Source of the DNA: Scleroderma bovista | Taxonomy: Eukaryota; Basidiomycota; Agaricomycetes; Boletales; Sclerodermataceae | Direction of reading: 5' to 3' | Length of the DNA stretch: 64,000 nucleotides | Assembly: GCA_037178675.1 (NCBI GenBank) | Contig: JAYMGJ010000473.1 | Coordinates: 124,001-188,000, forward strand | Shown here: positions 1-64,000 of the stretch, in pieces | Layout: the number at the start of each line of letters is the position of its first letter | How positions within the stretch are numbered: the first letter of the stretch is position 1 | Notes under the pieces: generated by a model | Told to the model about the DNA's origin: nothing | Database searches by the model: none | What the model saw: the letters and a program-made list of their open reading frames with translations, nothing else | Program-made: the position numbers and the translations under genes

Positions 1-508
1 TCCTGCTGGACGACTCCATAGTAGGGCAATCTGCGATATCGGCCAGAGTCGATGAGTGCGCTGAGCAAGGTTTGGGCACATTGGCCGGTTGTCTGCTAGA
101 CAACTTAGCGGTGGAGCATTCTCCGACGTTGCCTAAAGTCGATGGTTGTGCTGGGTGGGGATCATACAACTGGAGACGGCCGAGGCTGTGAGTGATGTCG
201 GACAGGGGAAGAGTAGTAAGTGCACCAGCTATAAGGTCATTGCTGGGTCCATTTTCCTGGTAATCAGCACGCGATTTCCATAGCTTGTCGGCACCAGCCC
301 TCTGGTTAGGTCCGTCGTCTGTAAGGGTAAGGCCAAAGAGGTGACCAGCAAGGTCATCGCTAGCAAAACCTTTGTGCCTCGAGCGCTCTTCTTGAACCCT
401 GTTCACATGTACAGGCATGAGCCGTGTATCCATCAAGACGCCATCAACATCTCTTTCAAGACACTCTTCACATTTGCACCGTTTGAAAACAGCACGAGCA
501 GCAGGCAT
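1..508 (-). CDS. N-terminal part of a CxC-type zinc-motif protein, probably transposon-related (partial, runs off the window)
   Basis: A reading frame opens with ATG at 508 and has no stop through base 1, so at least 169 residues are present and the rest lies outside the window. The start reads MPAARAVFKRCKCEEC, a Cys-x-Cys-x2-Cys cluster at residues 11-15, followed by a V-G-V-x-M-D-x-R stretch and a His about 25 residues on. This C-C-C-H spacing is what I associate with the N-terminus of large CACTA/Tnp2-like or KDZ-like transposase families of mushrooms; that link is inference. The remaining visible part is hydrophilic and shows no further domain. A damaged second copy of the same N-terminus lies just upstream (815-1003), so the start is at a locally duplicated spot. 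Confidence 0.5.
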   Translation of the reverse strand, partial: MPAARAVFKRCKCEECLERDVDGVLMDTRLMPVHVNRVQEERSRHKGFASDDLAGHLFGLTLTDDGPNQRAGADKLWKSRADYQENGPSNDLIAGALTTLPLSDITHSLGRLQLYDPHPAQPSTLGNVGECSTAKLSSRQPANVPKPCSAHSSTLADIADCPTMESSSR

Positions 509-814
509 GTGTAATCTTGGTTTTAAATCAATTTGGCAGCAGCTATGGTTAATGAAGACGAACACACCAGAGGACAGGTAGGATGGGCTTTGCAAGTGAG
601 ATGAGTGATCATAGTGTATTTATAAGAAAAACGCACGCACTCAACAAACGGATCTCTCATATTCAGAGGCGAATACAAGGGTATTCTAGATAGAGAACAA
701 CAGTGAATAAAGGCATTAGCACTGCGACAGATACAGATACACGCCTGAACAAGAACGACATCTGACGACATCGAGACTTAATGGCGATCTAAATCTGGAT
801 GGAGAATAAGGGTG

Positions 815-1003
815 TTAGCGCTGCAAAAGAAATAATACACAAACGAACAAGGCGGACCCGATGGCATCGTGGCGACAACGTAAATCTGGATAGAGAATCA
901 GGTGGGCGAGAATGAGCCGCGAATCCATGGAGATCCCATCGGGATTTTTGTGAATACATTCCTCGCATTTGCATCGTTTGAATATGGGGCACGAGGGAGG
1001 CAT
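815..1003 (-). pseudogene. Broken duplicate of the CxC zinc-motif N-terminus
   Basis: A frame starting at 1003 reads MPPSCPIFKRCKCEEC and then a matching x-D-G-x-x-M-D-x-R-L segment, clearly related to the start of the minus-strand gene at 508. After about 35 residues the similarity is lost and the frame ends at 815. It lies about 500 bp upstream of, and in the same direction as, the better copy. The simplest reading is a tandem duplication or two copies of one element, the distal one truncated. It could also be an alternative upstream exon of the same gene, which transcripts would settle. Confidence 0.45.
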
Positions 1004-1329
1004 ATCGTCGGAAACCGAATAGGGATCAAGCAATGGCCACTCACCGCACAACAAATACAACACATATGATGGTTGGAGAGGGCGCCTTGATTAATTGATT
1101 GAGTCATAGCAACAGACATTGACTAACGCACGTACCGTTATTGTGATTGCCGTTAGTGGAAAGCGTTGTACGAATAAGACGTCTAGAGACCATTAGTGTT
1201 GTAGTGACTCAGGCTGGAAGGTGCACAGCACTGCGCTGTTCAGCATGGACTTCCAGTATTCTAACAGCACTGTTCATTATCGCGCTATTCATTATCCCTA
1301 TTATCCATTACCACTACTACACAAAACTA

Positions 1330-1412
1330 CTGTACGGGGAAGTGAAGGAGGAAAAGAAAAGGAAAGCGGAGCTTGAAATGCTTATAAACTGAAACGTACT
1401 CACAGTCACGTG
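1330..1412. repeat. Diverged half-arm of the foldback element found at 10.1-10.5 kb
   Basis: The A-rich stretch ending in GAAATGCTTATAAACTGAAA and CACGTG closely matches the inner part of each arm of the inverted repeat at 10,099-10,458. By eye the best part is about 47 bp with only a few substitutions (1,357-1,405). Only one arm is present here. It reads as a relic of the same repeat family. Confidence 0.55.
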
Positions 1413-1637
1413 CATGGGAGACCAAATTCCGCTAACTGGGAACTAGCAACAGAAAAGGGAAATGCATATACACAAGGAAATAAGAATGAAGTTATGATGC
1501 TAATGGGTCCATGTAATAGAGGAAAAATTGTCAAGGAGTGTTAGGTGTCCGTAGAGAGTCGTAGGTAAGCCGAATGAAATCGCGGGTATGAAAGAAAAAA
1601 AGAATGCAGAAATCAGCGCTATATGCAAGCTGTAGGT

Positions 1638-3740
1638 TCAGATGGTTGGGAAGTCCACTATTGGTCCTCGCCCATTGCAGCAAGCGCGTATGTTCTCTAA
1701 ACCTTCGTATCCCTCATCCGATTTGGATTCTCCGTGTAACTCGAAGTCTAGCTCCGCATCCTCGTGGTTGTTGCCTCCCACATGCTCGAACGACCGGGTC
1801 AGGCTGTATGGGCTTTCAGGAGCAGCCCGACGCAGATATCCCGCTGCAGGTGTACCAGAACGCTTGCCAGCTGACCCTCTAACAGAAAGCTGTGAGCAAC
1901 TCCGCTTCCCCTTGGGAGTTGTGCTGAATGCACCACCATTGTGACTGCTCCTCCTACTGCACTGGCTTTGTGGGCTCGAATCCGGGTGGCGATGGTCATC
2001 GTCCGTGAATTCCGCAGCAAGGGACATAGGGCTGCTTAAGCCTGGCGCTTCGCCCGGAGCTCCAAGCAGATTCGGACGAGAAAGCAGGTATTTAAGAGCC
2101 TAAAAAGGTGGTTTACTAGGTCTCAAAACCAGTCTCGTGCGTTACTTACATTGAGCCAGATCTCGTGTCGCTCCTTGGTCGGTGCGGTGATCTTCATCTC
2201 TCGATGCGTTGTCGAAATCACGATGCTATACTGGTACAAATTGGGCGGCATGGGGTTGGGATCTAAGACAGCACGGATGCCCTCGATATATGCTACACGA
2301 GGGCAAAAGATGACTCGGCGAATACAGTAGAATTAATTGTGTTTACTTACCACACTTGGAACTAGACCCCGATACGTTGTTTGAACCTGGATCTGCAGAA
2401 CTCCAGTAAAGGTTCTTGGTATATGGATGTACCCAGAAAAACCGCTGGTGCCGTTTCTCTCTGTATCCTTTGCGAATCGTACGACGAGTATACTTGTACA
2501 ACCACTCCCCTATCATAATCTGCGTGATGGCATGAATAGGTTGCTCTATGGCTTTGCCAGTTGCATTTGGTGTTGTGCGACAGTTCATGAAGACGCTGTG
2601 GTCCGACGACATGGACGACTGCGGAGATAAGGCACTACAATCTGATGCAAGGGATGTACTTGAGAGTTTCCTGCGTTCATGCTCCCGCACACTCCAGGAA
2701 GGCAGGCCTGACGGCGCTTGAGAGTTCTGAGCGTGTGCAGCTGCGTTCGCTGCAGATCGGAAACTGCTCGTCGAGGGTGGCTGGCGCAGATTTGACAGCG
2801 GGGGCATACTTGATCCGTGCTGTCTTGGACCATAGGTTCCTCTGGGGTGCACAGAAAGCATGGCACCAATGGGTGTTGTTGCGCGGTGGATTAGTTCTCG
2901 TGGAGGGGGCGATGATGGGCGTGGCGGCACGTCCGAAGCTGATGACATGGTTGCCCCCCTTCTCTCCGGGATGAAAGAAGGCGGAGGCAGACGCGGTGGC
3001 GGCGGCAGCACCATCATGGGTGAACGTGTCTTGTCTACAACAGATGGTACAGCCGAAGTCGTGCGCTGGCGACGCGCTGCTTCATCGGTGATAGACGATT
3101 CGATAGACTGGCGGCGATTAGACTGTGACTGTGAGGGGAGTGGTCGAATGACACAAAAAGTTGCCGTAGAATCCCGGGGGGTCCCTCCTGACATGGGTGA
3201 AGAGGGTGGTGGCGAGCTGGCGGGGGCGAACTGGAATTTTCCACCCGTCGAACTCACTCTGAACAGTCCCATCGGAGAGGTAGGAACGGGAGGAACAGAT
3301 GAGGTCGACGTGTCTGCCTGACCAGAAGGGGGAATGGGGATCGAAGTGCTGGGGGGTGTAGTAGGTACTGGCTCGTCCGTCTGGATGCACATTTCCTTGA
3401 CTTCAGGTCTCAGTTGTTCGATATACTTGATGACCTCGACCTCAACGATCTTGACTTCCTCCCCAAAGGCAGCGGAGATACCCCTTTCCTCATACTGAAG
3501 GACAGGTTGGTAGACTCCGTGGCCCTCCGGCAAGGACTCCATCGAAGCCATACCAGCACGACTCGACATACGAGAAGCCTTTATACTTGTAGGGGAGAAG
3601 GTACGAGGGAAGCCACCCAGGGGCATCGAGGGCAACTGGGCAGGGAACTCGACATTGGCATTTGGAGCAGGGAAAATATGTTCGTCCATGTGGTCGACAA
3701 CGACGTATTCATCCATCTGACGCGGCGTCTCCGAAGTCAT
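1638..3740 (-). CDS. Num1/Mcp5-type PH-domain cortical anchor protein
   Basis: Three exons (3740-2351, 2292-2150, 2099-1638) join in frame to 664 codons plus stop, with GT-AG introns of 58 and 50 nt. The first ~400 residues are Ser/Pro-rich and disordered. Residues about 405-525 form the Mcp5/Num1-type pleckstrin homology domain: the I-G-E-W-L-Y-K-Y-T-R-R segment, then H-Q-R-F-F-W-V-H-P-Y, the L-Y-W-S-S-A-D-P-G-S motif at the first splice site, and a final A-P-T-K-E-R-H-E-I-W-L helix in exon 2. Family members (ApsA, Num1, Mcp5) tether mitochondria and dynein to the plasma membrane through phosphoinositides, so a cortical role is likely. Known homologues are usually much longer and carry N-terminal coiled coils. 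None is visible upstream, so this is either a short paralogue or has unrecognised 5' exons; the frame stays open upstream of the chosen ATG. Confidence 0.8.
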
Positions 3741-4088
3741 GACACACTCGACGTTGAGCAGAGTTGAACCTGGGCTAGCCGTACGACAGGGCGAGGTTGG
3801 CCTATGCCCGTTGTAGTTTTCTTTTGTGCATTTGGTTTACGAACTATGGACGTAGTCTCAACTAATGAAGATATGTTCCTATGCTCATTCATTTTCCCCC
3901 ATAGTATGCAAAATGGCAAACATTAGGGACCCAGAAAAGATGATGATTGTGATACCTAGCATAGAGTCGGATGGGAGAAATCGGCGTGCGATGTCAATTG
4001 AAGCTGCAAGGGCAAACATAACTAATGCTCCGACGGTGAATCGGACAAGAGCCTATGGTATCCACGATAAGCTTAGTAGTTTGTATGT

Positions 4089-4360
4089 GACAAGGCACCT
4101 ACATCGACACATTGCTTCTTCCTGTCCTCCTTGTGCGACTTGGGGGTAATCTATGATATCATTAAACTTCTGTAGTTCATATCGTGTCAAGCACCTACAT
4201 CAACACGGTGCTTCTCCCTGTCCTCCCTGTCCAGCTTGGAAGTAATCTATGATATCAATAAGCTTGACCCTGACTACGGATGACTTAGTACCATTGTAAA
4301 CTTTTTCCCCATGTTCTCCCTGTGCAACTTGAGGGTAATCTATATTGTTGTTAAGCTTGT
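4089..4360. repeat. Three diverged copies of a ~97-bp direct repeat
   Basis: Segments at about 4,089-4,168 and 4,186-4,262 share the order CACCTACATC, then a CTTCxCCCTGTCCTCC core, then GTAATCTATGATATCA. A third, shorter copy (4,303-4,357) keeps only the CCCTGT...ACTTGAGGGTAATCTAT part. The copies sit in DNA with no convincing gene, upstream of the PH-domain gene. No terminal repeats or coding capacity are seen. Confidence 0.5.
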
Positions 4361-4617
4361 GTTGACCCAGATTATGGGCGACTCACCTTTCTTCTTTGTT
4401 GCATAGTCGTAAGCTTGAGATGTTAGCGACGAAGCTGCAATTTATAAACCCTGGTAACAATTGGGCCGTGTATGGCTGCAAGCATTTGTTAGGTTGAAAT
4501 TTGCAAAGCTTATAACCGTGGGACCATCAGGTGAGCTAACACACTATGTGGCGTACAATAAGTTGGTGAGGTAATTTACAAAGAGAAAGACAAAGACGCT
4601 ACTTGGCAACAAGTGAA

Positions 4618-5062
4618 TTACAATGTCAGGGACTGCAGTTCGGCAGGAAGCTCTGTGTCTACACTGGGTAAAATAATCGGGTTGATACGACTAACACAGG
4701 AACAACTAAATCAAAATCAACTGAATTTATCACAGACCCAAAGATCTCAAGAGTACTTACAGAAGGAAGACAAGGTGCCCTTCGTCGTTGTCGGCGGGGT
4801 CATCCTCCATCTCGATTGAGTTATTGTCATCATTCTTTTTATCAACGGCGATTCCAACTAATAGAATTCCCTAAAAGCAATGAGGGAAGGTAACACATAA
4901 GGATGAAAAGACTGACACCGAGGCGTTCAGTCGCCTTTATTTCACCATACTTGATAGTACTGAAACCATCCCAAAAAAAAAACACGAGTACCAGCCTAGG
5001 TTCTTGGGGATGAGCAGAGTTCAAACATTATATGTACCAGCACTTACAGTGAGGACGTTCAT
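4618..5062 (-). CDS. Small spliced gene, 65-residue hydrophobic-start protein, unknown
   Basis: Exons 5062-5048, 4870-4761 and 4690-4618 join with intact phase to 65 codons plus stop using good donors (GTAAGT twice) and acceptors (TTTTAG, GTGTTAG). The product begins MNVLTGILLVGIAV, a short hydrophobic segment, followed by an acidic D/E/N-rich stretch and a Pro/Leu tail. I do not recognise the family. The phase-consistent splicing and protein-like composition are the only support; an extra exon inside the 177-nt first intron is possible. It may be a fragment of a larger gene. Confidence 0.35.
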
Positions 5063-5219
5063 ATTTAGTGATGGTGAGGCGAGGGCTCTCGCCTGTACGA
5101 TGCAGTCTTATAATGGTCGTTGGCTATATGCTCGTGCCAGCCGCATGCATCGGTAATCATGTCCTTGCAGGCATTTTACAGGTATTTTACATCATACAAC
5201 GCCCGCACGTATACACAGC

Positions 5220-5320
5220 CTAGCTTATTTGTATCATACACACGTCATACACAGTCCAGCCCATACACACGTCATACACATACACAATCCAGCCTATGTC
5301 ATATCGCCACATATAGTCCA
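5220..5320. repeat. Short CATACACACGTCATACAC-type repeats
   Basis: The stretch contains several near-copies of CATACACACGTCATACACA and CAGTCCAGCC in tandem. It is low-complexity spacer DNA between two small minus-strand genes; nothing else is seen in it. Confidence 0.4.
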
Positions 5321-5528
5321 GGCTTTGGTAAGAAAACTATATTACGATTGGGAGACAGACTGTTCCCATGCGCCAGGCATGAGTTTGATAGGTCGATCTG
5401 CTCGGAATGTTAGTTTTGTTCTTCCTCGGGATGGGGTGGCAAGTACCGGTCTGTTCCGCATACAATCGAGACTTCACAGCTGTTGACATCTCAGGGGGGG
5501 TTCGCTGTGTTGGAGTTGGCCAGCAGCA

Positions 5529-6363
5529 TTAAGTATCCAAGCAAGGACTTGCCTGATCTATGAAAGATCGCTCTATGACATTCAGGGTGAAGTCAAAGGC
5601 CTCAGATAAACCAAATTCTATCTGATTGGAGAGACTAGCATCCAACCGACAAGCATACTTTTGTAAATTGTGGTGAATCGCATTTTGGATGCTCTGCTTC
5701 AACCCAGGGGGAATACAAGGATTCAAGGGTGGATGTCCAAGTGGAGTGGGACCAGAAGGACTGTCGGGGGTACCATCGAGGCCCAGAAGCCCTGCAGGAT
5801 GGCCATGGCCATCGCGAATTGAATGTACAGGGGGGCGATCAACAGCCGTAAGGAAACTTGGATCCTATATCTGGTTAGGCAACATACATTTCAAAAAATT
5901 CTGGCTTGCGTACCTTGCTCATCTCGCCTGAGTGGTGATCCCACACCACCGCATTTTGACGAGTGAGAGGAGTGCGGCTAAAAGAAGCTTTATTTGCCGA
6001 AGTGGTGGATGAAGTGTTAGAGGTAGACTTTGTCGTACCATTCCCGTCTAAGTTATGTTATCAGTAAGAGAAGCCAGTAGACAGACAAATCATACCCATG
6101 GATTGGACGTGAACAGAGGGGGATATAGCAGTGTGGAAGCTCGAGTCCTTTAATGATGTTATAGCAAGCATCTAGAACAGTACTGACATACATACCTCAC
6201 TCGTTCGGCTTGGGCTGTCCCAAGTCATCGCCTTGCTGCGGGTGAGGCGGGTCGGGGTGGAAGACATTGACTTGGTCGATGATTTATCACCCAATGGAGC
6301 CCGATATGGTCGAAATCGCGTACATGATCGTTTTTCACACAGAGAGTTGGAATCTTGTCTCAT
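5529..6363 (-). CDS. Hypothetical spliced protein, 229 residues
   Basis: Four exons (6363-6196, 6147-6096, 6047-5914, 5864-5529) fit together without a phase error and give 229 codons plus stop. The N-terminal half is Ser/Thr/Arg-rich. The C-terminal exon has a Pro/Gly-rich linker followed by a helical segment, roughly residues 170-225, with the pattern L-K-Q-S-I-Q-N-A-I-H-H-N-L-Q-K-Y. I do not recognise a domain. The last exon ends with CAG followed by GCAAGT, so a GC donor and a further 3' exon are possible. The gene shares direction with the PH-domain gene and lies in repeat-rich DNA typical of lineage-specific mushroom genes. Confidence 0.5.
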
Positions 6364-6631
6364 GGTGGTCCTGGGTGCATGGTGGAGGATAAGGCATCGT
6401 ATTATAAAGGTAAGGCAAATGTGCGGATCACTAACCAGTCTCAACCAACAATCAGATTCACCCAAAAAATCACCGGGCGACAAAAAGGCCCTACGAGGTA
6501 AGGCGAATATGCGGATCGCGGATCACTCACCAGAACCCCTGCAAAGACAATAACATTGGGAACTTATCGTCGCCGCCTGAGGCCATACACCTGAATGGCT
6601 GGGTCTCGTTCACTACCGGTGCCCCCTAGTA

Positions 6632-6840
6632 AATCACCGTACGATAATAACTGTCACCAAAGTTGGTAAGTGATAAGTGGTGCAATTAAAGCTTAATAAA
6701 GCTTAATATTCACCTCGCAACCATAATTAGAGCTTACCCACCATTGTTCAATCACCGGGTGATAATAACTGTCACCAAAGTTAGTAAGTGGTGCATCAGA
6801 ATGTGCAATGCAATTTAGAGCTTACCCACGATTGTTCACC
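6632..6840. repeat. Pair of diverged direct repeats
   Basis: A unit with ATCACCG...GATAATAACTGTCACC and AAGTTxGTAAGTG occurs at about 6,632-6,684 and 6,751-6,795. A second shared block (TAGAGCTTACCCACxATTGTTCA) occurs at about 6,729-6,750 and 6,817-6,838. The region holds no convincing gene; AT-rich spacer continues to about 7,090. Confidence 0.5.
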
Positions 6841-7095
6841 ATACCTACCATCAGTATCTCAATGAAAATGTTAACAACGCGCAATTTAATACTCGCCTTG
6901 CAACCATAGCCACCCATAGTATCCAAACACCGCTTATCACCGATGAAATGAAAGCTAAAAACGATCACAACGCACAACAAGAAATATAACAAGCGACAGA
7001 ATGCATGAAAGCGAAAAAATGTTAACACAAGGCGCACAGCAATGATGAAGGATGGAGTACGATTACAGGACAACAAAAGTGTATCCTAGCTACCC

Positions 7096-7268
7096 ATGAT
7101 AGATAAATGGTGGAGCGGGCAGGACAGGAGGAACATTGGCCTTAGCATGAACTTATCACCCTTCAAGTCAGCGAACAAGTACAGTTTGGCAGGTCGCTTT
7201 TCCGCTCACCAAGACGCCATATTATGCTTGGCCATTTCGGACTCTGGTGGTCTTCTTGCAAGTGGAGG
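7096..7268 (+). pseudogene. WD40-repeat gene fragment (first repeat only)
   Basis: The frame from 7096 ends in a segment with the order F-S-A-H-Q-D-A-I-L-C-L-A and S-G-G-L-L-A-S-G-G, the start of a WD40 blade (GH dipeptide position, then the LASGG turn). The exon is followed by GTAAGC, a plausible donor, but no further blade is found downstream; 7,270-7,950 holds no recognisable coding sequence. WD40 genes with this N-terminal pattern form a large family in mushrooms. I read this as a truncated copy. Confidence 0.4.
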
Positions 7269-7953
7269 TAAGCAGTCATCCTACGGCCTAGCAGGAAGTC
7301 GACTTTGTACATGGCCCATGACGGTGTTTAGATGGAGCTGGATGGTTATGAGACTGGATGGGGTTATTGCTGATCCTCTTTAAATACACTTCAACCAGCA
7401 ATAATGGTGGTCGAAGTAGGTTGGAGTAGATCAAACACGGACCCCCTCGCTCAACGTCGCCCGACAATAAACCTTTACGTCGGTCGCTGCAACACGAAAA
7501 ACCGCCCGATCAAAAAATACTTGGTGATTAAAGGGTGTGATAAATGCCTGTTCATAAGCCCGTTAATCATTGCCGTATGGAATGAAAGCATGACTACTTC
7601 CCTTAAAGTGGCACCCTTGGACGGACAGGGGTCGGAGGTTTTTTCCAAGGCCTACAGGAGGAATTAATTGCTTGACAATAAATAATAAAGCTTATTAGGC
7701 AACCACAGTATTGTCTTTATAAATTAAAATTCTATGTTAAAATTCTATGTTAGACGCCAATCTCGATTCCATGATTATGTACAGTTGGTAACCACTAGCC
7801 TACACCACACTTATTGAACTCAAATGCAGCACAAATATCAGAAAAAGGGAAAGTTTCACCTCCCTCTGTAACAACCTGTGCAGTTTTCCTGCGACACTCC
7901 TTTATCCGTACTATGTTCCCTGCTTTGGCTCCCTTCAACACTAAACACAAGTG

Positions 7954-9803
7954 TCATTTCCCAGAAGGATTTGCCGGTGTAAGATAGTGACCGGGGATTG
8001 TCAGATGTTGAATACCCGCGCCTCTATTGTGTCCTGTCACTGTAACACAAACAGAACCAGGAGGCGCGCAGCCATCCTTACCGCAAAATCGGTCGGGACA
8101 TACAGTCCGTATGACACGATTACCCAATGACACCTGAGTAAACTGAAGACTAACGTTGAAGCCCAGGTGTACGGACGTGAAGTCGCAAAAAGTGTCTTGG
8201 AAAAGCCATGGCACTTTGCCTATGCCATCTTTAATAAACTGGAATACAATAAGGTAAAAACGTACCGTAATCAAGGGTGTCGTTCTTGTTTGAAGTGGAG
8301 AACTGGGCGACATCGTTGGGGAGCCCCTCTGGTGGGACAGTGATGTCGTCGGGGGTTATTACCCATGGAGCTTCAAGAGGTGCATCTGAAGGGGCTGGGG
8401 AGGTGGTGGGGTGGCAGTACGAAAGGGAACAGGTGCCATCGTAAACGATCGGCTGTGGAGGGACATCAGTCTCCACAGCGAATGTGCAGGTAGTGTTGTG
8501 CCGTCTAGTAGCAAACCGGTTCTGCGATGGGTATTAGAGGCGCTAACGTTATAAATAACGAAAACTGACGGTGTCGCAATCTGGCTGTTCTTCAACTGGA
8601 TCAATTGATGGCCGAATAATGCCACCGAACTGGTCGTCCTGCCGATGGAATGCAGCGTTGCGTGAGTGCCCTTTTTGTCACCACTTATGACCCAGACATC
8701 ACGACCAATGAAGCTTGATAGCTCGGAGTCGGAACATTCCTTGATCTTGCGGCACAGTGTGATAGGCATGGTGATCTAGGCCAAAAGATGAATAAGAATG
8801 AGAAAAGGAAAGGAGTAATTCACCCGTTTTCCATCTGCCGAACAAACCATCTCAATGAGGGCTTTAGTGAAATCTACTGTGTTCACTACTCCCTGGCAAC
8901 GGTGCCATTTCCCCCTGGCCACCTCCACAATATCACCCACCGCGACATTATACCCCTTATCCTTTGACAGAGATAGCGTATGTGGGGCTGGCTCGACGCG
9001 GAGGTCACATAAATCCATCATGTCGACACCGTGTCCAGTATCGGTACCAACACTGTCGTCCCAATACACCGCAATTCGACCGTCGGGAGTGATCCACTCG
9101 ATGGTCCCCCTTTTACCAACGTATTGTCCATTACACACCACTGCCACATCACCTGCCAGCACTCCCTCTTCCTCATCTCTTGAAAGCGAGGGGAGTGGTA
9201 AGTAGGCATGTCCGTGGACGTGCTCAGTACTGCGAGACCACACGTGTTCTTGCGAGTAGCTCTGTACGAGGTACTTAGATACTTCGACCTATCCAGTTTG
9301 TCAGAATGGAGCACAATGATTTATAATAACTCACATCATCTGACGTCCTGTTCTCCTGTATGATGGCTACGGCAATTGTGTCCTCCCACACAGCGACAAC
9401 ATACCCAGTGTCCCCACCAAATGGGCCTGCTATGATCTTCACCGCGTTTCCTAGGCTGAATTTCCTCCGTAATTCTCGCAGACTACAGTCAAAGGCATGG
9501 TCGTCGCAAACAACGATGGCTGTTCGTTTAGCCAAATCGATGTCACGGAGCCCCTTCACAATCCATCGGCGTCATCAGCCCCGGTAGCTGTTCTAACATC
9601 ACCGAAACAATCATGTATTGTTTGATGACCTCGGACACGTGTGGCAGTTTGGCTTTTGACTCAGTATACGACAAGAACTCCGGGAGATCTTCAATCTGCG
9701 GCTTAATCCATCTGATAATGGCATCGTCTCTCTCCTCCTCAGTCGTGAGCCGGACTTGGTTAGGAGGACGCGTCAGACGGTAGTTTGGGGTTTCGGACTC
9801 CAC
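7954..9803 (-). CDS. Spt5-like KOW-motif protein, Agaricomycete-expanded family (possibly damaged)
   Basis: Several exons encode a chain of KOW-type SH3-like units: one around 9,440-9,335 (L-G-N-A-V-K-I-I-A-G-P-F-G-G-D-T-G-Y-V), one around 9,190-9,060 (G-D-V-A-V-V-C-N-G-Q-Y-V-G-K-R-G-T-I-E-W), one around 8,960-8,830 (V-G-D-I-V-E-V-A-R-G-K-W), one around 8,700-8,600, and a C-terminal exon (8228-7954) ending in P-A-N-P-S-G-K. The K-Y-L-V-Q-S-Y linker after the first unit resembles NGN/KOW proteins related to transcription elongation factor Spt5. Clear exon borders are 9335/9288 and 8824/8775. Two frame changes, near 9,545 and near 8,400 in a C-rich run, are not explained by good introns, so this copy may be a pseudogene. 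Genes of this type are numerous in mushroom genomes and their role is unknown. Confidence 0.55.
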
Positions 9804-10098
9804 CGTTAATCCTAGGTTGGATGTTCAGAGACCCATCGAAATGGATGGGAAACATGTACCAGAGGCTAACTCTTCATATGGGCTGGACATTTCTGGCGGA
9901 AAGGTTGAAAAAAAAAATGAGATGACGGGTGGAAATGAAGGTTGAGAAGACAAACCGTCACAGGGTGCATGTACATTGACAATAGCCATTTTAGTAACGC
10001 CCAGCCAACGTCGTGACGCTTGCAACGATTGTCATTCTACTATCGTTAGCATTCGTTCTGCGACGAAGTTTTCCGTTTCATTGTGGTTGTTTGAACTG

Positions 10099-10458
10099 TA
10101 CTACTCTAACTAACACTAGGTAGCAAACAACTACTATCGGTACACTCGCTAGTACTATCGCTATACATGGTATCGGACAGTGGGGGGGAACATGAAAGTA
10201 GAAAAGAGAAAAGCCAGTGGAGTTTGAAATGCTTATAAACTGAAATGTACTCACCGTCACGTGAGGCCACCACCACCAGTCGGTCAATGGCCTCACGTGA
10301 TGGTGAGTACATTTCAGTTTATAAGCATTTCAAACTCCACTGGCTTTTCTCTTTTCTACTTTCATGTTCCCCCCCACTGTCCGATACCATGTATAGTGAT
10401 AGTACTAGCGAGTGTACCGATAGTAGTTGTTCGCTACCTAGTGTTAGTTGGAGTAGTA
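10099..10458. repeat. Foldback inverted repeat, ~171-bp arms around an 18-bp spacer
   Basis: The left arm (10,099-10,269) and right arm (10,288-10,458) are near-perfect reverse complements, differing at only a handful of bases. The symmetry is centred near 10,278. The arms contain CACGTGA next to the centre and a run of Cs/Gs. Both arms carry the same open frame by symmetry, which should not be read as two genes. One diverged arm also occurs at about 1.36-1.41 kb, so this is a member of a dispersed family: a foldback MITE or an inverted pair of a short element. No target duplication is evident at the ends. Confidence 0.85.
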
Positions 10459-10725
10459 TTTTGTATTGTATTATTAGCGTAGTAGGAACTATCTATCGTA
10501 GTAGTGTTGTAACGAATAATTTTTGACAATATCAAGCAAAACAATAGAAGTCCCTATTGCACGTCACCAAGTTTATCGTTGCCCTAGGTATGGTGTCCTT
10601 GTCGTATCCTGCCATCTCTAATTGATTAATTAAGTTCAGGCACTGGAACGTAGCTTTGACAATCCTAATTGCAATGTCCATGCGATTCCAGATGGGACCT
10701 GGATACACTATTGTATACTGGTAAG

Positions 10726-11612
10726 CTACCTCTTTAGTGACGCAACTGATTTCGATGTCTTTGAAATTGAGACAGGTGATCGTGACCTGTTCTTTGTCTT
10801 TCTCCCTGTCTCTGCTTCGCACGAACTTCGTTTCTTCTGTCGCGCTCTAGAAGACAAATATTTCAACCGCATCTGAATCAGGTCGAGAATGGGCCAACAG
10901 CACTGGAAGGCGTCCAAGTCTGGGAACTTAGCCTTGGCCTATGCATTCTGTGGTTAGTTATGATTATTTGACGAGGTTTAAGCTTACCAGGTTGCACACT
11001 GTATCCAGCGCCTTGCGATCCTGTAGACTGCGACACTTGGTGGTATCCAGGTGGTTTTTTATCGCCTTATTTACCAATCGCTAGGACAGATAAGTGCTAA
11101 TGATCATCAATACATCGATATAAATTCACCTTCAGCGCTTTGAAGCCTTCTTCACCCCAGCCCAATTGCTCCTCTAGGTTATAACCTCCCCGCCCAGGCC
11201 TGCCCGCCTCTCCGCTCGGCTTAGGGATTTTATCACTTGCCTCCTGCTCAGACGCAATAGACGACAAACTCGACTCTGAAGGCGCAGGTGAGCCCTCTGA
11301 ATGCTCAGAATCAGAGCGTGGCAGGTCGATAGTAACTGATTTTTTGCTTCCCGACAGCAGGTGTGTAGGTGTTTTCTCCCTAGGAGTCTGTGCTCTAGGG
11401 GTCCTCGCCCGGGCAGTCTTCACTCTGGCCTCTGCGCTCTCTTGTGTGAGAACGTCCAACTGGGTAAGAGTCATCTCTTCACATGCGCTAATGCGTACAT
11501 GCGAGGTTGGCTGATACGCCATCTCCACTTGAGAGGACAATACAGGTAATACGTGGACAGATTCCTCGCTATTGTAAAATGCGGGGACTGGTCTCGATTT
11601 TGACAATGGCAT
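10726..11612 (-). CDS. Small Ser/Arg-rich protein of an Agaricomycete-expanded family
   Basis: Exons 11612-11130, 11080-10988 and 10938-10726 join in phase to 262 codons plus stop. The first 120 residues are Ser/Thr/Pro-rich with repeated A-R-T-P-R-A-Q-T-P-type segments. The conserved part starts at G-R-P-G-R-G-G-Y-N-L (about residue 138) and continues through G-W-G, an H-L-D-T-T-K-C segment and a K-F-P-D-L-D ... W-P-I-L-D-L-I-Q-M-R-L-K-Y block. I recognise this order from multi-copy proteins of unknown function in mushroom genomes, often near transposons. No catalytic motif is visible. The C-terminus is a basic Ser-rich tail. The foldback element lies about 270 bp downstream. Confidence 0.55.
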
Positions 11613-11950
11613 GGCTGTCGATGAGGGATATCGAATAGGATTGGAGTGGTAAAACTACGAAATTTATGTATCTCTTCTTTTTGTTAGCATTTTCCGCAGT
11701 CTTTATTGTCTCAACTGCAACTTCGCAACGACAAATTTTAATTAATCTGGCCGGTGAGATGTGCTCTATTGTCGTGTCATTTCCCATCGCTTAATTATGT
11801 ATTAGGTGTCGGCACAAGTAACACCTTTGACTAGACAATTGTTGGCGCGATGTTTTCGTTTTCTTCCTTATTGTTGCGATGTTACGCTGTTATGCTAATG
11901 GCTTAATTGCAAATGGGAAAGTTGTTTTTTGCTAGTGATAAAATCTACAG

Positions 11951-14728
11951 GACAAGGAAGAGCAGACTGTCGCCCATAATACCTTCAACGTCGCCTGTGT
12001 GATCCATATGTTTCCTGGACTTTTCACCCAAGACAACCCTTGGTATTCTTCTTGGCACACCTCTTCCGAAGTAGAGGATGCCCAGACCATCCCTACGGAC
12101 ACTCTTTTTGACGACGACATGTCATCTGATCCTGGTGATCATACCAATGGCGCCACCACTCCTACTCACTCTCAGTGGGATCCCTCCCCTTGTGCCCATA
12201 CTCAACCGGACGCCACAGCTTCAATCACTCCCTTCGAACCAGGCCAACCATCAAAATCAAGCAGTAGAAAACGTGTCGAACGAGACTCAGCTGTGGAAGC
12301 AGACCCAGACACTAGCACGGATCCGGACACATCCACAGAAAGCAGTGTACGTACCGGCTCAAATGACGTGATCAATTGCTTATTACGGTGCCTAGGTTGT
12401 ATCAATGCAAACACCTGACAAGTGTCGTCATGAAGAAGTTGATTATTCCCAATCACTGCGAGAAACGCTGCATAACAAGCGGGAGGCCTACGGCAGACTC
12501 CGAACAAAGATGCGGGAACAGGAACAGGTATGTTTGGCTACCAATAATATGCCCCCTGCACACTAACAACCCTCGTAGGCGTTCAAAGAAAGAGAAGTTT
12601 CCCTCCGACAACAACTCCAGCAACAACAAACTATCCTCCAACAACGGTACGAAGGCATGTGTCAAGAGGCGGTATGCACTGTCGTTAGCCAGCAGAGCGA
12701 TGCGGTCACAGGTCTACAGTCCATCTTAAGAGAGAGAGAGACAGAATTGTCAGGGCTTCGTGAAGTGCTCGAGGTAATTCTTTTACCTGCGAATCCTTCG
12801 TACTCACCTCGTTCTCACATACTGGAGCAGAAGATCCAGAGTTCCCAGCAGGAAACTGCTCAACAATATGGTATTCAGCTTGCTGAATTATGCAAGCAGT
12901 TTGAAGTGAGTCGCTAATAATTCACTCGTTTCGGAGTCCTAACATACGCCAGCTTAACTTGCAATCCCAAATTGAGCAGTTGCAAGTCACCAGAACAGCT
13001 GAAATTGAAACCCGCGTACAAGAAGAGATGGCCAAGCTGAGTGCAACTCTCCAGGTATGGCTGAAGCTCAATGGTCCATGCTCGACACTAATATAAATAC
13101 TAGGCAGAAAAAGAGAGAGAGCTAGCTAACATTGACCAGCGCCATTCGCGGTTCAAGAGCCTCGTAAGTTATATTCTGTATTGGTTCCTTGGGTGCTAAC
13201 TATGAAAGGGTCCTACTCCGCACCTCAACACTGACATGGAGTCCCCTTGACTGCAGGAGAAGAGACGGGAAGCCATGGACACGCCGCGCCCCAGCTCACA
13301 AAGGCGTCCTCAGGCTGCTAGGCCATTGTCTCCGCCTTCTACCCCTACTCTAGATGCAATCAAGAGGATCAGGAAAAGTCGTGGGGTCTCAAAGCGGACA
13401 CGGCTCATCCACGTCAATATCGATGTACGCCCCTTTTATATAAAATGTGAATGCGATTGCTAACTCCCATCAAGGATAGTGATGCAGAGCTGTTTGAGGA
13501 ACACGAGGAAGAGAATGAAGGAGGTACTTGCACTCAGCATGACCAGTCTGATGCTCTACCAGGAGTAGTGGATGCTATCACTAAAAATGTAGAGGCAACA
13601 CTCAAAGCCCTTCTCGGTAGCGGAAGCCAGTCAGCAGACGCTATCCTACGAAATTCACGACGAAATCCGCGCCGGAGAAAGCAGGAGAGCTACGAGGTTC
13701 AGCTCGAAAAAGCAGCGGAGCCCAGCCATCACCGAGACTTCATCTTGGTAAAGGCCTACCTTCTTTTCTCGTTGATGCCCTAACACTGCTTAGGGAGAAG
13801 TTCGTCGTTTATTGAAGGACAAGCTTGGGATCACACAGGACGACGAATTCATTACCCACAACCCAGCACATGCTGGGGATGTTCATGCCTATGAATACGA
13901 AGATGGTCCAGCACCTGATACGGACAATATCGTGTTTGATCTGGTGCAAAATTGCTCGTCACCATGGAATCGATTTATACTCCAGTTCCTTCTTCAGGAG
14001 TTGCAAATGTGTTGTGATGAAGGCTGGCCAATAAGGAAAAAGGACAATTACATCGAAGAGATCCTACGACAGTGTTACAAGCGACTACGAACATTGTGGA
14101 GGAACGCTCGACCCAGGCTAACAGCCGAAGGGTTACCTGAAACGCCAAACGAGATCGAGGCCCGACTTGTGGAACGGAAGGAGAAGCTGGGGAAAGAAAG
14201 TAGACAAGCTACGCGTCGCCGTAATGTGCGTATCTTATCTAGTGCTTGGATTTCTTTACTAAAATCATATTTACCTAGAAATATCGTCGCAGGGAAATGA
14301 TTCTCGACAACATCATCGCCATAAAATCAGAAGACCTCGATGACGATCTACCAAGCTGGAAGTGGCTCCAGCGTCTCATCAAAACTCTGGGAGAGGATGG
14401 TATGAGCTCAGAAGAAAGTTCTGTAGAAAATAGTGTTACGAACGTCCTTCGAGTGAAGAATATGGACTGGCGGAGGAATATCGAGAAGGAACTAGAAATT
14501 GTAGACCTTCAGCGGATTATTGACAAGGACATTTTTTCCCCGCAGGGTTCAAGACCTCTCCCTAGGAAGCGTGCACCGGATAACCCAGTGACTTCTCGGG
14601 ACCTGGTAATGGGCTTGCCCAAGGCGCTGTACGACGGCCTGTGGATGTCGGAGCTTAATGAACGACAAAAAGAATCGCTCAAGATCTCGGACGAGAAGTT
14701 CCCGTGGATGAAAGTTGTCGTGGCTTGA
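11951..14728 (+). CDS. Coiled-coil protein of an Agaricomycete-expanded family, at least 11 exons
   Basis: Exons 11951-12346, 12396-12537, 12579-12773, 12831-12905, 12953-13054, 13104-13163, 13257-13424, 13475-13747, 13794-14225 and 14279-14728 all join in phase 0 with good splice sites; an upstream start exon is implied because the first one opens after a CTACAG acceptor. The region coded by 12.4-13.2 kb is a continuous coiled coil rich in Q, E, L and R. The last 300 residues are globular: a P-W-N-R-F-I segment, an L-P-S-W-K-W-L-Q-R-L block, then R-V-K-N-M-D-W-R-R and a conserved end containing G-L-P-x-A-L-Y-D-G-L-W. This C-terminal pattern matches multi-copy mushroom proteins of unknown function. 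Nothing in the sequence shows an enzymatic role. Confidence 0.6.
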
Positions 14729-15761
14729 TCTCAGTAAGTAGTTTGGTTTCCATCCAGTTTACAACGACTGACTACAGCACCAGGTGTTGTATCCCTTGTG
14801 CATACAATTTACACCTTACCTTCCCTCATGTATTATTTGGTGTCAATGTACTAATACCTGACTTGTGACTCAAATGGGGAGATATGTTGGAGCGAGGATT
14901 ATTCTCAATTAAAGGACAGACATAAGAGACTCCCTTTCTAATGTAGGCTGGTCCGGAATGTGATTGGTTGTGATGAGCTTTGGGTGTGAAAAGGATGGGT
15001 GCCCGATGACCGGGCGATGACCGGGCGATGACCAGACGATGATCGGGAGATTAGTTTTGGCCTGTACAAGACTTCAAGTTTATATAATAATATTCTCCTT
15101 GATTTAAATTTCAAAAATAAATTTGTGTCTCGACTCTGGTCAAATTTTCAAGTTTAGGCCGTTGTTTAGGCAACCGCAAAACAATAAGTTCCATTGCAGC
15201 TTAATTGTGAAGACCAAATTTTAAGTCTTCATGTGTGTTCTGTCTGATCTAATACTTAAAATTCACACCAATGTTTGGGACATGACGACACAATAGTGTA
15301 AACTTAGCATTTTCGCTGACGTGCAGACTGTTGACAGTACTTCAAACTCTGTCCATCCCAAAATGTTATCAAAATCTCAAAGTTTTCTCTTTACATTTTT
15401 CACTACATTTTTCCTAGTCCTAAATATTCACTGCCGCGTTGTGTGAAGTGAAAGCAAGACAAGGACGCTATCAGGGCGCTTATCGAACAGCCTCAACGGT
15501 TGACTCAGCAAGGTGCACCCAAATTTCAAAAACGTCCAACAGGCGCAACGAGGCGCAACACGGTGCATTCTGATTCTACTCTGATGAGGCTGACATCCAT
15601 GACGGTATCTAGTTTGTCTTTTGCCAGCACTTGCCATGAAGGTAAGGATGATCATCTCCTCCGAGTGTCCTCCTAAGAAAAGCTAAGTAAACTAAACAGG
15701 CTTGTGACCCAATAGACATCATATCTTGTGTGGCACATTAATCTCGGTCTGACCATTCACA
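14729..15761. other. Intergenic DNA with a short 11-bp tandem repeat
   Basis: No supportable gene is seen. At 15,005-15,047 a unit close to GATGACCGGGC is repeated about four times with drift. The rest is AT-rich spacer. Confidence 0.4.
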
Positions 15762-16277
15762 TGTCACTCCTCTCCGGCTTCTTGCCCTATTTCCCTCCCG
15801 ATCTCCACCCATCACACACATCCATAACTGCGCCGACATCCCAGCAACAGCCCATCTCATAGGTACACTCCTGCGTGCTCCGTCCTCGTTCCGCGCAGCA
15901 TTAGCACAGCTGGAGTTTATCCTGTCAACTGGCGAGCTGGATGAAATCGTGCACAGCCTTAATCTGCCTGCGAGTGCGGGAACGGGTATGTTGGTGATTG
16001 CAGAGCGGATGAGAAGGAAAGATGGGGATGAGGCTGCTTGCTGGAGATCGGGATAGTGTTGCGAGTTTTAGCCTCGTTCACCGCAACCACGGTGGTCTGG
16101 TTGAAGTCCGGTCCGCCCACGGCCCAAGCACCCAAAGTCGTTTCACTCCTTCGTGGTTCCGTCGTGACTCGTTACCTGATCCCTGCGCGTATCTCCCTCT
16201 GCATTTCCCCCACCACATTTCTTACATGGATTCGGCATGATAATGTGCGCGGAACCGGGATGGCCGAGAGTGCGTAA
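15762..16277 (+). other. Possible short gene or gene remnant upstream of ATP23
   Basis: An open stretch reading ...L-I-G-T-L-L-R-A-P-S-S-F-R-A-A-L-A-Q-L-E-F-I-L (about 15,820-15,985) is protein-like, and a second open stretch (16,041-16,277) encodes a hydrophobic segment with L-R-V-L-A-S-F-T-A-T-T-V-V-W. I could not join them with convincing splice sites or find a clear start. It may be a small membrane protein gene or a decayed copy of one. Confidence 0.25.
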
Positions 16278-16476
16278 GAAGGGTAGCTAGGTAGCACAAA
16301 CGACGGTCACTCGAGTATTGGGGAAATGGATTGATTTTTCTGCTACTCTACACGGGCTATATATCTATCAAGTCTTGCAACGTCGGGATAATTTACATAA
16401 TTGAGTGTTCAGCGCGAGCAGAGGGGCAGCAAAGAGCCAAATTTAAGCGCCTTGCCTGTGGCCGTTAAATACCTTG

Positions 16477-17388
16477 ATGAATCCCGACGACAATGACCGT
16501 TCGTTCCAGCGATGGCTGAACAAAGCAGCACGGGTCACTGGTCTCCACACGAGCACAGAAGAGCGACAACGTAACTTCGAACAGCAGAAATACGCACGTT
16601 GTGAGAAGTGGAAAGCAGAACTGCTCAACTACAGTACGTGCTGTCCCTTCTTCCTTATTACTCCTGCATCACGTATATATCATAATGCATCACTATACCG
16701 CGAGCAGGTCCCAAAGTCGTATTCATGCTCAACCACCTCCGTCTGTCGGGCTGCCCCATCCCGCCCTCCAGCATCATCTGTGCCCCGTGCGACCCCACCC
16801 GTTCCGGCGGATTCCATCCCGCAGGTGCAATAGTCCTTTGCCAAGGCCATTTTGGAAGCAAAAAGCATATGGAGGATACCCTTGCACATGAACTCGTGCA
16901 TATGTACGATCATTGCAAGTTTAACGTGGATTGGCAGAATTTGCGGCATCATGCTTGTAGTGAGGTGCGTAGTCCGTGACATGCGCGTGTGCATGGACGT
17001 ATACGTGTATTCGGTGCTGATGAATACGTGGATAGATCCGCGCGAACAGTCTTAGTGGGGACTGTAGATACATGCGTGAGCTGGGCCGGGGATACGTGTC
17101 ATTCTCGAAGCAGCATCAGGTATAGTGTCTGCGCATCGCTCTGATAGCAACTAATGTATACTCTGTTCCCGTGCTCGTGCCTGTGCCCGTTCCCACAGGC
17201 ATGTGTCCGCCGCCGTGCGGTCCTCTCCGTCCGTGCAAACCCAGCATGTCCAGACACCGCATCAGCCGAACGCGCCGTCAACGAGGTCTGGGAGAGCTGC
17301 TTCAGCGACACAAGGCCGTTTGATGAGGTGCGTGTGTCTCCCTGTCCTTGCAGTGCGTGTCCGACGGTGCGTTTGCCAGATCTATTAG
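16477..17388 (+). CDS. ATP23: Mitochondrial inner-membrane metalloprotease Atp23
   Basis: Five exons (16477-16633, 16708-16964, 17036-17119, 17199-17327, 17380-17388) join in phase. The zinc site H-E-L-V-H (HExxH) lies in exon 2 inside [12 protein letters not shown], preceded by C-P-I-P-P and I-x-C-x-P-C segments typical of peptidase family M76. Exon 3 carries [10 protein letters not shown], the conserved block after the active site, and exon 4 the Cys-rich C-x5-S-V-x-A-N-P-x-C-P part. The Cys pattern fits import into the intermembrane space by the Mia40 pathway. In yeast Atp23 cleaves the Atp6 presequence and helps assemble the F0 part of ATP synthase. The last exon codes only Ile-Tyr-stop, matching the usual F-D-E-I-Y end of the family. 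The total length (about 210 residues) is normal. Confidence 0.93.
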
Positions 17389-17557
17389 TATGTACTTAAC
17401 CTAGTACTTATTACCTCGGAACTCCGGATTAGTAGTAGTTTTGCCGTGGGAAACCTAGCAAGTTAGCATCCTCGTGGGAATTGAATTTGCATAAAACGCC
17501 TCCCTTTCTCCTCCTTTTCATTCCGTCGTCGTTCTCGTCGCTCGCTCTCTGCTCATC

Positions 17558-18395
17558 ATGTTCGCCCGACTTTTGTGCGTATCCCGTGCCTACTCATCTT
17601 TGCCGCCGTACTTATGACCACCCCAACAGCACCGCCCTTCTCGCTCTCCCGCTTGTCTTCGCACTCACCATCAACCCGCTCACAGGCGCAACAACAGGCG
17701 GAACAGTCACAATTACTTGGTCGGCAACAAACACTGATCCACCATACTTCTCCATCGAGCTCGTTAATCCTGCTTTCCACAATACGTTTGCCATTGCGAA
17801 TAATGTGCAGACGTCGTTGGGGGAGTTGACTATTCAATTGCCGCAGGTGCCTGTTGAGTGCGTACCATTCCTTGTTACTTCCCCGTGGCTGCCATCTGTC
17901 TCATGCTAATGCATTGACGCGCCCCAATAGCACCAACTACCAGCTCGAAGCTATCAACCCCAGGTAAGCCCTCCCTCCCTCGTCCCTATTCCCTCGTTCA
18001 CCTATCCCTTACTACTCGCACATATAGCAACGTCAACGACATATATTCTACAAGTGCAATATTCAACATCGGCGCACAAACAACTGCAACCAGCTCACCC
18101 ACTTCCACTGCGCCGAGCTCAACCGGGACAGGCACTGCCACTTCTCCCACTACGTAGGGTTTCACAAGTGATTTTGCATGACAGATGGGCTCACCACCGA
18201 TGATACAGCTCCCATGCATCTACTGGAACTGCCTCGGGTACATCTTCTGGATCTGGGACAGGTACATCCAGCACGACAGCTACACCTACGAGCTTCAATA
18301 GTGGTGGGCGTAGCGTCTTCAGCGGTTTCGGCGGGGCTTGGCCTACGGCTGTGCTTGTCTTGTCTTGCGCAGCAGGTGCTGTGCTTCTTTATTAA
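17558..18395 (+). CDS. Kre9/Knh1-like Ser/Thr-rich GPI-anchored cell-surface protein
   Basis: Exons 17558-17574, 17630-17857, 17931-17963, 18028-18153 and 18209-18395 join in phase. The first two give a signal peptide (MFAR followed by a L/A-rich core and an A-L-T cleavage region). Next comes a ~95-residue beta-sandwich domain of the Kre9/Knh1 N-terminal type, with I-N-P-L-T-G, T-V-T-I-T-W, and the closing N-Y-Q-L-E-A-I-N-P-S-N-V. A long Ser/Thr/Gly linker follows, then a small-residue region and a hydrophobic C-terminus (A-V-L-V-L-S-C-A-A-G-A-V-L-L-Y) typical of a GPI signal. The protein is expected at the plasma membrane or wall; family members are tied to beta-1,6-glucan assembly in yeast, though the role in mushrooms is not settled. 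Confidence 0.82.
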
Positions 18396-19326
18396 GCGAC
18401 TCTCTTGAGCGCCCCCCTTTTTCAAGGCTAGATGACAGTGCTTCTTTGGTGCGCTTTTGTTTTGTTTTTGGGAGTTGGGGGCGGTGATGGGTTAGGAACG
18501 GTGGTTGGCTTCAAAACGTTACTCGGCCTTTTCAGAGACTTGCAGTCCTTGATGTTCGAATTATTCTTTCACCTGTGACAGGACAGTAGGACTGGGACTC
18601 TATTTACGTGTATGCGTGCGTACGGCGCATCGGACTTCTTACATATACACGTACTCATGGACTAGATATTTCCATACCGCCTTCCATTCCGTCACCCCTT
18701 CCTTGCCCGATTTCAACTTCTTTTTGTCACTTCGTTCCTTTTTCTGGTAGACGCTGCGACCTGTGTTGATGATGTGCTTGGTGCGTGTTGCTTCGTTAAA
18801 AGAAGTGGTTCGTCTGTACTTTCGCTTGCAGAAAAAAGAAGACTTCTTGTTCGTCGTTGGTGGTGATTCACGGACATGAAGGTGTTAGCACGGAATCAAA
18901 CGTGGTCTTCCATGTATAATCGATAGCGTTGCTTCCATGCCTACTCATTGCTGTTGACCACTCTGCTCAGCGGTGGCCTTGTGCTACCCGATCAATTTAT
19001 TCAGTTATGGTCTGCATGTTGCCCGGTTTGATCAAGCGGTGATTAGGTAGAGTGGTCGAACAAGCAACGAGCTTGGAAAGAACCACCTCGAGCATCAATC
19101 GAACATGGTAACTAGGAGCAATTTCCAGGTTCGAGTTTCATTTTGGGAAAAAAATGGATTCTGTTGCGAGGGGATGTAGCAGTGGTACAACATTCTGATG
19201 CTGGTGGGTGGGGAGGATCATAATCGCAGGCATACCAGTCCCCTGCTCTCTCATTCTCTCTCCTGTCCGTGTCTGCATCTGCATCTGCATCTGCACATCC
19301 CCACCAGAGACGAGCGAGGCCAGCCA
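18396..19326. other. Intergenic region, nothing recognised
   Basis: This spacer holds the 3' ends of the converging GPI-protein and ubiquitin genes. I see no gene, repeat or structured RNA in it. Confidence 0.4.
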
Positions 19327-20880
<1,554 letters not shown>

Positions 20881-23305
20881 ATGTCCGACTTCCATCTCGT
20901 CGATCCCCAAGGATGGGAGTACGATCTCCAGTCTGTGCGCACCCTCCCGATCAAGGCGGGCGCGAATACTGAACACTGACAACTCAAATATCACCCTTCC
21001 AGGTATACTCGGCGTACATGGGCTATTTCCAGTTACACAATGTCCCGTGGTACGTTCTCTTCTGCCATCATCCATTCCCTCCTACACGGGGCCCGCGGGA
21101 CGCTCGCTCACAAGCATACACACACATATGTAACGAATATCGTACAGGCATGACCGGTCATGGGGACACCTCTTCGACACCTTCGAGCAGTTCCTCACGT
21201 TTTCATGGCCCGTTATCACAGTAACAGACATACACACCGGACGTGCACATATCGTCACGCGTCTCACTTCCATCGGGGCATTCCTCAAGATGATTCGCAC
21301 CAGGTACCTTTTCCTCCTTTTCCTCCTTTTCCTCTCCTACTAGCTCCTTCGGGGCGTAGTATATTGGGTATCCTGATCCATCACTCATGCGCACGCACAC
21401 AGATTTGGCGAAACACTTCCCCAGATCGAGAACATGCTCCGTGTAACGCCTTCCGAATCGTCCCACAGACAACTGCGCAAAGTAAGCGACTGGACATCAT
21501 ACAAGAAATTACACGCCACGCTTCCAGCCGTCGCACTCACGACCTTTCGTGCCCGCGTACGCGCCGGAGACCCAGATGCAGCGCGCTCACTGTGGGCAGG
21601 GAGGGATAAAACGTTTGTAGCGGTGGCGTTTACGTGGTCAGAGAGGAATAGCCAATCGTGTCTGGAGTGGGGATATGCTGCCGTGCGATGTGGGCACCTC
21701 GATGCGTGAGTATTCCCGCAGTGCATCCCTTCTGTGCCTTCTTGTTACGTGTTGCTCGTGCGTGCGCTGATGCGTAATTGGGGTGGCCGGGCTCGGTCTA
21801 GATTACGCGTGTGGCCTCCCACCCCGGAAACGAATTACCGGTGAGCAAGTATCCTTGGGTCATGTGCGTGGACAATGTGAAGCTCTCATATGGCTTGACA
21901 CAGAAAAGGGCATTACATCGTAGCCGAGTATGCGGACAAGGTCGTCAACAGGGTGAACCCTACCTACCCATGGCAGGTGCGCATATGCCTGCTCCTTCAC
22001 CCTGGATATGTGGACACTGACCTCGATGCTGGTGCATTGGCTCCTGCAGTATGCAGTGAGTCTGTTAGCGCTTTTCTGCAGCAACTGGTATAACGCGTCG
22101 CATCTACACAGTTTGGTGAGAGCCAGGTGATCCCCAAGGCAAAGCTGCCACGCATTATTCAGTCTGTGTTTAGGTATGTGTGTCCTCTCCGTCCATCCAT
22201 ACCTTACCTTATTCCTCTACAGCAGTATTCTCAGCCCCGACGTGGAGACCTCCGCAAATAATCTTATTCTGGTGGGACACGGCGTAAATGTGGATATCCA
22301 GCGCCTTGAGGAAATGAAAATCAGTACGTACCCACACCATATCCGTTCCGTGTCTGATACCGAAAATGACCGTGTACAGAGTTGCCACACAATGTCCTCG
22401 TAATCGATACTACTGCACTTGAACGTACACTCTCCGGTGCATCTCCACCACAGGCACAGGGACAACCATCATCGAAGAAGTACACGCCACGCCCAAGTCT
22501 CGCAGCGCTGCTGTGCACACTCGGTGTCCAGCCAGCGTGTTTGCTGAACAACGCAGGCAACGACGCGTTCATGGGGCTTTATGCCTTCCAGCGAATGATC
22601 GATCCAGAAAGTGCAGCGCTTCCTGTTCCAACGCCTGCACCGACGAGTACGGCAGCACGGACGTCGTCGGCACATATGGGTGTACCTGGTGTGCCTGTAC
22701 ATCCTGCGCTTTCCCCACGTATGTCTGGGATGCCCGGGATGGGGAGCATGGGCATGGGCATTGGGGGGATGTATGCTCCTGCGCAGTATCTTCCTGTCAA
22801 TGCGCATGGACTGCACGTGCCCCATGGTGTGGGGACAGTACGTGGGGCGGCGGCTTCGCCACACATGAACGGTGTGTACAGCACCAACGCCAATGGGGTT
22901 CACAGCGCCAACGGTGTGGGTGAGATGGGATCGCTTAACAGTCGCACCCCATCTATGCTAGGTCCAGTTTCCCCGTTGATGTTGCCCGTCGCAGATATCA
23001 CAGGCGGAAGGGGAGAAAGGGGGAGTTTACGCGACCGTGATGGTGGCAGAGGGGTCGATGAACTGGGGAGGCGGGGTGCTGGGAAGGGTGCCAGCATGGG
23101 CGCGCGTATGGATCGTGTGTCTGGGTCGAGTTCGGGGTCGGGGTCGGGTACGCCGACGAGCACCAGTACCAGCACCAGCACAAGCGCGGACACTGGCACG
23201 AGCAATACCAACACCAACAGCAATGGCACTGGTACGAAAACCGGCATGGGTGGGAAGAGTGGACTGAGGAAGGTTGCGATGGCTTTGCGGGCCGTTACAA
23301 AGTGA
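20881..23305 (+). CDS. Gfd2/YDR514C-like RNase H-fold (3'-5' exonuclease-like) protein with a 6-nt microexon
   Basis: Ten exons join in phase: 20881-20934, 21003-21050, 21148-21303, 21403-21705, 21802-21840, 21904-21976, 22050-22055, 22112-22173, 22223-22323, 22380-23305. The catalytic-domain pattern starts with V-A-V-A-F-T-W-S-E-R-N (where exonucleases of this fold have D-x-E), continues with G-H-Y-I-V-A-E-Y, F-G-E-S-Q-V-I-P, L-I-L-V-G-H-G-V-N-V-D-I-Q-R-L, the V-L-V-I-D-T strand, and ends with L-L-N-N-A-G-N-D-A-F-M, the usual N-A-x-N-D-A motif. The first acidic residue of the D-x-E pair is replaced here by F-T-W, so activity is uncertain. After the domain there is a 250-residue Gly/Met/Ser/Thr-rich tail with (ST)n repeats. 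Yeast relatives are linked to mRNA metabolism; that role is inferred only. Confidence 0.78.
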
Positions 23306-23856
23306 TGTGGCGGTAGGTATGGGCATGGTATGGTATGGACTTCACATCTCAGCGTTGGACTATGATTTTTTTTAGACGATCATTTTAATCATTTCCTTTT
23401 CATCTTGGATAGTTTTACTTTTACTGGTTTGGCTATTTTTTTTCACTCTCGAGTTCGTTATCGATGGACCGAGTGCTGAATGTACTTAGCTTTATGCCAC
23501 ACACCGCTATTGGATACTATGGATGCAGATACCACATATACATAGGTGCTATTACTCTCCTCGGCCCTCGACTACATTGTCATATATCTCACAAGCATCG
23601 TACCGCTGCACCGATTTGATAGGAAGGCATGTCAGCCGGTCGGGCCGTGCGTGGATCACTAGCACTGGCCATTCACGCGCGCACCACATTGTTCTCCGAC
23701 TCCCATAACTTCGAGCGCAGAAAGTAAACGGATATCCAGGCGCCTCGTTCGCCGGATGCATGTGAATGACCCGCTGCTGAGTCTGATCAGGGCAGAGCGA
23801 GTGCGTAGACCGCCAACATCATATGCGCACACTGCGTTGGCTTAGATAGGTTGGAA
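23306..23856. other. Convergent 3' intergenic region
   Basis: This is the spacer between the ends of the exonuclease-like gene (plus) and the membrane-protein gene (minus). It contains T-rich runs around 23,365-23,445 that could serve 3'-end formation. No gene is seen. Confidence 0.3.
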
Positions 23857-24536
23857 TCAGTACACGCACATTTCCGGAAAGCAGAGGGAGGAGCAGAAAC
23901 AAAACAAAAGAGCCACATGAGGAGAAAGAGCAAAAGAACACGCGCCGCACCTTGTCGTATACAAGTAATACGCAGTCCCAAAACATAAACACGACCCAAT
24001 AGCAAGCAGAGAAACGACCAAGGCGACTTTACGATCTTGTGTCGGTGGTCCCGGCTCGCAGTGTACGTGTTTGTTTGCGTTCGCCATGACACTACTGGAG
24101 TCGCGGCTGAGGGTGAACTCGAAGGCGGGACGGGTGCTTCGCGGTGCGCGCATACGGTATGCGCCTTTCTCGCTTGTGATGGAGGGTGATTGGAAGGCAT
24201 ATCTCGAGGACATTGTTGTGTCTTGACCCTCTTGGAGGCACGACTTTGGTCTCGGACGCGTTGATTTGTTTTGCATTGGTGGGCCGGCCGGTCCGCCTTG
24301 GGCTTCAAACTCCGATCGTACCCATATTGGAATCGAGTCGTCTTCAGCCTGTAAGTATGTCAACGATGTCGATGCCTGTACTCACCCTATGCGGACTACG
24401 TGCAATGGAGAAAATGGAACCTCTCAGGCTCGCAGAACCATGGAACAATATCTGTCTACACTCGTTAGTCGCTCTCGGTTTAATTATCATCTCACACCAG
24501 CTGCAGGTCGGACTCCTCGGTGCATACGGTGACCAT
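23857..24536 (-). CDS. Hypothetical single-pass membrane protein, 198 residues
   Basis: Exons 24536-24498, 24451-24386 and 24348-23857 join in phase 0 to 198 codons plus stop with good splice sites (GTGTGAG/GACAG, GTGAGT/TTACAG). The middle is polar, rich in Ser, Arg and Pro. Residues about 146-168 form a hydrophobic helix (V-A-L-V-V-S-L-L-A-I-G-S-C-L-C-F), and the C-terminus has a second Cys/Phe-rich hydrophobic stretch. I do not recognise the family. A different 3' exon is possible because the tail composition is unusual. Confidence 0.45.
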
Positions 24537-27130
24537 TGATTGTGCATCGTGCTCTGACGTTTTCCTGTCCAGAATCCCCAGTTCCACGTCCAGAATCCCG
24601 CAGAATTCTCCTTACGATCGAGTATGTCCTCCGATCCTTCCTATATACTACTCTTTCAAGCGTTCGTCATAGACAACATTCATAGGTGGCTTTCTCTCAT
24701 TTCTATAAGAAATTCTCGCGAGCGGCGGTGAAATCCACCTTGTCATCTACAGCAGTGACCATCGTCACTCCACCCTTTATCACTAAGCCATCCTTTACTC
24801 GTTTACCGTATGAGTCAATGATCATACCCACTTGCTCGTATGTCCCTGTCACCCGTGCAGCGGACGAAAGACGTATGTCAAGAAACACCCAAATGACATC
24901 AGAAAGTTCCCAGTAGAAAAGTGAGCACTTTTCACTCAGACACACTTATCGATGGTCTTCGAAGGACAGGGTGCTAAGCATCTATTAGTTTCGAAACGGA
25001 TTACAATACCGAGGAAGTCTGTATACTGTCAGTGGCCCTAACCCTCTATCCGTGCAGTTCTGTCCTCAATGCATCTCTAGACATCTCCGAAAACTTTTGT
25101 CGCATTAGACTCGCCAACTTGCAATTGATTTGGCGTAGCAGGGGAGCAACTGTTGAGGTTGAAAAGGCAAGGAACAGGCTGAGGTTCCTCCTTCCTCCAC
25201 TAACTCTGTCACCACTCCTGCTATGCCTGCGCTGCCGCCGCCGCAACCCATATCTATGTCTGGCTTTCCAACGAGAGCACCCCTACCCAGCCTCGTATAC
25301 CCCTCGCTACACTATTCCACACTGGGAATCCATGCCCCCCACCACCGATCGTTGCAACTGCACAAGGGCTCTCTGCTTCCCGCACAACAAGAAGCCTTGG
25401 ATCACATGAGTGTGCTTTTCAACGTGATCCATGACCACGCACAGGACAAACGTAGCTGCTTGAGAGTGTGCTCATTTGGTTGTACATTGAGAGCGCCGTC
25501 GATGTCATAGATGGAGGTGTTGGATCCCCCCAATGACGTGCGACACCTTAACGACAATGACGAAAGCCGGAGCACAACATCTCCCCATGACACAACCACC
25601 ATAGTGAGACAATGACCATGGCCAATGCCACCATGGCATGGCAATAACAACAGGAAGGTAACCACGGAACATTAACAACACAGTGAAACAAGGGTCTTGT
25701 TGGCCGTACGTGGAAATGCTACATTGATCTTTGATTTGTACAGTACAGTGGAAATAATCATGCATCGGAATCATGTGGTGGGGAAAGGAATCCAACTGGT
25801 ATGGCGAATGGGAGTACAAATTCAATACCAATAAACAGGGGAAATAATGTAAAATGGGAGATGAATGGTGCGTATGGCCGCACAAATGGAAATAAAAGGT
25901 TCGATGTGGGGTTCAGGGTTTATGGAATGGACTGCAATGTTTCCGTGTAAGTCAGGTGCATACAAGCAGAAATACGACGAACCTTGTCTGCCAACGTCGT
26001 GTCTACAGTCGAGTTTGCCTCCATAGAGCTCTTTCTCTTTGTCTAGCGAGCACACGACATAGAAAGGCGTAGAAACCATCAGCACCGTGTGCAAGATCGG
26101 CATGTACTTTGCAGTGTGCATATGGCTCATGTCGCGGGGTAGAGGTCTGTGCGGCCTGAGGTGCACCTGGTGCCAATGTGCTGCGCGTAGTGTACAAGAT
26201 AAGATAGTCATTCCATGCAGTCGATGCAAAAACAAAACGTACCGACTCGTAATAGGATTCGCGCGACCATGCGCGTGTATGAAACTGGTACTGACAGTTC
26301 CTCTGGCTCATCGGTGAAGACTGACAGAGCACTGTCTGTAGGATCGTTGACGACGAGAGTTGGAATGGGCTGGGCAGGGGGAGGTGCGGGGACTTCTTCA
26401 GGTACAGCGGTGCTGGAGTAGGACCGCGAGTTGACTCTGTACATTCAGCAGAGATGACCTCTCCGGAAAGCAGGGAGGACGGCCCTTTCGGGAGAGCAGG
26501 TGCGGGTTCAAGAGATAAGGCTGCAGCCTCGCAAATGGGCGATTCAGGAATAGGGCTGGGCGTCCATACAGCGGGTTGAGCTGGGATCTATAGTTTGATG
26601 AGGGATGAACTAGAGTCCTTGCACTCGGGTGTGGGTGGATAAAAAGAGCCTGTGGTGGACGCGGTATCGGAGTCGGGGGGCGGGGAAGTTGCTGAGCCTG
26701 CGCAGTCAGGTAGAACTGGGGATACTGAATGCAGTCGAGGAGCGTTGCATCACCGTCCCGACGGGTGAGCGAAAGGTCGACTTTTTCACGGGAGTAGTGG
26801 CCATGGCTGAAGGGATGGAATAGATAATTACATCACCAAATTTGCCCAAACCATATATACGAATATATCATAATATCGCACCTATCGACAGTGTAGATAG
26901 TATCGCCTAAGACCCCTGTACATAGATGAATATGGAAAAACGATTTTGACGATCGACACCACATGGAGACGATATGACGCGGTCGGTTGTGGTCACTGCG
27001 TAGGTGTACTGGCGATCCAGTGCTGTTTGATCTCTCATTGGACTAGATATATCAGACGATATTCTATAGGGTTTGTTGTAAAGGCGTTAGGGTTCGTTCA
27101 GCGTTCGCCTAGAAAACAGACCACCATTTC
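24537..27130. other. Region with open segments but no resolved gene
   Basis: Protein-like open segments occur on the minus strand around 24,945-24,703 (G-T-Y-E-Q-V-G-M-I-I-D-S-Y-G-K-R), 26,810-26,440 (Ser/Pro-rich, beginning near G-H-Y-S-R-E-K-V-D-L-S-L) and 26,440-25,860 (including M-P-I-L-H-T-V-L-M-V-S-T-P-F-Y-V-V-C). The last two may be exons of one minus-strand gene ending near 25,860. I could not connect them with consistent splicing or name a family. Confidence 0.25.
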
Positions 27131-27634
27131 CACGCAGAATTGTACTGTGTCAATTCTGCGCATATTAGCCTGTGTATATCTGTGTGTGAAATAAATGTTT
27201 ATAGACCATTTTGTAAACATTTGTACATAAACATTGTGATGAAATGAGTGTATCGAACAAGTACAATACTATTTTAACACCTGCATCGCATACAAATGTC
27301 AACTGCCAAAATAATGTGTGGTATTGATTTGATACACAAATATGCGCAGAAATGCATTGTATCAATTGTGCGTGAAACAAACATATCGCTCCAAAACACA
27401 TGTATTGTTGTATATGCCATCACATAAATTATAGAATTTGGCATGATATTATTAGGTGTCTTTTTCATAGCACAAACTGCGCAGAAATGCATGGTGTCAT
27501 TTTTGCGCGAAATCATATGCTTCATGCCAGACAAATGTGGAAATGTTGTCCAGTCAAAATAACACATCAAACAAATACATTTTATACGTTACATACATCC
27601 GTCCTACGCAGAATTACATGCATTGTTTTCTGCG
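27131..27634. repeat. Palindrome cluster 1 (four copies), upstream of gene A
   Basis: Copies of the ~33-bp imperfect palindrome lie at about 27,131-27,162, 27,342-27,373, 27,478-27,510 and 27,604-27,634. The first has perfect 10-bp arms, CGCAGAATTG and CAATTCTGCG, around an 8-nt loop. The other three keep the CGCAGAA left arm but have weaker right arms. All lie in AT-rich DNA 300-800 bp upstream of the ParB-like gene start. Confidence 0.75.
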
Positions 27635-27936
27635 GGATGTAAGCACATATCTATTTTTAGTTTACTATTGATGGCATCATGTGTTAATAATAACGATGTT
27701 ATATATAACCTAGCAATGAGAGTAGCTAGAATATCTATGCAATATTATTGACCACTACTTTATAGATGATAGATAATATACATCATTGATATGACGCCAA
27801 TAATCACAGCTGAATCCGAGTTGAATCACCGCTATGTTGTGTTGTATTTATTCCAACTAAACATTCCGACATATATAAAACCAGATCGGGCATTCAAACC
27901 GCCTCACATCTTGCAACCATCTAACTCACAGGATCG

Positions 27937-30900
27937 ATGCCTCCAAAGGATAAAACCAAGGCTTCAGACGGCAGGGTAGACAAGGGGAAGAAGGGAAAGG
28001 GAAAGGCAGCGGAAGTTGGGGAGAAGGTGAGTCATACGATCATCGCATGATGATAATTTACTGACGATCATGTGCGATCAACGATCTATAGAAACAAAAG
28101 ATTAAGGACACCTTGCTGAGTGCCCCAGCCAAGACAGCCAAGCAGCACGATGCCTTGGATGAGAAGTCAAAGAAGGACAAGGCCGCGTTGAAGGCGTTGA
28201 TCGGATACGCTTGTTTGGACATTCTTGAACACGCCGATCGACTCAAGTTCGGAGAATATAACCCACGTCGCGTCGACAACGTTCAAGTACAAAAACTGCT
28301 CGAATCGTTTTACATCAACGAGGTAGATCGGTATCTGCCCGACCATCTAATCCATCTCTTCATTGCCAGAAAACTCCTTGTGGGGCAATGTTGGTCGGAT
28401 GATAAGTATGCAGGGGAGAAATTGCCGAAGGTGGAGATCGTGAGCAGTGCACCTGCGGATTGGTGCTTCATCGCAGCAGGTGGTCAGCATCGACTCGAGG
28501 CCCTCAAACTTTGGATCGTGAAGATCCAGAAGCTACTCAATGACAAGCAACAGGAAGAGAAGAAGATCTTGAACCAGGAAGTGGACGACGAGACGAAAGA
28601 TGAAACACTGTTATATTTGACGAACGTACTTCAACCGCAAATCGACCACCTCAAGGCGAAGGTGACGGCAAACGGGAATTGGATCATAGCTCTCTACAAC
28701 AAAGGTGTGTTATTCATTCTATTCATTTCATAACACCTCTTTCCGTCTATCCGATCATTGTGGCTACGATATCATGCGGGATACAGTGGATTATATTGTC
28801 TAAGTTGCGCATATCCAAGGTATGTCATTTCTGCGTGATTTTAATCATATGTCCATATTGATTGCCATTTTACACCTCATCGGACACCAACCATATCAAA
28901 CAAATTGTCCATGTCTGGACAAACGCATCGTATGTCACGCAAAATTAAAGTATATCCATTCTGCGTGATATTCACAACTTATACGAGGTAACGTGTTGTT
29001 TCATGTGTTCATGTAGTATCGATAAATGACCATATCCATTCAAACAGACCCAAGAGACCTAAGAGACCCACATCCAGCATCATGTTATTCATCGTATGTG
29101 TGTTTCATTGTTCACCGACACCGACACCTGTTGACAATACATATCACGCAGATTGAAATGCGATCAGTTTCGCGTGAAACTTGGACATCATTCATCGATA
29201 TTCGTTGTACACCCCGCATGATATAATCTTCCGATTCAAGCATACCCATTCCTATGTCAATCAAATGTTTATATCAAGCTTAAACTAACATCACACAGAC
29301 AAGGTCGATACCTCCGTCTGTATCCATCTCTCACAAAACGAAACGAAATGGGTTTATATGGAGACGCCAATGGAAGGACTTGTCATCAGGCAATGGGCAA
29401 TGAAGTCGGGGAACATCGATTGGGCCACAATATCCACGTCCTCTGAAATTCGAGGCATATCAGCCAAGCAACATGAAATGTTACGCCAGGATTATGGTTG
29501 GAATCTGGTCAGCGTCATGGATGCATCAAAGGACATCTTTTGGCAGGACAAACGAATCAACTCGCTCAATCAATTGCATGCACTCATATTCTCCCCAGAG
29601 GGAGGCGTGCGTCACGGTTCATCTCATCGTCACCACATAACACTGATTCCGTTGCAGTTGATCGCATATATCGCTCATATCCTCGAGGATCGATTCAAGT
29701 TATGTTTCAATAACGTTAAATTGGACGATAAGGACATAAGGCATCTCATGCAACAGGTCAAGAGAGACGAGCCAGAAGCGATCAAAGAACTCGAGAGGAT
29801 CTACGAATCCTTGAACGATGCCACATGCGTTACCGATGCTATGACATTGAAGATTCGCGAGGCTATCGAGGAGGCCTTCGTAACCACTATCGCCGAAACG
29901 AGTGCAACCAACTACCTGGGCAACATGTCTGACATTGCGTGGGTGATGGCATACAAAGAATATGTGTCGACTATCACGAGGATGATCGAGGACATCGTGT
30001 CTGGTATGAGGGCCGATGGATCTATCGACAACATTCCTGAAGACGTCTCCATCGCCCTCACAACCTGTCATCTCAAGATCAAAGTCGTCGTCGCCCATCT
30101 CGTCGACAAATACCACAACTTCCCTTTCTTTTGCCCCTCGTTCCTGGTTTCTCTACGTGACCATTACTCCAAGATTTCATGTGCGATTCTCGAAGTGCGT
30201 CCATCTATTTTCCTTGTCCATTTTTACGCGGAAGTGTAGTACTACGTTTCTGCGCGATACATGGCATCCTAAACTAAAGATATCGTACACAGTACTCTGC
30301 ATGGTGGACACCGTTCATCTACTCGACGAAACTCTTTCCAAAGGACTGGAATCCTGGATCTCCAAGCGCAGACATGATCCGTGCCATTCTCGCACATCCA
30401 TCGTTTGACATGGACGAACGCAACGAAGTCCTTGATCAAGTTAGTCCCTTCATACCATCATTTTCGATATGCAGTTCGTCCTGATTCAATCTTCAGATCG
30501 TGCAATTGACATTCGATCACTATGCTGCCTTCATCAATTTGGAGGCGCAACTCACCTCTGCATCAATTCCCTCGCGCCCAACAACTCAGTCCGACTTGTT
30601 CAAAATATTCGATTTCCCTGCCACGTCTTCATCCAAAAAATCAAGACCAGCTGTCGAGGAGGTTGTGGAAGATGAAGACACCGAACTTGACGAAGAGGAC
30701 AATGGTGCCATGGATGGAGACGACGATGACGACGAGAATTCTAAGGATTCAGAGTGGGGGAAGAACGATGATATCGCTCCGATCGAGGGTGAGACCCGCG
30801 AGGAGCGTACGAAGCGCCGTACTTCTCACAAGGATGCTGCTACTCTGCGTTCCGACCGCCTCAAAGCAGAGAGTTCGGAAGCTGTCACCATTCTTAGCAG

Positions 30901-32864
30901 CAGTCGCAAGCTCCCCAAGTCCAGTCCGGTCCCATTATATCAACCATGGTCTCGCAGGCATGCCATTGCCTCACATGCCCCGAAGGACGCTTTCCGCGGA
31001 ATCAATCTCATCCGCTACCACACTTGGCATTGGGCCGCCACCAGCCCCAACTCTTGGGTTCGCAGTTCGTGCATTCTCGCCGGCAGTGCTATCGTCGAGC
31101 ACTGTGTCATCATGGACTATCGCCATAAGCTGATCGGCGATACCAATGGCGGTCTCTGTTTCCTTAGAAACAAAATAGAGGCCGTCACTGAACCTTATCG
31201 CGTTGTTATCAAGAAAGGTCCTCGCCAAACGACATTATTCTCAAAGAAGCCTGCTGCCGCTGCAACCAGCATTCCTTCGTCAAGCATTCCCATTCCCCTC
31301 GAATGGGCAGATCAGCTCGTCGCACCCCCGAGCACCATCGAGGACTTTGACCTTGACGATGAGGTGGCCAACCATGGCCGTGAAGTCACTCAATCTCGCC
31401 AACGCAAACAGCTTCAACGTGCCATCACCATGCTCGAAGGTATTCCAATTTTCTGGCAAGATACCACTGGTTCTGCCACCAAGGCGGACAGGCCTTCCAT
31501 CAATCCTCAAATCCAATCTGTTTTCGAGAAACTGGTAAAGGTATGCTTTCATATTTCATCTCCCACATCATGCGTTTATTTCTCTTGTCATAGTATGGAA
31601 ACATCAATGCCTACGTGCAACGCCTTGGATCACGCGCATGCGATATCGATCTCTCCGTTGCGGAGTCCGATGGCGAGCGCCTCGACGTTGAATACCGGGG
31701 CACGTCCGATCTCCCCTCTTTGAAGAAGAGCGTTGTGTCACAGAGGTTCGTTATTTTATCTGCCCAGGAGGAGAAAGAGTTGTTGGCTGGAGTCGACGAA
31801 GAGGATGCGAATGTTGTACAACAGAGTGAGTTCTATTCAATCAGCTATTCGATTAGCACCACTCACTACAAAAGATCCTATAGCAGGCAGGGGTCACAGC
31901 AGTCCTCCAGAACAAGCAACACCATCCTCACCTCTGGTCGACGAAGACCATGCCCAACACACGACATTCGAAGACCATTTCCATCCCTCATCCCAACAAC
32001 ACGAAAGCAACGACGACCTGGATCAAACTCAACCTATCTCCACACAAGGTATGTTATCTATCCCTCCATTTTCACGCGATTTCCAAGGGTATCGATTCTG
32101 CGCATTTTTCATTGACAAAATATTGCCACGATCGTCAACTGTCATCCACCAAAATCCATGTTGATTTGCGCAGAATCGATATTGAGTAAATTCGCGTGAT
32201 ATTGGTATATTTTATTTACATTTACTGTGCTCATCCATCGTATTCTTCTAGAGGATCCTCCGTCCACACCTTGTTTGTGTCTTTTTCACAACGATCTGTC
32301 AATCAAACTGATTTGATTTCATACAAGCGATCGTCCATCAATTGCTTCCCAAGGAAATTGCTTGGAAGCAACAAGGTTCCGTTTCTCTCATTCCAATCTC
32401 TGAATTCAATCTATTGACAACATCCAAGGTGATCAGAACGATAAACAAGAATCCTACAGCATCAAGACTCGTTCTGCATCTTCAAGGCCCCGTCGCCAGC
32501 CCTCTCCCATTTGCCCTGGTAAGTCCATCCATTCAACTCTATTTTAAATACACCACATCGATCATAGTCACAGGCCAGCCTTCGAACATGATCCGTCCAT
32601 CTATCAACTCGTCCAACAATCCATCCGATGCAAAGCGACGTCTGTCGTCCAATTCGCAGCATGCACAACAAGAATCGAACAAACAGCCTGTCTCTCCACG
32701 CCGTATGTCTCAATCATGTGCCAATGTTTCACCACTCACCCGCCTTCTCTTCCACAATAGAAAAAAGGCCTGTCAAGCGTCCAAAGACATGGGTGGGTGA
32801 GAAGAGTGCAGTGGCTGCGAACAAGATGGCCGTGGATGATGATCATTCTCAATTTGTTGCTTGA
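27937..32864 (+). CDS. Gene A: large protein with a ParB/sulfiredoxin-like N-terminal domain
   Basis: Ten exons (27937-28026, 28092-28704, 29299-30194, 30293-30439, 30497-31540, 31594-31825, 31884-32048, 32429-32518, 32574-32702, 32761-32864) total 3,510 nt, exactly 1,169 codons plus stop. After a Lys-rich start, residues 84-104 read F-G-E-Y-N-P-R-R-V-D and L-L-E-S-F-Y, and residues 158-168 read A-A-G-G-Q-H-R-L-E-A-L. These are the two hallmark motifs of ParB/Srx-fold domains (N-P-R-x2-D and G-x-H-R-x2-A), and N-W-I-I-A-L-Y-N-K with a later H-L-S-Q-N-E fits the rest of the fold. The next 700 residues are globular and unknown; residues ~600-660 are acidic (D/E runs), and the C-terminus is Ser/Pro-rich and basic. 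Several introns are unusually long (594, 380, 98 nt) and contain palindrome copies. Gene B follows on the same strand. Whether the domain binds DNA, hydrolyses nucleotide or acts as a nuclease cannot be told from sequence. Confidence 0.65.
28804..29177. repeat. Palindrome cluster 2 (three copies) inside intron 2 of gene A
   Basis: Copies lie at about 28,804-28,836 (left arm decayed), 28,935-28,969 (arms TCACGCAAAAT / ATTCTGCGTGA) and 29,144-29,177. They fall within the 594-nt intron 28,705-29,298, far longer than the usual ~55 nt introns of this window. Confidence 0.75.
30226..30257. repeat. Palindrome copy inside intron 3 of gene A
   Basis: A copy with left arm ACGCGGAA and right arm TTTCTGCGCGA lies in the 98-nt intron 30,195-30,292. 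Without it the intron would be of normal size. Confidence 0.65.
32070..32199. repeat. Palindrome cluster 3 (two copies) inside intron 7 of gene A
   Basis: Copies at about 32,070-32,104 and 32,166-32,199 lie within the 380-nt intron 32,049-32,428. The first starts TTCACGCG and ends ATTCTGCGCA; the second starts TTTGCGCAGAAT and ends ATTCGCGTGAT, so its two halves are partly exchanged in detail. Confidence 0.7.
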
Positions 32865-33073
32865 ATTCAGTCATACAGTACATGTTGCCCCGTATCAAAT
32901 GCAACATACGAATCAAATACGTACATCATGGTGTCGTTACATTGCTATGCATTTGCCATAGTATACATAACAATGAACAAACAATATCGTCCGATTGTTT
33001 CATGTTCCTGGAATGAGTCCACTTGTATTCAGATTCGTCCGTCCAATGTTTTCTAACACGAGCCACACATTTG

Positions 33074-33386
33074 TCACGCGGAATCACATCATCTTCATTT
33101 CGCATGTAATAGACGGGTCCATCTCCTACGCACAATCGATGCATGTCTGTTTTGCGTGACATCGCCTTGTTCGACGTAGATCAGGCCATTCCAAGCAGTA
33201 TTTCACGCAGAAGCATTTGTGTTTGATTCTGCGTCGTATACACCACTGTTGTTCAGACATGCATCCATTCCACACGCGTTTCTTTGACTTCGACATGTCC
33301 ACTTTGCATGCTATTCGTACCCCAATACTTGTATCTTTTAACACACCTTCTTCACGCTGAATCACACCCATTGATCATTGCGCGAC
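33074..33386. repeat. Palindrome cluster 4 (four copies) between genes A and B
   Basis: Copies at about 33,074-33,106, 33,126-33,159, 33,202-33,236 and 33,351-33,386 follow the stop of gene A by 210-520 bp. The third has perfect 8-bp arms ACGCAGAA / TTCTGCGT. Confidence 0.7.
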
Positions 33387-33539
33387 AGACTTGGTGTAGA
33401 AGAACATCGTCTCGTCGTCGCATGATTCGTCAGACATCCACTCCAAGAATGAAATTAAATGAAATAGACTCTCAACAATATAATGTCGAATTCCGCTCGT
33501 CAGCTATGTCCAGCTGCTGTCTGATACCCTAACGCTACT

Positions 33540-34420
33540 CGAACGTACGCCAACCCCTGCCTATTCCGCAACCCATCGTTTCTAACAAAACACCACACTT
33601 CTTCACTACTCTTCAACAGGCACACACCTCCCATACATGAAATAGAATAGATACATAGAATCTTGTTGATCCATCACTGTCAGCTCACCCGCTATCTTTA
33701 CACAAGTAATAATACCCACAACCATATCTCAACATTTCCTTACCCCGTGCACATCTCCCTTCCGCACAACTCACCATCGCATCCTCTCCAATCACAATGA
33801 TGTCCTTTCTCCATCCTACTCCTTTCCTTCTCACTCTCATCCATCATAATATCACTTGTCGTTGCGTGATCCAATTTCTCCCCTCCCGCATTCAATTCCC
33901 TTCCAACAACATCCATCGCTTCTCCCTTTCTGCTCGTGTCACAACAATGGATACGCGTCTCCTTCGTTTTCGTGTGTGTCGCTCGTTTCCTCTTTTCACT
34001 CACAACATAATCCATCTTTGCTCGTTGTATCTCTGTCTCCAGCATCAAAATTTCTTTCTCTCAAACTGCAATTACGTTCCTCACGTAATCTCCAGCAATC
34101 ATGCTCTCCTCCTCTGAACAAACCACGTCCCATCTCCCAATCCATCGGTCCGTTATTTATCCATGTAAGCCTTCTAAATATCCAACCCGCCTTCGCCTCT
34201 ACCGTTCCGTCACAATCTAACTTTCGTAATTCACTCCCCGCCAATTCAATCCTCTTTCTTCCGTCGTCCCTGTCCCATCTTACTGGTCCCCGACTACGCC
34301 GACCCTCCCTAACTTAAACGTTCGCCTATGTTTTTCCACCTCCGCTCTCTTTTATAAATCTCTCCTCCTCTGTCCCTCCTCTCCCTTCCATTCCTCCCTT
34401 AATATCTCCCCATCCAAATC
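33540..34420 (+). promoter_or_regulatory. Pyrimidine-rich upstream region of gene B
   Basis: About 880 bp immediately upstream of the gene B start are strongly C/T-rich on the coding strand (repeated CTCTC, TTCCC, CCATC). TATAAA occurs at about 34,352-34,357, some 65 bp before the ATG. Pyrimidine-rich tracts are common in fungal promoters, so this is probably the gene B promoter. No gene is evident in it. Confidence 0.4.
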
Positions 34421-35560
34421 ATGTCTCGTTCACGTTCCGATTCAGATTTCAGTTCCCCTCATGCGTACGTTCACCTGTTCATCCTGTCGTCCCAAAAACA
34501 TCCATGCCATTCTTTTCATAGGCACCCTCTTCGTCTTCCCATAGACGATGCTCACTTCCATGAGGACCACGGCGTCATCTCTGGCACTGACGTTGACGAT
34601 CTCAACGATCCTCTCAACCCATCTGACCCTATTGACCACGACGCTACACGTGTCGACGAAGAGAGCAACGATAGTCCTTTCGACGTCGCAGACATCCCAC
34701 AGCAGCTATTGGCCAACGATGCCCACGACCAAACAGACGTTCACGTCGCCCTCTATCAAAACAACCCCTCTCGCAAGCATGACCACCTCGCAAAGTTTAA
34801 CGCTTCCCAACCAAAGTCCATTTCTCTCAGCAGGTTGATCAACCTCTCCACTCAATCTCATGTCCGATCCGCTGTCAATCTCCTCACCACTCGCCATCGT
34901 CTCTCCGTCGACGACCGCTATATCGTCAATGTCAACGACCCGGACGTCATTCCTTGCGTCGGCCCACATTATCTTGATTATACTCTCTACGTCGGCGCTC
35001 GTCGTGGCCTCGATGCCACTCTTCCAAGCATAGAAATCCAACACAATTGGTCCTGCAAACTTACGTTCGGAATGACGCATCGACTCTGGCCTGACAAGAA
35101 CAGCGACGCACTGCCCTTTCATCCACAAGGTCGAATGATGTACATCGGCACTAGACTCGACGATCAGCTCTGGATCGCCATGGTCCCTAGGCAATTCTTT
35201 CTCAAAGACAATCCAGACCGTGCTCGCCATCGTCTTCCCGTCCTGGATGCACCCACCACTGCATTGGCGACTCGTCATCGGCTCATGATGATCATGTTCT
35301 TCGCCCACGTCTTTACATCCATGCGACTTGCCGACATCCATTGCTTCGAAAGTTATCCTGACCCTCTGACGTATGCATCCGTCAAGGAATCTACAGAAAT
35401 CCTGTGAGTGTTCGTTTCCATCGTCTTACGTCTGGCAACGACCACCTGGCATCGTAGTGGCATTTGTGCCAGATGCTGACTTGCCATACACTTACTCTCT
35501 GGCAAGACGCGTCGCCATCCGAGTCGTGCCTCCCATATCATCGTCCATCAGACGTGTCGT

Positions 35561-35595
35561 TTTCGCGCAGAAACAGACACCTCCATTTTCGCGCA
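35561..35595. repeat. Palindrome copy inside intron 2 of gene B
   Basis: A copy with arms CGCGCAGAAA / TTTTCGCGCA lies in the 226-nt intron 35,404-35,629. The intron also contains a shorter 54-nt intron-like segment at its start and an open stretch, but using that stretch as an exon breaks the frame. Confidence 0.6.
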
Positions 35596-37380
35596 TTTTC
35601 TGTCTTCATATTGACCATCCCCTTCGCAGAGGCCGCATGGGTGAAGCGCAATGTTCCTTCACCATGAGATTGCAAGACGTACAGCAAGTCCATCATGGCC
35701 TACGTGTCCTCTGGAGGGACTGGGTCAGGGCTGCTCCCAGATCCTGGAAGTCCGACGATTTCCTCCTCAACAATTCCCCCATCGGTATCTCCATGCGATA
35801 CGGTCAAAACCAGCGCATCATGATGCCTGGTCATGTCGATGTCGAGAGACTCAACTGGAGTCACGATCGCGATTTACAGTACATACATCAATTTACCTTT
35901 GCCCTCGCCACTCACATCAGGTGTGTATTTCTTTCATCGCATTGATCCGGACATCGACCATCGTCGCACAGTGCTCTTACCGTCGACGAGTGGGATGACA
36001 TCGATGCTGGTGACATGGAGCATCGTCATGGGGATCTTTACGACCGCACCAACAACGACGATGCTCGACAACAGGTCGATCTCGACGATCTCCCTCTACT
36101 CGACGACGACGGTTTCGAAATAAACGTCTATGATGTAGGTGGCTATCGAGTTCCCAGACGCCTCCCCTCCCAGTCGACCAAGTGTGGTGCTCTTCTCAAC
36201 CTCGAGCGCGTTCACGAACTCTTTGAAGAACAGGACGATGATGGCGACGACATGCCCACCGATCCCACCTTTTTCATATACCCCATCGCCTACACTCGCA
36301 ACCTTGGAAATCTCAAATCCCCCTCCATCATCGTGCCCTTCCAGCACATGTTACGCGAAGTAGATCTCGACCTTTGACCCGACCTCGTGCACGAAAACAT
36401 GGACGTGGACGAGGACGATGACGATGTCCCACATCGGTACGGTTCCCCTGTGCTCCATGGTCAAGGTTGTCAGATATACAACACCATCTCCCACCGTGTG
36501 CGCACGGAACCCAGGTTCCACTTCGTCCAGCTTGGCATGGTCACCACCGCACTGGCTGGTTCTTCCACGAAATCGACTGCTCGCGAGCGTCATTGGACCA
36601 GACGCGTCAAATTCTGTGATCAGGCCCTTCCTCACAAACGCTTTGCAGAAAAGGTGTCTGGCAATCACCAGCCACAGGATCTGCGGTTCGAAAACACCTA
36701 CACCCTCGACGTTTTTCGAATGAATCCCGACCAGCGGAACGGATCGTAAGTTCGTCCTTCCATACTACCGCGCTCCTCGGGTTGATTCGTCGATCATGTC
36801 ACAACAGTTTCATTTATGACAATGTAATATGCCGGCTGCTCAAGGCTTGGACCCATCCGCGCGTTTTAGGTCCCATCAAAGATGTCATGGTATTCCTAGA
36901 ACCGAACGTAAGTCCTTGATTGTCGCATGGGTCTGACTCATCGAATGTCCTGCACGCAGGTCATACCGAATTTACTTCAATCTGCCACATATCCGATCAC
37001 GGCGATGCTGGACATATTCTGGAACAAGTATGTTCCGTTCATAAAGAAAGGGAAGATGGTGGATCACTGCACCATCGAAACGGTGTCCATGCTCGAGCGT
37101 GCTCTCAACTACGGTCACACGGGAAACGCCGCCGTCCTTCCACGCAGCATTATGGATCGATCGTGGCTCTCGTTGGGCCTCCTGAACGATGGCTTCCCTT
37201 GCTTGTCGGATGCATTCATCGCCCACGGCTCCATGTCGATCGGCAACATGGTCGTTCGGAACGATGCTTGGCCCATCGATCATAAGAGCCGTCGCCCTCT
37301 AACGTCCACGAAGAGAGCACTCGAGCTGACGTACGGGCACGAGTATTATCAGGTATGTGCCGTTCTTGAAACACACCGCT

Positions 37381-37558
37381 TTTCACGCAGAATGTTTTGC
37401 TTCTCATTCTGCGCGAGAACGGCCCCATTTTCGTACTGTGTGAAGGACAAACCGATCTTTCTCGTCTTCTTTGCCGACCGTCTTACACGGGAAGCATCTC
37501 TTCTACATAGGAGGTCCCCAAAACGCGCAGAATCACAACCACCCGATTTTGCGTGACA
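37381..37558. repeat. Palindrome cluster 5 (two copies) inside intron 6 of gene B
   Basis: Copies at 37,381-37,417 (perfect 9-bp arms CGCAGAATG / CATTCTGCG, 10-nt loop) and 37,523-37,558 (CGCGCAGAATC / GATTTTGCGTGA) lie in the 277-nt intron 37,353-37,629. Confidence 0.75.
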
Positions 37559-39309
37559 GAGACTTCCATCCATCATTCTATCTGACTTGTTTTTTCTTTC
37601 CGTGTCTGACACCGTTACCGCTTCTCCAGATGTACGAGGCTTCGTTTACCATCAACCTTGCCATCAACAATCCCCCGGAAGACCTTCTCGCCTCCTCTGA
37701 GGATCGCATCGCCAGCGTTGCTCGCTATGCTGCCGAGGTAGCACTCAAAGTCTATTTTGACGATGTCAGGACGCTCGTCCACACGAACGTTGCTTCCCAG
37801 CTCACGCCTTTACTCACCGACGACGACAGGGGCGTCAGGACACGGGCACACGATCGACTCATGGCACTATCTCGATGGGAGGACGAAGACCTGCCATTGT
37901 CATCCAATGCCAGCATCGTCGTCAATCTACTTCGTGCCCTCGTAGATCCAGAGACCCAAGCATACGAGATGCCTTACGCCAAGGTCGGGAGCAAGCCGCT
38001 ATCATTCTTTGCAGATGCCATCGTACAACAGTGCACCTCCACCAAACGATTGCGTAAACCACCGTTCATTCGGGGTGGTAACTTTCTCGCCGTCGCACGC
38101 ATCGCCGTCAAAGAAATACTCTCCCTCCCAGGTCTCTCCAACATGAAATCCCCCGATGCAAACATTTTCGCCAGGGATGCGCTCATTGCTGCATGTCGTT
38201 CCCTCAAGATCAACCATATCCCGTGGATTCGTGACCATGATGGTCGTCATGGTCGTCCTACCATAACCATTTGTCACGACGTTTGGCTCAATCTTGGTGC
38301 CACCGACAAACCCCCCTCCATGGTCGTTCCATCGTTCCTGTCCAGACAACAATCAGCCTCCTCTGCAGCCTTTCGTGCTTCAGAGAAGATTCAGTCCAGC
38401 GATCCACGTGGCGACTAGTCTGCCATCAGTGTTCGTCTCGTGAAGTTCCACACCGTCCTCCACAAAACATCGCTTCCCACTGAATGGAACATTCGTCACC
38501 TCGGATTCAAGTCTCTTCCACAAGAGGTGATGGACGGTTATACTGAAGTCAAAGACAACTTCGTCTGCACAAATCCTCTCGAGCAGCTTTCTGTCATGTA
38601 TGCCATCATCGCGTGTGGACTCTTGCCCAACATATATGCACCTTCCAAGATCGAACATACCGACAACAGAGAATTATGGCCTGAGATCATGTACAATCTT
38701 CAATGGGTTTCACGCCCAAAGAAACGTGGCTCGACACGACCAGAACCCTTCATTACCATGGTCATCGGTTTCATCATGACCATGTTCAATCCTGACAATG
38801 CCTTGTGGGGAAAAGATGGCAAGTCGAAAGTGACCGTGGAATGGATCAAGAAACATTGTGAGCGTTCACCCAATCTAACATTTCAAACCTTGCACCTCAC
38901 CATCCGTCGCTCGACGTATGCAGCCAACAAGGGCATCACGGCCTTACTGTTATGCCGTTTCGGACTTGCCACCATCGAAACCGGCTGTGGCTTCCGCTCT
39001 GCACAATGGCGCACCGACATTTGTCCGATATCTGACCAGGCCATTAAGGAAAAACATGCGGAGGCCGTACGGCTGTTGAGAACGAGCGAAAAGTATGGTG
39101 GGTATGATGTCGTCCGTTTCCTTGTAGGTCCTCAGGCAGCAGAAATGTTGGCCAAGAAGAACTATGTCACGGCTCGCCGTCTCCCCATGGACGTTGCCTC
39201 GGCAAGTACATCGTCTCGTCGCAGACATGACGATGAGGACGATGACGAGGACCGTTTCATTTCCTGTGGCTCTATCAGTAAATCTTTCAAGATGCGACGG
39301 ACGAAATAA

Positions 39310-40060
39310 GGTCACCATATCCGTTATGTACCACCGAATAGATTCGAACGTATGAGCAATGCACCATATAGATGTGCTCGACAGCCGTTGAAGTATGCCA
39401 TAGAGTCACTGTGTGAAATACCATATTTCGCATATTTTGATTGGACCCATGTGCATTTGTTGTCCGTGACACCACATACCTAACACTAAGTCGTCCTTCA
39501 ATGGCGGTCCCGTGCTCAGAGACACTACCACGAATAGATCCGAAACAACGATGTCACTCATACATCCGGTACAACCAGTGTGTTCAAAATTGCGCATAAA
39601 TCCATGGGGTGCTTAGGGTTAGGGGGGATGTACACCACACAGGGTAGTGCCAACGGGTAGCCAGGTTTACTGGGTGATGAGAAAAGACGATGGAGGAAGG
39701 GGTCTTTAGGATAAATCCCGAAGACTGGCTCTTTCGACTTGTAGTCTCATCAGCCTCTTTCGTCTCTTTATATATTGCATGGACAGGGATTTGGAGCGGA
39801 GTCCGAATCACAAGCGTTGATAAGAGTGACTTATCCCATTGGTTACCGTTGGTTTGGTACTACTAGACTGGCAAGCGTCTCCAATGCGAGAACCATGTAG
39901 TGGGGGCAGAGCGGCACTACACTCAGCCGATTGTGACCCGATTGTCAGGTGAACCAACTTCCCGGCGATGTACTTAGGGTTATGAGACTATCTAGGTCAG
40001 ACTGAAACCCTAATTTAGGGTTTATTCCATATCTGATGCTCAGGCTAGGGCACCTTCCAT
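39310..40060. other. Spacer between gene B and the minisatellite
   Basis: No gene is supported. A short palindromic AACCCTAATTTAGGGTTT occurs near 40,006-40,023; it resembles a telomere-like hexamer in inverted arrangement but is a single instance. Confidence 0.35.
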
Positions 40061-40076
40061 GATGTTACAATTGTAG

Positions 40077-41050
40077 AATGTGGCCTTCCAGGAAGGCCAC
40101 ATGTACACAGGTGTAGCAATAGCATCTGATTTGGATGTTGGATGTGATGCTAGCCATGAGTATGGCCTTCCAGGAAGGCCACATGCACAGAGGTGTAGCA
40201 ATAGAATCTTCTTTGTATGTTGGACATGCTGCTTACCATGAGTGTGGCCTTCCAGGAAGGCCACATGCACAGAGGTGTAGCAATAGAATCTTCTTTGTAT
40301 GTTGGACATGCTGCTTACCATGAGTGTGGCCTTCCAGGAAGGCCACATGCACACAGGTGTAGCAATAGCATTTGGCTTAGATGTTGGATGTGATGCTAAC
40401 CATGAGTATGGCCTTCCAGGAAGGCCAGATGCACAAAGGTGTAGCAATAGCATCTGATTTGTATGTTGTATGTACTGCTTACCATGAGTGTGGCCTTCCA
40501 GGAAGGCCACATGTACATAGGTGTAGCAATAGCATCTGATTTGTATGTTGTATGTACTGCTTACCATGAGTGTGGCCTTCCAGGAAGGCCACATGCACAG
40601 AGGTGTAGCAATAGAATCTTCTTTGTATGTTGGACATGCTGCTTACCATGAGTGTGGCCTTCCAGGAAGGCCACATGCACAGAGGTGTAGCAATAGCATT
40701 TGGCTTAGATGTTGGATGTGATGCTAACCATGAGTATGGCCTTCCAGGAAGGCCACATGCACAGATGTGTAGCAATAGCATTTGGCTTGGATGTTGGATG
40801 TGATGCTTACCATGAGTGTGGCCTTCCTGGAAGGCCACATGCACAAAGGTGTAGCAATAGCATTTGGCTTGGATGTTGGATGTGATGCTAACCCTGAGTA
40901 TGGCCTTCCAGGAAGGCCAGATGCACAAAGGTGTAGCAATAGCATCTTATTTGTATGTTGTATGTACTGCTTACCATGAGTGTGGCCTTCCAGACAAGCC
41001 ACATGCACAGACGTGTAGCAATAGCATTTGGCTTGGATGTTGGATGTGCT
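40077..41050. repeat. Minisatellite: 12 units with an exact 82-bp period
   Basis: GGCCTTCC recurs at 40082, 40164, 40246, 40328, 40410, 40492, 40574, 40656, 40738, 40820, 40902 and 40984, i.e. every 82 bp with no length change. Each unit has the 19-bp palindrome TGGCCTTCCAGGAAGGCCA (centre T in unit 10, right arm eroded in unit 12), then CATGCACAxAGGTGTAGCAATAG and one of three variant tails (GAATCTTCTTTG..., CATTTGGCTT..., CATCTGATTTG...). Because 82 is not a multiple of 3 and the unit lacks stops on the minus strand, long but meaningless open frames appear across it. Confidence 0.95.
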
Positions 41051-41664
41051 CTATGTATATAGGTACACGGCCAGTTGCCGAAGATATAGAAATTATGTCA
41101 ACAGTGGCAGATGTCAGCTGACAGCACAGTTTGGTCGGTGGTGTATCTTTCCACATCGGTGGGCCTTATATTATTGGAGTCAAACATAGTGCCATCACCT
41201 AATGTGGTTTCCCTAGGCTCTCAGTGACGTTTTGCGTATGTAAACGTGGTTCGGATTCCGTGTCTAGCAATGTACAAGATTTTTCATGCAGACTGGGACA
41301 TCTATTCAGTGTCCCGGGAGCTAGTAACAGTGATATCACCTGTAGATAGTTAGTTTGCATCGTGGTGTCATTGTCATGGGTGTGTCGTGGTATTATCATG
41401 GGTGTGTCAATGTACTATGTCTGTTCAACATTGTTGAAGGTACATTAGCTCGATGTCATTGATCATATGCCATGGGTGTATCACCAGGAGGATGTCTCCT
41501 TGAGGTTTAGTTTACAACACAGGTGTACAGACAAAAAGCAAACAAGGTCACTGTCATTGAAGCAGGGCATAACACAAGTACTATCTACGACTAATGAGCA
41601 ATGATTAAGATGCGAGAAGATGCGAGAGAGATGGTGCGACAGATTGTTTGAAAAGGTGTAGCAT
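41051..41664. other. Spacer, nothing recognised
   Basis: No gene, RNA or repeat family could be assigned here. It has a few short near-repeats of CATGGGTGTGTC around 41,375-41,480. Confidence 0.35.
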
Positions 41665-43527
41665 TCACCAGATTAATCCCTGTTGGATAGTGTTCTGCCA
41701 AGGTATGCTACTGGTGTGAGGGGCGGCAATAACATCCACAACATTCAACTTGAGCAACTTGAGAAGTCTCTTGCGACCAGGGTAATCATACAGATCTGCT
41801 TGAAGATATTTGACAAACACGCTGTAGAAAGTTAGCTTTGTATAACGAATGTAGACAACAACTTACCTTGCGTTAATGGTCTGATATTCCTCCTTGTTCT
41901 GTGACTTCATATGGGCATTCCTCCAGATAGTGTCAAGACAAGTGTCAGTAAATTTCCAGTAGTCTTTGGCGCGGAAATTTGTGGGTGACTCCTTCTTCAC
42001 CTTCTTGGGGTGTTCCTCAAGAAATTCCGCATCCTCACCCTCATCATTCCCCCCCTCCGCATCCAAATCCTCGTCCTGAAATGCAGCATCATCGTTGACC
42101 TGACCGGAATAATCATCATCAGGAATACCCTCCACATCCAGCTCTTCATCAGACATTTCATGATCATCCTCGCCTGCAACCGGCACATCTTGAGAGTCAG
42201 GCTCCTCGTCAGCATGAGCGCCATTCAAGGCATTCCTCTCCTCTTCAATGTCAATGTCAAGCTGTTCTGAAAAATATTCACAAAGACTAGGACGCATGAA
42301 TGGGATGATGGCAGGGGAATAAAGGTCCGCGGGGGCATGTTCTTGAAAGTTGCCGAGATTCATAATAAAGATTCGGAGGCAGGTACGCTAGTATGGTCAC
42401 TGTCAGTAAAAAAAACAATAGCAATGATTGTGGACTTACTAAGAAAGCAGTGTGATGCCAGTGTGAAGCATTGACATCAATGTGACCGCCGCCTGCACGA
42501 GAAAGGATCTGAAGCACATCCATGATACTCGAGTGACGGTAAAGCGACTTGACCAACTTAAATGCAAATTAGTGTGATTGAAGTATTGTTGTATGTACTT
42601 ACTCCACTCTTGATCTGGCCACAGATGGTCGTCAACATCCTTGTAACCGTTTTTGTCAAAAGCACGTGAACTTCTGGATCCTTGAACATGACCGCCATGA
42701 CCTTGAACACATCCATATGTTTCTGAATAAAATCCTGTAATTACGTGAGTAAAAGTAGGCTCGAGTTGGAAGTGTCGCACCATGATGTGAGTGTTAGCAT
42801 CAGTTAGATATGCCATGAGGTTGGGCGACAGCAGACAAGCAAAAAGTCGACTTTTGAGGGAAGCCTGGCATTATGGGAATGAGCTTGAATGTAGTTTAAT
42901 AATATGAACCACACACCGCAAAGTCCTTTGAGTTAATAAGGTTTTTGGCGGCAGTAGCTTTGGTCTCGGTATCCAGAACAGCGAATCTAAGTAAAGATGT
43001 TTTAATGTCTATCAACATTAGAAATATGTCACCGAGCTGCATGATGAGTAATTAGAACGATTGACGTGTATAGTAGGGAAACGTACCTCAATGAATTGGT
43101 TCAACTTTTCAAGAGGAACACTGCTGTTGTCGGCCATCTTCCGTGCAATTCTCTTCAGCTGGTGCATACGAGAAGGCTGAAGTGTCATGGATTCAGATGT
43201 AGAGGTGAGGGTCGTGGATCCAACGACAGAAGGACTGTTGTCACCATTCCTTGGAGCGAGGCTGGCAGAAATTGGTTCAAGTTCATCGTCAGAAACAGAG
43301 GGGCGTCTGCGTTTGCTGCCAGCAGAAGGCCCCACTGTCGGCCTGGCATTGCCCGGTGCCCTGGAAGGTCTCATGAGTGAAGGGACATGACTGCCTTCAT
43401 GCGAACTTGGTTGCTTCCCTTTTGCTGAGCCTCTTGACCCACCAATGGACAGAGAAGCTGATCGGACGCCAGCTGGGCCTGTATTCACCTTTCCTGTGGT
43501 TGTGCGAGCTGGATAGGATGAAAACAT
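41665..43527 (-). CDS. Agaricomycete-expanded protein of unknown function, seven exons
   Basis: Exons at about 43527-43087, 43036-42917, 42864-42781, 42734-42603, 42556-42440, 42387-41867 and 41821-41665 join in phase. The first ~100 residues are a Ser/Pro/Gly-rich linker with S-K-R-R-R-P. The central part is helical, with A-R-K-M-A-D, L-F-A-C-L-L-S-P-N-L, F-I-Q-K-H-M-D-V-F-K, G-H-I-D-V-N-A-S-H-W and F-L-R-T-C-L-R-I-F. An acidic region of about 80 residues rich in D/E follows, and the C-terminus has D-Y-W-K-F-T-D and Y-L-Q-A-D-L-Y-D-Y-P. This order (L-S-P-N-L, HW, FLRxCLR, acidic linker, W-x-F-x-D) matches multi-copy mushroom proteins of unknown role. No enzymatic motif is seen and this copy looks intact. 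Confidence 0.6.
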
Positions 43528-43786
43528 GGTGAGAATGGGGGGTGCAAGTTTGACAGATAAAAACAATAAAAACAAGATGTATTTTGGTTTGTTTGCACCC
43601 TCACACACAACATCTTTGCACGGAACACTTGCACAATTGACAGTTGGAATTTCGACTTATTTTATGCTGAAACCTGTATGATAGTCATGCAAAGAATAAA
43701 TGAGTGAAATGATGTGTGTATGGGGGGAGACACAAATGTGAACATGCCTGATATCCAGCCAAAGGAGCAACTCAGTCTTATTAAGC

Positions 43787-44059
43787 CAGTGCCCCCCTAA
43801 CCTCTGACTTTCATGCTTTAAGTCAATCACATAGGGTATTATTTCTATAGAGCATTACCATGGATACACTAAACCTCCTACTGGATTGATCACTCCAATT
43901 GTACAAGACATTGGATTCAAGGGGTTAGTGACCATCTCTTCAGAAGCCAAAGCAGACTTGTGATGGCAAGTCAGTGCCCCCTAACCTCTGACTTTCATGC
44001 TTTAAGTCAATCACATAGGGTATTACTTCTATAGACCATTACCATGGATACACTAAACA
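43787..44059. repeat. ~88-bp direct repeat pair
   Basis: CAGTGCCCCCCTAACC through ACCATGGATACACTAAAC occurs at about 43,787-43,873 and again at 43,972-44,059 with only a few differences. The ~100 bp between them are unrelated. The pair lies just beyond the 3' end of the large interrupted pseudogene. Confidence 0.75.
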
Positions 44060-45461
44060 CCTATATGCATGAAAATGGCATGCCTCAGCAGTGCAATGCA
44101 GACTCTGCAGCAGCCTCCCACCACCATTTTTCATATGATTGAAAACAAATGTTAATTATACAGAATTGCATTGAATAAAAAGGACATTATGGTAAATTAA
44201 AATCATCAGGATTGTAGACATAGCCTTGCTGTGCAAAAGGGTGTATAGTATGTGGTAATAAAGGATGGTGCATGTCATTACTTTGAGAAGCATGGACATC
44301 AGAGAGAACCTGAGCTTGACTTTGATATTGAGGCACCTGCAAATGGTGTCCTTGTGGTAATGGATTCTGCTGAATGGGCAATTGATGCAGGGCTGCATAT
44401 TGTCCTTGATGCAAGTCAATAGAGGAATGGTGCTGATATGGTTGGATTTGTTGGAAGTTCCAGGAAGGTGTAACAGGTGGGTGATGATAGCAGGATGATG
44501 GGTACTGGTTAGGGACTGGTGCTGGATAAGATGACATTGACATGCCCATTGATGATGTGGCTGGTGAGTAGGATGATACAGGCAGTGGTAATGGAGCTTG
44601 TACAGCCACCAATGAAGATGGTCCAGGCTCTGCATATTGAGCATGTGTGGAGACAGAAGAAGAGAAATGAACTGGGGTGGGGGGTTGATTACACTGTGTG
44701 CCTGATGATGAAGGCAATACCACAGCTGGAGGTGGAGTGGGTTTGGTGGGTTTGGTAGCTGCCTTCTGCTTTCCTTTCTTCTTGGATCTCTGTGTCTGTT
44801 GATCAAAGGCAGCAGGAGCCTCACTTCCCAACAGCTCTTTTTCCTGGTTAGTCTCGCCTGTGGTATTATTTTTCTGATGGATTTGCTTGACAGCATTTGT
44901 GCGGACCTCAGCAATATTTGTGACACATACTGAGCTATGCTGAAGGCCTTCTGGGAGGCATGACCATATGGCATCATAGTTATGGATTGACCATACATTG
45001 AGGAAATAGTGGGGAGTGGGTTCATGCTGAATCACAGACATTGTGCGGGCAGTTTCCAACCTCTCTTGTCTCTGATGTTTCTATTGTGCTAATTTGCACT
45101 GAGATGCTATGCAATTGTGTTGAAGGTTCACTAAACACAGTATTTCCTAACTGATGTTAATAATATAAATTGATTGTAGAAATTAACTCACCTCTCCAGG
45201 AACAACCATCTCCATATCTATTAGCTCAAGACATGGAACTTGAAGAAGTGGATGTAATGTTGATCCAAATGAAAATAGTTGAATGGCAACATATTCAACC
45301 TTGCATGCACGGTCTGTTGAAAGTAAGATTTCTTGAACACAACCTATGCATGACTGCAACAATTTCAATACTTTACAGTAGTCAAGAGAAAATAAAAGAG
45401 ATGAACTGACTTTGCCATCTTTGTAAAATATCACATGACTGCCAATTAATATCTTGTCCCC

Positions 45462-45478
45462 ATTCTTCACTGTAAATG
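45462..45478. repeat. 5' target-site duplication of the LINE
   Basis: ATTCTTCACTGTAAATG here and ATTCTTTACTGTAAATG at 57,264-57,280 differ at one base and flank the LINE. Both read as the same coding sequence of the interrupted minus-strand gene. Confidence 0.85.
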
Positions 45479-45900
45479 GTACTCCCATGTACAGTCAAGT
45501 GGCACATCACTCCCTTGCTGCCACGTCCGTCATTACATGAACGATGAGCAATCAACCCCGAACCGGCTACAAGCCCAGTAGGGAGGATCTTTTGAATGAA
45601 AATTGAGAACAATAATTTCCTGCTGCTCCCAGCTTGACTGGGTACCAAGCCTGTCCAGCTAAGTGACGATCACCCGAGAAGAAAACCATCCAGCGCGAAA
45701 GTCTGAAAGCTTCCTATATAATTACCCCATCCTTAACCTACACAGATGGAGTCGTGTGGAACTCATCTCTGGTGATGGTCTATTGAGCCACTCACTCAAG
45801 CAGCATCCAAGTATGTCATACTTGAACCCCCACTAGCCCCTCCCATGACGTTTGACAGCCAGCGGAAGTCTAAGGAAAGGCCACATGCCCTGCCTCACGG

Positions 45901-47791
45901 TGTCATGCACCAAACAGGTTTGGTACAGTGAACATGGAAGATAATGTTTATATCAAATGATCCTTATGCGAAGGATAAGCACAACGGACCCTCATCGTAG
46001 CCATCTATCGCACAAGAAGACTATTCTGATGCAAGAGATGATTGCCAACGCTGACAGTCATCACTCGCACAAGAACCGCCAAGAAGCAGAAGAAACTGAA
46101 GGAATAATGTCCATTATGAACGAGCAAAGAAGCTGAAGAATTGAAGGAGAAACGAAGGAAAGAAGAGAAGAAACGATTTTAGCGCTGAAATGTCATTTTT
46201 AGGTGCCCAGTGCCGGCATTCCGATATTTTGAATAGCTCCACCGTTCCTGAAGCTATCAGGCATGTGACTATACTGTCAGAGAGCCTAGAGCGTGGTCTA
46301 TCTGCCTGTCAAGTTCCGACACAAATCCGTTCATTTCCCACGGAGATATTCCCCCCGCAATCCAGACACTTGTCTCATCGCTCACTATGGAGTCCGTATT
46401 TTCTCTGGATCATTTCTCCGCTATTGCTGCAGATCTCCACTATGTCCTACTCTTAGGACAGCCTCTCCCTGAGTTCCTGTGCACTGCCTGGCACATATCT
46501 TCCCAGCCTGCTCCCTCAGTCCCCCTCGTTCTCGGTCAGCGTGTTCTCCTCGTCAGTCCTGCATCAAGGACGTACTTTGGTCATCTTAGGTCTATTGTCA
46601 AGCTTGAGAAGTCTTCTCTGGTCGTCTCTGTGTCCCCTGAGCCCTCAGCCTATGGTCCCTTCCTCCCAGATACTTGCCATGTCCATCTTCCTTTGTCATC
46701 CGTCTTGCTTTCCCGGATGCGTCGAATTCAATACACTATCCGCTTCCCTGCTTTCAGACGACGTCCCCTAGCACCATGACAGTTATACCCCCACTTTAGA
46801 GTGCTATTAGGAAGAAGAACCCTCTCTCGTTCTTTCCCAGAAGAGAGCTCGTCAAGGGAGCCCATGGTTGCGCTACAGCAGCGCTAGAACACATGCATTA
46901 CACCTTAGTGTATGCTGACCCCCCAAAGACCTCTGGACCCCTGGTACCCTTCTTGTGGCTGTTCTGTCTCGGATCAATTCCCCTATTAATCCCAGATCTT
47001 CCCCATTGTTGTCCCATCAAGTTCCTGATGGTACACAGCCTCCCATCAAACTTCTTAGGCTGTGCATCAATGACTTCCCTTCTGCTGTGCAGTGACTCAT
47101 CCCTTGCTTACTGATGCTCTCTTGTCATCAGTATTACTCTATCCCTTTCGCATTTTTGGTATATTACTCAGCTGATGACTCACTCCCTTACCAATCAATC
47201 TTGTCATGCAGCTTACTCATTCCTTTACTCAGCAGCTTATTCATGCTCCCTATGCTTACTCATTCATGCTTATGCCTTGCTTACTGATCACCTACAAACC
47301 CCTTACAAAGCTCTTACCAATCCCTTACCAATCCTTGACAAATTCTGCTTACTCCCTTCTCTTTTTGTACTTTAATGCTGTGCCCCCCCATGTATTTAAA
47401 CCCCTGGGCTCAGCCCAGTGGGAGAGAGCCCAAAATAGCACGAAATTATCCCTCCATCAGACTCTCCCAATCAGTATCCCTCCAGTCCTTGAGTCCTTGT
47501 AGGCTTCAGTGAAGGTCTAAAGGCTCAATATCTTCAAGTTTATCCAAGTTATTCAAGATCTATCCTTCTTACTAGGCTCAAGCAGAGTCTAGGCTTCATT
47601 CTAGTCAATCTTCCTTGCCTCTGGACATCTGAGGCATCCCTGTTCCCTTGCTGCACTATTCTCTCTGTGTAGCACCCCCTTCCCAACCAACTCCTGTCTG
47701 GATTCCGCGTAGGAAAACCACCACTCTTTCTTTGTCTATTGGTGTTGTGTTTTGGTTGTTGTTTCAACCTAAACCCTCACTTTGACTCACA
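45901..47791 (+). mobile_element. Solo-LTR-like element, copy 1
   Basis: The copy starts TGTCATGCACC and ends GACTCACA, so it has TG...CA ends, and is flanked by ACGG on both sides (4-bp target duplication). A reverse-complement copy lies at 51,377-53,446. It holds an ATTTAAA box near 47,394 followed by a polyadenylation-like region, which suits an LTR. No coding region or internal retroelement domain is present, so I call it a solo LTR; an LTR of ~1.9 kb is long, and a non-autonomous element is an alternative. It sits in the LINE 5' leader. Confidence 0.65.
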
Positions 47792-47906
47792 ACGGATCGG
47801 ACCGTCAGTATATCAAAGGGGGCCTTTCACCTGGACATTCCTTTGTCCTCTCCTACCCCACCTATGGCCTATAAAACCCCAAGCCCAAAAGCACGGTGAT
47901 GCACCA

Positions 47907-49239
47907 ATGCCCTCTGCTCAGACCTCCACCTCTAAGACAGATGGTAAATGCCCCTATTCACCTTCCCCCCACCCAGACACTGACGAGAATCCCAGTGAAT
48001 GGCAGGAAGTATCGCATAAGCGTAAGAACCCACGCCGTGTAGAACCCTCAGCCCCCACCAGTGTACCCTTGCCCATGTCCACCCCTACTGCACAGGCAGC
48101 TCCTGCTCCTGCCACCCAAACGGTGCCCGCCCCCATCACTGCCCTACCCAGCATCCCGATTACCACCACTGCCCCAGCACCACTCCCTCCCAATCCCTCC
48201 TCGTATGCAGCTGCAGCAGCTGTCCCTCTGCCTCCTTAGAACGACTACACCTTCCCACCTGACCTTGAAGTCACCCCTACCCCCCAAGGCGGATTCCCCG
48301 TGCCCCAAATTGGTGCCTCCGTGTGGAAAAACTTGAGACAATCAATCAAGTCATCATGGATGGTCAAACAAGGCCCCAAAGTCTGGGTACGTCTGTGGAG
48401 GGCTAAGTATGAAGAGGACCATCAGCCCAACCTAGCCAGAATTAAAGTGCTCTTTGAGAAGATCACGTGCCCAGAGGTAGCTGCTGCGATCCGAGTTAGT
48501 GCGCCCGTTGCCGCTGAACACCTCAAAGAAAAACTTCCTCCACCCTGGCACTTCTTAGTGTCGAACATCCCCCAGAACCTTGCAGACTTCCTTGGCCGGC
48601 AGGTTGTTGTCTCTACCCTGGAGACCACTTGCTTCTTCTCACCCTTTGACCCCCCCCCTCCAAACCTACATCTGCATGTTGGAGAACTTCACCCTACCCT
48701 GCACAGCTGAGGCTAACACTATCGTGGCGGACCTCATCAAAAGCACCCTCCTTGGCAACCACGATACCATCTCCTTTGTCAAAGAGAGGTTGATACACCC
48801 CATTCCTGGTGCAGCTGAAAGAGCTGACCACTCCATTTATGCCCAGGGCTTCAACATTGCAGTCTCGTCTGCAAAGAAGAAAACATTATGGAATGTATAC
48901 TGTCGCAGCCCCCCTGAGCTGTCACTCTATGACTTTCTCTCATGCGCAAATATTGTATGCTCCACTGAATTCATATCAGAGGACTACAGAAGAGGTACTG
49001 CATGCACAGGAGATAAACAGTTTGTCTGCTTTGGATGCAAATCCCTCAACCACCCTGCAGGCCTATGCCCCTTCACCGAACTACCTGGCTGGTTTGGCCC
49101 GACTGCGAAATCAGCTGACCCCGACGAGCGAGACATGGTAGAGAGGGATCATGGATCCCTGAACAAGCACGGTCAACAGAGCCCTGCACAAGGACACCCC
49201 AACAAGAGAGGCTCTGTTAGAGGAAGAGGTCATCAATGA
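47907..49239 (+). pseudogene. LINE ORF1 (gag-like), broken
   Basis: From ATG 47907 the N-terminal part is Pro/Ala/Thr-rich. A TAG at 48237-48239 interrupts the frame, which then continues with W-K-N-L-R-Q-S-I-K and W-V-R-L-W-R-A-K-Y. A frameshift near 48,650, in a run of Cs, moves the coding sequence to another frame, ending at 49239. The last part has a CCHC zinc knuckle, C-F-G-C-K-S-L-N-H-P-A-G-L-C (C-x2-C-x4-H-x4-C), expected to bind nucleic acid as in other LINE/gag ORF1 proteins, and a basic Gly/Arg tail. Confidence 0.7.
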
Positions 49240-50160
49240 GAATGGATAACAAATAGATATACTTGGCGCAACCCTGCCATGTCTAACCCCTCGCCTTCTG
49301 TACTTTAGGGCCATAACTCAGCTGCGTATATACCATCTACAGACCAATACCTGTACATATAAGTCAATGGTCATCCTTACATACCAATACACTGTATGAC
49401 ACCTTTTGCGGAGCTTTTACCGTGTGCAAGTTTGTGCAAGAGGACTGCCGACTCACCCAGTCATCCATGCCTGGGACATGGTACACCAAGCTCTCGGTCA
49501 GAAGGGGGCCCAAATATACTAGTATGGGAATCCGCTAAGGACGAACAGCTAGGAAAGCCCCAGACCACACTTATCTACCACGATTGGGAACTAATTGACT
49601 TTGACGGGCGCAACTGCTCCTCTGGTGAGTCCTAAGTCAAAGTATATAGTCTCACCTTTCCAGGAGGTAATAACCTGGCCACCTGCCTGGCCAAGCCTGG
49701 TCACCAGGTAGGAATTTGGGCTACTAACATCACTGACATCACACAAGACATACACACGTCCGCAACTACAGGCGGCTCCTCCTTCGTTCCCAACTCTGGA
49801 GGGGGTCCAGCTCCGCCTGCAGCCACGACCCCTGATGATGGAATGGGAACCTCCACTAGCAGGCCCCCGGTCCCCAGACCCAATGATGGATCTGCCCGGG
49901 TGTACAGGGAGTGCCCATACTCTCCACACCAAATTGGTGAACCACAACCAACCCTGCCAACTCAGCCGACCAGGCTACACAACCCCTCGCCACCCTGTGA
50001 TCAAGGGGGGAGCCAAACCGGCACGCACATGAGAGCCAGAGACAACCTTGACCCCTATCACTGCTGCTCAAGCTCCCCTAATATACCCCACCTTCCAAAC
50101 CGGAGGGAAAGCCCAGCCCCTCAAGTGTGCAGATGACATCCTCTTCCACAGCGGGCCACT
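49240..50160 (+). other. LINE region between ORF1 and ORF2
   Basis: Coding potential is weak and broken here. One open segment (49,396-49,635) includes L-G-H-G-T-P-S-S-R-S and L-I-Y-H-D-W-E-L-I-D-F-D-G and may be the decayed end of ORF1 or start of ORF2. No other feature is seen. Confidence 0.4.
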
Positions 50161-51376
50161 GAGAAAAGAACAAAGGCAAATCTTAAGATTGCGTCCTTAA
50201 ATATGAGAGGGAGGTACCACGATGGAATGGAAAAATGGTTCCATATCAATCAGATGATGCGAGATGAAAAAATTGCAATCCTAGCGCTCCAAGAAACCCA
50301 CTTGGACCCTACTCAAGCTGCTGACATCAATAACATGTTTCCCGATACTTTACACATCGTAGCATCTATAGACCCAGCCAATCACACCTCCAGAGGTGTC
50401 GCTCTAGCTATCAATAAAAGGTTACTCGGAGTGCAAGACATCTCTCATTACAAACTACCTCCCGGTAGGGCGTTACTAATATCTACACCTTGGCACCTAC
50501 AAGAGAAAATTAACATACTTAATGTCTATGCCCCAAATGACCCCAGAGAGAGCACCCTCCTCTGGGAACAGATACATGATGATCTTCTAAACCTCCCCCA
50601 GCCAGATGTTATTCTAGGTGACTTCAACTTTGTTGAGGACCCACTAGATCGACTACCAGCACACTGCGACAACCCAAATACAGTAGAAGCCTGGAAAGCT
50701 CTAAAGTCACATTTATCCTTAATAGATGGCTGGCGAACATCCCTCCCCAAAACCCTTAACTATACTTTCGCCCAATCTGCTAGGCAAGGAGGGCACCAGT
50801 CTAGACTAGATCAAATATATGTCCATGGAGATATGCTACCACACTGTAAGGAATGGATTATATCCCCACCTCTGGTTCCCACAGACCACCAAATGGTCTC
50901 AGTCAGAGTATCCAAACAGAACATGCCCTTCCTTGGCAAAGGAAGATGGACCCTAAACCCTTCACTGCTGCGTGACAAAGAAATAATAACTAACATCAGC
51001 GCTGAACTACAACTCCTACAGGAGTCTCTCGAGAACTGCAGCCTCAATCGCACAAATGAAAACAACCCGCAAACAGCCTTTAAAGCTTTCAAGGACAGAG
51101 CCATCACAATTGTGAGGAACAGAGCCAAAAAGGTCATTCCGATGACCAGACAAAAGATCAACAAACTACAAGAAAGACTACAGGTAGTCCTAAATGATAC
51201 CACAATCCCAGATGATGACCGGCTCCTCCTGAGCGCTGACCTAAGAGAACAAATAAACACAATGAGACAAGCCCTCCATGACTCTGTCCATGACCGCACC
51301 CATCTTAAAATGAGAGTCAAGTGTGAATCTCCCACCAGTCATCTCTGGGCCCAGTCTGGAAGAGAAAGGAAACTGC
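50161..51376 (+). pseudogene. LINE ORF2, endonuclease part
   Basis: The frame contains the AP-endonuclease motif series of non-LTR elements: I-A-S-L-N-M-R-G, I-L-A-L-Q-E-T-H-L (catalytic Glu), R-G-V-A-L-A-I-N, I-L-N-V-Y-A-P-N-D, V-I-L-G-D-F-N-F (Asp, Asn), S-R-L-D-Q-I-Y and T-D-H-Q-M-V-S-V (Asp-His). A coiled-coil linker follows. The coding sequence is cut at 51,376 by the second solo-LTR-like element and resumes at 53,447. Confidence 0.85.
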
Positions 51377-53446
51377 TGTGAGTCAAAGTGTGGATTTGGG
51401 TCAGAACAACAACCCAAACACAACACCAACAAAGGACTACAAAAATGTGCGAGTGGTGGTTTACCTCTGCGGTGTCCAGAGAGGATATGCTGAGGAGGAG
51501 GGAAGGGGATCTACACCAACAGGGTGATGCAGACAATGATGCAGGATACTCCTGGGGTACAGGAGCAATAGAAGACGAAGGGGATAGGTGTCTGGACTCT
51601 TCCTAAAGCCTAGGAAGTGTCAAAGCGGGGATTGAGTTGACTAGGACTGAAGTAGTGATACTACACCTAGAGATTGGTGCAGCAAGGGGACAAGGGGGCT
51701 CCTGATGTTCAGAAGCAATGGGAGATGAAGGATTGACTGGCTAGACTCCGCTTGAGCCTAGGGAAAGACTTGGACTTGAATAGATTGGATAAAAACTTGA
51801 ATATCAGAGTCTTTAGACCTTCACTGAAGCCTACAAGACTCAAAGTACTGAGGGGATAGTGACTGAGAGGGACTGAGAGAGGGATAATTTCGTGCTATTG
51901 GGCTCTCTTCCACTGGGCTGAGCCCAGGGGTTTAAATACATGGGGGGGCACAGCATTAAAGTACAAAAAGAGAAGGGAGTAAGCAGAATTTGTCAAGGAT
52001 TGGTAAGGGATTGGTAAGAGCTTTGTAAGGGGTTTGTAAGCAATCAGTAAGCAAGGCATAAGCATGAATGAGTAAGCATAGGGAGCATGAATAAGCTGCT
52101 GAGTAAAGGAATGAGTAAGCTGCATGACAAGATTGATTGGTAAGGGAGTGAGTCATCAGCTGAGTAATATACCAAAAATGCGAAAGGGATAGAGTAATAC
52201 TGATGACAAGAGAGCATCAGTAAGCAAGGGATGAGTCACTGCACAGCAGAAGGGAGTCATTGATGCACAGCCTAAGAAGTTTGATGGGACAACAATGGGG
52301 AAGATCTGGGATTAATAGGGGGATTGATCCAAGACAGAACAGCCACAAGAAGGGTACCAGGGGTCCAGAGGTCTTTGGGGGGTCAGCATACACTAAGGTG
52401 TAATGCATGTGTTCTAGCGCTGCTGTAGTGCAACCATGGGCTCCCTTGACAAGCTCTCTTCTGGGAAAGAACGAGAGAGGGTTCTTCTTCCTAATAGCAC
52501 TCTAAAGTGGGGGTATAACTGTCATGGTGCTGGGGGACGCCGTCTGAAAGCAGGGAAGCGGATAGAGTACTGAATTTGACGCATCTGGGAAAGCGAGACA
52601 AACGACAGAGGAAGATGGACATGGCAAGTATCTGGAAGGAAGGGACCATAGGCTGAGGGCTCAGGGGACACAGAGACGACCAGAGAAGACTTCTCAAGCT
52701 TGACAATAGACCTAAGATGACCAAAGTACGTCCTTGATGCAGGACTGACGAGGAGAACATGCTGACCGAGAACGAGGGGGACTGAGGGAGCAGGCTGGGA
52801 AGATATGTGCCAGGCAGTGCACAGGAACTCAGGGAGAGGCTGTCCTAAGAGTAGGACATAGTGGAGATCTGCAGCAATAGCGGAGAAATGATCCAGAGAA
52901 AATACGGACTCCATAGTGAGCGATGAGACGAGCATCTGGATCGCGGGGGGAATATCTCCGTGGGAAATGAACGGATTTACATCGGAACTTGACAGGCAGA
53001 TAGACCACGCTCTAGGCTCTCTGATGGTATAATCACGTGCCTGATAGCTTCAGAAACGGTGGAGCTATTCAAAATATCGGAATGCCGGCACTGGGCGCCT
53101 AAAAATGACATTTCAGCGCTAAAATTGTTTCTTCTCTTCTTTTCTTCGTTTCTCCTTCAATTCTTCAGCTTCTTTGCTCGTTCTGGTATGGGAGTTGGAC
53201 TGCAATAGTGTGCATTCCTTTCTCATACCATAATAGACATTATTCCTTCAGTTTCTTCTGCTTCTTGGCGGTTCTTGTGCGAGTGATGACTGTCAGCATT
53301 GGCAATCACCTCTTGCATCAGGATAATCTTCTTGTGTGATAGATGGCTACGATGAGGGTCCGTTGTGCTTATCCTTCGCATAAGGATCATTTGATATAGA
53401 CGTTATCTTCCATGTTCACCGTACCAAACCTGTTTGGTGCGTGACA
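51377..53446 (-). mobile_element. Solo-LTR-like element, copy 2, inserted in LINE ORF2
   Basis: This is the reverse complement of copy 1, running TGTGAGTC...GCGTGACA on the plus strand. Flanks are CTGC on the left and CCGC on the right, a 4-bp target duplication with one change. It splits ORF2 between the endonuclease linker and the reverse transcriptase. It is about 180 bp longer than copy 1; part of that is a 46-bp insertion at 53,184-53,229. Confidence 0.7.
53184..53229. repeat. 46-bp insertion with terminal inverted repeats in LTR copy 2
   Basis: Relative to copy 1 this segment is extra. It begins TGGTATGGGA and ends TCTCATACC, so its ends are inverted repeats of about 9-10 bp. Removing it restores the copy 1 sequence across the junction. 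Polarity could equally be a deletion in copy 1. Confidence 0.55.
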
Positions 53447-56400
53447 CCGCGAGACGCAATCACTGAACTAATGTCCCCAACCTCTACACCAGAATCACCC
53501 ATGTATATCAACCGCTCAGATGAGATGGCAGAACTAGCACAAAACTACTATGAAGACCTCCAAAACAAGGACTTGGCCCCCTTGGATACCCACCTAAGAG
53601 CATCCACGGAAGTCCTGGGCAAAGTCTCCACAAAACTCCCCGACGACGAATGTCTGAAATTGGATCAAGATATCACACTAGAAGAAATACAGTCCACCCT
53701 GAAAGACCTTCCAAATGGCAAAGCAGCTGGCCTTGATGGTCTTCCTTATGAGTTCTGGAAATGGCTCGAGACCATACCCATTAAGTCCAGTGATCGTGAC
53801 CCCTCTAAGCTCACTGACTATATCTACCACATCTTCAATGATATTCAACACCACGGAGTTGACCCCAAGACAAGATTCTCTGATGGGTGGATATGCCCCC
53901 TGTATAAGAAAAAGGACAGACGTGATATTGCTAACTACCGCCCAATCATGCTACTCAACTCCGATTATAAACTTTTCACCAAGATCCTGGCCCTGCAGCT
54001 GGCTGGCTCAGCCCCCTACATCATACACAAGAACCAAGCTGGCTTTATACCTGGAAGGCTGATCACTGACCAAATCTGCTTAACCCAATTGGTACTACAT
54101 TATGCCGAAGCTACTGAAGAGAATGGTGTGATTGTGGCCCTAGACCAAGAAAAGGCCTATGATAAGATATCTCATGACTACCTATGGCTCACACTAGATA
54201 AATATGGTATCCCTACCTCCTTCATTAATACTGTTAAATCATTATACGAGTCAGCTGAGTCCCTAGTAATAATTAACGGTGAGAGGAGTTCATACTTCCA
54301 AGTAACAAGAGGTGTTCGGCAGGGTGACCCACTTTCATGTCTCCTTTTTGACATTGCCATTGAACCGCTGGCAGAAACAATACAGAAATCCAACCTTATA
54401 GGCTTCAAAACGGACCAAATGGAAAGGATCATTGTCTCCCTATTCGCCGACGATACCACTGTCTACCTGTCTGAGAAGGACAATGTCAACAACCTATACT
54501 CTATCCTGACTACATGGTGCGAAGCATCCAGTGCAAAATTCAACATTGAAAAAACCAAAGTGATCCCAATAGGGAACAAAGACTACAGAGAACAAGTCAC
54601 CCACACAGCCAAGACCAACCCCACAAGTGCCCCCTTCAACCCAAATATACGCATTGCTAAGGATGGCCAAGCAATCAGAATACTTGGCGCCTGGATAGGA
54701 AACAACATTGATGAATATGCAATCTGGTCTCCAATACTTGAGAAGATTGATGCCAGACTACAGCAATGGGACAAGAAAAAGCCCTCGATAGAAGGACAAA
54801 AGATTATCATTCAATGGACTGTAGGTGCAATGTCACAATATCTCACCTCTGCACAAGGAATGCCAACGAACATAGAGTCCATTCTGACCAAACACATCCA
54901 GAAGTTCATCTGGGACGGCAAAGGCAAATCAAACACCTCCATAAATCTGCTATGTGCCCCAACAAACAAGGGGGGAAAGGGTCTCCTCCATCTGAAACAC
55001 AGAAATAACGCAATTGAGATGGTCTGGCTAAAAAAGCTCCTGACACCTCCCCCTAAAAGGGCAACATGGACAGCACTCACCCATGCAATACTAGCCCACT
55101 ATGCCAGCAAGACCCCAGTCGTCAAGACTGCAGCACGTACGAACTACTTCCTACAAATGTGGAACATTAGTATCTCCAAACTCCCCTCACACTTAAAAAG
55201 GATGATTAAAACAGCGAAGACAAACAACCTTCTCCTAGATGCACCCACATTTAGCCCAGGACTATTGAGACTCCTCCCAGTGTGGTTCCACATTGGGGCC
55301 ACCCCAGCCCTTAACTGCCTAAATAACCACGCAGACACTACCTGCCTGAGAGGAAATCATAAACTGACCCTAGTAGGTGACATGGTCAACATTGCTGAAC
55401 AGACCTTTGATGGAGACCATGAAATATCACCTTTCTGCCGATGCACAACCTGCCAACACTTAAGAATGGCCAATGGATGCCTAAACCCCCCCAGATGTAC
55501 CACCTTGGCAAAGGAGATTCTGCATTGCCTGCCACCTAAATGGCTACTGTCCACGAACCATGACCTGATACCCCAACCAGGACATGGGACCATCCTAGAT
55601 GACCAAACAGACAAGGATACCTGCATCTTTAGCCCAAAGCTTAGGTTAACAACACACCTGGAAGATGCCTTCCGCATAATAAAGCCCAAGATGATCCGCC
55701 ACCCTCTCCCTGCTCAACCAGACACCCTAAGTGTGGACCTGCCACACACACCAGAAGGGACGATTATCTTCTGTGGTGCCACCTCAACAATAAATGAAGT
55801 CAGGGAATATGTATCTGGCGGTGGCACCTGGTTCGGCCAAGACAACGACCGTAACACATCTTTCCAGCCCCCTCCATCTGAACACACCTCCAAGGACACT
55901 GGAATCCTTGGCGCTCTACTCCATGCGCTCAGGAGAATCAACCCACTAGACGACCTGACTATCAACATAGGTGATAGGAATATAGTATGAAACCTCACCA
56001 TGAAACTCGATGCGAACGAGGACCTTGACTGGTTCCATCTGCAGGATGGTGACCTGTACAGGGCCCTTGTTGCAAGCTTGAAATCATGAGCAGGCAAGAC
56101 GACCTTTCATAAATGGAAGAGATCTCAGAGTCCAGAGGGCGCAAGACATGCCAACTCGCTTGTGGAATCCGCATTAACCCTCCCCCATCATCAGATCCTC
56201 CAAATGGATATCCACCCAAGCCTTACGATTCAAGGCCAACGACTCTTGGCCGGCTCCCAGCAATCCTTCTATAAAAACTTAGTTAAGCTCCATACAGAAA
56301 AGAAGTATTCACCCAGGGCCGCGATGAAAAACAACATGGCTACAACCCAGCATGCATCCAAAGAATTATGGGATATGACCCCCACACCCCCTCAACTCTG

Positions 56401-57064
56401 GAAATCCATCAGGAGCAGGGATATCCCAAAAAACATCAGGAACTTCCTGTGGAAGTGCCTGCACAACTCATATAAAATTGGTTCATACTGGAGGAACATA
56501 CCGAATTACGAAGACCGAGGCACGTGTCAATTGTGCGGAGAAACCAAATCTATGCAACACATCCTGGTCGATTGTGACCCCTCCATCATTCGACAAACGG
56601 TGTGGGAGCTAGCGAGCGAGCTATGGCACAAAAGAGAAGACACATGGCCAGACGTTTCATTCAGATCGATCCTGGGTGCGAACCTTCCAAACTCCGCCAA
56701 CATCAAGAATGCCAGGAAAAAGGGCCGCAATAGACTCTTCACTATACTCGTATTAGAATCTGCTCATCTGATATGGAAGCTTAGATGCACCTGGATAATA
56801 GACAACGAAGGTGACTTGACTAAACTCCCAACCAGAGAAGAAGTCCATAATAAATGGGTCAAGAGTATCAACATGAGACTTAAATTCGATAAACTACAAA
56901 TGGACACAAAGAAGTATGGCAGCCGAGCCATTAAGTCCGACCTAGTGCTCAAAACCTGGAGCGGTGTTCTGCTAAATGAAGAAAATCTCCCAGGCAACTG
57001 GATCTGGGAGTCAGGGGTTTTAGTGGGTATTACACCACGCCAGCCTCTGGGCCATGGGAGATAA
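53447..57064 (+). pseudogene. LINE ORF2, reverse transcriptase to zinc-motif part, with frame breaks
   Basis: Reverse transcriptase motifs appear in order: L-P-N-G-K-A-A-G-L-D-G, N-Y-R-P-I-M-L-L-N-S-D-Y-K, N-Q-A-G-F-I-P-G-R, V-A-L-D-Q-E-K-A-Y-D, T-R-G-V-R-Q-G-D-P-L-S-C, and the catalytic F-A-D-D-T-T-V-Y. An RNase H-like region (about 55,750-55,990) follows, but the expected D-G-S, Glu and T-D-S residues are not evident. A TGA at 55988-55990 ends the frame, and coding resumes in another frame to 57064 with a C-x2-C-x7-H-x4-C zinc motif (C-Q-L-C-G-E-T-K-S-M-Q-H-I-L-V-D-C) and W-x-L-R-C-x-W. Confidence 0.85.
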
Positions 57065-57263
57065 TCCCGAGCGCGGTGTGGAGTGCATGACGGTGTGCAT
57101 AAAAGCATTTTCCCCTGGGTAGTAATCATGGGTTTATGTTATGATCTCTCTCTATGCTCTATGTCTATATCTCTGGGTGAAAGCCCCAAAACCTGCGTGC
57201 CTCTAAGGGGCTGATTTGATCAGTTGCCTTTTAAGCAAATACACCTTCCAAAAAAAAAAAAAA

Positions 57264-57280
57264 ATTCTTTACTGTAAATG
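57264..57280. repeat. 3' target-site duplication of the LINE
   Basis: ATTCTTTACTGTAAATG directly follows the A-tail and matches the copy at 45,462-45,478 except for one base. Confidence 0.85.
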
Positions 57281-57516
57281 CTGATCCTTGATACACCTGT
57301 GCACTCTTGGGTAACATTGCAGGAGCTTTTGAAGCACAGTGTGTGGCAGACCACTCTACAGGAGGTACCACAACTTTTCTCCCATTTTCATTGGTTCCTG
57401 TCTGAGGTTTTCCACATGCTTACAGCCGTTTGCAAAAACCTTGACAGTGACGCGTGATGTGTAGACTAGTTAGGAAATAAAAATAATGTGCCACATTGGC
57501 CTGCTGCTACCTCTAC

Positions 57517-59146
57517 ATGATGGGCCTGCTTGATGCTATCGTGCAGATGGAGACGTCTATATTTGACGACGACTTCTCAGATGACAACCATCAGGATCAG
57601 TTGTACTCGGGACCTGCAGAAGGCGCTGGCAGGACAGCAGCTGCAGTCGACCCTGATGTCATCCCTGGTGACGCCTCAGCTCACCCATCAGTAGCTAGTG
57701 CCAAACCTGCACAACTAACTATTCCGAAGAAGAGGGGATGGCCTGCGAAGAAGGCACAGGTGGAAGCTGTCAAGGGACCAGGTCAGTTTGCTTTGCTATC
57801 TGTATGTATTGACTCATCACAGTATATGCGCCCAGAATCGCTACCAAAGTCCATATCTATCATGTACTACCTCACCATCTTCTCGGAAGTGGAAATGAAG
57901 AAAACTGAGAAGCAGCACAAGCCCAGCAACATGTTTCTCCAGATGAAGTCTGACCGCGAGTGGGACACCGCCAAGGCACAACTGCTGGAGAAGATTTCTC
58001 AGGTTCTTCGCCCCAACCTCATCAATTTTGATGACTATGTCTTCTCATGGAGTGTTCTGCACTATCAATCCTCGCCAATGCAACTACAGACCGACAACGA
58101 CTACAATTTCCTTATCACACATGCTTTGAAGCCCAAGGAACCCGCTGCAAACATTAGAATTGAGACGAAGCTCGCTAAGGCATGTCTATTTGATTCTGTT
58201 ACCTGCATATATACATGACCTGAACTTGTAGAAGGGAAAGGTGAAGCGAAATGATGAGAGCGATGCCGAGAATGGCGCATCAGACAACCCTTCAGACTCG
58301 GGTGATAGCAGCGACACTAGTGGCGACAGACGGCGTGCAAAAAAGAAGATGAAGGTAATTGAATTGGCTACAATAAGTATTACTGACATTGATGGTATGC
58401 AGAAGAAGTCTAGCAAGACCAAGGGTGGTAAGAAGATCATGAAGGAGACAGCATTGAACAGGGACATTGACGAGAAGATCAAGCTGTTGCGAAGCCGCTG
58501 GGAATGTTCAAAGGGGGGATGCAGCACCAATCATTGCTTCATCCACCCCAATCCCCCTCAGTCACAACCATTTCGCTATTTGGGCTGCAGCATGGGTATG
58601 TACTTTTTTTTTATTTACTAGTCACACTTATTCATCTCAGATCAGCAATGCGGCCCCCAATTTGCAGACTTGGAGAAGCCGCCAAATCACACCAAGTTCA
58701 ACAACTTTCGTTTAGGTCAACTTGGCGAAACATCGCCTCTACTCCAACGGCACATCAGCGAGCGGAACCAACAGCTTGGACCAAGTGCCCCCATCTTCAA
58801 TATCAACATTCCACAAGAGGTAATTGGTATTTTCCATCCCCCAGCTGCTGTGGCAGCGAACCCAGCACCCTCCTCTCCACGTTCTATTACTAGGATGGCC
58901 GGTGATACTGACCCTGATCTACTACTCCCCGGATCGGCAGCGCCTGGACCATGCCTAACATTACAACAGTTCTGCGGCAAATACTCACTCAGTGATGTGG
59001 TCTACCAGAAATTGGATGAAAACGGCTACACTGGCTCAAACACAATCAGCTATATTCGTGTTTCAGAACTGAAGGAAATGGGTTTCAAGCATGGTGAGAT
59101 TGCAGCAATGAAGGACGCAGTTCAGCAGTGGGTTTCAAGGGTGTAA
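57517..59146 (+). CDS. Passenger gene of the Tc1-like element with a C-terminal SAM-like domain
   Basis: Exons 57517-58179, 58232-58354, 58403-58595 and 58641-59146 are proposed; the first intron has a GC donor (AAG|GCATGT). The N-terminus is acidic, then K-K-R-G-W-P-A-K-K (AT-hook-like), an H-x3-N-M-F-L-Q-M region, an acidic/basic spacer, and a Cys/His cluster W-E-C-S-K-G-G-C-S-T-N-H-C-F-I-H-P. A likely 1-nt shift in the following C-run hides the S-H-N-H-F-A-I-W-A-A-A continuation. The last ~65 residues (L-T-L-Q-Q-F-C-G-K-Y to A-V-Q-Q-W-V) look like a SAM or SAM-like helical bundle. Similar proteins are multi-copy in mushrooms. A role in target choice or transposase partnership is speculation. 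Confidence 0.6.
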
Positions 59147-59227
59147 GATATCATTCAAAACTGTAACACTAGTACACACATTCATTCAGAATACATATGG
59201 ATGGTAACGAGATTGTATGCAACGAGA

Positions 59228-60283
59228 TCAAAAGTAGCCACCATGTATGAAATACCCTGCAGTGTCATTTGGTGTAATAACATCCATAGCTGTGTACATG
59301 TCAAATACAATCCCATCGCCAGCAGTGACAATGTCTTCATTGCGGCAGATGAACGCCTTGATCTTAGAGAACGCCTCCTCGATCGGGTTCAGATCGGGGG
59401 AGTAGGGCAGTAGATACTCGACACGAACACCTGAAACTATGTTAGCATAAACATAAACATCTAGGTAACACTTACTGGCATTCTGAATGAGTTCCTCAAC
59501 TTCTTTGTGATGGTGGATGCATGCATTGTCCATAACGAGGACAGAGAGGGGGCCAGGGTATGGGGAGCATAGCGGCAGCTAGCAAATAATGTGTCATCAA
59601 CAAAACTGAGAAAAGACGAGAGGACTTACCACATCGTGCTCGAGGAAATGGACGAACTTCTCCACAGTAAAGGAGCCTTCGATGACATTGGAGGCTGCTA
59701 TGCCATCCAGTGTGAGTAGACCAACAGCGGAAAGACGACAACCCCGAACAAAGACGCCCTTCCTCTGGGCACGTACACCCTTTCTGGCACGACCGTTCCG
59801 TCTGAAGGCGGTCCTCTCGTCCTTTGAAGTCTTGTCAATAAACCCAATTTCCTCTGGACTGTACTGGGACATCCGCTGCACAAACTCTGCCCACTTATCC
59901 TCGTCCCACTCCTTTGCTATCTTCCTCAGCTTCTTCAGTGAGATACCAGCATGCACAAGCTCCCTGTGTATTGTAGTGAAGTGAGTTGCGATGAACCGGT
60001 TGGTATCGAGCAAGTCAAGGAGTTCATCGAGAAACCAGGTGGGGTGATGATTGACAAGCCGGATGAGGTAGTTGACATCATCGAAGTGAAGAGCACGGGG
60101 TCGACCTGGAAGACCTATGGGATGGTTGATAACGTCACCTGTCTCTCTCCAGAGCTTCAGCGTGTGCCAAAATGTGCTCTCTGAGAACCCAATGCAGTTG
60201 AGAATTTGTTCGAGAGATAGCAGGTTACGTTCGTAGAGATTCATAGCTGCAATTTTGACATCAGGCGCAATCTTTCGATACAT
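59228..60283 (-). CDS. DDE (Tc1/IS630-type) transposase
   Basis: Exons 60283-59630, 59578-59476 and 59430-59228 total 960 nt, 319 codons plus stop, with no frame break. The N-terminal helix-turn-helix part has L-S-L-E-Q-I-L-N-C-I-G-F-S-E-S-T-F-W and G-R-P-R-A-L. The catalytic triad is visible as E-I-G-F-I-D (first Asp), V-L-V-M-D-N-A-C-I-H-H (second Asp) and S-P-D-L-N-P-I-E-E-A-F (Glu). The enzyme would cut at the terminal inverted repeats and insert at TA. An in-frame upstream TTG precedes the chosen ATG and is not needed. Confidence 0.9.
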
Positions 60284-63200
60284 GATAGTAGGGGAGATGG
60301 GCAAAGTTTGGTTGCGTGTGGTGTATTTCTTTTATTTCCTAACTAGTCTACACATCACACGTCACTGTCAAGGTTTTTGCAAACGGCTGTAATAGAAAAT
60401 ATATATTGAGAGATTGTATAGATAAATGTAGATTGGAAGATGTACTCACAGGGATCAGAATTTTGATCAATAATGCCCAGTAAACGAGCTTGCACTGGGT
60501 GCTCCACAAGATATTGAACAACTTCTGAGCCACCTTTTACCCATTTACCCACTGCATTATCATACCAATATCCACCTGTTGCAATGTGCTTGATGATATC
60601 CTGCTGTGCAAAGGCATTGCAGCTATCACGACTTGGTGCTTGGCGGTTGCTATGGATGCAAGAAAGGCGGAAAACATGATTAAAGGACTCATATCATTCA
60701 GAGGAAAAGAGGATTGCTGGGCCAAAGCGACAGATATAAAGTGGAAGATGAACAAGGAAATGAAATTTTGGCTTTGAGATGAGGATACTTGGTGCACATT
60801 GAGCAGTGATATTGAGAAAATCATCAATAGTTCTGGATAACTTTGCCTGCAAAAATAGAAATATCAGCATACTTTTCAACCAGAAAAACTTTAATAGATT
60901 ACCAGATATGCCTCTGTATCTTCAATTTTAGTGTGCCAGAGAAGAAAAACAAGTTCACCAATGACTGTCCATGCATCAAGCACCATTTTTGGTACAAGGT
61001 CATAGATAGTATATGGCATTACTTGTGCCAAACTCTTGAAATGCTTTCCAATGAGGCTCCCCTTATAATGACAAATGTATTCAGCATTGAGGGAAGGTGC
61101 ATTTAAACCCTCTTTCTGAATTGATTCCAGACGAATTTGAAAAAGGTTCAGAACCTTTCCTTTTTCCAGAAGATGAGCAGTCTGTGCCCAAAAGTACTTC
61201 ACAACACCAAGAAGAATTGTGTGAAGAATTTCTGTGGGAGTGTCAAGATGGATATTAGTCCCTATTTAGGTATTTCAGCACATGAAACAAAAATAAACAA
61301 TGATGACTTTACCTTTCAATCCAAGCAGTGGATTTATTGCTGCCTCAAGTTCATTCCCCTTCAGATATTCTTCCAACTGCCTTTCCAATGCCTCCTTCAC
61401 TTGCTTCTCAGTCATGTTTAGTGACTCTGCTCCACGTTTTCGGAGTTTTTTCCCCATCTCAACAAGCATATTCACAATTGCACCTGAAGTTGTATCATGC
61501 ACCCCTGTGGTTGCAGTGACGTTTTTCACTTTGTCTGTTGCCCCAGATATTTTTGCAGTTTGGATTTGCTTATGTATTTTCTCTGCAGTGTCCTCAGGGC
61601 TTCGCAGCTCACCAGGCTGATAGATAGACAAAAAAATGTTAGCTCTTTATAATAAGTATGTGCTCTCCAAACATACCATGAAAAGAGTGTTATAGCCAGC
61701 CTCTGATGCCTTGAATGCCTTTGTACCACCAACATGGCATGTGCGACAAGGATAGTTGCTTGCAAGTCCTGCATGGCTACACATTTCTGCTTGCATGGGA
61801 TTGTCACCACAAAAGAAGACCTCATAGGGATCAAGCATAACCTCTTCACCCTCCTTGCAGTCCCAAGCTACAATGCCATCCTCAGCAGCTTTCCTACAAT
61901 GGATATGGGTCATGAGTTTGACTGGATATATTACAAAGTTGATACCTTACCATATACATTCTTTTATGGCTGTCATCAACTCCATGGGGGTTGCATGTGG
62001 TGAGCCAGTTACAAACCAGATACAAAATTCCTTTTCCACCATCTCTCGAGGTAAACTTGCATTTGACATGTAGACAACAATATGCTTGTTCCACTGTTTT
62101 GAAATATTCCCTGACACATCATCCATGAAAATAATGAGTGGAACTGAATACACCATTCATCCCTGAGATTTTGCACAAAGTGGATGTGGCTCAAGACAAG
62201 CAAATTTTTTTGATGATTCTGTATAAATACTAGTTGATGATCAACTCTATCAGAATCACTGTTCAAACATACCTGTTAGCCCACACTTCAATTCATCAGG
62301 ATTTGCAGCAATATCCTCAAAGGTCTGCACAAATCCAGATGTGGGAACAATGATTTGTGTGTCACTAACAATGAAACCTGCCTTTAATTTATCTAGGGTC
62401 AGTCAAGTCCATAATAAATTCATGAGAAATCTCACTTCTGTCCAGTGAACCTCACGACCCAAAGCATAAAGAGGTTTTTCCTGAGTTGACCCATGTGATG
62501 AATCACTCTGGGATGGTGGATCAGGTCCATAGAAAAAGTGCTCAGGTATAAAATAGTTCCCAGAGTCTTCTTGTAGAAGCTCATTTGTGAAAAAAAATTT
62601 CCCATCCACCCTCACAGCAGGAGGAGATCGGAACTCTGACAACATCTTTTGGCCATTAAACACTTGTGACATCCCCAACCCACCATCCTGTGGATAGTCC
62701 TGCATAACATGACGTGTGAGTGGATTTGCATAGTCCTAGATTGGTTGTGTCTATTTATCAGTACAAGCTTGACTCCAGATCATATCACATACCATTTCAA
62801 TTGCCTTACCAATGTCATTCATATAAAACACATTCCCTGCCAATGATGTAACCTTCTCTATGGGATGTCCATCATTTTTTTCAATCTTTTCCTGCCATTT
62901 TTTGATAGAATAAAGGGATGGCACATCCTTCATACCAATTTCCCTTGCCCAATCTAGGATGGCTTGCTTTTAGGCTTCAGAAAAGGGGAGTTGAGCAGAG
63001 CCAAAAAGTAAAGAAGTAACAAAATGCTAATAACATCTAACATTAAATGAAGCACATACATGTTCACAAAGACCCACCTCTTTTGATGGCCAAGGATAAT
63101 ATGGATTGTTCAGTGAAACTTTGGCACCTTTTATTGCCTGTGACTTAAAATGAGTGCCATGTGATGCACCATCTAGTATAGAATGTTAATGAGCAAAAGA

Positions 63201-63651
63201 AAAAGAATAAATATGACTTGCCTGGTAGGTCTATCCCAAAATCTTCTGAGTCCTCCAAATCACTTTCAGCCTCCTTCCCTTCATCCCTAATGTCCTCATT
63301 GACAGAAGCAAGACATGGCTCAAACAGCCTCTCACCCCTCTGCATAGCTTCCTGGAGGTCATCAAAGATGTCACCATACCCATGTGATATTTCATATGTA
63401 CAATCACCTCCAATACTCTTCCATAACTCTGAAAGGGCTAGCAGCTCGTCTTTTTCCTCAGCATAGGGTGCAGGTACAGTAGGATCATCAGAGACAGCAA
63501 GATCAGGGACAGCAGGATCAACAGGAGGACTGGGAGAACCCATAGACTGATCTCCTTCATCAATAGACATACCTTCTTGCCTGGGTTCAGGAATATGATA
63601 AGAAGGCAAGGTACCTTGAGGGAATGGATCCAGCTCCGAAATTCTTGTCAT

Positions 63652-64000
63652 ATTTCATTTATGGATGGATGTTTTTGCATGCTTCTTGACATCTTGTGTA
63701 TGCATTGATCAATATTTACCACAGCGTTTGGGGCAGATAAGACATTGGACACTATTCTGCTGCCCAGCATGAACATGAAAGACTGGGTGGGCAAACCCTA
63801 GATTGGACAACTGTTTTCAGTGGGATATAATACAAGAAACACACCTTTGTCATCTATCATGGGCTTAGACATTAGATCGAGCGTTGGGAGGCTGCAATCT
63901 GATGCGTGCAGGAGGAGTGAGGGTATTGGTCACGTGATCCCAAGTGTGTTGTGCTCAACTGAAATGCTTGCTCTGCTCAATTTTCTTCTATTGTCCAACA
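63652..64000 (-). other. Upstream flank of the large pseudogene with a possible zinc-finger exon
   Basis: Around 63,752-63,721 the minus strand reads V-Q-C-L-I-C-P-K-R-C followed by a GTAAAT donor, which resembles the first half of a C2H2 finger and could be the first exon of the large minus-strand gene. No start codon or joining acceptor was fixed. The rest shows nothing recognisable. Confidence 0.25.

Follow-up and report, generated by a model that had tools for sequence, protein, structure and literature searches.

The window, a 64,000-nt stretch of Scleroderma bovista DNA (contig JAYMGJ010000473.1, positions 124,001-188,000, forward strand), contains 17 palindromic sites of 34 bp with the form TCACGCAGAAT-n12-ATTCTGCGTGA, which lie at positions 27130-37556 in the modelled non-coding DNA of a two-gene unit that is repeated and probably mobile. 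On balance we think it probable that these palindromes are operators of a dimeric protein, likely encoded by the element itself, that would serve self-specific activation or anti-silencing. Altered palindromes at matching places in some distant relatives point to a self-marking element, whose sites would be recognised by a protein that is probably its own product.

Each palindrome carries two half-sites of approximately YRCGCRRAAT in inverted orientation, with a CGC core that is almost invariant across the window sites and surrounding positions that are graded. The spacers differ from site to site among the 17 and are constant in length, measuring 12 bp in 17/17 rather than the 8-16 nt of the original prediction. 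The centres of the two 7-bp cores are 21 bp apart, or about two helical turns, and a homodimer could therefore bind both half-sites from one face. To search for sites we derived a symmetric matrix from the 17 palindromes and scanned the window at spacer 12. At >=10 bits this recovered the same 17 sites and none besides in 64 kb, as compared to 0.3 matches per 64 kb of shuffled sequence. Thus the copies listed in the original prediction all exist (some starts were off by 1-2 bases), they stand well clear of shuffled sequence, and they are absent elsewhere in the 64 kb, as had been claimed. Leave-one-out scores of the 17 ranged from 14.2 to 34.0 bits, while the best-scoring remainder reached 8.3 bits (overlapping the site at 27130) and then 6.5. 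At >=8 bits there were 18 matches at spacer 12 and 0-10 at other spacers, the highest of which (spacers 10 and 14) we regard as largely out-of-register hits on these palindromes. Simple pattern matching with spacers of 8-16 gave 14 placements at <=5 mismatches over both arms, against a mean of 0.53 in 30 Markov shuffles (maximum 3), and only a slight excess at <=8 mismatches (148 placements against 110 in shuffles). The window motif also emerged, at 10 places, from a de novo search for 7-mer dyads; motif-free palindrome counting was too blunt to be informative.

Table 1. Features of the two-gene unit and its palindromes, in window coordinates.
Feature	Position	Strand	Location or basis
Two-gene unit	27061..39471	+	limits set by copy breakpoints
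Gene 1	27937..32864	+	ten modelled exons; splicing checks, family alignment
Gene 1 exon 2	28092..28704	+	splicing check, family alignment
Gene 1 exon 3	29299..30194	+	splicing check
Gene 2	34421..39309	+	frames, family comparison, splicing check
Palindrome 1	27130..27163	.	upstream of gene 1; matrix scan
Palindrome 2	27342..27375	.	upstream of gene 1; matrix scan
Palindrome 3	27477..27510	.	upstream of gene 1; matrix scan; retained in C452
Palindrome 4	27604..27637	.	upstream of gene 1; matrix scan; retained in C452
Palindrome 5	28805..28838	.	gene 1 intron 2; matrix scan and copy comparison
Palindrome 6	28935..28968	.	gene 1 intron 2; matrix scan and copy comparison
Palindrome 7	29144..29177	.	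gene 1 intron 2; matrix scan and copy comparison
Palindrome 8	30224..30257	.	gene 1 intron 3; variant in equivalent intron of C463
Palindrome 9	32072..32105	.	gene 1 intron 7; matrix scan and copy comparison
Palindrome 10	32166..32199	.	gene 1 intron 7; matrix scan and copy comparison
Palindrome 11	33074..33107	.	intergenic; matrix scan and copy comparison
Palindrome 12	33126..33159	.	intergenic; matrix scan and copy comparison
Palindrome 13	33203..33236	.	intergenic; weakest in C452, 13.3 bits
Palindrome 14	33352..33385	.	intergenic; weakest of the 17, leave-one-out 14.2 bits
Palindrome 15	35563..35596	.	gene 2 intron; variant in equivalent intron of C798
Palindrome 16	37383..37416	.	gene 2 intron; matrix scan and copy comparison
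Palindrome 17	37523..37556	.	gene 2 intron; matrix scan and copy comparison

Eight of the 17 palindromes lie outside the gene models, ahead of gene 1 or in the intergenic stretch, and nine within modelled introns, so that, as originally proposed, none (0/17) falls in an exon of the gene model. Since 35% of 27061-39471 was non-coding by hand annotation (a splice check later lengthened some introns slightly), the placement of all 17 in non-coding DNA would occur by chance with a probability of about 2e-8. Sites 35563, 37383 and 37523 also fall within open frames, and their intron status thus depends on splice signals and distant paralogues. The modelled introns that bear copies are indeed longer (98, 226, 277, 279 and 594 nt) than the ten other modelled introns (51-80 nt). 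If the acceptor at 32578 is used, the modelled gene 1 product is 1,201 residues long, whereas nearer acceptors give 1,131-1,133; its N-terminal start is rich in lysine. Gene 2 shares 35-61% identity, piece by piece, with two distant paralogues; the window copy has two in-frame stops, and its frames end at 36377 and 38418. When pieces of both genes were searched against Pfam and NCBIfam profiles, nothing matched significantly. For the protein of gene 1 exon 2, neither Pfam, NCBIfam and PHROGs nor the PDB returned anything at E<=10, and no ParB domain was detected. Among the scanned gene pieces there was no significant Pfam match to transposase families (including MULE) or a VANC-related protein, nor any match to the KDZ transposase (PF18758). 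The predicted folds were both poor (mean pLDDT 41.8 and 55.4), and a PDB fold search with the weak gene 2 model returned no match at E<=0.001. Therefore, a DNA-binding domain was not found in the gene products.

The left edge of the unit coincides with the breakpoint of one copy (C140), sharp at 27061, and the right edge is the point at which the C487 fragment breaks off; the unit itself may extend further to the right. Elsewhere in the genome we found one near-identical copy, one of 83.5% and one fragment of 88%. In the 51.8-Mb assembly all 10 places that matched a strict pattern (<=3 mismatches) were within four unit copies, as were 23 of the 27 that matched a looser one; a reversed-pattern control gave 0 genome-wide matches, strict and looser alike. 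The original prediction of confinement to one two-gene locus therefore holds for the unit, to whose copies this half-site is restricted, but not for a single locus. Variant half-sites occur more widely. The genome also contains at least 166 KDZ matches (150 of 317 candidates scored), and none of those listed is in C472. A link between the sites and KDZ elements was considered and rejected, the nearest listed match being about 5.5 kb from a listed variant site (C590) when compared by eye.

Among the close copies, one (C452) covers 13 sites and the C487 fragment 3, all of which score 13.3-31.3 bits with the matrix. Half-site core positions were conserved between copies at 148/160 as compared to 144/192 for the spacer (p 1.4e-5). 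Of the core CpGs 24/31 survived, but only 68/183 of those elsewhere in the non-coding DNA (p 4.9e-5). Outer arm positions (152/191) were conserved no better than other non-coding DNA (2862/3551). Palindromes appear at matching places in close relatives and in some distant ones.

The distant paralogues share roughly 30-60% protein identity by exon, and in some of them palindromes with changed half-sites, still spaced by 12, occupy corresponding positions. These variants surfaced in spacing-based searches; a de novo 7-mer dyad search in the distant loci revealed nothing like the window motif. For example, gene 1 of C487 has four upstream variant palindromes, with a site array at 84-85-bp steps, and one in the intron equivalent to that of palindrome 5. 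The same intron in C1 holds a weakly supported variant, a single site within controls (1 against an other-spacer mean of 0.17, maximum 1, and 0.4 in shuffles). Similarly, C463 has one variant in the gene 1 intron equivalent to that of palindrome 8 and a second match in coding sequence. In C798 a variant lies in the gene 2 intron that corresponds to that of palindrome 15, and the site count for C798 was within controls (2 against a mean of 0.67, maximum 2). The spacing-based search detected no 12-spaced variants in C587, C606, C32 or the C1 gene 2 locus. The variant half-site keeps approximately TYRYGCA but has TATC, AATC, CATC or similar in place of GAAT as its four inner bases, as would be expected if the binding protein and its sites had diverged together; the case for a difference between subfamilies is strongest for C487 and C463. 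At 34 of 38 places with variant half-sites neither gene 1 nor gene 2 was detected and, among the sites listed, 12 are clustered at C263:54326-60698, again with neither gene detected.

The original prediction offered three readings, a tiny palindromic mobile repeat, RNA hairpins and protein-binding sites, and as judged from sequence the last of these fits best. A mobile repeat inserting into introns would account for many dispersed copies that are all in non-coding DNA, but strict copies are absent outside the unit copies in the genome and from the rest of the window, spacers differ between sites, and positions are common to relatives, which together leave this explanation scarcely credible. 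A role as hairpins, in splicing or in the making of small RNAs, is suggested by inverted arms that are able to pair and by the nine sites in modelled introns. However, arm pairing (78.1% against 78.8% in shuffled arms) and covariation (0.163 against 0.184) are no better than in shuffled arms, the spacer length is constant in all 17, and the eight upstream or intergenic sites lie outside the genes' introns; two arms without covariation make RNA hairpins very unlikely.

If a protein does bind, it might be a host factor with specificity for the element family (an activator, a repressor or a protein of genome defence), or it might organise element DNA for movement or maintenance, in a transpososome-like or ParB/parS partition-like manner, rather than affect expression. 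The anatomy of the sites is silent on which part of the genome encodes the binder, and variant half-sites where neither gene 1 nor gene 2 is detected would suit a host factor, yet sites at host genes would then be expected and the strict motif is only in unit copies. Moreover, the half-site varies among subfamilies of one genome, and escape from a host repressor should erase sites whose cores are in fact conserved, so we regard a host factor as improbable. We give about as little weight to a role in movement or maintenance. Paired half-sites at fixed spacing over 10 kb are consistent with it, as is a GGQH motif in gene 1 exon 2 that is invariant across seven aligned sequences and that we take to resemble the ParB/sulfiredoxin motif, but a ParB or transposase family match is absent, the sites are internal rather than terminal so far as the ends are known, and no terminal inverted repeats were found at the candidate ends of the unit.

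Operators of an element-encoded dimer thus remain our preferred reading. We infer that a homodimeric protein would bind the two independent half-sites of each 34-bp operator, and that it would most probably be a product of the element itself, with gene 1 as the leading candidate to encode it. Such a protein would occupy sites upstream, in the long introns and in the intergenic spacer, marking the element's own chromatin and most likely keeping the element transcribed or unsilenced. The outcome would be activation or anti-silencing, by analogy with VANC proteins, which act in this way on VANDAL elements by binding their motif and removing methylation. The unusually long introns would then be explained as holders of operator sites. 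As subfamilies with different half-sites occur in one genome, coevolution of protein and site is directly testable. More speculatively, and with considerable doubt, the unit could represent an undescribed two-gene fungal mobile family in which subfamily-specific dimeric proteins coevolve with matching palindromes in promoter, introns and spacer, non-autonomous derivatives that have kept the sites but lack the genes, the C263 cluster for instance, hitch-hike, and the protein is perhaps a eukaryotic ParB relative that coats the element. The portions of the open-access literature covered gave no description of this two-gene element or its palindromes.

Several known systems bear comparison. In bacterial ParB-parS, several palindromic sites are clustered near the gene of a binding protein with a GGQHR-type motif. 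The window palindromes likewise cluster around a gene whose product may bind them and which carries the GGQH motif, but there is no ParB profile match, the site is different, and the genes are intron-bearing and eukaryotic. Fungal transposons with a TET/JBP dioxygenase are proposed to counter methylation-based silencing (PMC12730594). Those elements use an enzyme gene, whereas no dioxygenase was detected in the fungal unit, the scanned gene pieces having no significant Pfam match. The binding sites of TnpA from maize Spm/En are subterminal and 12 bp long. TnpA activates its own element, in correlation with demethylation (PMC10398659). The proposed likeness is an element-encoded protein activating its own element; in contrast, the fungal sites run through introns and the intergenic spacer, and family searches revealed no related protein. 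VANC motifs of the Arabidopsis VANDAL MULEs (PMC5735166, PMC10398659) are dense in element introns and upstream regions, mainly non-coding and rare in other elements, and related VANDAL families carry different motifs; these are 8-9 bp, non-palindromic by letters and arrayed in a single orientation, having spread through tandem repetition. Similarly, the window half-site is concentrated in the unit's own non-coding DNA and rare elsewhere (variants are more widespread), and half-sites differ between related subfamilies here too. The fungal sites differ in being dispersed 34-bp palindromes with fixed spacing, not tandem in the window, and the scanned pieces of the fungal genes have no family match to MULE transposase or VANC. 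If the binder is element-encoded, the unit would be a fungal counterpart of VANDAL/VANC self-recognition, with palindromes instead of tandem motifs and built from genes without a detected family link. In that case sequence-specific self-marking would appear to have evolved repeatedly among mobile elements.

Seventeen palindromes of the form TCACGCAGAAT-n12-ATTCTGCGTGA were located between 27130 and 37556 of the window, in and around two genes that form one unit. The original prediction had described this many copies with spacers of 8-16 nt; the number stood, while the spacer proved to be exactly 12 in 17/17 sites. Placements with five or fewer mismatches numbered 14, as compared to a mean of 0.53 in 30 shuffles of the window, and a symmetric matrix built from the 17 sites and scanned over the 64 kb at a cut-off of ≥10 bits recovered exactly these sites (shuffles, 0.3 per 64 kb; leave-one-out scores, 14.2-34.0 bits). 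The predicted family is therefore real and far above chance. Its predicted confinement held within the 64 kb, where no further site reached 10 bits, but not across the assembly (51.8 Mb, 850 contigs; window on C472). There the strict pattern was found at 10 places, all within C472 and three contigs carrying close copies of the unit, C140, C452 and C487; a looser pattern gave 27 places, 23 of them at these four loci and the remaining 4 being single weak matches in C34, C238, C287 and C632. The reversed-pattern control gave 0 in both searches.

Gene models and placement of the 17 palindromes
Feature	Window position or size	Sites	Remark
Gene 1	27937-32864		1,201 residues with one acceptor choice
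Gene 2	34421-39309		two in-frame stops in window copy
Upstream of gene 1	300-774 bp upstream	4	
Gene 1 intron 2	594 nt	3	
Gene 1 intron 3	98 nt	1	
Gene 1 intron 7	279 nt	2	
Between gene 1 and gene 2		4	
Gene 2 intron	226 nt	1	
Other gene 2 intron	277 nt	2	

Introns holding sites are long in the gene model, as predicted, at 98-594 nt versus 51-80 nt for the ten others. Those of gene 2 double as open reading frames in the window, and their assignment as probable introns rests on splice signals and paralogues. For example, similarity to the gene 2 paralogue on C798 ends at 35404 and restarts at 35628, with a GT-AG intron in the gap, and similarity to that on C1 restarts at about 35580, crossing an in-frame stop, in an alignment that overlaps the end of site 35563. 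Across the second gene 2 stop, the open frame of the C140 copy runs to 621 aa, as compared to 324 in the window.

C140:3706-27896 is an inverted copy of window 27061-51156 (24 kb, 99.5-99.8% identity, all 17 sites included). No collinear match between C140 and the window was found outside either break, and the final 3.7 kb of C140 consists of repeats at the contig end; segmental duplication could explain this copy, or in part it could represent the other haplotype. Window 27386-36294 has an 83.5% relative on C452, and C487 carries an 88% fragment of 35438-39471. The left break of the unit is sharp, at 27061, its right end is placed tentatively, since another insertion may have truncated the C487 fragment, and no terminal inverted repeats were found at the candidate ends; mobility of the two-gene unit is therefore likely rather than certain. 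The C487 fragment breaks at about 48467 and 52468; sequence at its outer break resembles a copia-type polyprotein, so that retrotransposon insertions may delimit this fragment. A tandem array of ~82-bp units lies directly right of the two-gene unit (40076-41050) and is present in C140 too. The KDZ transposase family has at least 166 matches in the whole assembly, which together with the intron-bearing genes indicates a fungal, probably basidiomycete, source.

All covered sites were recovered in the diverged copies, 13/13 in C452 (13.3-30.5 bits) and 3/3 in the C487 fragment (22.1-31.3 bits). Counting positions 4, 5, 6, 9 and 10 of the half-site as its core, 148/160 core cells were identical between copies, versus 144/192 spacer cells (p 1.4e-5) and 2862/3551 other non-coding cells (p 4.9e-5); outer arm positions gave 152/191, leaving the cores alone as distinctly conserved. 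CpGs have been lost in relatives of the unit, which hold fewer than the window copy, yet core CpGs were retained in 24/31 cases versus 68/183 for those outside sites (p 4.9e-5). The unit (27061-39471) has a CpG observed/expected ratio of 1.10 and the right flank (51157-64000) one of 0.40; taken with the fewer CpGs in the relatives, this suggests that CpG-directed mutation operates in the S. bovista genome.

Both protein-binding sites and RNA hairpins had been proposed for these palindromes, and the first reading is now strongly favoured. In a functional hairpin a change in one arm is expected to be matched in the other. Here, arm-to-arm pairing was 78.1% of cells versus 78.8% with partners shuffled, and the covariation score was 0.163 versus 0.184, so that arm changes are unmatched and the hairpin reading is unlikely. 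Among the 34 pooled half-sites, positions 5-6 are GC in all, position 4 is C in 33 and position 9 is A in 32, while positions 2, 3, 7 and 8 show chiefly purine or pyrimidine alternatives, a profile that we read as that of a binding site rather than a copied repeat. Independent half-sites at fixed spacing, with cores 21 bp apart, suggest binding by a dimer on one helix face.

Searches with pieces of gene 1 revealed paralogues in C463, C487:70-72 kb, C1:61-63 kb and C587 and fragments in C32 and C606; gene 2 revealed paralogues at C1:30.7 kb and in C798. Over both sets, identity piece by piece is about 29 to 61%. On partial sequence of these 8 loci, YRYGCA-n20-TGCRYR matched once each in C798, C463 and C487 and not in the other five; other spacings average 0-0.2 per locus. 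The C463 match lies inside a 94-nt intron equivalent to that with site 30224, and the C798 match inside the gene 2 intron equivalent to that with site 35563. Gene 1 of C487 is preceded by four palindromes, which follow one another in 84-85 bp steps at 379-633 bp from its start codon, and the intron that follows exon 2 holds a fifth, where the window has three; 3/5 pass a relaxed scan, and the other two, recognized by eye, fit the second variant-site pattern of the genome-wide search. At spacer 12 the relaxed scan gave 3 in C487 (mean at other spacers, 0.08), 2 in C463, one in coding sequence (0.25), 2 in C798 (0.67) and 1 in C1 gene 1 (0.17, with 0.4 in shuffles); C1 gene 2, C587, C606 and C32 gave no hit. 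On these counts the putative variant palindromes are convincing in C487 and C463, the case for C798 rests on position, and that for C1 gene 1 is weak. Distant half-sites retain TYRYGCA or near, ending in TATC, TTTC, AATC or CATC, not GAAT, and are less regular in C798.

A genome-wide search placed the variant half-site at 38 positions (control 4), 34 of them not near any gene 1 or gene 2 match; together with another form it was seen at 54 or more (control 9). Many share one spacer and look like copies of a single repeat. C263:54326-60698 holds 12 variant sites, at least 8 in mirror-image arrangement, with neither gene detectable there. Such places could represent non-autonomous relatives, or else a different element family that relies on the same protein. 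At C1:34826-35240, some 2.5 kb downstream from the distant paralogue of gene 2, lies an array of palindromic units in ~29.5-bp steps.

The binder and its purpose we infer as follows: the palindromes would serve as an array of operators for a dimeric protein that the element itself encodes and that, once bound, would mark the non-coding chromatin of its own element. Neither Pfam nor NCBIfam gave a significant match to the gene pieces scanned, gene 1 exon 2 had none in PDB, and PHROGs gave nothing convincing (best E 0.022). A GGQH motif in the family alignment of gene 1 exon 2 could be read as ParB-like, a reading that failed profile tests. Structure prediction for the element proteins was too weak to inform function.

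The nearest precedent for such self-marking is VANC21, whose motif occurs upstream and within introns of VANDAL21, is uncommon in other elements and is distinct from VANC6-target motifs (PMC5735166; PMC10398659). TnpA of Spm is a second (PMC10398659). Unlike these precedents, the window sites are palindromic, fixed in spacing and without tandem arrangement.
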